From Spirosoma fluviale (GTDB lineage Bacteria > Bacteroidota > Bacteroidia > Cytophagales > Spirosomataceae), in the NCBI GenBank assembly GCA_945866095.1, contig CAMBGA010000007.1:1-38512 (forward strand): 38,512 nucleotides of DNA, written 5' to 3'. The first letter of the stretch is position 1; each line of letters opens with the position of its first letter. The notes beneath the pieces are model-generated. The model made no database searches and had not been told where the DNA came from. It worked only from the letters and a program-made list of their open reading frames with translations. Positions 1 to 38,512 of the stretch are shown here, piece after piece. The translations under genes and the position numbers were made by a program.

Positions 1-792
1 ACTTACAAAACGATTGTTGTTTCCGACTTGCACTTGGGTAGCAAGGGAGCTAAGGCTGCGGAAGTCAACGAATTCCTCAAAGCAAATTCTTGTCATCAGT
101 TAATTCTCAATGGAGACATCATTGACGGTTGGCAATTAAAGAAAGGCGGTTCCTGGAAAAAGAAGCACACTTCATTTTTTAGAGCTGTCCTCAAAATGAT
201 GGATTCTTGGGATACCGAAGTGATTTACTTAAGAGGTAATCATGATGATTTTTTGGAGCAGGTATTGCCATTAAAAATCGGAAAGCAATTTTCAATCCGC
301 CAAGATTATATGTTGAAGAGTTTTGGAAAAAAATTCTTCATCACGCATGGTGACATCTTTGACAGCATCACAAGTCAAATGAAGTGGTTGGCCTATTTAG
401 GTGATATTGGGTATACCTTTTTATTATGGTTAAATAAATGGTACAACCAGTATCGTACTTGGCGTGGCCTCCCCTATTTTTCATTGTCGCAAACTATCAA
501 ACAAAAAGTAAAAGCGGCGGTTAATTTCATCTCCGATTTTGAAGAGAAATTAGCTGAATTAGCGAAAGCAAAGCAGGCTGATGGAATTATTTGTGGGCAT
601 ATCCATAAAGCTGAAATCAAGGACATCAATGGAATCATTTACATGAATTCTGGGGATTGGGTAGAGTCGTTAACGGCTTTAGTTGAGACACATGAAGGAG
701 AATGGTCCATTGTCCAATATCCAAATTACAACTTAGAGAAAGAACTTGAGGAGATTTGGGATGATCAAACATCAGAAGAAATAAAGATTTAA
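1..792 (+). CDS. LpxH-like metallophosphoesterase, 5' end cut by the window edge
   Basis: Calcineurin-type metallophosphoesterase resembling UDP-2,3-diacylglucosamine diphosphatases, which trim lipid A precursors at the cytoplasmic membrane. The frame is open from base 1, and the metal motif SDLHLG lies at bases 22-39, so a TTG at base 28 inside this motif cannot be the start; the true start lies upstream of the window. Further motifs in order are NGDIIDGW, LRGNHDD, ITHGD and CGHIHKA, giving a complete dinuclear metal site. About 263 codons are visible, close to the family's usual length, so only a few residues are missing. The glycosyltransferase gene follows after four bases, so the two are probably co-transcribed. 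Exact substrate is inferred: many Bacteroidota carry several paralogues and not all act on lipid A. Confidence 0.85.
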   Translation, partial: TYKTIVVSDLHLGSKGAKAAEVNEFLKANSCHQLILNGDIIDGWQLKKGGSWKKKHTSFFRAVLKMMDSWDTEVIYLRGNHDDFLEQVLPLKIGKQFSIRQDYMLKSFGKKFFITHGDIFDSITSQMKWLAYLGDIGYTFLLWLNKWYNQYRTWRGLPYFSLSQTIKQKVKAAVNFISDFEEKLAELAKAKQADGIICGHIHKAEIKDINGIIYMNSGDWVESLTALVETHEGEWSIVQYPNYNLEKELEEIWDDQTSEEIKI

Positions 793-796
793 TCCC

Positions 797-1975
797 ATGG
801 GGAAATTTATTTTCACAGTTCAGGGAGAAGGAAGGGGCCATTTAACACAGGCTATTTCCATGACACAGATTGCGCGCGAAGCGGGACATGAGGTCGTGGG
901 ATATGCAGTAGGTTCATTCCAAGGGCGGAAAATTCCTGCATTTTTTACTGAGTTTATTGGGGATGTTCCTTTGATACAATATGAAAGTCCGTCCATCAAT
1001 TATGGAAATGGGAATTCGGTGCAATTGGGCAAAACGGCTATGCAGGCCATTACAAGGTTTAAAACGTATTGTAAAAGTGCCTCCTCCTTAGAAAAATTTA
1101 TATACGAGCTTCAGCCAGACGGCATCGTTAATTTTTACGAATCCATTACAGGATTATATTTCCTAAAGACGAGATCTAAGATTCCGTGTATGTCGATAGG
1201 CCATCAATATTTATTATTAAATCGACATTTTAAATCCATTTCTGAAAAGAGGTTTGACCAATTTTTACTCAATATAAATACCAAATTTACGGCCATTGGG
1301 ACTAAAAAATTCTTAGGACTTTCGTTTAGAGAAATGCCGGATGATCTAGAAAAAAATATTTATGTAGTCCCTCCTTTGTTGCGTCAAGAGGTAAAAAAGA
1401 TCGTACCTATCGCCGGCAAATCTTGGCTTATGTATGTGACCCATTATAAGTTAGCAGATCAAATTATTTCTTGGGCAGAAAAGAATAGTGAAATTACGTT
1501 GGATTGTTTTTGGGATCATCCGGAAAAAAAAGAGGTATTTAGCCCAAGTAAAAATCTAACTTTTCACCCAATAGATGCCGAGAAATATTTAGCGAAAATG
1601 TCCATTTGTGCAGGTCTTATTTCCACCGCTGGTTTTGAGTCAGTAGCCGAAGCCATGTACCTTAAAAAGCCTGTCATGATGGTTCCCGTTCCTAATCACA
1701 TTGAGCAGATGATCAATGCCTATGATGGGGAGATTTCTGGGGCTGGAATTGCGGCAAAAAGCTTTGACCTAGAAATTTTTAAACATTATTTAAGCCACAA
1801 TAGAATGGCAAATAATGACTATGAGGTGTGGGCGCAAAAGACAAGTTTAAAAATCAGCGAACATTTGGACGGGTTAATTCAAATCAAAGCTAAGAAAAGC
1901 ACATTCGAATTCTCAGATTTCTTCCTAAAAGTAATTTCCAAATTACTTCAAATCAGTCCCTTAAAAAGCGCTTAA
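797..1975 (+). CDS. MurG-like GT-B glycosyltransferase family protein
   Basis: A 392-residue protein with the fold signature of the GT-B glycosyltransferases often annotated as glycosyltransferase family protein in Bacteroidota. The N-terminus (residues 4-16, FIFTVQGEGRGHL) carries the glycine-rich loop with GH seen in MurG-like enzymes, and the C-terminal half has a donor-site pattern of the type STAGFESVAEA followed by KKPVMMVPVP (near residues 275-300). No signal peptide or clear membrane span is visible, so it is probably cytoplasmic or membrane-peripheral. It starts four bases after the phosphoesterase gene and shares its orientation, suggesting one operon working on envelope glycolipids or polysaccharide. 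Donor and acceptor cannot be read from the sequence. Confidence 0.75.
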   Translation: MGKFIFTVQGEGRGHLTQAISMTQIAREAGHEVVGYAVGSFQGRKIPAFFTEFIGDVPLIQYESPSINYGNGNSVQLGKTAMQAITRFKTYCKSASSLEKFIYELQPDGIVNFYESITGLYFLKTRSKIPCMSIGHQYLLLNRHFKSISEKRFDQFLLNINTKFTAIGTKKFLGLSFREMPDDLEKNIYVVPPLLRQEVKKIVPIAGKSWLMYVTHYKLADQIISWAEKNSEITLDCFWDHPEKKEVFSPSKNLTFHPIDAEKYLAKMSICAGLISTAGFESVAEAMYLKKPVMMVPVPNHIEQMINAYDGEISGAGIAAKSFDLEIFKHYLSHNRMANNDYEVWAQKTSLKISEHLDGLIQIKAKKSTFEFSDFFLKVISKLLQISPLKSA

Positions 1976-2080
1976 TATTCGCTTTACATCGCGTTAATAT
2001 TTGGCCAAATTTCCAGTCAATTCATAACATTTTCTTAAATTTTAATCACTCATTAGTTAATATTTGATTTGGAAATTTGT

Positions 2081-2096
2081 AGAGATTTAAATCTCT
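2081..2096. promoter_or_regulatory. 16-bp perfect palindrome just before a start codon
   Basis: AGAGATTTAAATCTCT is a perfect inverted repeat ending four bases before the ATG at 2101. It could be an operator or a short 5'-UTR hairpin occluding initiation. An 11-base direct repeat, GTTAATATTTG, occurs upstream at 1993-2003 and 2056-2066. Function is inferred from position and symmetry only. Confidence 0.35.
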
Positions 2097-2100
2097 CAAG

Positions 2101-3027
2101 ATGAATAGACGATCTTCTATATTAAGATCTTTCGGTTTAATTGCAAGTGCAATAACTGTCCCTAAATTGAGTGCCTTTGCTGAAGCGTCGACTTCAAAAA
2201 AATCTTTCCGAATTGCACATATTACTGATGTTCACATGATGCCCTTGATAGGAGCGTCGAAAGGATTTGCCAAGTGCTTACACCACATTCAAAATTTAGA
2301 ACAGCAACCCGACTTAATTTTAAATAGTGGCGACTCCATCATGGATGCACATCGAGGCGGACGTTCAGTGGCAGAAAAGCAATGGAAACTTTGGCATGAT
2401 GTATTAAAAAACGAGCTATCGGTACCCATTGTTCAATCCTTAGGAAACCATGACATCTGGTGTAAATCAGAAAATGTCGCGAGCATCGAGGATGGAAAAA
2501 AATGGGCATTGGATGAGCTGAAAGAATCCCACAGATATTACTCGAAGGATTTAGGCATCTGGCATTTAATCAGTTTAGATAGTATCAGTCCTGATAAAGA
2601 CGGCCGTTGGTATACTGGGAAAATCGATGAAGAGCAAATGGATTGGTTGAAAAATGAGCTGGCTCAAATTCCAGCTAACAAACCCACCATGATTGTTTCT
2701 CACATCCCTATTTTATCCGCCTGTATATTTTTCGATGGGAAGCGTTTTGAAAAAAATCAGTGGAATATTCCTGGAAAATGGATGCATGAAGATGCCTCGG
2801 ATTTAAAAGATTTATTTTTCAAATACCCCAATGTAAAATTAGCCATCAGTGGACATATCCACTTATTGGATCGAGTAGAATACAACGGAATTAGTTACTG
2901 CTGCAATGGTGCGGTCAGTGGCGCATGGTGGGGAGGAAATTACCAACAAACCCAACCCGGTTACGCAATTATAGATTTATTCTCAGACGGAACTTTCACA
3001 AATAATTACCAAACATATACAACATAA
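2101..3027 (+). CDS. exported metallophosphoesterase with Tat-like signal
   Basis: Calcineurin-like phosphoesterase of 308 residues. The first 30 residues look like a twin-arginine signal (NRRSSILRSFGLIASA, ending near AFAEA), so the enzyme is probably exported folded and already carrying metal to the periplasm. Metal motifs appear in order: ITDVHMM, NSGDS, LGNHDIW, VSHIP and SGHIH, a complete two-metal site. The neuB-family gene starts three bases after its stop, so it heads a four-gene plus-strand operon (2101-5117). It may be a phosphodiesterase or phosphomonoesterase; the substrate is unknown. The 125-base gap upstream holds a palindrome and direct repeats that may control the operon. Confidence 0.8.
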   Translation: MNRRSSILRSFGLIASAITVPKLSAFAEASTSKKSFRIAHITDVHMMPLIGASKGFAKCLHHIQNLEQQPDLILNSGDSIMDAHRGGRSVAEKQWKLWHDVLKNELSVPIVQSLGNHDIWCKSENVASIEDGKKWALDELKESHRYYSKDLGIWHLISLDSISPDKDGRWYTGKIDEEQMDWLKNELAQIPANKPTMIVSHIPILSACIFFDGKRFEKNQWNIPGKWMHEDASDLKDLFFKYPNVKLAISGHIHLLDRVEYNGISYCCNGAVSGAWWGGNYQQTQPGYAIIDLFSDGTFTNNYQTYTT

Positions 3028-3030
3028 GGA

Positions 3031-3942
3031 ATGAAAAAAATTACACTAAACACTGGAAAAGAAATAGGGAATGGTTCCCCATGTTACATCATTGCAGAAA
3101 TTGGAATCAATCATAATGGTTCTTTAGAAACTGCCAAATTATTAATCGACGCGGCTGTTGAAGCAAAAGTTGACGCAGTAAAATTCCAAAAGCGTACACC
3201 TGAAATTTGTGTTCCTAAGGATCAATGGGAAATCATGAGAGATACGCCTTGGGGTCCGATGACTTACATTGATTATAAGAGAAAAACGGAATTTGGTGCT
3301 TTAGAATATTCAGAAATTGACGCCTATTGTAAATCTTTGGGAATCGACTGGTTTGCATCTGCTTGGGACGAGCCATCTGTGGACTTCATGGAGAACTTTG
3401 AGCCTGTTATGTATAAATTAGCCTCCGCTTCTTTAACTGATGACCAATTAATCAGAAAGATTTGTGAAACAGGCAGACCTATCATGATTTCAACGGGAAT
3501 GTCTCGCGTAGATGAAATCATTTTTGCGGTGGAATTGATTCGTGAATATGGAGATTATCCTTTGATGATCGCTCATTCGACATCAGCATACCCTTGCAAG
3601 CCAGAAGAGTTAAATTTAAAGATGATTCAAACGCTAAAAGATTTATATCCAGAATACATCATTGGATATTCAGGACATGAAACTGGATTAAGCCCAACCG
3701 TTTCTGCCGTGGCCTTAGGCGCTGAGTTTGTTGAAAGACATTTCACTTTAGATCGTGCCATGTGGGGTTCAGATCATGCAGCATCCGTTGAACCACAAGG
3801 ATTTGTCAAATTGGTAAAGGACATTCGTGACACAGAAGTAGGATTAGGCGACGGCATTAAGAAAGTTTACGATAGCGAGGTAGGCCCTATGAAAAAGCTG
3901 CGGGTTAATATTACCGAGAACAGATTAATGGAAAAAGCATAA
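3031..3942 (+). CDS. neuB: NeuB-family ulosonic acid synthase without SAF domain
   Basis: PEP-dependent aldolase of the NeuB family, which condenses an aldose or amino sugar with phosphoenolpyruvate to form a 3-deoxy-ulosonic acid. The TIM-barrel landmarks are visible: IIAEIGINHNG near residue 21, AVKFQKRTPE near 50, KLASASLTD near 129, ISTGMS near 152, and IGYSGHETGL with VERHFTLDR in the C-terminal third. At 303 residues it ends where the barrel ends; sialic acid synthases normally run to about 340-350 with a C-terminal SAF (antifreeze-like) domain, which is absent. That domain helps bind ManNAc in NeuB, so the substrate is probably not ManNAc. It is followed four bases later by the hydroxylase gene. 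The partner activating, phosphatase and aminotransferase genes are on the converging operon. Confidence 0.85.
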   Translation: MKKITLNTGKEIGNGSPCYIIAEIGINHNGSLETAKLLIDAAVEAKVDAVKFQKRTPEICVPKDQWEIMRDTPWGPMTYIDYKRKTEFGALEYSEIDAYCKSLGIDWFASAWDEPSVDFMENFEPVMYKLASASLTDDQLIRKICETGRPIMISTGMSRVDEIIFAVELIREYGDYPLMIAHSTSAYPCKPEELNLKMIQTLKDLYPEYIIGYSGHETGLSPTVSAVALGAEFVERHFTLDRAMWGSDHAASVEPQGFVKLVKDIRDTEVGLGDGIKKVYDSEVGPMKKLRVNITENRLMEKA

Positions 3943-3946
3943 TCTC

Positions 3947-4759
3947 ATGCAATTGAATGCAGTAGAAATCTGCACCATACTTCTTGTTTTAGGAAGTGCC
4001 GTGCTTATCTATTTAGAAAGGAAATTCCCCTACCGAAGGGGAATTCCTTTTTTCAGAGAAGGCTTTTGGACTGATTTTTTAGGCTATACATTAGTCCAAA
4101 GCTTCTTTTTAAAAATTCTCATTTTTGATTACATCATTGCTCCTATACATACCTCTATTTCATGGGGTGATTTCCCGAAAGTAAGTACTTGGCCCATCGT
4201 ATGTCAGGTTCTATTCTTTCTCATTACACATGATTTTTATATCTATTGGTTTCATCGCTGGCAGCATGCTAATAAATTATTATGGCGAACGCATGAAGCG
4301 CATCATTCCAACAAATACATCGACTGGATTGCGGGGGCTCGATCACACTCCGTAGAAATTTTAATTAATCAAACTATTGAATTTTTACCCATTTTCCTTT
4401 TGGGTGCAGACCCGGTCGTGATTCCCATCAAAGGACTCATCGACGGACTTTGGGGCATGTATATTCATGCGAATATCAACTTCACTTTTGGCCGATTAAA
4501 ATACATTTTAAATGGTCCTGAATTTCACTTGTGGCATCACGCAAACCACAAAGAAGTATTTCATGCTAACTTTGCCACTAAGTTTAGTATTTGGGATGTC
4601 ATGTTTGGGACGCTTTATGAAACCAAACAAAAACCACGCTTTTGGGGTTTGTATTATAAGTTTCCAAAGGATTACATCCGCCAACATATATACGCGATTT
4701 ACCGTTGGTATTTCGAAGATTTAAAAGAAAATAAATTAGATGATAAAACCTTGGATTAA
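3947..4759 (+). CDS. sterol desaturase / fatty acid hydroxylase family membrane protein
   Basis: Integral-membrane di-iron oxygenase family protein (270 residues). Several hydrophobic helices are seen in the first 170 residues, and the histidine clusters that bind two irons are present: HDFYIYWFHRWQH near residues 100-112, HEAHH near 117-121, and HLWHHANHKEVFH near 193-205. The family inserts hydroxyl groups or double bonds in lipids at the cytoplasmic membrane. The gene sits four bases after the neuB-family gene and overlaps the SMR gene by 20 bases, so it is translated with them. A role in modifying a lipid carrier or surface lipid is plausible but inferred; the substrate cannot be read from the sequence. 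Confidence 0.8.
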   Translation: MQLNAVEICTILLVLGSAVLIYLERKFPYRRGIPFFREGFWTDFLGYTLVQSFFLKILIFDYIIAPIHTSISWGDFPKVSTWPIVCQVLFFLITHDFYIYWFHRWQHANKLLWRTHEAHHSNKYIDWIAGARSHSVEILINQTIEFLPIFLLGADPVVIPIKGLIDGLWGMYIHANINFTFGRLKYILNGPEFHLWHHANHKEVFHANFATKFSIWDVMFGTLYETKQKPRFWGLYYKFPKDYIRQHIYAIYRWYFEDLKENKLDDKTLD

Positions 4760-5117
4760 TATACTGATTGCGGCGATTTTCGAAACGGGTTGGACCTACG
4801 CATTGAAGTATATGAACTTTAGCCAATTGAAAAATGCCTACCAAGCAGACACCCTAATGAGTAGATCAGTGGGGATGGAATTGGTTCCATTTTTAGCTTA
4901 CATCATTTCCGGAGGTGGCAATATTTACTTTTTATCGTTAGCCTTAAAAGATATTCCTACCTCTACAGCCATTGCAGTTTGGACTGCATTTTCACTAGTG
5001 ATGATTAAAATTTGCGATATTTTTATCTTTAAAACATCTACGTCATTGATGGAATTTTTCTTCATGACATTAATCATCGTGGGCATCATTGGCCTTAAAA
5101 ATTACAGCGCGAGTTAA
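4740..5117 (+). CDS. SMR-type small four-helix transporter
   Basis: A 125-residue protein with four predicted membrane helices and the hallmarks of the small multidrug resistance / DMT superfamily: an acidic residue in the first helix (Glu15 in AAIFETGWTYALKYM, equivalent to EmrE Glu14) and the conserved stretch ALKDIPTSTAIAVW (near residues 71-84). It is slightly longer than a typical 105-110-residue SMR, mainly between helices one and two. The start lies within the hydroxylase gene (20-base overlap), implying coupled translation. In a sugar operon such a protein may flip a lipid-linked sugar, as ArnE/ArnF do, rather than export drugs; that is inference. Its stop overlaps the convergent KdsC-type gene by four bases. 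Confidence 0.8.
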   Translation: MIKPWINILIAAIFETGWTYALKYMNFSQLKNAYQADTLMSRSVGMELVPFLAYIISGGGNIYFLSLALKDIPTSTAIAVWTAFSLVMIKICDIFIFKTSTSLMEFFFMTLIIVGIIGLKNYSAS

Positions 5118-5611
5118 TCTGTTTTGGCCTTAATAATCATTTCTGCCATTTCACGAAAACACCCTCTTCCTCCGTCAAGCGTTAATATTACATCCGCTTC
5201 CGCTTTAACTTGAGGTAGCGCATCAGCTGGGCAAAAAAACAAGCCCACCAAAGATCTAACGACTAAGTCGTTTACATCGTCCCCAATATAAGCAAGCTCT
5301 TCTGTTTTTAAATAATATCTTTTTAGGATCCGATTAACGACTCCCTTCTTTTCCTTAACCCCTAAATTCAATTCGGTAATGCCTAATTTTTCTGCCCTTT
5401 TAACCACAGATGGAGAAGATTCTCCGGTAATAATTCCTGTAGGTACTTGAACTAAAGTCCTCAATCGTTCCACTCCCATTCCGTCTCGAATATTAAACTT
5501 TTTTAGATATTCTCCTTCTTCACCGTAATATACTCCACCATCGGTAAGGACCCCATCGCAATCGGTCAATACCCATTTTATTTTAGCCAGTTTTATCTTT
5601 AAATCTTCCAT
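5114..5611 (-). CDS. kdsC: KdsC-type HAD phosphatase
   Basis: HAD-superfamily phosphatase of the KdsC type, 165 residues, matching the compact capless form of the family. The nucleophile motif LTDCDGVLTDG gives Asp17 and Asp19, followed by NIRDGMGVERLR (near residues 39-50), a threonine/serine motif in GIITGESS, a lysine in VKEKKG, and the acidic motif IGDDVNDL. KdsC releases phosphate from Kdo-8-phosphate; relatives act on 9-phosphates of nonulosonic acids. Here it is the last gene of the minus-strand sugar operon, one base after the dehydrogenase. Together with a NeuB-family synthase and a cytidylyltransferase it probably dephosphorylates the ulosonic acid phosphate before CMP activation. 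A housekeeping Kdo role is the alternative. Confidence 0.85.
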   Translation of the reverse strand: MEDLKIKLAKIKWVLTDCDGVLTDGGVYYGEEGEYLKKFNIRDGMGVERLRTLVQVPTGIITGESSPSVVKRAEKLGITELNLGVKEKKGVVNRILKRYYLKTEELAYIGDDVNDLVVRSLVGLFFCPADALPQVKAEADVILTLDGGRGCFREMAEMIIKAKTD

Positions 5612-5612
5612 C

Positions 5613-6449
5613 TTAAATTGTTGTAAATCCTCCGTCGACGACCAAATTTGCGCCTGTCATATAGCTTGACGCGTCACTCGCTAAAAACACTAAAGCCCCT
5701 GCATAATCATCTGGTTTAGCCATTCGCTTTAAAAGTGTTTTAGCCGAATATTGTTGCATAAAAAAATCGGTTTGTCCATTTTCCACACCACCAGGAGAAA
5801 GCGTATTTACTCGAATACCCTGCTCGCCCCAATAGGCCGCTAAGTATCTGGTGAAATTAATTACAGCCCCCTTGGTCGTTGGATATGCCGGTGTTTTAAA
5901 AAATAGTTGTTGGCCATTTTCGTCCTTATATAACGATTGATCTGGCCCCACCACCCCGTAAGTAGAAGCAATATTTATGATGCTTCCTTGCTTATTTTTC
6001 AACATGATTTTCCCAAACTTTTGAGAACATAAGAACAGTCCTTTCACGTTTACCTCCCATGATTTTTGAAACATATCCACCGGATAATTCTCAAAAGAAG
6101 ATAAACTCAGCAAGTCCGATGAAGTCTGAAAATGATCATTGATGGCCGCATTATTGACCAAAATATCCAATCGGCCAAATTCCTTTTCTACCCAATCAGC
6201 ACATTTTTCTACTTCACTTTCAACCGTTATTTCAAGGGCAATACCCTTCGAATGATTCCCTAAAGTGGATGCAAAATCGACACATTGTGCAATGGACAAA
6301 TCGGCCACAATTACGGTAGCTCCTGCTTGGGCCAAAGCCTTACAGTGTTCCTTTCCAATAAGCCCTAGCGCACCGGTAATTAACGCTACTTTACCTGATA
6401 AATTAAACATGTCTTGACTATGCATTTTTTGGTTGAATGTTGTGTTCAT
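5613..6449 (-). CDS. short-chain dehydrogenase/reductase in the sugar operon
   Basis: Classical SDR oxidoreductase. The dinucleotide motif TGALGLIG lies at residues 25-32, NNAA follows in the fourth strand region, the catalytic serine sits in INIAST, and the YxxxK pair in AYPTTKGA. The C-terminus ends in a typical GANLVVDGGF segment. From base 6449 the protein has 278 residues and overlaps the aminotransferase by 32 bases; two in-frame ATGs at 6425 and 6410 are alternative starts, and the last (MFNLSGKVALITG) resembles the normal SDR N-terminus best. It probably oxidises or reduces a hydroxyl or keto group on the sugar intermediate to prepare or follow transamination. The exact step is unknown. 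Confidence 0.85.
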   Translation of the reverse strand: MNTTFNQKMHSQDMFNLSGKVALITGALGLIGKEHCKALAQAGATVIVADLSIAQCVDFASTLGNHSKGIALEITVESEVEKCADWVEKEFGRLDILVNNAAINDHFQTSSDLLSLSSFENYPVDMFQKSWEVNVKGLFLCSQKFGKIMLKNKQGSIINIASTYGVVGPDQSLYKDENGQQLFFKTPAYPTTKGAVINFTRYLAAYWGEQGIRVNTLSPGGVENGQTDFFMQQYSAKTLLKRMAKPDDYAGALVFLASDASSYMTGANLVVDGGFTTI

Positions 6450-7755
6450 TGATTTTTCTAAACACCGCTTCTAGCAATTCGCCTTTCAACAACGATTCAA
6501 CTTGATTATTTTCAATCGCTAGTTTAAGCCTAGGTAAAATCTCAGCATAAGCTTTGATGGTATATTCTAAATCTTCTTTTGAGTGGCTATAAGAGATGTT
6601 ATGAAATCCACCCCAAAGAATACCCTTTTGCAAAAGCTCTTGTTGCATGAACGTTTTTAATGCCAACGGATTTTGACCTTCTGCTTGGTACGTCAGCATA
6701 GACCGACAAGGATACCCGACACATGACGTTATTTCCGACATGCCTAAGTAGGAGGCCAACTTATTATATTCATTTTGAATCCATGCTCCTTTGCTATTGA
6801 GCGCTGCGATCACATCATGTTTTTGCATATACTCAATGGTTGCTTTGCAAGCAGCTAAGGATAAGGCTTCTCCGCCAAAAGTTGTATAAGAAAAAACATC
6901 TTTTTCAAAAAGCGACATCACATCTTTCCTTCCGGTTAAAATAGCTAATGGCATACCATTCGCACAGGCTTTTGAAAAAGTAGCTAAATCTGCCTTTACG
7001 CCAAAATATTCTTGAGCACCTCCTAGAGCTATTCTGAAACCTGTCCACATTTCATCAAAGATTAATAAGGTCCCATTCGCCTTACAAATTTCTGCTAATT
7101 CTTGAAGAAAATTATTTTGTGGTTTTTCAAAAATAAAAGGCTCCAAAATGACGCAAGCAACCGTTTCATCTAAGGCATTTTTAATCGATTCAACGTCATT
7201 AAATGGAAAGGTAAAACTCAAATTTTTTATGCCTTCAGGGATACCACCGCTACGAGATGTGATTCCGATATACCAATCGTGCCAACCGTGATAACCGCAA
7301 CAAAAAACTTTATCACGACCCGTGTAAGCTCTAGCAATTCGTACCGCGGCAGAGGTTACATCGGCACCCGTTTTACTGTACTTAACCACTTCCGCGTTTG
7401 GTATAATTCCGTTCAGTATTTCAGCTAATTCCACCTCTAATGGGTGCATTAATGAAAACGTAATTCCATCTTTTAATTGGGCTTGAATCGCATCGTCAAT
7501 TTCCGGAATGCAATACCCCAGGGACAATGGGCCGATCCCCATATTGAAATCGATGTATTCATTCCCGTCAACATCCCAAACCCGTGCGCCTTTGCCTTTT
7601 TGCAAATAGACAGGTGCCACACCTTTAGAAAATTGTCCTGGGCCTTTGGCCAACGTTTGCGTAATGGGTGATTGAACTTGCAAACCTCTTTGATACATTT
7701 CAAGTGATTTAGAAATGTTAGGTAAAGCTTCATTGAATTGAACAGAATTAGGCAT
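6418..7755 (-). CDS. class III PLP aminotransferase, glutamate-1-semialdehyde aminomutase-like
   Basis: Fold-type I PLP enzyme of 445 residues. Visible are VWDVDGNEYIDFNMGIGPLSLGY near the N-terminus, the phosphate-binding YSKTGADVTSAAVRIARA region, LIFDEMWTGFR (PLP-ring aspartate), and TFSKACANGMP with the Schiff-base lysine. The nearest well-known family is the glutamate-1-semialdehyde aminomutases, but a haem-biosynthesis role is unlikely: it sits eight bases after the transketolase C-half and overlaps the SDR, inside a sugar operon. Such enzymes are also used to aminate keto or aldehyde sugars. It probably installs an amino group on the sugar intermediate. Position of amination cannot be inferred. 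Confidence 0.85.
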   Translation of the reverse strand: MPNSVQFNEALPNISKSLEMYQRGLQVQSPITQTLAKGPGQFSKGVAPVYLQKGKGARVWDVDGNEYIDFNMGIGPLSLGYCIPEIDDAIQAQLKDGITFSLMHPLEVELAEILNGIIPNAEVVKYSKTGADVTSAAVRIARAYTGRDKVFCCGYHGWHDWYIGITSRSGGIPEGIKNLSFTFPFNDVESIKNALDETVACVILEPFIFEKPQNNFLQELAEICKANGTLLIFDEMWTGFRIALGGAQEYFGVKADLATFSKACANGMPLAILTGRKDVMSLFEKDVFSYTTFGGEALSLAACKATIEYMQKHDVIAALNSKGAWIQNEYNKLASYLGMSEITSCVGYPCRSMLTYQAEGQNPLALKTFMQQELLQKGILWGGFHNISYSHSKEDLEYTIKAYAEILPRLKLAIENNQVESLLKGELLEAVFRKINEHNIQPKNA

Positions 7756-7763
7756 AGGACAAA

Positions 7764-8666
7764 TTATTTTTGAATGAATTTTTGTATTTTTTCGACTAAA
7801 CTTTTAGCGTCTAATCCTTCATGAATAAGCACTTCGGAGAGTCGGCCTGGCTTAAACCAGCGATCCTCAAAAGCAATCGAATGAGTAGGAATGAGAATTT
7901 GGTTCTTGACCAAGTATTCCGCTAAAATGCTGAACAATCCTCCGGTTAAAAAATGGTCTTCGATGGTAATAAAACAGGAAGTTTGAGTGGCCAATTTTGA
8001 AATTAAATCCCCGTCGAAAGGCTTTAAATTTCTAAGATTAACTAAGCCCACTTGATAGCCTAGATCACATAATAATTGGTGCGCCTTGACACTTTCCTCC
8101 AGCATAAACCCGTAGGTTAAAATCGTACAATCTTTCCCTTCAAATATATGTTCAGCCTTTCCGAAAACATACGGTTTATGCTTCATAATTGCTGGCCGAG
8201 TATTAATTCGAACATAGCTTGGATTTTCGGTGGCCCATATCTGAGGCAACATTTCAACTAAATCTTCTTCGTCTGCAGGAGCAAAAACCTCCATGCCCGG
8301 AATTCCTCGCATGATGGAAATATCTTCTATCGCTTGGTGCGTAGGTCCGTTGCCGTCCGATAAAACTCCAGGAATAAAACTGCTTAATTTGACAGGTAAA
8401 TTGGCAATCCCCACGGAAGTCCTTGTAAACTCAAAAGCTCTCATGGTTAGAAAAGCGGACAACGCATGAACTACGGGCTTTCTACCACGCAAAGCTAAAC
8501 CTGCAGCAGCTCCTAACATCGTTTGCTCGGTAATTCCAGTATCTATAAATCGATTGCCCAAGGAGGTTGGCAAATTGCGAACCAAAGCTCTATTTTCTGC
8601 CGTCATGACAATAAATCGATCATCCTCTAGGGCTGTTTTTTCTAATAATTTTTCGTAAGTCATCAT
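7764..8666 (-). CDS. transketolase C-terminal half (pyrimidine-binding subunit)
   Basis: 300-residue protein matching the pyrimidine-binding plus C-terminal domains of transketolase. Landmarks are RFIDTGITEQTMLGAAAGLALRG split around residues 38-60 (containing the glutamate that activates thiamine diphosphate), GNGPTHQAIEDISIMR near 105, and MEVFAPADEEDL near 125. The C-terminal domain continues with a Rossmann-like LTYGFM segment. It follows the N-half gene by eight bases; the two presumably form a heterotetramer. Split transketolases are common in sugar clusters where they transfer a two-carbon ketol unit to an aldehyde acceptor. An ATG one codon downstream is equally possible as the start. 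Confidence 0.85.
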   Translation of the reverse strand: MMTYEKLLEKTALEDDRFIVMTAENRALVRNLPTSLGNRFIDTGITEQTMLGAAAGLALRGRKPVVHALSAFLTMRAFEFTRTSVGIANLPVKLSSFIPGVLSDGNGPTHQAIEDISIMRGIPGMEVFAPADEEDLVEMLPQIWATENPSYVRINTRPAIMKHKPYVFGKAEHIFEGKDCTILTYGFMLEESVKAHQLLCDLGYQVGLVNLRNLKPFDGDLISKLATQTSCFITIEDHFLTGGLFSILAEYLVKNQILIPTHSIAFEDRWFKPGRLSEVLIHEGLDAKSLVEKIQKFIQK

Positions 8667-8674
8667 CTAATTAT

Positions 8675-9532
8675 TTATCGTACAACCAATGTTTCCGCCA
8701 CTAAATTGGCCCCAAACCCTTCATTTAATTCCACTAATAATTCCTGAATTTCGGGTTGTGAAAAATTACAAAACCAACGATCTGCTCGCGCTTCGATTGA
8801 CGGCAATCCCTTTCCACGTACCGTGTCACAGATAATTACTTGTGCACCCGTTTGCCCCTTAATGTTGGAGAATGCTTTTTCTAAAGCCATGAAATCATGC
8901 CCATCAATTCGTTGTGTCATCATTCCAAAAGACTCAAATTTTTCTACTAAAGACTCGAGTGGAATTAAGTCTTCCGTGGCCATATTGGCTTGGAAATTAT
9001 TTCGGTCAATGATAAAAGTTAAGTTGTCCAGTTTATATGCGTTGGCGACTAAAAAAGCTTCCCAACAAGAACCCTCGTTCAGCTCGCCATCACCCATGAC
9101 GCAATAAACCCGATTTTCTCCTCCACGAATGATGATATCCATCGCAACCCCAATAGACACTGAAGGTAATTGGCCTAACGATCCTGAATGAAATTCTACT
9201 CCCGGAATGTTGCGATTGGGATGCCAATAAATATGATCTTCTGTGGATAAATGATTTTTTAATCGATCCGCTTCAATCCAACCAAGCTCTGCAAATATTC
9301 CATATAAAGCGGGTACATCATGCCCTTTAGATAAAAACAGATAATCTCTATTTTCATCTTTCAAATTTCCTTTATGCAGATTTAAGTGATCTACATATAA
9401 ATAAGTAAGTAGATCAACAGCCGAAAGTGAGGCCCCTAAAAAACAGCCGCCATCTGATGCCATAGGAACGATGTGATTTCTAACGCGTTTTGCAAACTGT
9501 TGAAGCTGTACTAATTTTTCTTCATTCATCAT
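8675..9532 (-). CDS. transketolase N-terminal half (ThDP-diphosphate-binding subunit)
   Basis: About 285 residues covering the first domain of transketolase. It has LSKGHDVPALYG, the cofactor and magnesium motif GDGELNEGSCWEA followed by the FIIDRNN segment, and DTVRGKGLPSIE near the C-terminal end. I place the start at 9532, where the ATGATGA context overlaps the stop of the cytidylyltransferase; a longer frame opens at 9592 but its extra residues duplicate coding of the upstream gene and look unrelated to transketolase. The pair with the following gene makes a full enzyme. In this operon it likely builds the carbon skeleton of the special sugar and not the pentose phosphate intermediates, which is inference from context. 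Confidence 0.85.
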   Translation of the reverse strand: MMNEEKLVQLQQFAKRVRNHIVPMASDGGCFLGASLSAVDLLTYLYVDHLNLHKGNLKDENRDYLFLSKGHDVPALYGIFAELGWIEADRLKNHLSTEDHIYWHPNRNIPGVEFHSGSLGQLPSVSIGVAMDIIIRGGENRVYCVMGDGELNEGSCWEAFLVANAYKLDNLTFIIDRNNFQANMATEDLIPLESLVEKFESFGMMTQRIDGHDFMALEKAFSNIKGQTGAQVIICDTVRGKGLPSIEARADRWFCNFSQPEIQELLVELNEGFGANLVAETLVVR

Positions 9533-10332
9533 AATAAATTGGTTTGACTGGGCAGAATGGTTTTTAATTCTTCTAAATGATTTCGATACCAATTGACACC
9601 TGCGAGGGATTGATTGATTTGAAAAATCTCTGGTTCAAAAACAAGTAGATCCAAGATATCCTTTAACGTAAATCGGGGATTTATTGGATATAATTTTTCA
9701 TACACTTTGTTTATAAATTCGTAATCTTCTGGATAATCCAAGGTAAATCGATGAGACATATCATAGGTAAATCCGGTTTCCCAAACTACATTACCTATCG
9801 AAAAAAGATCTGGATTTTCCCAAAAATAAGGTGTCGTATGCTCACGTTCCAATGGCCTGACTGCTTCTTTCCAAGCTCTTTCTAAAGCACTAAAAGACAT
9901 AATTTCCACATCATTTCCATCGGGATAAGAAGCGGGATGTAGGTTACTTACGAAATCAAATGATTGCTCATTTTTGAGATAATAGCTTAAAACTCGGTCG
10001 ATAACAGCTGTGTCAATCAGTGGGCAATCAGACGGAATTTTGACAATGGTGGAAGCTTGATAAAAAACAGCCGCCTGATAATGTCGATCTAATAAATCTA
10101 GCAATGAGCCTCTAAAAACTTCATATCCATATTTCAAAGAAGTCGATTCAATAATATTATCTGATGGTTGGTCTGATGTGATCACCACTATTTTAGCTAT
10201 TGTTTTAATTCTAGCAATGCGATTTAGTTGGTGGACCAACAAAGGAATTCCTAATACCTCTTTCATTATTTTCCCAGGAAAACGCGAAGAATTCATGCGT
10301 GCCTGAACCAAAATAAGTAATGGATTAGACAT
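9529..10332 (-). CDS. spsF: SpsF-type cytidylyltransferase
   Basis: Nucleotidyltransferase of the CTP_transf_3 family (267 residues), similar to SpsF, KdsB and NeuA. The N-terminal nucleotide-binding signature LVQARMNSSRFPGKIM is at residues 7-22, followed by IVVITSDQPSDN, and IVKIPSDCPLID in the middle provides a metal-binding aspartate. SpsF proteins are widely paired with NeuB-like synthases and aminotransferases in surface sugar clusters. The likely job is to transfer CMP to the ulosonic acid formed by the NeuB-family enzyme on the opposite operon. It overlaps the glycosyltransferase-like gene by eight bases upstream and the transketolase N-half by four bases downstream. The nucleotide (CTP) is inferred from family. 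Confidence 0.85.
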   Translation of the reverse strand: MSNPLLILVQARMNSSRFPGKIMKEVLGIPLLVHQLNRIARIKTIAKIVVITSDQPSDNIIESTSLKYGYEVFRGSLLDLLDRHYQAAVFYQASTIVKIPSDCPLIDTAVIDRVLSYYLKNEQSFDFVSNLHPASYPDGNDVEIMSFSALERAWKEAVRPLEREHTTPYFWENPDLFSIGNVVWETGFTYDMSHRFTLDYPEDYEFINKVYEKLYPINPRFTLKDILDLLVFEPEIFQINQSLAGVNWYRNHLEELKTILPSQTNLL

Positions 10333-11359
10333 AGGTTTCCTTTTGAATGTTTGAGGGCAATTGATTTAAAAACGCTTCTTTTGAACCTGTAAATTCTAGG
10401 TACGTCTCACAAATTTTAGCGATCCTTTGGGCGGATTCACCCCCATTTTGTACAGGCATTTTTTCCAATAAATCAGCAAGGTCAAAGAACGAATGTACCT
10501 TTTTCCCTAAGGCAATTCCGGTATAAACAACGGTGGAATACTGCGTAATTAATTCTTCACAGTTGGCAATCATATCGTTTGTCGGCCCCTCCGTGTAGAT
10601 CAATGTATCTTCAGGGCAATTCTCTTTTATTTCTCGAATAGCTCGATCCTTTTTTTCATTGGGATGTAACTTGAAAAGCATTTTTCTTCCTGCCGCTATT
10701 TCAACACATTGTTTTAAAAATTTGGAGCGATTTTCATATCGATACGTCTCGCGCATATCCGTGGTGGCAACCATCACATAGTCCCGGTGCTCAAAGTCAT
10801 TTTGTTTATGTTGAATTAAATGATCGTAATTGGGAATACCTGTCACGGTAATTTTATTTTCATCCGTACCCTTTTCAATAAAATATTTCTTATACCCTTC
10901 AGATGCGGCACAATACACATCACACAGATTTGAAGTCCCATTTAAAGAAGTTCCAAAACTCCAATACCGCGGAATACCCGTTTTTTGAATAAAGGCACTT
11001 AGTAGAGTATATGGGTCAATCATTCCTTCTTGTACCCAAATTGTTTTTGTGTTTAAAAACTTTTTCTGGAAAAGCATATCGGAACAAAAAACAACTAAGT
11101 CATAAGTGTTTAATTTAGCCTTATAATCATTAGGTAACTGATTTTTTTGAATATACTCCTCCGCTCTTTTCCTTAATGGATTTCCCATGATCGTGGTATC
11201 CAAAACACCCCACTCAATAGCTTTTGAAATGAAAATATTTTCTGAAAAAAATTGGCTGAAATAACAATCGAATTGCGGCAAAAATTTTGAAATGGAATGC
11301 ATTTGGATCGTCTGATTAATGGACCCTGTTAAAAATAAAATTTTCTTTTTGCCTAACAT
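10325..11359 (-). CDS. GT-B glycosyltransferase-like protein, first gene of the sugar operon
   Basis: 344-residue cytoplasmic-looking protein without clear signal peptide. The start KKILFLTGSINQTIQMHSI and the C-terminal ELITQYSTVVYTGIALGKKV stretch resemble GT-B fold proteins such as UDP-GlcNAc 2-epimerase-like, CDP-glycerol transferase-like or polysialyltransferase-like enzymes. A central segment KMLFKLHPNEKKD fits the donor-binding half of that fold. It starts the seven-gene operon and overlaps the cytidylyltransferase by eight bases, so it may be the transferase that uses the CMP-sugar, or a hydrolysing epimerase. I cannot separate these options by eye. No strong promoter box was recognised in the 197 bases upstream. 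Confidence 0.6.
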   Translation of the reverse strand: MLGKKKILFLTGSINQTIQMHSISKFLPQFDCYFSQFFSENIFISKAIEWGVLDTTIMGNPLRKRAEEYIQKNQLPNDYKAKLNTYDLVVFCSDMLFQKKFLNTKTIWVQEGMIDPYTLLSAFIQKTGIPRYWSFGTSLNGTSNLCDVYCAASEGYKKYFIEKGTDENKITVTGIPNYDHLIQHKQNDFEHRDYVMVATTDMRETYRYENRSKFLKQCVEIAAGRKMLFKLHPNEKKDRAIREIKENCPEDTLIYTEGPTNDMIANCEELITQYSTVVYTGIALGKKVHSFFDLADLLEKMPVQNGGESAQRIAKICETYLEFTGSKEAFLNQLPSNIQKETYV

Positions 11360-11556
11360 AAAATACCCAAATGATTACTATAAATTTAGCGACCATTATG
11401 ATAAGATTAGAGGGATAAATTTCATTTAATGATTATATAACAAATGGATTAATATTTGCTAACAATAAGAAAATGATTTGTTAATTTAGGTTGGCAAGAA
11501 TCAAACCATATCCCCTAAAGAACCAATTAATTATTGCTCCTCGCCCATACATGAGG

Positions 11557-12333
11557 CTAAACTTTAACTTCTGCCCTTTTTAAAATCTCGTTAGCCAAGT
11601 TGATGTAACTTTTAGATCCAATGCTTAAAGGGTCATGTAACATGACTGGAATTCCAAAACTAGGAGATTCGCTTAAGCGAATATTGCGTGGAATGATGGT
11701 GTCAAAAACCAAATTTTTAAAATGTTTACAGATCTCAGAAACAACTTGGTTCGATAGGTTTAACCGAGTGTCAAACATGGTTAATAAAATCCCTTCAATA
11801 TTCAAATTTGTATTCAACCTAGTTTGAATAATTTTAATGGTATTCATTAATTTCCCCAGTCCCTCGAGGGCAAAATATTCACATTGAACAGGAATAATGA
11901 CGGTGTCAGAAGCGGTTAGGCTGTTGATGGTCAACAAGCCTAGGGAAGGAGAACAATCCAAAAAAATATACTCATAATGACCACGAATACTCTCTAGGTG
12001 CTCTTTCAGAATGGTTTCCCGACTAATCGAATTAATGAGTTCTATTTCAGCGCCGACTAAATTTATATCGGCCGGAATTAAATCAAGATTTTCAAACACT
12101 GAAGAGACAATGGCACTTTTGATTTGAATTCTATTTAGTAAGATATCATAAATCGTGTACTCGCAAGTGCTTGGATCAAGGCCCAAACCGGAAGTGCTGT
12201 TGGCCTGTGGATCGATGTCAATAATTAATACTTTTTGGCCTAAAGTGGCTAAGCTATATGCCAAATTTATCGCGGTGGTAGTTTTGCCCACGCCGCCTTT
12301 TTGATTTGCGATTGATATTATTTTTGCCATCAT
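11557..12333 (-). CDS. ParA/Soj-family ATPase
   Basis: Full-length ParA/MinD-type ATPase of 258 residues. The deviant Walker A motif KGGVGKTT with its signature lysine is at residues 12-19, [12 protein letters not shown] follows, and the Walker B region [12 protein letters not shown] lies mid-protein; the C-terminal motif [14 protein letters not shown] is typical of Soj. ParA proteins position DNA or large complexes by ATP-dependent binding to the nucleoid. No parB gene follows: the next gene on this strand is the sugar operon after a 197-base gap. It is preceded nine bases upstream by a small unknown gene, probably co-transcribed. It may be an orphan partition protein, a positioning factor for an envelope machine, or a plasmid relic. 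Confidence 0.9.
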
Positions 12334-12342
12334 AAGATTCGG

Positions 12343-12624
12343 TTATTTTCTACTAAAATCGGCTAAATCAAAAAAATAATCTTCGTTCAATAAAAACAGT
12401 TTCCACTTTTTCATAAACGATTTATATTCATGGCTGATCAATTTATTTTCAAGCGTAACCTCTTCGGCATCCTGCAAATTAAATTTAATCATGAGCAACT
12501 CCTTTTCTTCAAGATATTCAAAAGAGACATTTTCACACCTCGCATATTTTATAAATTCAAACCCATCTTGGTAATTTCGAAATCCCACTTTTCTAATTCT
12601 AATATATTTCATTGGGAATTTCAT
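12343..12624 (-). CDS. hypothetical 93-residue protein upstream of parA-like gene
   Basis: Not recognised. A small, charged, soluble protein rich in Lys, Glu, Phe and Tyr, with no signal peptide, membrane helix or DNA-binding motif that I can see. It begins MKFPMKYIRIRKVGF and ends FFDLADFSRK; an ATG at codon 5 is an alternative start. The only hint is its position nine bases before the ParA-type gene on the same strand, which suggests a functional pair. It could be an adaptor for the ATPase, but nothing in the sequence proves this. Confidence 0.6.
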   Translation of the reverse strand: MKFPMKYIRIRKVGFRNYQDGFEFIKYARCENVSFEYLEEKELLMIKFNLQDAEEVTLENKLISHEYKSFMKKWKLFLLNEDYFFDLADFSRK

Positions 12625-12850
12625 TAATTATTTAAAGCACTACTTAGTAATTAGGTCTGTAATATAATTCAAAGACACTAACGAATTTATGTTAATTCAG
12701 ATATTTAATCATTTATTAATCGGAATATAATAAGAAGGCCATTTATCAAATATTGACATCAAAATCATTAACTTTTTATTCACTTTAATTTCACAATTCT
12801 GTATTCAAAAACTTATGAAAGGGCCCTATGTTTACTAAAAAATTAGCTTC

Positions 12851-13396
12851 ATGGAATTACATTTCGGTACCTACCGAGAATTGGAAGAAAAAGATCAAGT
12901 TGAGATTAAAGGGCTCATTATAAAAGGCAATGAGGCGAATGCTAGTTTAGTAGACAGTCGGCTTTATTCCTCCGCATTAACAGCTTATTTTAAAGATGGA
13001 GATAGCATCATTGCCACGACCAGCATTAAGATGCCAGAATCCGATTACCTCAACGATATTTTTGACAAAGCGCTAGTTGATTTTAATCCATCCAAGTACA
13101 CCTTTGAACTTGGGTATGTGTTTGTCGAATCGCTGTATAGAAACCAAAAAATAGCTTCCATCCTATGCTCGGAGTTGATACATAAATTTGATAAGGAGGA
13201 TTTATTTTCAACCACTAGAACGGATAATCTAGGCATGCAGTCCATCCTAAACTCATTCGGATTTGTGCCGTCAGGCATCTCTTATTTAAGCTTGACCAAG
13301 ACGAGATTACTCCAACTATACATACGGAACGGCAATCAGTTTAATCAAGAAAAATCTATGGAATTTGACTTTGACGAATGCATCAGTTGTGGGTAA
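12851..13396 (+). CDS. GNAT-family acetyltransferase with cysteine-bearing tail
   Basis: 181-residue protein with a GNAT core. The beta4-alpha3 region reads FELGYVFVESLYRNQKIASI (near residues 78-97), giving the RNQKIA variant of the acetyl-CoA pyrophosphate loop, and FSTTRTDNLGMQSILNSFGF provides the typical second half with a final GF before the last strand. About 30 residues follow the core and end in ECISCG, an unusual CxxCG terminus that might bind metal or a partner. The gene stands alone, divergent from the small gene at 12624 and convergent with the phytase gene. Acceptor substrate is unknown; a FeeM-like acyl transferase is a weak alternative. Confidence 0.7.
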   Translation: MELHFGTYRELEEKDQVEIKGLIIKGNEANASLVDSRLYSSALTAYFKDGDSIIATTSIKMPESDYLNDIFDKALVDFNPSKYTFELGYVFVESLYRNQKIASILCSELIHKFDKEDLFSTTRTDNLGMQSILNSFGFVPSGISYLSLTKTRLLQLYIRNGNQFNQEKSMEFDFDECISCG

Positions 13397-13564
13397 TTGC
13401 AAAATTTCTCTTGAAACAAATGGATCCTTATCCCGCAAAAATCCTTTCTACTCGAGTGCAAAAGCTTACAATTAGCTTTTCAATAATGGACAAATTACTA
13501 TGGTTTAATTAACCAAAAGTACAATAACCTAACCTCATCATGAGCACAATTCTTAGACAATTCA

Positions 13565-14635
13565 TTATAATTCTTCATCAAAAAAATTCTTGACAGAATA
13601 AAAATGAAATGTCTTGTTATTTGACATAGCCACAAACAAACCATATCTAAATCTTCTGTTAAGTTTATAACTTGTGATTTCACTGCCATCACTCTCGTTA
13701 GTTTGTGTCTTTATAACCTTAATCAATTCATGCTTATGCTTATCAACTGGCTCGCCCTCCCTCCTAAAAACGTGAAATTGATTAGCTTGTTGATCCGAAA
13801 CTAAAATGAAACCTTTTTTTGCTGAGGTCTTGTAAATTGAAATACCTTCATGGTCTTCTGTGAAGCCGGTTTTGGCAAACAAAGCTAATTCGCGCCCCGA
13901 ACTATCCGGATGAGCGTAATACTTTCGAACTCCTACAGTTTCATCAGAATAGTAAACGAAACCTAACTCATTATCCACCGCAATGGATTCAATTTCTTTC
14001 AAACCCGAATATTGACCAAACTTCCTAACTAGCTTACCGGTAACAATTCCCGCATCACCTACTTGTAGTAAATACTGAAATAAATACCCTTGCAAAGGGC
14101 CCTCTTTTCGACTTACTATCGCATAAATTTTATTTGTCTTTGGGTCCGTGAATAATGCAATTCCCATGGGAGAACGCTGAATTTCGTCTTGAAAAACATC
14201 TATACCACCTCCATCTATCAATTGCATTTCGGGCAACTTTATTACACGAATTTTATTCGTGTTTCGTTCGGTACACACAGCAATATCAATTTTACTTTTA
14301 CCTTTTCCTAAAAGCCCATAAGCTATATCAATATTGTTAGGGCGATTAATGCCAAGCAGATTTTTACTCTCAATATTTTTGCCAAAAAGATCAAACACAT
14401 AAATTCCTCCCTGGCCACTCTTCCCCCCCTTATCAGTACCCATGATTAAGCTTTTAGCAGGATTTTTTCGATTGTAATAAATGGCTGGATCATCTGTATC
14501 GAAGCTCACCGTATCACTTTTAAACTCAGGGAAAACTTCTATCGTAGGAATTTTAGAGGTACGTTCTTGCGAAATACTACTAAAGGGGATATTTAGCAAA
14601 CATGCCAACAATAAAATAACATAGCGAAATTTCAT
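13565..14635 (-). CDS. secreted beta-propeller phytase
   Basis: 356-residue protein with a Sec signal peptide (residues 1-22, hydrophobic, before QERTS) and the repeated blades of the beta-propeller phytases, which release phosphate from calcium-phytate and other inositol phosphates. Diagnostic stretches are DDPAIYYN at 48-55, RPNNIDI at 98-104, ESIAVDNELGFVYYSDE in the middle, and DHEGISIYKT near the last blades, which match the family's calcium- and phosphate-binding motifs. Length fits the family. It is the second gene after a TonB-dependent receptor on the same strand, with a strong hairpin between them, so readthrough or a private promoter sets its level. The receptor presumably imports phytate or its products. 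Role in phosphorus scavenging is well supported by the family. Confidence 0.85.
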   Translation of the reverse strand: MKFRYVILLLACLLNIPFSSISQERTSKIPTIEVFPEFKSDTVSFDTDDPAIYYNRKNPAKSLIMGTDKGGKSGQGGIYVFDLFGKNIESKNLLGINRPNNIDIAYGLLGKGKSKIDIAVCTERNTNKIRVIKLPEMQLIDGGGIDVFQDEIQRSPMGIALFTDPKTNKIYAIVSRKEGPLQGYLFQYLLQVGDAGIVTGKLVRKFGQYSGLKEIESIAVDNELGFVYYSDETVGVRKYYAHPDSSGRELALFAKTGFTEDHEGISIYKTSAKKGFILVSDQQANQFHVFRREGEPVDKHKHELIKVIKTQTNESDGSEITSYKLNRRFRYGLFVAMSNNKTFHFYSVKNFFDEEL

Positions 14636-14651
14636 AGGGTGTAAAAATAAA

Positions 14652-14681
14652 AAACGTTTGCTATAAAAATAGCAAACGTTT
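14652..14681 (-). terminator. hairpin terminator between receptor and phytase genes
   Basis: A 13-bp perfect stem (14652-14664 with 14669-14681) and a four-base loop, followed on the minus strand by a U-rich run. It lies 18 bases after the receptor stop and 16 bases before the phytase ATG, so it may attenuate or stabilise rather than end the operon. Confidence 0.75.
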
Positions 14682-14699
14682 AATAAGAAAATCTATTTG

Positions 14700-17501
14700 T
14701 TACTTTTTACCAAAAAGATCATATTTTATTCCAAAACCAATTCTTGAATTATACATTTCTTCTTGGAATGTTCTTTCTCTAATCCCCTGATAATAACGCA
14801 ATGGTTGGTTAGTAAGATTATTAGCTTCGAAATATACGCGAAGATTTTTGTTGAATGCATAAGATGCATTTACATCCAAAAATGTCTGTTTGTCATAAAA
14901 AATATCGCTAAATGCATCTCCACCGATGGCATCAACGTAATCACTCGTCATATTTAATGAAACGCGTAAAACCAGCTTCTTAGTTTCAAAAGATAGCGAA
15001 CTGTTAAACATGTGATTCGCCGTTCCAGGAAGAGCTAATTTATCATTTTCTCTCCCTTCAATTCCGGTAGTAGTGGAATTTGTATAGGTATAGTTTGCAT
15101 ATACCCCAAAACCTTTCCAGATTCCTGGCAAAAAGTCAAGCTGTCTTTGAAAGGAAGTTTCAAACCCGCTAACACCTGCCGTACCACCATTTTCAGGTCT
15201 TGTGGAACTTACTAATTGACCATACAAAGGATCTGTAACGTTCAAAGAAGTTTTATCATAAATAAAATCCTTTAAATTTTTCTGGAATACGCCCACTGAA
15301 ACCAAACCAATCGACTCAAAATAATTTTCGAACATCAAATCAAAATTCATCGCTTTGGTAGCTTCAAGATTGGGATTACCTCTAGTTAAAACTTGATTGT
15401 CCGGACTGTAATTTACAAAAGGAACTAAGCTGTAATAAGCTGGACGAGCAAGGGTATTAGTCCAAGCCGCTCTCAAAATCGAGCTTTCAGACAGATCATA
15501 TTTAAAATGAGCACTTGGTAAAATATTTAAATAAGATTGAGAGACATCCGCAGTTTTACTTGCTTTTCCTTTAACGTTATCAAAACTATATCCGTTATAT
15601 AAAATTGAGGTGTTTTCCATTCTAAGTCCAAACGTTGATGACAATTTGGAAGAAAGTTTTAAATCAGCCATGGCATAACCAGCTGTTATTGTCTCACCTG
15701 CCTCATAGTTGGAAGTAATATACTCTGCAAGTGCATCCGTTTTTTTGAAACGTGAGGAATTATACAAATCCAAATTACCTAAATAATCATTTTTTACAAA
15801 AGCTCCAGGCACATACTGTGGACCATTTAAGAAAATACGTTCATCTTGATTTGAAAGAGGCAATTGACCAAACGTATTTCCAGTAGCTCCTAAATTTGCG
15901 ATAGGCGCATAGATATCGTAGGTATTAATTCGTTCCTTACTCTTATTTCGAACTCTACCGCCAAATTTAATAACGTTATCTTTATTTGCTAAAGGCAATT
16001 CGAAATCTACTTTTGCATTCAAATCACTTTCAGTGGTAAAATTATTTGACTCATAAATTTGATTAAGTGCTAATGCATTGGCACTATTTTTATCGACTAA
16101 ATTTACAACATACTTAAACGGATCCTGCGCATCTACACGCACTATAGCATTACCCCGGTGCGTAATATATCGCTCATTAGGTCTATCTTCTTGAGCGTAA
16201 GCGTATGTACCCGACCAATTCATTTTTAATTTGCCAAAAAAGTCTACTCCTGATAAAGTTACATTAGCTACTCTTTGGTCCTCTAACCGCGTTTTTTGAT
16301 TTCTATCGTTATCAATACCACCTTTTGTCTGAATAGCCACACGACCTTGAATTTGATACAAATTCTTTGAAATATCTTTAAATGAAGTTGCTTCAACAGG
16401 CGTATTTAGTCTGTCAACACGAAGACGGTATCTATTCTCGCGATCGTCTCTCCAATTGTACATGGCATTTAAAAAAATCGTATGCCCTTTGGCCAACTGA
16501 TAATCTAATGCCAATGAACTACTTCTACGTACACGCTGCACATCATATTTTCTTAAATCAAAACCACTTAAAACCACTGGATATGCTGGGTTTTTTGTCT
16601 TTGCCCATACTCCCTCAAAATTATCTGAACCAAAAATATGGTCGTTATAGGACCCTGAAAATACAAAACCTAGTTTATCATTAAATATTCTATTGCCTAA
16701 GACAAACGAAAGGTTTGTTATTGGTTTATTGGTTAAAAAATTTACCCCACCACCCAATGTTCCAGAAACCCGTAGTGCATTTGGAGCAGTTCTAGTAATT
16801 AAGTTGACCGAACCGCCAATGGCATCAGCATCCATGTTAGGTAATACGGCTTTGTGAACCTCGATAGTTTGAACCATATCAGAAGGAATTAAATCCATTT
16901 GAATATTTCTATTGTCACCCTCTGCCGATGGAATCCTTTCTCCATTCAGTGTAACTGAATTTAATCCAGCAGCCATTCCCCTAATAATGATATTACGTGC
17001 TTCACCTTGATCATTCTGCATCGTTATTCCAGGAATACGCTTCATGGCATCACCAATATTTGCATCTGGAAACCTTCCAATCTGATCGGATGACACTACA
17101 TTTGTAATGTTACCATTGTTCCTTTGTTGGTTAATCGCTTTTGCTTGACCCTTCAATCTATCACCTACAATGATAACTTCGGTGCCCTCGATAGCTTTCT
17201 CATTTAAAATAAAAAGCATTTCTTTTGCTCCAGCATCAAAATTTAATTTTTGAATTATTGTCTCATAACCAATGTAACTAATAGTAACTGTGTAAGAACC
17301 CTTTTTTAACGAGTTAAAAACGAATTTTCCTGATTGATCTGATACTTGAGACTTTACTAAATCGCCACTCAGTTTGACCGTGGCGCCGGGCATCGAAAGC
17401 CCTTGATTGTCAGTTATCTTCCCAATTAATTTGCCATTTTGTGCAACTGACATGTGACAAAATGCAAAAAAAGTAACAAGTAAAAGTAAGTTTTTAGTCA
17501 T
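14700..17501 (-). CDS. TonB-dependent receptor paired with the phytase
   Basis: 933-residue outer-membrane active transporter. A signal peptide (residues 1-20) precedes a carboxypeptidase-regulatory-like domain (GKLIGKITDNQGLSMPGATV onward, about 23-105), then the plug domain with IGRFPDANIGDAMKRIPGI near 145 and IIIRGMAAGLNSVTLNGERI near 175, and a long beta-barrel ending in the aromatic-terminated strand GFGIKYDLFGKK. It is not a SusC type: no SusD partner is adjacent and the plug resembles the Xanthomonas/Caulobacter-type receptor family. Because the phytase gene follows, it likely imports inositol phosphates or liberated products across the outer membrane, powered by TonB. The link to phytate is inferred from gene order; the substrate is unproven. 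Confidence 0.9.
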   Translation of the reverse strand: MTKNLLLLVTFFAFCHMSVAQNGKLIGKITDNQGLSMPGATVKLSGDLVKSQVSDQSGKFVFNSLKKGSYTVTISYIGYETIIQKLNFDAGAKEMLFILNEKAIEGTEVIIVGDRLKGQAKAINQQRNNGNITNVVSSDQIGRFPDANIGDAMKRIPGITMQNDQGEARNIIIRGMAAGLNSVTLNGERIPSAEGDNRNIQMDLIPSDMVQTIEVHKAVLPNMDADAIGGSVNLITRTAPNALRVSGTLGGGVNFLTNKPITNLSFVLGNRIFNDKLGFVFSGSYNDHIFGSDNFEGVWAKTKNPAYPVVLSGFDLRKYDVQRVRRSSSLALDYQLAKGHTIFLNAMYNWRDDRENRYRLRVDRLNTPVEATSFKDISKNLYQIQGRVAIQTKGGIDNDRNQKTRLEDQRVANVTLSGVDFFGKLKMNWSGTYAYAQEDRPNERYITHRGNAIVRVDAQDPFKYVVNLVDKNSANALALNQIYESNNFTTESDLNAKVDFELPLANKDNVIKFGGRVRNKSKERINTYDIYAPIANLGATGNTFGQLPLSNQDERIFLNGPQYVPGAFVKNDYLGNLDLYNSSRFKKTDALAEYITSNYEAGETITAGYAMADLKLSSKLSSTFGLRMENTSILYNGYSFDNVKGKASKTADVSQSYLNILPSAHFKYDLSESSILRAAWTNTLARPAYYSLVPFVNYSPDNQVLTRGNPNLEATKAMNFDLMFENYFESIGLVSVGVFQKNLKDFIYDKTSLNVTDPLYGQLVSSTRPENGGTAGVSGFETSFQRQLDFLPGIWKGFGVYANYTYTNSTTTGIEGRENDKLALPGTANHMFNSSLSFETKKLVLRVSLNMTSDYVDAIGGDAFSDIFYDKQTFLDVNASYAFNKNLRVYFEANNLTNQPLRYYQGIRERTFQEEMYNSRIGFGIKYDLFGKK

Positions 17502-17840
17502 AATTTTTTTTGTTTAAGGTTGAAATTAGTTTTGTTAAATAATCACATGGTTACCGAAAAATTAAATAATTGTTAATTTTATATATTATGTAATTGGAAA
17601 CTAATTTTAATAGCTTTACAAGCGAGTAAATACATCAAAAGCAACATCAGGACACAACCACTCCTAAGAAAAGTCAACTAGGTTAAACGACGTGCAAAAT
17701 GCTCCACATGCTGCCAATGAAAATCAAGGAGAAGCCTATCCGAATGACATTTCCATAATTAGTTAATACCTAAGAAAATAAAAAAGGGATAGAAAAAATT
17801 TCTATCCCTTTATAACACTAAACACTATTATGAAATACTA
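17502..17840. other. 339-base gap between receptor and susD-like genes
   Basis: Holds the susD terminator at 17783-17811 and, nearer the receptor start, an AT-rich segment with TTAAAT and TTAATT spaced 11 bases (17562 and 17573). I see no gene. A 28-codon minus-strand stretch at 17683-17769 encodes a hydrophobic peptide but has no usable start near its beginning. Confidence 0.5.
17783..17811 (-). terminator. hairpin terminator after susD-like gene
   Basis: A 13-bp perfect stem (17783-17795 with 17799-17811) with a three-base loop, 29 bases beyond the susD stop on the minus strand and followed there by a U-rich tract. It ends the susC-susD transcript. Confidence 0.85.
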
Positions 17841-19439
17841 TTATTTAATCAACCACATTTGGTCGTTAATGTCATCTTTCCCTGCATATTGGCTAGTAAT
17901 TGCAGCGGTATAATTAGTTGCGTTAGACGTTCTTTCTGTCGCTGGATAGATCCAACGCAAAGCGATGCGATTAAAATTTCCGTTACCTGCTCCGGTAGAG
18001 AAAGCTGGAAATCCAGTTCTTCTCCAGTTGAAGTATGCCTCCATACCTGAGTTCATGAAGAAGGCTGCATATTTTTGAGAAACTATTTTCTCAATGGCTG
18101 AGGCTGCATCATATTTTACAGTTGATTGTGCATAGAACGTGTCGAAATTGAAGTTCACGGTGTACTTAACTAAATCAGCAGCATCACGAGCACCAGACTT
18201 CGAATATGCCATCGTATTTGCTCCTTCCGCGATACCGTAGAACGCCTGAGAAGCCTTGATACCTTTAACGTACCAATCTTCCGCTGAACCCGTAGCCCAT
18301 CCGCGTGCATATCCTTCAGCGATGTTGAAACATAATTCAGGATAACCCACAATGAATGTATTTTCACCTGTATACGTTTGGTAGTAACGGGCACGGTTTT
18401 GGAAAGAATAGATACCTGGAGCAAATCCCGCACCGTTTGAAATACCGGCATTTTTCGCCATGTCATCAATATTATCTCCTGAACCTGCTCCACGGTAAGC
18501 CGTAAAGTCTGAAGCTAATTTACCTGCCTTCAAATCAGCACCCGCAGGCTCGCAAGTAGCCATCACACGTGGATCCTGCGTCTTAGATAAAAATCCTACA
18601 TACGTAGAAGCCATGTTTTGACGCGTTGCATCAAAACCGAAGTTATCTGGATTCGATGGATATTTGTTGAAGTTATTCCACACAAATTGCAATGACTCTC
18701 CATTCGAAGACAACATTGGGTATTTCGTCGGGTTACCGATCATCTCAGCAAATTTAGCTTTAACACCTAATTCAGCATCTGTATCTTTCTTTGATAACGT
18801 AATCAGAACACGCAGACGATAAGCGTTAACCACTTTTTGCCACTTTTTCAAATCCCCATTGAAATAGAAGTCACCTGAGATAGTCTCTCCTTTGGCAGCC
18901 AAAGCTGTCATATCACTATTCGCATCATCTAACCACTTTAAGATTTGCGTGTAGATAACTTTTTGTGAATCGTATTTAGGTGCAGTATTTTCGATCCCTT
19001 TTAATGCCTCTGTCATAGGCAAATCGCCCACACGCTTCGACATTTGATCAAAGAAATACGCACGGAAGAATTTTCCTAAAGCAGAATATCCATTCACGTC
19101 AGCTAAACCTAATTTTTTAGCTTCCTCTTCCATTTTTACGACATTTTTCAACGTCGTATATTGGTTGGGCATTTGGCCTAAATTATACTCATTATTTGCA
19201 TAATAATTATAATTAGAGCAATAATACTGATTGTAACGCATCTCCGCAGAGAATGGACGACCATTGTCATTAATCACGTTTAATTCGATCGACTGCAACA
19301 CTAATGATGCAGGAACTTGTACCGCACGGTTAGAGTCTTTCTCCAACTGGTCGAAGGTCTTCTCGCAACTGCTTAATGCAATTATAGAGAAGCTCAACAT
19401 GCCTAAAATTATATTTTTGATTTTCATTGCTTGAATCAT
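17841..19439 (-). CDS. susD: SusD/RagB-family lipoprotein
   Basis: 532-residue surface lipoprotein. A type II signal peptide ends in ALSSC (Cys25), after which the protein is exposed and lipid-anchored. The body has the helical repeat-rich make-up of SusD-like proteins, with YFFDQMSKRVGDLPMTEAL near residue 130, ADVNGYSALGKFFRAYF near 112, and the closing EAYFNWRRTGFPAF and ALRWIYP segments typical of the SusD-like_2 group. It lids the SusC barrel and hands over substrate. It follows susC after 17 bases. An ATG at codon 5 (19427) is an equally good start. The divergent phosphonate genes suggest aminophosphonates or other organophosphorus ligands rather than glycans; no glycoside hydrolase is nearby. 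Confidence 0.9.
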   Translation of the reverse strand: MIQAMKIKNIILGMLSFSIIALSSCEKTFDQLEKDSNRAVQVPASLVLQSIELNVINDNGRPFSAEMRYNQYYCSNYNYYANNEYNLGQMPNQYTTLKNVVKMEEEAKKLGLADVNGYSALGKFFRAYFFDQMSKRVGDLPMTEALKGIENTAPKYDSQKVIYTQILKWLDDANSDMTALAAKGETISGDFYFNGDLKKWQKVVNAYRLRVLITLSKKDTDAELGVKAKFAEMIGNPTKYPMLSSNGESLQFVWNNFNKYPSNPDNFGFDATRQNMASTYVGFLSKTQDPRVMATCEPAGADLKAGKLASDFTAYRGAGSGDNIDDMAKNAGISNGAGFAPGIYSFQNRARYYQTYTGENTFIVGYPELCFNIAEGYARGWATGSAEDWYVKGIKASQAFYGIAEGANTMAYSKSGARDAADLVKYTVNFNFDTFYAQSTVKYDAASAIEKIVSQKYAAFFMNSGMEAYFNWRRTGFPAFSTGAGNGNFNRIALRWIYPATERTSNATNYTAAITSQYAGKDDINDQMWLIK

Positions 19440-19456
19440 TTATAAAATGAAATATA

Positions 19457-22400
19457 TTAGAATGTGAAGTTTAAGTTAACACCGTAACTTCTAACTGAAG
19501 GCGTTTGCGAACCTGAGTTCCCTTCTGTGATATACTGAGATAAGTCTATATCTTTCTTCTCTGCGAAGTATAATAAGTTACGACCTACCAAAGAGACTGT
19601 AGCACCTGATATTGATTTACCAAACCACTTAGCAGGAAGGTTAACACCGAAAACAACTTCTCTTACAAATCCAAATGAACGGCTCATTAAATTGCCTTCA
19701 TCAGTGCCGTAGTAACGACCTATATAGTCCTGAACAAAAGTCTTGTTTGTATTAGGAGCGAATTGTAATTCAGAATAGTTTGTGATTTTTCCATTGGCAT
19801 CTAGCTTGATTGCAACGCCATTTGAAACAACTACACCTTGACCTACGAATGCTTTAACTCCCAAAGCGTCTTGAGGACGCGCCGCAGCAAAAATCCCTTG
19901 TGTCGTTCCGATGTGACGACCACCGCGGTAAGTTTGTCTTTGCGTGTAGTTTGTGATAACACCACCTATTCTACCATCAAACAAAACGCTTAAGCTATAG
20001 TTTTTATATCTAAACTTGTTATTCAAACCAAACACGAAATCTGGATTTCTGTTCCCCAAATATTGAGCTTGAGCTCCAGAAACGTTTAGTGGAATACCTC
20101 CCGAATTGTTGATCATTTTACCATCTTGTGTACGAAGGAATGCAGATCCGTATAATTTATCCAAACGGTCACCCACTTTTATAAATGTATTTAAATTCGT
20201 GATGCCCGGATAGATGTCTGTTAAGCGCTCCTCAAATGTTGAGTAATTTGCTATCACATCCCAGTTAAAATCAGCTGTCTGAATCGGAGTACCTGTTATT
20301 GAAATCTCATAACCCTTCTTCTGTGTTTTAATACCATTCACTAAAGCAGATGTATAACCTGAAGTAGATGATATCGGTAAAGCAAAGATGGAAGGACCGT
20401 CATTTGAGATAAAATATGCAGCGTCTATTGCGATACGGTTTTTGAATAAACGTAAGTCCATACCAAATTCCGTCTGAGAAGTCTCTGATGGATTCAAGTT
20501 AGGGTTACTCAATTCGTTTCCATACGTTGCACCTGTTTGGTTATTGTAGAAGAAACCAGTTGAGTAAACCGTATTGTTTTGGTAAGATGGACCATCGTAA
20601 GGAGAGTTATAGTTTTCTCCAGAGTAAGTTCCTACGCGGTTATCAATGGTCGATGAAGTTAAACCATCTTTCACGTTAGCATATGATCCTCGGAATTTCA
20701 AGAAAGATATCGTTTCAGGCAAATCTATATAATCAGAAATTACAGAAACGGCTCCAAATGAAGGGTAGAAGAACGAGTTTTTACCCGCTGGCAATGTTGA
20801 CAATTTATCTAATCTACCTGTAGCGAATACCGTTAAAAATTTCTTGTAAGAAAAATCTGCGGAATAGTAAGCAGAAAGAACATTCATGTCAGAACCAAAA
20901 TTACCAACTTGAACCGGGTTGGCTGAGTTCGAGAAGTTATATAAACCTGGAACGTTCAAATAGTTGGTAGAAGCAAACATCGACTTGTATTGAAAAACAC
21001 GTTGAGATGCACCCGCATTAATTTTTGTATTAAAGCCTGGTAAGATATCCTTGTCAAACGTTAATAATAATTCTGTATTATTCTCAAATAGAGAGCGGCG
21101 ATCTTCGCGGTAGTCACCACGACGCTCATCACGACCATACGTACCAGCTGAATAAGGAAATTTCTCCGTACGAACCATATCCCAAGTTGTTACTTGCGTA
21201 CGTGCTAATAAATTCAAGTTCTCGTTAAATGTATAACGTAAAGATGCTTGACCAATGACATCAGTTTTGTAATGAGAACGTAACCACTCGTATGACATGA
21301 AGTAAGGGTTATTGTAACGTTGGTATTCCGCATAGATTTGTTGAACACCTTCTTTACCTTTTTGCCAGTAGTTTTTCATATCATCCATGTTCCAGTCTGC
21401 TCCTGCCCAATAAACGATGTTGTAAATAATCGAGTTAGGACCGTAGTTAACGTCTGGAATGTTCGGTGTGTATTGGCGATTGTATTGTAGGTTCGACTCA
21501 AATTTCAATTTATTAGAGAATTTGTAATCGGCTGTTACGTTGAAGTTCGTCATGTTCAATTGGGTATTAGGAACAATACCCTTTTGATAGATTTGAGAAG
21601 TAGAAAAACGCAAATTGTATTTATCTCCTGTCGCCGCTACTGAAATGTTATTTGTAGAAAGAATACCTGTTTCTAAAAAACGCTTCAAGTTATCTTTTCC
21701 ACGTGCGATCCAAGGAGTTCCTGAACGCTTACCTGTGATCGGGTCAACCGGTGAATCATACTGAGGAATTAATTGGCCATTAAATTTTGGACCCCAACCT
21801 CCATCATAATCACCATCATTTAATCCACCCCCTTTACCATCACCAAAAGCATAAGAACCGTGATCACCAGGACCGTACTCATCTTGCACTTCTGTGATAG
21901 CATAAAAACCTGATTGTAATTGAGTAGAAGAGTTCACCTCCACAGAGAAACCACGCTTGTCAGCCGAACCACGTTTTGTCGTGATTAAAATGGCACCGTT
22001 CTTTCCACGGAAACCATATAGGGCAGAAGCCGAAGCTCCTTTTAGTACTGAATACGTTTCAATATCATCTGGAGAAATATTCCATGTATCTGAGTTGATA
22101 GGTACACCATCAACAACATATAAGATAGTTGAACTACCACGTAATGAGATATTTGGCTTACGTAATAACTCGGGTTGAGCACCCACAGTTAAACCTGCCA
22201 CGCGACCCGATAATGCATTGATTGCATTTGGCTCACGTGCCTTAATTGTACTTGAACCATCCACAGACTGAATAGCCACACCAATACGGCGAATATCTTT
22301 TTTGATACCCAAGGCAGTTACAACTACCTCTTGTAATTGGCGATTATCCACATCTAACACAACCTTTAACGTAGATTGATTTCCTACAGTAACAGATTTG

Positions 22401-22678
22401 CTAGTATACCCAATCATGGAAAATTCCAAAACTGAGTTGGTTGATGCAGAAACAGTAAACTGTCCATTAGCACTTGAATTTGTTCCCTTATTGGTTCCCA
22501 TAACCTTAATGGAAACACCTGGAATTCCTGCATTGTCATCACTCCCGATGACCACACCTGTAATAGAACGATCTTGGGCTTGAACACCCACGAAGGCCAA
22601 TTGGCACAAGGTGAAAATGAACCAAAAACTCCTTCTAAGAGTCATTTTGGATCCTTGTTTTTGTAAATTCTTTGTCAT
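19457..22678 (-). CDS. susC: SusC/RagA-family TonB-linked outer membrane transporter
   Basis: 1073-residue transporter. A signal peptide ending near VQAQ leads into the SusC-specific carboxypeptidase-like domain (RSITGVVIGSDDNAGIPGV, about residues 37-115), a TonB-box-like LQEVVVTALG near 114-124, the plug with SGRVAGLTVG and the signature ILYVVDGVPI, and KGASASALYGFRGKNGAILI, followed by the barrel ending SVRSYGVNLNFTF. Length is normal for SusC. It heads the susCD operon and is divergent from the PhnX-like gene across 264 bases, so both may share a phosphate-responsive control region. With the lipoprotein SusD it likely imports a phosphonate or phosphate ester. The pairing is firm; the ligand is inference. 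Confidence 0.95.
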   Translation of the reverse strand: MTKNLQKQGSKMTLRRSFWFIFTLCQLAFVGVQAQDRSITGVVIGSDDNAGIPGVSIKVMGTNKGTNSSANGQFTVSASTNSVLEFSMIGYTSKSVTVGNQSTLKVVLDVDNRQLQEVVVTALGIKKDIRRIGVAIQSVDGSSTIKAREPNAINALSGRVAGLTVGAQPELLRKPNISLRGSSTILYVVDGVPINSDTWNISPDDIETYSVLKGASASALYGFRGKNGAILITTKRGSADKRGFSVEVNSSTQLQSGFYAITEVQDEYGPGDHGSYAFGDGKGGGLNDGDYDGGWGPKFNGQLIPQYDSPVDPITGKRSGTPWIARGKDNLKRFLETGILSTNNISVAATGDKYNLRFSTSQIYQKGIVPNTQLNMTNFNVTADYKFSNKLKFESNLQYNRQYTPNIPDVNYGPNSIIYNIVYWAGADWNMDDMKNYWQKGKEGVQQIYAEYQRYNNPYFMSYEWLRSHYKTDVIGQASLRYTFNENLNLLARTQVTTWDMVRTEKFPYSAGTYGRDERRGDYREDRRSLFENNTELLLTFDKDILPGFNTKINAGASQRVFQYKSMFASTNYLNVPGLYNFSNSANPVQVGNFGSDMNVLSAYYSADFSYKKFLTVFATGRLDKLSTLPAGKNSFFYPSFGAVSVISDYIDLPETISFLKFRGSYANVKDGLTSSTIDNRVGTYSGENYNSPYDGPSYQNNTVYSTGFFYNNQTGATYGNELSNPNLNPSETSQTEFGMDLRLFKNRIAIDAAYFISNDGPSIFALPISSTSGYTSALVNGIKTQKKGYEISITGTPIQTADFNWDVIANYSTFEERLTDIYPGITNLNTFIKVGDRLDKLYGSAFLRTQDGKMINNSGGIPLNVSGAQAQYLGNRNPDFVFGLNNKFRYKNYSLSVLFDGRIGGVITNYTQRQTYRGGRHIGTTQGIFAAARPQDALGVKAFVGQGVVVSNGVAIKLDANGKITNYSELQFAPNTNKTFVQDYIGRYYGTDEGNLMSRSFGFVREVVFGVNLPAKWFGKSISGATVSLVGRNLLYFAEKKDIDLSQYITEGNSGSQTPSVRSYGVNLNFTF

Positions 22679-22705
22679 AAATGTTTTATTTTATTAAAAT
22701 TTTCA

Positions 22706-22713
22706 CAAAAATA
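22706..22713 (-). promoter_or_regulatory. possible -7 box for susC
   Basis: On the minus strand this reads TATTTTTG, matching the Bacteroidota -7 consensus TAnnTTTG, about 28 bases before the susC start. I see no convincing -33 TTG element at the right distance, so confidence is low. Confidence 0.3.
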
Positions 22714-22912
22714 AAGAGAGAACTCTTTATCTATCTTAAAGAAAAAATAAGAAATGATTAAGAAAAATGTCGCTTTGTGACTGAATTGTTTCTCCTGTAT
22801 AATCAATATGTTATCACACATAAAATATTTTAAAAAATATTAAAATTATGCAATTTTATTTCCTTAATAATAATTTTATGTTTCAGTAACACAATAGGCG
22901 GATTGAATTTGT

Positions 22913-22920
22913 TAATTTTG
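22913..22920 (+). promoter_or_regulatory. possible -7 box for the phosphonate operon
   Basis: TAATTTTG matches the Bacteroidota -7 consensus TAnnTTTG and lies 22 bases before the ATG of the PhnX-like gene, leaving a short leader. A clear -33 element is lacking. The same octamer occurs before the receptor gene at 32512. Confidence 0.35.
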
Positions 22921-22942
22921 GAATCTTCTTTTACATACAATC

Positions 22943-23680
22943 ATGAATCCAATCAAATTAGTCGTCCTAGATATGGCTGGCACTACGGTACTAGACCAAC
23001 ATGAAGTTGAGAAATGCTTCAAAGAGGCCGCGATAAAAAATGAATTATGGGCTAGCGATGAACGGATTTTGGCTTTGCAGGGCTATGCCAAATTAGAAGT
23101 ATTCACGATGTTATGGGCCGAGCAACTGGGCTCCTCAGACACCTCTATTTCACAAAAGGCATTAAAATCATTTGAAGATTTTAAAACCATATTGGAAGAT
23201 CATTATCGAAAAAGCCCCATATTTCAAACGGAAGGATGCCAAGAACTTTTTGATTATTTGCATAAAAATGGAATTTTCATTGCCTTAACCACTGGGTTTT
23301 ACCGAACAGTTGCGAACATTATTTTGACTAAACTAGGCTGGAGTCAATCCTTAAATCAGAATTTTATTAACCTTAGAAATAAATCAGGTATTCATCTTTC
23401 GGTGACTCCAGATGAAGCAGGCGAAGGAAGGCCGTCACCAAAAATGATTCAATTTGCCATGAAGCAAATTGGGGTTACCCAGTTATCCCAGGTCATCAAT
23501 GTAGGCGATACGCCCGTTGACCTAGCTTTTGGCAAAAATGCTGGGGTAAGACTCGCATTAGGCGTTTGTAACGGAACTCATACCCGCGAACAATTAGCCT
23601 CATTCCCCAATGATGGCTTGTTAAATAAAATAGATGACCTCATCCAAATTATCGAAGATTTAAAGAATGAAAAAATATGA
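22943..23680 (+). CDS. PhnX-like phosphonatase-type HAD hydrolase
   Basis: 245-residue HAD-superfamily hydrolase of the phosphonatase-like group. The nucleophile motif is LDMAGTT: Asp10 is followed at +2 by Ala12 rather than the usual second Asp, as in phosphonoacetaldehyde hydrolase (PhnX). Lys50, in GYAKLE, lies 40 residues after the nucleophile, about the spacing of the Schiff-base lysine in Bacillus PhnX (Asp12/Lys53, from memory). LTTGFYR and the late block GEGRPSPKMIQFAM with NVGDTPVDLAFGKNAGV fit the family. PhnX splits phosphonoacetaldehyde into acetaldehyde and phosphate in the cytoplasm. The gene overlaps the flavin oxidoreductase by 14 bases and starts the plus-strand phosphonate operon, divergent from susC. 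Distinction between true PhnX and phosphonatase-like relatives needs a tree. Confidence 0.85.
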   Translation: MNPIKLVVLDMAGTTVLDQHEVEKCFKEAAIKNELWASDERILALQGYAKLEVFTMLWAEQLGSSDTSISQKALKSFEDFKTILEDHYRKSPIFQTEGCQELFDYLHKNGIFIALTTGFYRTVANIILTKLGWSQSLNQNFINLRNKSGIHLSVTPDEAGEGRPSPKMIQFAMKQIGVTQLSQVINVGDTPVDLAFGKNAGVRLALGVCNGTHTREQLASFPNDGLLNKIDDLIQIIEDLKNEKI

Positions 23681-24818
23681 TTTAATTGTTATTGGCGGTG
23701 GGGTAATCGGCACTTTTAGCGCATACCATGCGCTGAAAAAGGGGAAAACAGTTCTATTGTTAGAAAAGGACTCACAACCATTTGAAGCAAGTTTTCGGAA
23801 TTTTGGTCAGGCGGTTCCTTCGGGACAATCATTTAATAAGTGGTTTGATTATGGCCGTAAATCCTTGCAGATTTATAAGGATTTACAAAGTGAAACCAAT
23901 ATTTCTTTGGTTCCTAACGGATCTTGGTACCTTGCTTCCGATGACCAAGAATTAACGCTCTTAGAAGAGATTCAAAAACTTTTTGATGAGCGAGGATATT
24001 CAAATAAATTGCATTCAGCCATTGAATGTCAAAACTCAAATCCGCACTTTAAAAAGGATTATGTCAAGGGTGGCTTATTTTTACCTGAGGAGGCATCCTT
24101 AAATCCGAGAGTAATGGTGCATCGGGTTCGAGAATTTATGATCCAGCATATGGACCTTCATTTCCAAAATTTATGTCCGGTGGTAGGGGTTGAGAAAAAA
24201 AGAGGTATTGCTCGGGTTTTCACTGCTTCAAATCAAAATTTTTGGGCCGAGAAAGTGATTGTGGCTAATGGTCGGGATACTCAATTTTTATTGCCCGAAC
24301 ATTACCCAGCTACAGAATTGAAAATTAGTAAACTACAAATGCTAAGGCTGGCTGCTCAAAAACCTATGTTAAAATCAAACATATTAACAGGGCTTACGAT
24401 ACGCCGATACGAAAGCTTTCATTCATGTCCTTCCTACGCTAAATTGACGTCTACTGAGGAGCAAACAAATTTACAAAACAAAGGCATTCACATCCTCTTT
24501 AAACAAGCGGAGGATGGTTCCATTATTTTGGGAGATTCTCATGAATATGTGCAAGCAAATAGACAAGCTGACTTTGGATTTGAGATATCGTCCGAAATCA
24601 ATGAAATGATGCTCCATGAAGCTAAAAAAATAATTGATTTACCTGATTGGAACGTGGATGCCACGTGGGCTGGATATTATTTACAAGGGACGCATACGGA
24701 AGTTTATACCAAACAAGTAGATGATGTGATTCACATTATCAATGGAATTGGGGGAAAAGGAATGACCACAAGTCCTGGCTTTACTTCTGAGTATATTCAA
24801 AAACTGTATCAGAAATAA
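23667..24818 (+). CDS. FAD-dependent oxidoreductase of the phosphonate-associated type
   Basis: 383-residue DAO-superfamily flavoenzyme. The FAD-binding Rossmann motif IVIGGGVIG is at residues 7-15, with Glu33 closing the ADP-ribose site, and the subfamily signature SFRNFGQ at 42-48 followed by VPSGQ. The C-terminal HIINGIGGKGMTTSPGF block closes the flavin site. This subfamily (TIGR03364-type) is known to sit beside phosphonatase-like genes; some relatives have been reported to oxidise aminoethylphosphonate or its N-methyl form to phosphonoacetaldehyde. Here it directly follows and overlaps the PhnX-like gene, and no PhnW transaminase is present, so it is the likely supplier of the hydrolase's substrate. 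It ends in a ten-base overlap with the convergent acetyltransferase gene. Confidence 0.85.
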   Translation: MKKYDLIVIGGGVIGTFSAYHALKKGKTVLLLEKDSQPFEASFRNFGQAVPSGQSFNKWFDYGRKSLQIYKDLQSETNISLVPNGSWYLASDDQELTLLEEIQKLFDERGYSNKLHSAIECQNSNPHFKKDYVKGGLFLPEEASLNPRVMVHRVREFMIQHMDLHFQNLCPVVGVEKKRGIARVFTASNQNFWAEKVIVANGRDTQFLLPEHYPATELKISKLQMLRLAAQKPMLKSNILTGLTIRRYESFHSCPSYAKLTSTEEQTNLQNKGIHILFKQAEDGSIILGDSHEYVQANRQADFGFEISSEINEMMLHEAKKIIDLPDWNVDATWAGYYLQGTHTEVYTKQVDDVIHIINGIGGKGMTTSPGFTSEYIQKLYQK

Positions 24819-25249
24819 CAAGTGAATTTTTCATGCGAATTCTTGAAGCCCACAGCTTTATAAAATTCATGTGCATTCACTCTCCGTTTATTGGAAGTTA
24901 CTTCAATGGATTTTATATCGAAGGGTTTTAAAGCTTCTCGAACGTGATTGACTAATAATTGGCCTATCCCCTTTCCCTGATACGTTTGAGTGACTATTAA
25001 TTCCTCAATCTCATACACTAATCCTTCGTGATGCAATAATAATTGGCCTAAACAGCTGATAAAACCAATGATTTCTTGTTGGCCATTTTCAGCAGCAAAA
25101 AATAGCGCATTTTCTCTAAGTAAGTAATGCTTAAAAATACGCTGAAAAACTAAGGGATCTGAAGTCCGATTTTCTAGTTCATCCAATAAAATTCGAATAG
25201 CATTTTCATCGGTTTCAATCACTTTTCGAATGTTGACAACTGCTTTCAT
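24809..25249 (-). CDS. PhnO-like aminoalkylphosphonate N-acetyltransferase
   Basis: 146-residue GNAT protein. The acetyl-CoA loop QGKGIGQLL is at residues 91-99. Several features recall E. coli PhnO, compared from memory: an LHH motif near 72-74 followed by the EIEELIV strand (80-86), TSNKRRVNAHEFYKAVGF (118-135), then SHEKFT at the end; the length is also the same. PhnO acetylates the amino group of aminoalkylphosphonates, protecting cells or preparing substrates. The gene lies inside the phosphonate operon but on the opposite strand, its stop overlapping the flavoenzyme's stop, and it is divergent from the PhnZ-type gene. A generic GNAT role remains possible, but context and the C-terminal match favour an aminophosphonate substrate. 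Confidence 0.75.
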   Translation of the reverse strand: MKAVVNIRKVIETDENAIRILLDELENRTSDPLVFQRIFKHYLLRENALFFAAENGQQEIIGFISCLGQLLLHHEGLVYEIEELIVTQTYQGKGIGQLLVNHVREALKPFDIKSIEVTSNKRRVNAHEFYKAVGFKNSHEKFTCYF

Positions 25250-25351
25250 TTTACGAAATTGTTAAGGACTCGTAAACAATAAAAAATAAATCTTAGAACC
25301 CTTCTTTCCCATACTAATGCTTGCTAATTTACAAGCAAAATTTTGAATAAT

Positions 25352-25897
25352 ATGTCTGAGATCATAGAAAAAGTAGTGCATCTGTTTGAAAATCATGGAG
25401 ATTCTCAATACGGAGGAGAGGCCGTAAGCCAATTGGAACATGCGTTGCAAGCAGCCCATTTTGCCGATGAAGCAGGTGAAAAGAAGAGCATTATCGTCGC
25501 AGGCATTTTACATGACATAGGACATTTGTTGCATCATTTACCTGATGATGCACCAGAAAATGGGATAGATGATTTACATGAGAATTTAGCCAATGACTTT
25601 CTACAGCAATATTTTACGCTAGAGGTAGTCGAGCCCGTACGATTGCACGTGGCGGCAAAAAGATATTTATGTACGGTGGAGCCGGAATATCTTGACATTT
25701 TAAGTGAGCCATCCATCATCAGTCTAGGTTTGCAAGGAGGTCCTATGTCGGCGGATGAATGTACCGAATTTGAAAAGAACCCATTTTATGCGGATGCGGT
25801 TAAATTGAGACGTTTTGATGATCAAGCCAAAATAGAAAATTTACAAGTAAAGGATTTGTCTTTTTACATTCCGTATATGGAGGCTTTTGTTAAATGA
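25352..25897 (+). CDS. phnZ: PhnZ-type di-iron HD oxygenase
   Basis: HD-domain protein of 181 residues. I choose ATG 25352 (MSEIIEK) over a TTG nine bases upstream. The key residues of PhnZ are all found in order: Tyr20 and Glu23 (YGGE), His30 in QLEHALQAA, His54-Asp55 in LHDIGH, His76 in DLHENLA, His99 in RLHVAAK, and the late Asp156/157 in LRRFDDQAK. These match the iron ligands and gating pair of PhnZ at near-constant offset (recalled numbering 24, 27, 34, 58, 59, 80, 104, 161). PhnZ uses oxygen to cleave (R)-2-amino-1-hydroxyethylphosphonate to glycine and phosphate. The permease gene follows with an ATGA overlap. No PhnY hydroxylase is in the window; a TmpB-like substrate (N-methylated) is an alternative. 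Confidence 0.88.
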   Translation: MSEIIEKVVHLFENHGDSQYGGEAVSQLEHALQAAHFADEAGEKKSIIVAGILHDIGHLLHHLPDDAPENGIDDLHENLANDFLQQYFTLEVVEPVRLHVAAKRYLCTVEPEYLDILSEPSIISLGLQGGPMSADECTEFEKNPFYADAVKLRRFDDQAKIENLQVKDLSFYIPYMEAFVK

Positions 25898-27156
25898 ACG
25901 CCAATAATAATCGAATAAATTTTTCTGGAAAGCTCGTATTTAACCATCCATTGTGGTCCATGGTGGCAGCCTTTGGTTGCTATTTTTGTGTGTATGGATT
26001 TAGAAAACCCTTTACAGCAGGTTTATATACGGATCAATTTTGGATCGGGATTCCATGGAAATCAATTTTGATATCTTCTCAAATTGCCGGTTACATGTTA
26101 TCCAAATGGTGCGGAATATTCATCGTTTCTGGTATTTCATGGGAAAAAAGGACGCGAGCAATTCTCATCAGTATTCTAATCGCAGAATTGGCTTTAGTCG
26201 GTTTTGGACTAGTTCCTAGGCCATACAGTATTCTGTTTTTAGTGATTAATGGATTGCCCCTAGGCATGATTTTTGGGTATATTCAAGGCTTCTTAGAAGG
26301 CAAAAGAAACACCGAATTATTTATAGCGGCGCTAGGCAGTAGCTTTATATTAGCCGATGGTGTTTCTAAATCAGTGGGTACCTGGTTATTAAATATATCG
26401 GTAACTGAACATTGGATGCCTTCGTTGGCAGGGTTGATTTACACTTTGCCTTTCATATTTTTTGTGTGGATGTTGACAAAAATTCCCAAGCCCACTGAGC
26501 AGGATAAGCAGGACCGCGCAGAGAGGCCAGCTATGACACAGCAAGATCGCATCGCGCTGATCAAAGAGTTGTGGCCCGGTATTCTGTGCATTAGTTTGTT
26601 GTATTTGTTTGCTTCACTTTTAAGGGGAGTTCGCTCTGATTTTGCCCCTGAAATATGGAAATATTTAGGCTTTGTTGGCAACGCCTCCATTTATGCTCAA
26701 ACGGAAATTTGGGTCACCGTGGGAATATTAATCATCAATGGCAGCCTTGTACTAATCAAGAAAAATCACATTGCCTTTTTTATCAGCATGTCAGCCATCG
26801 CAACAGGCTATCTATTTTTGCTTATTGCAGGAGTGTGGGGGGTGAATCACTTGGATCCGTTTTGGTTAATTGTGTTGACGGGATTTGGTATCTATTTGCC
26901 TTATTTGACGATAACCACCTCCGTATTTGAGCGAATGATTGCCATTACCAGACATAAGGCTAACATAGGCTTCTTGATGTACATTGTGGACTCGATTGGG
27001 TACTTAGGCTACAATGTGCTCTTGCTCTTCACGGGCTTTATATTGCCTAATTTAAACCTGCCATCTTTATTCTTCACTTGGATTCTGATACTAGGCATTG
27101 TAGGTCTTATGATAAGTAGTTTGTCAAGTTTATATTTTTACAGGAGGTTGAAATAA
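25894..27156 (+). CDS. DUF5690-type MFS permease, probable organophosphonate transporter
   Basis: 420-residue inner-membrane protein with about 12 hydrophobic helices in two halves joined by a charged loop (residues 196-225). It resembles the uncharacterised Bacteroidota DUF5690 family. The sequence recalls the organophosphate:phosphate antiporters GlpT and UhpT: YGFRKPF in helix 1 (Arg37, as YLVRKNF in GlpT with Arg45), GYMLSK in helix 2, and FASLLRGVRSDFAPEIW in helix 7 (Arg244, like GlpT Arg269 in YLLRYG...DWSPTYL). Both arginines bind the phosphate group in GlpT. Coupling by ATGA overlap to the PhnZ-type gene suggests it brings phosphonates into the cytoplasm. Specificity and direction are inferred. 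Confidence 0.85.
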   Translation: MNANNNRINFSGKLVFNHPLWSMVAAFGCYFCVYGFRKPFTAGLYTDQFWIGIPWKSILISSQIAGYMLSKWCGIFIVSGISWEKRTRAILISILIAELALVGFGLVPRPYSILFLVINGLPLGMIFGYIQGFLEGKRNTELFIAALGSSFILADGVSKSVGTWLLNISVTEHWMPSLAGLIYTLPFIFFVWMLTKIPKPTEQDKQDRAERPAMTQQDRIALIKELWPGILCISLLYLFASLLRGVRSDFAPEIWKYLGFVGNASIYAQTEIWVTVGILIINGSLVLIKKNHIAFFISMSAIATGYLFLLIAGVWGVNHLDPFWLIVLTGFGIYLPYLTITTSVFERMIAITRHKANIGFLMYIVDSIGYLGYNVLLLFTGFILPNLNLPSLFFTWILILGIVGLMISSLSSLYFYRRLK

Positions 27157-27225
27157 TCAATTTAAATAGCTGGTTCAAAATAACAGAGAATTAAAGATGG
27201 CTATCCTCAGACAATTATAAACAGA

Positions 27226-27253
27226 AATGCCGCAAGGAAACCCCCGCGGCATT
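27226..27253. terminator. weak hairpin between convergent genes
   Basis: An eight-base-pair GC-containing stem (27226-27233 with 27246-27253) and a 12-base loop lies between the convergent permease and lipoprotein genes. A modest U-rich stretch follows only on the minus strand, so it may serve mainly the lipoprotein transcript. Confidence 0.5.
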
Positions 27254-27278
27254 ATCAATAATACACCAATATAAAATT

Positions 27279-27827
27279 TTAAAGTCCTAGGGAAGAAACC
27301 CAAGTCCTTTTTTGTTTGTCATATTTCAATGTGGAATCTGGCCATTCCACATAATGTTTCATGGCAAGATATTTAGTCAATGAGCCAGTTTTACCTAGTT
27401 CCCGGAATAAAAATCCACCACGTTCCTTTACTGTTTCTTCATCAAAATGAGGCGTATTCGCTACCTCTTCGAATTGATCTATTTCAGTAGAATTTGGTTT
27501 TAAAGTAAACGTGCCAATAACCCCTCTACGTAAATCTTTGAGTCCAGCTACCGGCCTACTAATTAAATAGGTATAAACTCCACTCGTGTCTTTGGTCAAA
27601 TGAACAAACCGAAAAAAGGGTAATCTATTTACATATTCTGCACGAAACCGTGCTTGATACTTCGTAGAATCTGTCGCATAAAGCGCTTTTTCACTGATAA
27701 TGCTGATGATATTGGTGAGTAAGGTATCCCGCTCTGAATCAGAAAAATAATAGGCAGCTTCATCTTTCGAATGACAACCTGCAATGCCAAAAAAACTAAT
27801 AATTAAGTAAAAAAGTATTCTCTTCAT
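27279..27827 (-). CDS. small lipoprotein of unknown function
   Basis: 182 residues. A lipoprotein signal ends in GIAGC (Cys18), so the protein is probably anchored in the outer membrane or periplasmic side. The remainder is soluble, with alternating charged and aromatic residues, including RFVHLTKDTSGVYTYLISRP and FEEVANTPHFDEETVKERGG; I do not recognise the family. It is the third gene after a TonB-dependent receptor and a beta-helix lipoprotein on the same strand, separated from the latter by a strong terminator-like hairpin whose edge lies 12 bases before the ATG. It may be an accessory to the receptor system. The pattern parallels the phytase gene, which also follows a hairpin. Confidence 0.7.
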   Translation of the reverse strand: MKRILFYLIISFFGIAGCHSKDEAAYYFSDSERDTLLTNIISIISEKALYATDSTKYQARFRAEYVNRLPFFRFVHLTKDTSGVYTYLISRPVAGLKDLRRGVIGTFTLKPNSTEIDQFEEVANTPHFDEETVKERGGFLFRELGKTGSLTKYLAMKHYVEWPDSTLKYDKQKRTWVSSLGL

Positions 27828-27838
27828 ATTGGTATAAA

Positions 27839-27869
27839 AAAAGGCTGCACGGTAAACGTGCAGCCTTTT
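27839..27869 (-). terminator. hairpin terminator between two lipoprotein genes
   Basis: A 13-bp stem (27839-27851 with 27857-27869) with GC-rich core and a five-base loop, followed on the minus strand by a U run. It starts 13 bases after the beta-helix lipoprotein stop and ends 12 bases before the next ATG. Confidence 0.85.
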
Positions 27870-27881
27870 AAAAGTTTGTTC

Positions 27882-29654
27882 TTACTTGATGTAAAGAACT
27901 GAATTCGGGTTGAACTCAGCCCAACCAGCTGTCCAATCAGTACTTTTAAATGCACCAACAAAATCGGTTGCATCAGTATTTGGTAGTGTAGGTAAAGCCG
28001 TTCCGATTAAAGACTCAGATGTACTTGCTGTCAAAGTTAAGGTAGGACGTGCCGACCATAACGCCGAAGAAATTCCAGTGTTAGCAGTAGAAGTCAACAT
28101 CTTATTTCCTGCAATTGCCTTGAACCAATCAGATGCCTTAACGCCAGCACCTATTTCGATAGGTCTTGTAGCTACGGTACCTGTAGCACCCGTTCTTGCA
28201 ATTTGCTCTTCGTCTACTACTGGAACACCAAAACCATATAATCCAGAGTTTAATGATGTAAAGCCTGTAGTTCCCCAACCAGTTGTACCAGCGATTACCA
28301 CATTCTTAACAATTAATTCTCCATTAGCCGCATTCGTCTTCGCCGAACCACGCTGACTGTCAATATATAAACCTGCAGGATATCCTGTCATAAATGTATT
28401 ATATACCTTTACCTTTGCATTACGACGCAATTGAGCTCCGTTCTGGAAGTTGGCATCTAAGTAATCAGATGACTTACCTTTAGCACCAATAATCGAGAAG
28501 TTTACTAAAGTAGCCGAGGTAAATGGTGCTAAGCTTGAACCTGCAGCATCATTATCAATTTCAAAACCATTTGATCCAGAAACGTCAGCCAAATTACCAT
28601 CACGGTAACCTAAACCAAACTGAATAGTACCTGAGTATCCATTATCCATATCAAAATCATCATCTGTACCTTTGAATGCCACTAAATACTTGCAATTCAC
28701 TGTACCACCAAACCACTCAAATGAATCATCTAATCCAAATGATGTCATGATGTATTCAATTTTTGTACCTGATCCTACAGAACCCATCGTCAATGAGTTG
28801 ATCTCTTGATTTGGATTCAATGGAATTCCAGCATACTCAATACGCACATACTTTAAGCTTCCTGAGTTGTCATTAGCAACAGTTCCACCATGGAATCCTT
28901 TATATCCACCCTCTAATTCAGCAACACCTGTCAAGTTGTTAGGAGCTTTACCACAGATAACAACTCCACCCCAATCACCTGGAGAACGTGAGCCAATCCC
29001 TTCAGCTGATGTAAACACAATCGGCTCAGCGACTGTGCCTTCCGCGATCAATTTTGATCCACGTTGTACAACCAAAGTTCCTTTTGTTGCCTTATCCCCA
29101 ATGATAACAGTACCTGCCTGAATGGTTAGTGTAGCTGTTTCAGTAACATTACCAAAAGTTGGTTCTTCGCCTACACGAACATAGCCTTTCAAACGGTAAA
29201 TCTTATCTTTTGTCCAAGTCGTATTAGTTTTTATCACACCTTCCACGTCAATAATCGATTTAGGAGGAACAACAGAAACAGTAACTGGGATAGAAACTAA
29301 AGAAGAAACCTGATTCTTAACATCTGTAACTTGAACTGTAAATGTTACTGATGAACCAACCGTTCCCTCAATCACGTAATCTTTCGAATACTCAGCTGTT
29401 TTCTCGCCAGTGAAAATTTTTGAATCAAATGCAGCACCATTTTTCAAAACAGTAACTGACTTAATACCTGCAGGCGCATTAATAGATGCCTTCACAGTAA
29501 CTGTGGCTCCTGGAATACCAGCTAGTGTACCAGAAGATGAGATAGTTGGAGCTGGAAAAACCTCTTCTTCCTTTTGGCAACCCGCTAATGTTACTACCGC
29601 GATAGCTAACATAGCGAAAACTTTAAACATGTTTGTTTGTAAGCGTTTCATCAC
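27882..29654 (-). CDS. surface lipoprotein with Ig-like and beta-helix regions
   Basis: 590 residues. The signal ends in VTLAGC (Cys26), a lipoprotein cleavage site. Residues 30-135 look like a beta-sandwich (hydrophobic-polar alternation, GTVGSSVTFTVQVTDVKN). From about 150 onward runs a parallel beta-helix: TLTIQAGTVIIGDKATKG, LVVQRGSKLIAEGT, PIVFTSAEGIGSRSPGDWGG, SLKYVRIEYAG, with Asn/Gly turns. Such proteins sit beside TonB-dependent receptors across Bacteroidota, and this one follows its receptor by 38 bases. It occupies the position SusD would take and may capture ligand, but it is not a SusD homologue. Substrate is unknown. No catalytic residues are evident. Confidence 0.8.
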   Translation of the reverse strand: MMKRLQTNMFKVFAMLAIAVVTLAGCQKEEEVFPAPTISSSGTLAGIPGATVTVKASINAPAGIKSVTVLKNGAAFDSKIFTGEKTAEYSKDYVIEGTVGSSVTFTVQVTDVKNQVSSLVSIPVTVSVVPPKSIIDVEGVIKTNTTWTKDKIYRLKGYVRVGEEPTFGNVTETATLTIQAGTVIIGDKATKGTLVVQRGSKLIAEGTVAEPIVFTSAEGIGSRSPGDWGGVVICGKAPNNLTGVAELEGGYKGFHGGTVANDNSGSLKYVRIEYAGIPLNPNQEINSLTMGSVGSGTKIEYIMTSFGLDDSFEWFGGTVNCKYLVAFKGTDDDFDMDNGYSGTIQFGLGYRDGNLADVSGSNGFEIDNDAAGSSLAPFTSATLVNFSIIGAKGKSSDYLDANFQNGAQLRRNAKVKVYNTFMTGYPAGLYIDSQRGSAKTNAANGELIVKNVVIAGTTGWGTTGFTSLNSGLYGFGVPVVDEEQIARTGATGTVATRPIEIGAGVKASDWFKAIAGNKMLTSTANTGISSALWSARPTLTLTASTSESLIGTALPTLPNTDATDFVGAFKSTDWTAGWAEFNPNSVLYIK

Positions 29655-29692
29655 TTTTTAGATTTAATTGTTTGAATTGATTATTTTGTTGT

Positions 29693-32512
29693 TTAATTAA
29701 ATGGAGAAATAATAAGGCCTAGTGAAGCTACGCGCCCCGGTGCGTAGTTTTGTATAATTTGATCTTGGTTGCGATCGAAATTTTGATCTTGGTTTCCGTC
29801 TTGCAAAATGATATTCCCTTGATTTAAAATATCGCTAATACCACCTTTGATCATAATGGCTTTCGTAATCTGCTTGGAAAAATTAAAATCGATCACATTT
29901 CTTGGTATCTCATACCAGTCTGGATAAGGAGCACCAAAGTTGTTACCTACTGCGAAAATACGCTTTCCGATGACATTGTAATTTATATTCAATTGCAAGC
30001 CTTTTTGTGCATCGTTAAAATTAATCCCGGCATTGATGATGTATGGAGACTGCCCTTGAAGCGGTCGGTTATCTGACTGATCAGCTGCTAATTTTTCATC
30101 CAATTTTACGCGGCTATGAATGTACGTTCCGTTCAAAACCAAACTTGTACGACCCAAAATTGAGTTAGGCGAGTTTGCACCTAAATTCTTGCGAATTTCA
30201 GCTTCTAGACCGGTTGAGAATGCCGACTTCGCATTCGAGAAATTCAAAAGGGGATTAGCGCCAGATGCAAAGACTACTTCAATTGGATTTGTAAAATCTT
30301 TGTAGAAGGCCGCGATACTGATTAATTCCGATGGCGTTGGGTAGAATTCATAGCGAAAATCGAAATTATCAATATTGGCATTCTTTAACGTTGGATTACC
30401 AGAAACCGTCCGGTTATTAACGAAATCATAGAAAGAAAAAGGTGCAAGTTCGCGGAATTCAGGACGATTTAAGGTCTTGCCGTACGCTAATCGCAACAAT
30501 GACTTTTCAGTGAAATTATATGTAAGGTTCATGGATGGTAATAAATCCAACCGTGTGTTATCGTAATTGATTGCCTTGCCAACTAAATCAGCAGAATTCA
30601 GTTTTTGACTATTTTGCTCTGCTCTCACACCGGCAATAACATTAAATTTTTTCCCTAGCGCATAATTGGCCGACAAATAACCAGCGAGTAATGTGTTACT
30701 AGCATCGTAGGAGTCATTTGGATTGGTTTGCTCATCTACACGAATACCCGTTCTCGTATTAAAGTTTTGAGCTGAAAACAATTGATCAATGGGTAAAGTG
30801 GTTCGAAAACTGGGCGTAGACTTTACATAACCAATGTTTCGTGCACCAAAATCACGAACCTTATCTTCAAAAAATAAACCTGTTTTTAATTCAAGTTCTT
30901 TACCCTCTTTTAAATCAATTTTCTTCACTGCGTTGAATGCCGCTGTATACGACGACTCCGTCATGTCGATGTACGTTCTTCCTAATACCGTAGTTTGAGC
31001 CGCTCCATTCGGAATGAATAAACTCGCATTAGCCCCGTCGACATTATATCTAAAACGCTTATAATCGGGTTGTTGGCGATATGCTTGATTATAACCCACC
31101 ATCCAGTCAACCTTTAATGTACCCTCCTGCAAATCATGGCGACCGGTTAATTGACCCGTATAAATTCCGCGATATACTTGATCAAACGAACGAATATCCC
31201 AATTCGAACCATTATCAAAACCTGACCGTTGGATATATTGCGTGTTAGCTAATTGGTTAAATAAGTTTTTAAATTCAAGTACAGAACCATTGGCAAATCG
31301 AGCTGACCAGTTGTTTGAAACTCCCAAACGAATCGCATTGGTATATTGATTATCTATAAAATTGAATACTGCATCAGGCTCACCTTTTTTATCGATACCG
31401 ATATTACTGTAACCCCAATCATTCCGCGCCATTTGAAAATTTGAACGCGTATTCGAATAATTAATCGCAGTCACATTTCCCAACTTCGTAGCACCCAAGT
31501 CAAACTTAAATCCACCAGAAAGTGAGGCACGCATATCGGGCATTGCATTAGATTCATCAGTTGTCCAATTATTTTTTAATGATGCACCGATAGCATCTAA
31601 ACCTGCAGAACCCACATTTAATAATGCTGCGCGTGATGTAGGAAAGGAGTTAGGCAAATCAAAGTATCCTTGATTGAATCCAGTCCAAGCTAAATTTGAA
31701 TTTTTAGTGGCAAAGAAAGTAGATCCTGTTGTGCCCTCTCGGTAAGCACTTGAGATATCGAGCGTCAAGAAATTATTTTCGGGAATCGATTTAGTGAAAA
31801 TTTTCACCACACCTCCAGCAAACTCACCTGGAATTTCTGCGGATGGGGATTTAAATACTAAAATACGATCTATTTGGCCAGCTGGAATAATATCAAATGA
31901 AAAAGAACGTACATCTGTTTCCATCGATGGTGCAAAAGCATTATTCAATTGAACCGTATTGTATCGCTCATTCAAACCACGAATGTTGATGAAGCGATCA
32001 CCAAAAATCGTAACACCTGGAACACGTTTCACTACCTCAGCAGCTGTACGGTCTAAGGTTTTGGTGATTTGCGCGGCAGAAATACCACTTACTATTAATT
32101 GGGCTGCCTTGATTTCCGAAATAACGGAGACTTCTGTATTGGTCAATCGCTGAGCGACTACTTTAACTTCAGCTAACGTTGACGATTCTTCTGCAATAGT
32201 TAAATTCAAGTCAGTCACTTGGTCTGCCTCTACTTTAACATTTTCATAAATTTTTGATTGATATCCAACAAAAGAAATCTTTAGCGAATAAGTGCCTACA
32301 GCTAATTTTCCAAAAGTGAAAAAACCATTAATGTCTGTAGCTGCGCCTTTAGTAGATCCTTGTATTAATACAGTAGCCCCAATGATATCTTCTTTGGTCT
32401 TAACATCCTTAATGGTTCCTCTAATTACTCCGGTTTGTTGAGCAAAAGATGCGATGGAAAGAAATAAGAATACGATTGAATAATAATGGGTGCGATTCAT
32501 AATGAAAGTCAT
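29693..32512 (-). CDS. TonB-dependent receptor, third in the window
   Basis: 939-residue outer-membrane transporter. A signal peptide ends near SFAQQ; ATG at codon 5 (32500) is an alternative start. The N-terminal carboxypeptidase-like extension (GVIRGTIKDVKTKEDIIGAT on) is followed by the plug with TAAEVVKRVPGVTIFGDRFI and NIRGLNERYNTVQLNNAF, and a barrel ending YAPGRVASLGLIISPFN. It carries no SusC-type long plug insertion and is paired with a beta-helix lipoprotein instead of SusD. The upstream region contains paired TTAAC repeats that look like a regulator site. Position next to the phosphonate and phytase genes hints at a phosphorus compound, but iron or other ligands are equally possible. 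Confidence 0.9.
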   Translation of the reverse strand: MTFIMNRTHYYSIVFLFLSIASFAQQTGVIRGTIKDVKTKEDIIGATVLIQGSTKGAATDINGFFTFGKLAVGTYSLKISFVGYQSKIYENVKVEADQVTDLNLTIAEESSTLAEVKVVAQRLTNTEVSVISEIKAAQLIVSGISAAQITKTLDRTAAEVVKRVPGVTIFGDRFINIRGLNERYNTVQLNNAFAPSMETDVRSFSFDIIPAGQIDRILVFKSPSAEIPGEFAGGVVKIFTKSIPENNFLTLDISSAYREGTTGSTFFATKNSNLAWTGFNQGYFDLPNSFPTSRAALLNVGSAGLDAIGASLKNNWTTDESNAMPDMRASLSGGFKFDLGATKLGNVTAINYSNTRSNFQMARNDWGYSNIGIDKKGEPDAVFNFIDNQYTNAIRLGVSNNWSARFANGSVLEFKNLFNQLANTQYIQRSGFDNGSNWDIRSFDQVYRGIYTGQLTGRHDLQEGTLKVDWMVGYNQAYRQQPDYKRFRYNVDGANASLFIPNGAAQTTVLGRTYIDMTESSYTAAFNAVKKIDLKEGKELELKTGLFFEDKVRDFGARNIGYVKSTPSFRTTLPIDQLFSAQNFNTRTGIRVDEQTNPNDSYDASNTLLAGYLSANYALGKKFNVIAGVRAEQNSQKLNSADLVGKAINYDNTRLDLLPSMNLTYNFTEKSLLRLAYGKTLNRPEFRELAPFSFYDFVNNRTVSGNPTLKNANIDNFDFRYEFYPTPSELISIAAFYKDFTNPIEVVFASGANPLLNFSNAKSAFSTGLEAEIRKNLGANSPNSILGRTSLVLNGTYIHSRVKLDEKLAADQSDNRPLQGQSPYIINAGINFNDAQKGLQLNINYNVIGKRIFAVGNNFGAPYPDWYEIPRNVIDFNFSKQITKAIMIKGGISDILNQGNIILQDGNQDQNFDRNQDQIIQNYAPGRVASLGLIISPFN

Positions 32513-32567
32513 ATTGTATGATTAATTGGTGTATGGTTTCTAATGTATTGTTTCAAAATATTTGCAA

Positions 32568-32575
32568 CAAAATTA
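32568..32575 (-). promoter_or_regulatory. possible -7 box for the third receptor
   Basis: Reads TAATTTTG on the minus strand, matching TAnnTTTG, 56 bases before the receptor start. The repeat cluster lies about 45 bases further upstream, the right side for an activator. Confidence 0.35.
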
Positions 32576-32619
32576 GCTTAATGAAAATCATCATTCATTA
32601 TGATACCGTTAGTGTACTA

Positions 32620-32666
32620 TTAACAAATGGTTAAAATGATTTGCGTTTATTAACAATTTGTTAACA
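32620..32666. promoter_or_regulatory. paired TTAAC repeats, candidate regulator site
   Basis: Four TTAA(A/C)A-type hexamers start at 32620, 32631, 32650 and 32661, forming two direct repeats each of period 11. The second pair is also a perfect palindrome, TTAACAATTTGTTAA (32650-32664). An 11-base period is typical of OmpR/PhoB-family response regulators, so a phosphate-starvation regulator is a possible binder. AT-richness of the region makes chance similarity a concern. Confidence 0.4.
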
Positions 32667-32884
32667 CAGTCTTTCTTCCCTAATTCTCTTTGCATGATCG
32701 CACATTAGCTTTCCACAAATTCAATTAAATTTTTTGCACAATTCAAAGAAATATAATTTTTTAAAGAAGAATTTTCTTGGAAAATTTAAATTTCTTGCGG
32801 ATTTAATTGGTGGATAATACTAACGTGCTAGTTTTGTTCAAACAAACGGAAATAATTCCGCCTAAGTTTTATAAAAATACGTTT

Positions 32885-33241
32885 ATGAGAAATTTCACTA
32901 ACAAAAATTACATTGCAGCTTTTATGTTGGCTGCCACCATGTCTATCGCTTCTGCCGCCTCCGCCGCAGAATTAACCTCGCCCGTTAACATCGAGCAAGT
33001 GGGTAAAATGAAATTCCTCGTTCGCGCTGAACCGAAATCATCTCTTACTGTAATTATTTATGACACAGAAAATAATATCCTTTATAATGAGCAAATTTCC
33101 AACCAGAAATTATTTAGCTTCTCTGACCTTTCAGATGGAAAATATCGAATGGAAGTATTAGACTCTCGCAAGAAATTAGTTCAATCAAAATCATTTAATA
33201 TCAAAACTGAAGTGAAACGCGACTTAGTTGCGATCCAATAA
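32885..33241 (+). CDS. small exported protein, DUF3244-like
   Basis: 118 residues when started at ATG 32885, which opens with a clear Sec signal peptide (MRNFTNKNYIAAFMLAATMS, cleavage near SAASAAE). A longer frame from TTG 32807 would put 26 polar residues before the signal and is rejected. The mature part, about 90 residues, has alternating strands (LTVIIYDTENNILYNEQ, GKYRMEVLDSRKKLVQSKSF) that resemble small Ig-like DUF3244-type periplasmic proteins. Its function is unknown. It stands alone between the divergent receptor and the helicase gene, and a strong terminator follows at 33266-33290, so it has its own transcript. Confidence 0.7.
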   Translation: MRNFTNKNYIAAFMLAATMSIASAASAAELTSPVNIEQVGKMKFLVRAEPKSSLTVIIYDTENNILYNEQISNQKLFSFSDLSDGKYRMEVLDSRKKLVQSKSFNIKTEVKRDLVAIQ

Positions 33242-33265
33242 TATTTTGAAAAATTAAGGGTATAG

Positions 33266-33290
33266 AGGCGCAGAATATCTGCGCCTTTTT
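33266..33290 (+). terminator. hairpin terminator after the small exported protein gene
   Basis: A nine-base-pair GC-rich stem (33266-33274 with 33278-33286), three-base loop and following T run; 25 bases after the stop codon at 33241. A textbook rho-independent terminator. Confidence 0.9.
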
Positions 33291-33332
33291 CCGTATTTTC
33301 GTGGCCCAATTACACGCGATAAAAAAGAAAAT

Positions 33333-35609
33333 ATGGATTTTTTGGATGGCTTAAATGAGCCCCAACGACAAGCTGTTGAGTACATAGAAGGACCCCTCAT
33401 GATCATCGCCGGCGCAGGATCTGGCAAAACGAGAGTACTTACGTATCGGACCGCTTACCTAATCCAAAAAGGCATAGATCCTTTCTCCATTTTACTCCTA
33501 ACTTTTACCAATAAAGCAGCCGGGGAAATGCGCCACCGAATCGAAACGGTCATCGGCGGCCAAGCAAAAAATATTTGGATGGGGACTTTTCACTCCGTTT
33601 TTGCCAAAATTTTGCGTTTCGAAGGAGAGAAATTAGGCTACACGTCCAACTTCTCCATTTATGATACCGATGACTCAAAATCCCTTATTCGGGCGCTGGT
33701 CAAAGAGCAAAATTTAGACGATAAAGTATATAAAGTTAACCTGGTTTTAAACCGAATCTCGAACGCAAAAAATCGACTCATCAGCCCCGAGCAATACCTG
33801 GCCTCCTCCATCGTAGAACAGGAAGATCGCTATGCGAAAATTCCGATGATGGGACAATTATATAAATCCTATTGCCTGCGCTGCTTTCAAGCAAATGCCA
33901 TGGATTTCGACGACCTATTATACCAAACCAATATTCTTTTTCGAGATCATTTGGATGTCCTGAATAAATACCAACATAAATTTAAACATGTGATGGTGGA
34001 CGAGTTTCAAGACACCAACGTTTCCCAATATTTAATTACCAAAAAATTAGCGGCGGTCAACCGCAACATCTGTGTGGTAGGCGACGATGCCCAAAGTATT
34101 TACGCATTTCGCGGGGCCGACATCCAAAATATTCTAAATTTTGAGCGCGATTATTCAGATTTGAAAACCATCAAACTGGAAGAAAATTATCGGTCCACCA
34201 AAGCGATTGTCGCCGTAGCCAATTCCATTATTGCCCGAAATAAAAGCCAATTAAAAAAGGATGTGTTTACGTCCAATGAGGAAGGGGACAAAATAGAAAT
34301 TATACGAGCAGGTTCTGATAATGATGAAGGCCGAATTATTGCTTCGACGATTTTTGAGGGGCGACAAAAAGATGGACTCAAATGGTCAGATTTTGCCATT
34401 TTATATCGTACGAATGCTCAATCTCGGTCTTTTGAAGAATCTTTGCGCCGATTAAACATCAACTACCGAATCATTGGCGGCCTTTCTTTTTATCAAAGAA
34501 AAGAAATCAAAGATGTATTGGCTTACCTTCGTTTTGTCGTCAATCAAAATGATGAAGAAGCTTTCAAGCGAATTATCAACCTTCCCAAAAGAGGAATCGG
34601 CGATACCAGTATCGCTAAAATTTCTGTGACTGCAGCCGAGCATCAAGTGTCTGTGTGGGAAGTGGTTAGCCACATCAACCAATATCCTGGGGCCAGAGGG
34701 GGAGCATCCATTGAAAATTTTGCTGACCTCATTAAATCCTTTAAACTATTAGTGGAGGTAGAACAAAAAGATGCCTATGAAGTGGCATCCCATGTAGCGA
34801 AATCATCAGGTTTAGTTAGAGAATTGTATGAAGATAAAACGGTAGAAGGACTTGCCCGCTATCAAAACGTTCAAGAACTCCTCAATGCCATCAAGCAATT
34901 TGTCGACTCAGAAGAAAATGAAGACAAATCACTCAGTACTTTCCTGCAGTCTGTGTCCCTGTTGACGAACGCAGATACCAACGAAGACCCCAATGATCGC
35001 GATAAAGTAACCCTCATGACGGTGCACTCCGCGAAAGGCCTTGAATTTAAAAATGTATTTTTAGTTGGCCTAGAGGAGGATTTATTCCCAAGCCAAATGA
35101 TGCTTCAAAGTCAGGCCGACCTGGAAGAAGAACGGAGATTGTTTTATGTGGCCATCACCCGAGCAGAAAAGAAATTGATGATTTCTTATGCGGAATCGAG
35201 GTATCAGTTTGGCCGATTAAAAAGCTGTGAGCCGAGTAGATTCTTAGATGAATTAGATTCCACCTACCTGAAAATGGCGAAGACACCAGGGAAAAAAGAC
35301 ACGAGCTCTTTTAGACCCGTGCAAAAAACAGGCTTTGTGGAAAAATCTACGTCTCCTTCTGCAGCCCAATTGATTCAAAAGCCCCAACAAAATACCAATT
35401 ATCAGCACGTCCCATCCGTAGATTTTAAGCAAACAGATGCGATGCAGTTGATGGAAGGCCAGCGTGTGGAACATCAAAAATTTGGTTTTGGGATGATTAA
35501 AAAACTAGAAATTAATGGAGCAGAGAGAAAAGCTCACATCATATTCGAAAAAGGAATAGGAGAAAAAGTACTCTTACTTAGTTTCGCAAAACTAATGGTG
35601 ATTGAATAA
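33333..35609 (+). CDS. UvrD/PcrA-family superfamily 1 DNA helicase
   Basis: 758-residue ATP-dependent 3'-5' DNA helicase. All SF1A motifs are visible in order: LNEPQRQAV (Q motif, near residue 7), GAGSGKT (Walker A, 27-33), TFTNKAAGEM, DEFQDTN (Walker B), VVGDDAQSIYAFRGA, EENYRST near 285, VTLMTVHSAKGLEFKNVF and RRLFYVAITRAEK near the C-terminus. The C-terminal extension ends in a Tudor-like fold (QRVEHQKFGFGMIKKLE) that is usual in PcrA and binds RNA polymerase or repair partners. It acts in nucleotide excision repair, mismatch repair or replication-fork clearance. It is monocistronic, converging with the lipoprotein gene whose stop is adjacent. Family assignment is firm; UvrD versus PcrA is a naming matter. 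Confidence 0.95.
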   Translation: MDFLDGLNEPQRQAVEYIEGPLMIIAGAGSGKTRVLTYRTAYLIQKGIDPFSILLLTFTNKAAGEMRHRIETVIGGQAKNIWMGTFHSVFAKILRFEGEKLGYTSNFSIYDTDDSKSLIRALVKEQNLDDKVYKVNLVLNRISNAKNRLISPEQYLASSIVEQEDRYAKIPMMGQLYKSYCLRCFQANAMDFDDLLYQTNILFRDHLDVLNKYQHKFKHVMVDEFQDTNVSQYLITKKLAAVNRNICVVGDDAQSIYAFRGADIQNILNFERDYSDLKTIKLEENYRSTKAIVAVANSIIARNKSQLKKDVFTSNEEGDKIEIIRAGSDNDEGRIIASTIFEGRQKDGLKWSDFAILYRTNAQSRSFEESLRRLNINYRIIGGLSFYQRKEIKDVLAYLRFVVNQNDEEAFKRIINLPKRGIGDTSIAKISVTAAEHQVSVWEVVSHINQYPGARGGASIENFADLIKSFKLLVEVEQKDAYEVASHVAKSSGLVRELYEDKTVEGLARYQNVQELLNAIKQFVDSEENEDKSLSTFLQSVSLLTNADTNEDPNDRDKVTLMTVHSAKGLEFKNVFLVGLEEDLFPSQMMLQSQADLEEERRLFYVAITRAEKKLMISYAESRYQFGRLKSCEPSRFLDELDSTYLKMAKTPGKKDTSSFRPVQKTGFVEKSTSPSAAQLIQKPQQNTNYQHVPSVDFKQTDAMQLMEGQRVEHQKFGFGMIKKLEINGAERKAHIIFEKGIGEKVLLLSFAKLMVIE

Positions 35610-36563
35610 CTATTTTTTCTTGTAAAAATATAGCCGGACAGGTCCGGACCCATCTAGTTCAGAAATGGTATAATACCCATTTCCATCAGAAGCGAAAGTG
35701 ATTGCCTCTCCTTGAGGCTCCATTTTATAAGGCACTGTTTTGGGAGTACGTGATAAAGCATCTGAAATACTTTCTCCTGCCTTTCTTTTCCAATAGTAAA
35801 TTTCTAAATAATTTTTAACCAATATTTCCGAGTTATCAGCGGAAATGGACCCGCCTGTAATATAGGCAGCGGTTATGAGCCTAGAATCCGTAGAAATTGG
35901 TTTTGAAAAGTTCAACTCACGAATAAACTCAGCCTTCGCTGTTCCCCCAGCGACAACGCTAGAAGCGGCAATTTTATATAGACGTTTAGTGGTTTCTCGT
36001 TTACTGATGATAAAAATATCTTTGGTTTTTTGGTCCACCAACAAGCATTCCATATCCCTCGCCCCATCCGATAAAGTGAAGGTTAATTTACTAACCTGAG
36101 AAATTGTATTTGCTAAAGGAGTATTCGTATCTACCATGGGCTCTTTGCACCAATACAAAGCGTAAGATGAATAATTCGCATTATTATCCCCAAAATCGGC
36201 CAGGTAGATTGTCGCGGACCCATCCGTCTCACTCACAATTCCCATATCTTCCCAATCTCGATTTTCTGCCCCTTGTAATTTAAACTCCCGTTTTCCCTTG
36301 CCATAACTGTCGATAAGGAAAATTCTATTTCCATCTCCCGAATCATTATGAGCCCATAAAGAACCTGCATTCTTTCTACTTGCCACGAGGCCAGAAGCTT
36401 CCTTTAATGAGGGATTTTCTATAGGTCCCCGGTCCTCAAATTCAGCATAATTCGATTCTACATCCGTAATACCAGGGTTAGGTGTAGGTGATTGAGTAGG
36501 ATCACAGGAAACCAACAAAAAATAAAAACTCAACAAAAAAAATACCTTATTTTTCATCATCAA
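35610..36563 (-). CDS. beta-propeller-like lipoprotein in the gldD position
   Basis: 317 residues with a lipoprotein signal ending LLVSC (Cys20) and a Pro/Thr-rich linker (DPTQSPTPNPG). The folded part repeats short beta units, such as SLWAHNDSGDGNRIFLIDSYGKG split around residues 68-90, WEDMGIV, TIYLADFGDNNANY, DIFIISKRE and ISELDGSGPVRLYFY, suggesting a beta-propeller; asparagine/aspartate-rich DNDSGD-like turns may bind calcium. It overlaps gldE by 17 bases, so it is co-translated with it. In other Bacteroidota this spot often holds gldD, a different, smaller lipoprotein. Function is unknown. Three consecutive ATGs make the start uncertain by two codons. Confidence 0.75.
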   Translation of the reverse strand: MMMKNKVFFLLSFYFLLVSCDPTQSPTPNPGITDVESNYAEFEDRGPIENPSLKEASGLVASRKNAGSLWAHNDSGDGNRIFLIDSYGKGKREFKLQGAENRDWEDMGIVSETDGSATIYLADFGDNNANYSSYALYWCKEPMVDTNTPLANTISQVSKLTFTLSDGARDMECLLVDQKTKDIFIISKRETTKRLYKIAASSVVAGGTAKAEFIRELNFSKPISTDSRLITAAYITGGSISADNSEILVKNYLEIYYWKRKAGESISDALSRTPKTVPYKMEPQGEAITFASDGNGYYTISELDGSGPVRLYFYKKK

Positions 36564-37911
36564 GATTATTCAGCTCAATCAAAGGCTTATCTACTTTTAT
36601 GGTCGCCTTGATCTTTTTAATTCTTCTCGTGTCCACCGATTGGACTTTAAAGATAAAAGGTTCAAAAATCAATTCTTCATTGGCATGAGGAATTCGGCCA
36701 AATAATTCGATCAAAAACCCACCCAATGTTTCACTTTCCCCCTTCTTATCTTCAAAATGGGTCACGTCAACATCAAATATTTTCGAGAAATCATTTAAGG
36801 AAGTCTTCGCCTCAAAGATGTAATTATGTTCATCTAATTTTTTGTAATCTACTTCCTCATCGTCAAATTCATCATTAATCTCACCTAAAATCTCTTCGAT
36901 GATATCCTCCATGGTCACTAGACCTTCTGTCTCACCGTATTCATTGACAACGATCGCCATGTGAACCCGCTTCTCTTGGAAATCATACAACAAATCGTCA
37001 ATTTTTTTATTCTCTGGCACAAAAAATGGCTGATGTAATAAAGAAACCCAATCAAAATTTTCATCTTGATCTATATCCTTTAACAAATCTTTGATGTATA
37101 AAATACCTTCGATTTTATCAATGGTCTCCGTGTACACGGGAATTCTTGAATAGCCATTTTTGTTGACCTTGTCCATCAGTTCATGAAAATCCATGTCGGT
37201 GTCTAAGGCCATAATGTCCCTGCGCGCTTTCATGACTGATTTTACAGACGTATTTCCAAAATTTAAAATTCCTCGAAGGATATCCTTTTCCATTTCAGAC
37301 GTATTTTCATCCGTGGTAATTTCTAACGCTTGATTTAATTCATGGGTCGTCAGCGTATAAGACTTTCGTTTTATTTTTTTCTCAATTAGGCTGGATAAGC
37401 CTAACAACACCTTAGACAAAGGGGAAAAAATGAACGTGAAAAAATGAATTAATGGAGCCGTGTATCTGGCAAAATTCAGGTTATTTTGTTGGGCCCACAC
37501 TTTAGGAATTAATTCCCCAAAAAAAGTAATAATAAAAGTAACCCCAAATAATAAAAATAAAGTAACCAGTAATGTACCCATCGACTGAGGTCCCAAAACT
37601 AATTCGGTTAAGTAATTTGCCAGGGTAATAAATATGATATTAACAAAATTAATGGCAATTAATAATGTGGCTAAAAGTTGCTGAGGTCTTTCTAATAGAT
37701 GGCTTACAGCCTTTTCTGAGGCCCCTTCACTCTCTCTTAAACTCGTTCTTTGGTCTGCATTTAATGAAAAAAAGGCCACTTCAGAGCCGGCCAATAAGGC
37801 AGAAAGTAATAGTAAAATGATTAGAATCCCCCCAACAAGAAAATAGGTGCTTGCATTAGCTGCTGGGTCGATCAATAATAATAAGGGTATGGGATAGGGG
37901 TCGGGGTCCAT
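36547..37911 (-). CDS. gldE: GldE, CNNM/CorC-type gliding-motility membrane protein
   Basis: 454 residues. Hydrophobic helices in the first 190 residues form a CNNM (DUF21) domain with AGSEVAFFSLNADQRTSL near 42-59; a pair of CBS domains follows (VMKARRDIMALDTD near 225, VTMEDIIEEILGEINDE near 330), and a CorC/HlyC-type C-terminal domain closes it. GldE is required with GldD for gliding in Flavobacterium and is related to magnesium/cobalt efflux proteins. Its placement after ssb fits the Bacteroidota order mutY-ssb-gldE-gldD. No gldD follows; a beta-propeller-like lipoprotein gene does. A terminator between ssb and gldE means they are expressed separately or by readthrough. A generic ion transporter is the alternative. 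Confidence 0.85.
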   Translation of the reverse strand: MDPDPYPIPLLLLIDPAANASTYFLVGGILIILLLLSALLAGSEVAFFSLNADQRTSLRESEGASEKAVSHLLERPQQLLATLLIAINFVNIIFITLANYLTELVLGPQSMGTLLVTLFLLFGVTFIITFFGELIPKVWAQQNNLNFARYTAPLIHFFTFIFSPLSKVLLGLSSLIEKKIKRKSYTLTTHELNQALEITTDENTSEMEKDILRGILNFGNTSVKSVMKARRDIMALDTDMDFHELMDKVNKNGYSRIPVYTETIDKIEGILYIKDLLKDIDQDENFDWVSLLHQPFFVPENKKIDDLLYDFQEKRVHMAIVVNEYGETEGLVTMEDIIEEILGEINDEFDDEEVDYKKLDEHNYIFEAKTSLNDFSKIFDVDVTHFEDKKGESETLGGFLIELFGRIPHANEELIFEPFIFKVQSVDTRRIKKIKATIKVDKPLIELNNLDDEK

Positions 37912-37941
37912 ATGAATTAGGTACTAATGGAACAAATTTAC

Positions 37942-37978
37942 AAAAAAGGGAATATGTTTTGATCAGATTCCCTTTTTT
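37942..37978 (-). terminator. hairpin terminator after ssb
   Basis: Twelve-base-pair stem (37942-37953 with 37967-37978), 13-base loop, ending in a run of U on the minus strand. It starts ten bases after the ssb stop and separates ssb from gldE. Confidence 0.85.
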
Positions 37979-37987
37979 AATAAAAAT

Positions 37988-38446
37988 TTAAAATGGAAGA
38001 TCATCGCCTTCGGCCATCATGGGAGGAAAAGCAGTACCGTTATTAGAAGATTCGCCTAAAGAAACACTCTCTGGCTTAGGCCTAGGTTCTGGAGAATCGC
38101 CTATTGGCCGATCATTTTTACTGCCAATTAAATTCATGGATGTGGCTCGAATGCGATAACCCCGCATGGTGGCACCCGATTTGTCTTGCCATTCTTCAGA
38201 GCGAATTTTACCTTCAATATAAACTTGATTTCCTTTCTTTAAATATTGCTCAGCGATGGTGGCCAAATTATCCCATAATTCTACTCGGTGCCATTCCGTT
38301 TGTTCCACTCGCTGACCATCCTTACCCGTATAAGATTCGGAAGTAGCAATGTTGATATTAGCCACTTTTACGCCACTAGGAAGCGCTCTTACTTCAGGAT
38401 CTCCTCCTAAATTACCTAGAATAATCACTTTGTTTACACCTGCCAT
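37988..38446 (-). CDS. ssb: single-stranded DNA-binding protein
   Basis: 152 residues with the SSB OB-fold (about 1-110): [20 protein letters not shown] at the start, [20 protein letters not shown] in the middle, [18 protein letters not shown] next, then a flexible Pro/Ser-rich linker and the protein-interaction tail ending in DDLPF. It coats single-stranded DNA in replication and repair and recruits partners through the acidic tail. A signal or membrane part is absent. It precedes gldE, as in many Bacteroidota, where mutY normally lies upstream (outside the window here). The ATG is at 38446. Confidence 0.97.
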
Positions 38447-38512
38447 AATATTGATTTTTTTGAGTTAGGTAGACAAAAAACCTTGTCCGCTATAAAGGTA
38501 ATTTTGTTTAAG

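Follow-up and report, generated by a model that had tools for sequence, protein, structure and literature searches.

The window analysed here, a stretch of 38,512 nucleotides, carries a conserved gene set for putative phosphonate import and C-P bond cleavage, and its carrier is probably a freshwater Aquirufa genome. We suggest, with a probability of roughly 60%, that this locus acquires phosphonates under Pho control and belongs to the PusCD type. PusCDs (phosphate utilisation systems) are SusCDs reported from Flavobacterium as induced by phosphate starvation and co-located with phosphonate-degrading enzymes; six PusCDs are described (Lidbury et al., PMC8115612; this paper, PMC8316502, PMC10590968 and PMC8154272 are cited from excerpts). 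A bolder reading, to which we would give somewhat less than even odds, is that one SusCD ortholog group across several Bacteroidota families might be a dedicated importer of phosphonate-bearing molecules, and together with the OPA-type DUF5690 permease might form a complete two-membrane route under PhoB. If true, C-P compounds would for the first time define a class of SusCD. The initial annotation had overstated the novelty of a phosphonate SusCD, since low-phosphate-induced SusCDs beside phosphonate-degrading enzymes were already known from the excerpts of PMC8115612, which report co-location only.

The gene content proposed from the sequence alone (SusC/SusD, a PhnX-like hydrolase, a flavoenzyme, a PhnO-like acetyltransferase, a PhnZ-type oxygenase and an MFS permease) was confirmed by profile scores. 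All seven genes are located within 17841-27156 of the window, with susC/susD divergent from the HAD-FAD-GNAT-HD-permease group. The terms PhnX-like and PhnO-like are fair labels because the HAD and GNAT scores fall below curated cut-offs. The features of the window are as follows.

13565..17501, minus strand: phytate module of a beta-propeller phytase and a TonB receptor (PF02333, 131.8 bits; TIGR01782, 493 bits)
17841..19439, minus strand: SusD-like surface lipoprotein (SusD-like_2; PF12771, 202 bits, cut-off 27; lipobox LSSC, Cys25)
19457..22678, minus strand: SusC-like TonB-dependent outer-membrane channel (TIGR04056, 449.9 bits, cut-off 368.25; TIGR04057, 51.5 bits, cut-off 46.2)
22745..22762, minus strand: Pho-box-like direct repeat CTTAATC-ATTT-CTTATTT (period 11 bp), on the side of the divergent promoter that faces susC
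22863..22880, plus strand: possible further repeat, degenerate and directed towards the HAD gene; read by eye, weak here and clearer in relatives
22943..23680, plus strand: PhnX-like HAD phosphonatase with Asp10 as nucleophile and Lys50 at the Schiff-base position (TIGR03351, 167.3 bits, cut-off 218.9)
23667..24818, plus strand: PbfD-type FAD oxidoreductase (TIGR03364, 350.4 bits, above the cut-off of 285.1)
24809..25249, minus strand: PhnO-like GNAT acetyltransferase (NF007530, 61.2 bits, below the cut-off of 142)
25249..25266, minus strand: Pho-box-like repeat CTTAACAATTTCGTAAAA between the GNAT and PhnZ genes (genome-wide pattern scan)
25343..25897, plus strand: PhnZ-type HD-domain C-P oxygenase (TIGR03276, 226.7 bits, above the cut-off of 214.6)
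25894..27156, plus strand: DUF5690 inner-membrane MFS permease, organophosphate:phosphate-antiporter-like (PF18943, 403 bits)
27279..32512, minus strand: TonB receptor TBDR3 with lipoproteins of 590 aa and 182 aa (profile scan)
32649..32666, plus strand: Pho-box-like repeat ATTAACAATTTGTTAACA upstream of TBDR3 (genome-wide pattern scan)

The arrangement is beyond chance, as other genera and families carry most of these genes together too, with differing gene orders. Conserved adjacency of susCD in relatives had been set beforehand as a check and was found: the SusD ortholog and PhnZ occur together in 111 of 200 family genomes, and 99 of the 101 pairs sharing a contig lie at most 10 kb apart. 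The reverse search from SusD recovered a phosphonate gene in 55/80 loci (34/47 with full flanks), and together with the distance count led us to reject a chance neighbourhood. Linked SusD loci are found in Aquirufa, Emticicia, Spirosoma and allies, Chitinophagaceae, Sphingobacteriales and one Flavobacterium. The ortholog scores 875-943 bits in 13/16 genomes, with other SusDs there at 519 or below; ten second matches of 519-629 bits among the 200 genomes were excluded from the co-occurrence count. Full-flank loci lacking a phosphonate gene are mostly from Dyadobacter (12/13), and in the SusD tree, which omits three SusDs shorter than 480 aa and marks loci cut by contig ends as edge, 12 of the 13 unlinked SusDs form part of one Dyadobacter clade nested among linked SusDs. 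Neither SusD nor PhnZ strictly requires the other, given that 24/135 PhnZ genomes, including Aquirufa G144 and G147, have no SusD ortholog and 26/137 SusD genomes have no PhnZ. In favour of a link, both are absent together from G012 and G127, the latter retaining the flavoenzyme gene. Outside Aquirufa, only 18/43 flavoenzyme loci contain SusCD in the roughly 9 kb of flank that was fetched; where that flank stops short, as at L088, the figure is too low. One tree row labelled as a paralog (L193) sits on a very long branch within the ortholog group; it was left unused and is perhaps a wrongly picked reading frame.

Control by phosphate scarcity gains support from a candidate operator. PhoB boxes consist of directly repeated units, each about 7 bp long and spaced at an 11-bp period, before Pho genes. 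Repeats of this length and period, with a consensus near CTTAACA-N4-CTTAACA, occur upstream of susC in four lineages, the unlinked Dyadobacter among them, and also precede pitA-type, ppk and phoB-like genes. The susC-side repeat is a conserved block in 15 Aquirufa intergenic regions including the window (L052, with a split SusC, was omitted), and the period scan peaks at 11. The susC margin in Aquirufa is 1.18 per sequence, with the best other gene little lower at 0.95, and in the Chitinophagaceae/Sphingobacteriales set a period of 11 ranks narrowly behind 10. One control site also precedes a SusC gene (L265). The repeat between the GNAT and PhnZ genes is one of four genome-wide matches in genome G000, and with the Aquirufa matrix the GNAT and HD upstream regions score no better than controls. 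A genome-wide excess of matches is unclear at 34 forward sites against 23 with the reversed pattern, with orthologous sites of near relatives counted several times and four of the 34 sites without a locus and unclassed; the main difference is in where the sites lie and which genes surround them. Because refinement of the pattern followed inspection of the TBDR3 and PHO4 upstream regions, these matches are not independent, in contrast to the Ppk, PhoB-like and GNAT/HD matches and the de novo period scans. No 11-bp repeat was found at the PhoA gene.

The PhnX-like HAD and the PhnZ-type enzyme retain their catalytic positions. The HAD protein has phosphonoacetaldehyde hydrolase 2iof as its best PDB match (E 3.6e-28) and scores 78.7 bits against the PhnX model TIGR01422, below the cut-off of 220. 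D10 and K50 are invariant in 14 chosen HADs, the lysine aligning to a PhnX Lys, and we take them to be the nucleophilic Asp in DxAGT and the Schiff-base Lys in the cap. The best PDB match of the HD enzyme is PhnZ 4mlm (E 7e-61), followed by TmpB 6npa, and its likeness to these oxygenases lies in the family score and in aligned metal-site residues. Residues Y23, E26, H33, H57, D58, H61, H79, H102, K106 and D159, presumably metal and substrate ligands, are invariant in 13 chosen rows and aligned to 4mlm. The PbfD-type enzyme probably converts aminoethylphosphonate (AEP) or N-methyl-AEP to phosphonoacetaldehyde, by analogy to the assayed PbfD1, which is annotated as TIGR03364 and, like PbfD2, oxidises AEP/N-methyl-AEP to this product (PMC10590968). 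The window resembles the PbfD-PhnX pathway, as excerpted, in having a TIGR03364 flavoenzyme beside a phosphonatase, with none of the scanned window genes recognised as phnW; it differs in a HAD below the TIGR03351 cut-off and in the addition of PhnZ, SusCD and DUF5690.

The initial annotation had further proposed two cleavage routes for one phosphonate. The two chemistries stand, but the routes probably serve different substrates rather than one substrate twice, because neither the scanned window genes nor the five PhyH proteins of genome G000 (81% complete) include a recognised PhnY hydroxylase. In this incomplete genome a PhnY feeding PhnZ seems unlikely: the best of these five scores 41.5 bits, where the cut-off is 500, and none lies inside the locus. 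PbfD and the PhnX-like HAD would thus probably act on AEP and N-methyl-AEP, and PhnZ on pre-formed R-1-hydroxy-AEP (R-HAEP). Unlike PhnZ and TmpB, the window enzyme has no recognised PhnY beside it and likely salvages this compound. R-HAEP salvage was suggested for phnZ beside phnWX or phnWAY (PMC8154272).

The predicted inner-membrane permease of fitting type is supported as well. The structure model of DUF5690 is of high confidence (pLDDT 90.6), and the top three Foldseek matches in PDB are human G6PT (E 1.6e-7 to 2.8e-7, TM about 0.61-0.64), with other MFS folds close behind from rank 4. R37 (31/31 ungapped rows) aligns with GlpT R45, and R244 (32/32 rows) with GlpT R269, which are the phosphate-binding arginine pair of GlpT. 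Sequence similarity is weak: hhalign against GlpT, UhpT and UhpC together gave E 0.0013 at 18% probability, UhpT alone gave E 0.0025, and GlpT alone gave E 0.18 out of register. The PDB sequence search returned zero matches at E <= 1. By its model, DUF5690 resembles GlpT/G6PT-type (OPA) antiporters, the type of the GlpT-related 2AEP permease AepP (PMC8316502). In contrast to AepP as excerpted, it belongs to a separate Pfam family with no named function, related through the fold and two arginines.

The importer itself matches the SusC/RagA model and signature and has an adjacent lipobox-bearing SusD, with Cys25 invariant in 21 chosen homologs; like the PusCDs, it is co-located with organic-phosphorus enzymes. 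We infer that it carries phosphonates. No ligand pocket was read from the SusD model, given a pLDDT of 73.7 and low-confidence stretches at 76-87, 255-273 and 483-494. The size of SusCD, as well as the secreted esterases beside it in many relatives, suggests a natural substrate that is esterified or polymer-borne rather than free AEP. Under phosphate scarcity, a PhoB-like regulator binding the observed 11-bp repeats would switch on susCD and the cytoplasmic genes. With TonB energy, SusD and SusC would then carry a ligand that contains a phosphonate through the outer membrane, probably one larger than free AEP such as a phosphonolipid or phosphonoglycan ester, and secreted esterases might release the aminophosphonate. 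DUF5690 would pass it into the cytoplasm, as its fold and arginine pair suggest. If the conserved residues reflect known family chemistry, PbfD would yield phosphonoacetaldehyde, the PhnX-like HAD would cleave this to acetaldehyde and phosphate, and PhnZ would oxidise pre-formed R-HAEP to glycine and phosphate. The PhnO-like enzyme of Aquirufa may acetylate aminophosphonates.

SusCD could instead serve the import of organic phosphorus in general when phosphate is low, for example of phosphodiesters, phospholipid head groups or teichoic-type polymers. The phosphonate genes would then be fellow members of the Pho regulon gathered in a phosphorus-scavenging stretch, with no ligand in common. Esterase or phosphatase genes occur in 20/33 SusCD loci, a count that suits our main reading as well, and secreted enzymes of this kind are recurrent neighbours in relatives: NPP-type, metallophosphoesterase (with a Tat-like leader, read by eye), PF04185 phosphoesterase and PhoA. 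The window locus lies between the phytase/TonB and TBDR modules, the Dyadobacter SusCD with its Pho-box-like repeat stands apart from phosphonate genes, and phosphodiesterases or a phosphatase accompany two Flavobacterium PusCDs detailed in the excerpts (PMC8115612). Still, we regard this explanation as unlikely in view of the tight PhnZ link, which survived rearrangement across genera, and of a phytase near the flavoenzyme in just 2/60 fetched loci (L049, L088), many flanks being too short to reach it. Against our main reading, no esterase gene directly adjoins susCD in the window, where the closest metallophosphoesterase is at 2101-3027.

SusCDs of known ligand are mostly glycan or peptide importers, and this pair might be one too, beside phosphonate genes by chance. 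Among the fold matches of SusD are SusDs that bind chitin or glucan, and BT2263; glycosyltransferase and sugar-nucleotide genes are found at 797-11359, KduI is close to three loci, and a Dyadobacter SusCD away from phosphonate genes adjoins a 3-keto-disaccharide-hydrolase-domain protein. The conserved linkage in many genera and the Pho-box-like operator make this highly improbable, as does the lack of recognised glycoside hydrolase or polysaccharide lyase families among the scanned window genes and recurrent neighbours. Equally improbable is a phosphate-independent role of the enzymes in nitrogen supply or detoxification through PhnO-like acetylation, which the GNAT gene and the use of AEP as nitrogen source via phosphate-insensitive transporters (PMC8316502, in excerpt) would favour, given the Pho-box-like repeat ahead of both susC and the HAD gene, the confinement of GNAT to Aquirufa loci (16/17 against 0/43 others), and phosphate transporter and phosphatase genes close by in some relatives.

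The literature searched yielded no demonstrated outer-membrane route for phosphonates and no joint treatment of phosphonate, SusD and aminoethylphosphonate; the terms TonB and outer membrane are absent from the available text of PMC8316502. Should SusCD indeed transport phosphonates, selfish uptake may be the way in which many Bacteroidota of fresh water and soil compete for natural C-P compounds. The analysis also provides an ortholog group with a name, a possible permease for a Pfam family without one, and a candidate Pho box for Bacteroidota. The six PusCDs of PMC8115612 are likened to the window SusCD by co-location, and their phosphonate enzymes go unnamed in the excerpts, with phn absent from the available text. 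Here, in contrast, a single SusCD ortholog group keeps company with PhnZ, PbfD, a PhnX-like HAD and DUF5690 across several families and has a candidate Pho box. Flavobacterium sp. SUN052 has a linked SusD ortholog (L164).

The locus is part of a larger phosphorus-scavenging stretch that the initial annotation had overlooked. It comprises the phytase and its TonB receptor at 13565-17501, and the TonB receptor and one lipoprotein that span 27882-32512 with a Pho-box-like repeat upstream. An Emticicia gene (c31) between susC and the HAD gene was considered as a hydroxylase and rejected, as it encodes Gln_deamidase_2.

The seven-gene locus is a real, conserved system and is most likely a Pho-controlled PusCD (phosphate-utilisation SusC/SusD pair) for phosphonate acquisition. 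This kind of system is already known, to go by the available part of the Flavobacterium study (PMC8115612). Literature searches covering few subscription papers or preprints returned neither phosphonate, SusD and aminoethylphosphonate (AEP) together nor Aquirufa and phosphonate together. Searches of the same scope retrieved nothing on this group of SusCD orthologs or its linkage to PhnZ, on the putative Pho box or on an OPA-like (organophosphate:phosphate antiporter-like) DUF5690, and yielded no mention of DUF5690 itself. The gene content given in the initial annotation was found as described. Two labels need a caveat: the HAD reaches 167 of the 219 bits set as cut-off for the PhnX-like model, and the GNAT reaches 61 of the 142 bits set for the PhnO model. 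The permease is a member of DUF5690 (PF18943; 403 bits). The window genome comprises 2.48 Mb in 186 contigs and is 81% complete.

The claimed adjacency of susCD to phosphonate genes proved conserved in a genome search. With the SusD alignment as sole start, 55 of the best 80 loci from genomes with record titles, out of 462 confirmed relatives, carry at least one of flavoenzyme, HAD, PhnZ-type HD oxygenase and DUF5690 in the stored flank. Among the 47 of these 80 with at least 9 kb on either side, 34 carry at least one and 28 at least three. To go by record titles, the linkage extends to Chitinophagaceae, Sphingobacteriales and Flavobacterium sp. SUN052. The 13 unlinked full-flank loci are 12 from Dyadobacter and L156. 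In a tree of 77 of the best-80 SusDs and four paralogs, 12 of the 13 unlinked rows fall into a single Dyadobacter clade, next to Telluribacter and Persicitalea with linked loci, and loss of the linkage in Dyadobacter is therefore the simpler reading. Beside two Dyadobacter SusCDs the scanned genes, which include those for DNA polymerase I, a prolyl oligopeptidase and a 3-keto-disaccharide-hydrolase-domain protein, showed no phosphorus theme.

The SusD ortholog scores 875-943 bits in 13 of 16 genomes, where the next SusD reaches at most 519 bits. Across 200 genomes, with ten second SusD matches (519-629 bits) left out, 137 have the SusD ortholog and 135 PhnZ (both 111, SusD only 26, PhnZ only 24, neither 39; odds ratio 6.9, Fisher p 4e-9 with shared descent ignored). 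Both genes share a contig in 101 of the 111 genomes, within 2 kb in 64, 5 kb in 79 and 10 kb in 99. Dyadobacter accounts for 19 of the 26 SusD-only genomes, and two Aquirufa genomes (G144, G147) have PhnZ and lack the SusD ortholog. Two same-family genomes have PhnZ-type frames with one in-frame TAG each (G167:C1:4456760-4457284, G185:C1:120779-121297), and intact SusD orthologs lie a few kb away.

The flavoenzyme model TIGR03364 matches over cut-off in 166 of 200 family genomes, and such matches served as anchors for retrieving 60 loci in 58 genomes. Counting flanks with SusC above 1000 or SusD above 500 bits, the SusCD ortholog accompanies 15 of 17 Aquirufa loci. One exception (L051) lies on a contig starting just upstream of the flavoenzyme gene. 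In the other (L045, genome G127) the flavoenzyme is the sole survivor of the seven-gene set, a relic of the locus. G127 is a single-contig genome in which two PHO4/PitA-type genes with Pho-box-like repeats flank this PbfD-like gene. In other genera the ortholog flanks 18 of 43 loci, with varying gene order and orientation. Esterase or phosphatase genes (NPP-type, metallophosphoesterase, PF04185 or PhoA), presumably contributing to the system, occur in 20 of the 33 SusCD loci; in the window none directly adjoins susCD, and a metallophosphoesterase gene lies at 2101-3027. A second set of phosphonate genes occurs in three loci (L056, L075, L095) whose fetched flanks contain no SusCD; it consists of an HTH-cupin regulator, another TIGR03351-type HAD, a higher-scoring TIGR03364 clade and DUF5690.

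Both cleavage enzymes keep their catalytic positions. Asp10 and Lys50 do not vary among 14 HADs chosen from 57, and the HAD profile finds phosphonoacetaldehyde hydrolases first in the PDB (E 3.6e-28; best HAD without that name 3.7e-13). Ten residues at the metal and substrate site of PhnZ are invariant across 13 HD proteins picked from 36, and at E <= 0.001 the HD profile matches only PhnZ and TmpB. The scanned window genes include no recognisable PhnY-type hydroxylase, and none of the five PhyH proteins of the 81%-complete genome matches one. According to the accessible text of PMC10590968, PbfD1 falls within TIGR03364, and PbfD1 and PbfD2 convert N-methyl-AEP and AEP to phosphonoacetaldehyde. 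The proposed two cleavage routes stand as two enzymes, which would act on different substrates rather than offer alternatives for one, since R-1-hydroxy-AEP is not properly processed by PhnW/PhnX and phnZ sometimes accompanies phnWX or phnWAY clusters (PMC8154272, as far as available).

The best PDB match of the predicted DUF5690 model (pLDDT 90.6) is human G6PT, closely followed by further MFS proteins. The DUF5690 profile aligns at full length, weakly, with E. coli GlpT, UhpT and UhpC combined (E 0.0013), out of register with GlpT alone, and not at full length with nepI, the other MFS tried. R37 and R244 align with GlpT R45 and R269. The 2AEP permease AepP, established genetically, is GlpT-related and has phosphate-group-binding residues in common with it (PMC8316502, available part). 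A phosphonate is the putative substrate of DUF5690 and the putative ligand of SusCD.

The flanking genes carry on the phosphorus theme, and Pho-box-like sites lie within and beside the locus:

13565-17501, beta-propeller phytase and TIGR01782 TonB receptor, directly adjoining the phosphonate locus
25249-25266, Pho-box-like pattern site
27882-32512, TonB receptor and downstream 590-aa lipoprotein, with a Pho-box-like repeat upstream (stretch extending to 32666)
32649-32666, Pho-box-like pattern site

The phytase/receptor pair is likely a phytate-uptake module, and a similar pair lies beside the phosphonate locus in L049. The receptor/lipoprotein stretch to 32666 brings to mind the PUS clusters of Flavobacterium johnsoniae, low-phosphate systems of TonB receptor and lipoprotein, as the available part of PMC8115612 presents them.

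In 15 Aquirufa loci, among them that of the window but not L052, a conserved block lies between the susC and HAD genes; its reverse complement is approximately TTTTTCTTAACAATTTCTTATTT. A tied direct-repeat model over periods 7-18 peaks at 11 (94.6 vs 55.7 for the next). The refined pattern CTTAACANTTYCTTAACA, with at most two mismatches, has 34 sites in seven Aquirufa genomes, four of them in the window genome and two inside the window. Of the 30 sites with a fetched locus, classed by neighbours, 15 lie upstream of phosphorus genes (PHO4/pitA-type transporter 7, neighbouring-type TonB receptor 4, GNAT/PhnZ 2, polyphosphate kinase 1, PhoB-like regulator 1) and four inside ORFs. This evidence is partly circular because the pattern was refined on upstream regions of these receptor and PHO4 genes, and several of the sites are orthologous to each other. 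The regulator best matches PhoB, at 207 bits (cut-off 296), and PhoB would be the presumed binder of the repeat. The reversed pattern, as control, gave 23 sites, 0 before those phosphorus genes, 1 before a SusC gene and 17 inside ORFs. Measured by position, 13 of the 34 forward sites, compared with 1 of the 23 control sites, are no more than 25 kb away from the locus. Two of the 30 sites precede other Aquirufa SusC genes (L239, L250), possibly further low-phosphate SusCDs.

Period scans upstream of susC, independent of the refined pattern, put 11 first in Dyadobacter (unit TTAACA), Emticicia/Lacihabitans (CTTAACA), Spirosoma and allies, and Aquirufa; in Chitinophagaceae/Sphingobacteriales it falls slightly below 10. 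Control scans took in further conserved genes at the Dyadobacter, Emticicia and Aquirufa loci. The period-11 margin per sequence is 3.38, 2.20 and 1.18, respectively, for susC; for HAD it is 2.19 in Aquirufa, which is the susC intergenic block on the opposite strand, and 0.94 in Emticicia, and all other gene classes stay at or below 0.95. By these scans and margins, susCD retains its Pho-box-like repeat in Dyadobacter too, in spite of having parted there from the phosphonate genes. Further out in the window, 2101-11359 is a surface-sugar cluster (NeuB, split transketolase halves, cytidylyltransferase, epimerase-like protein, class-III aminotransferase, HAD), four genes of which (c17-c20) have relatives near the phosphonate locus in 6 of 60 loci.
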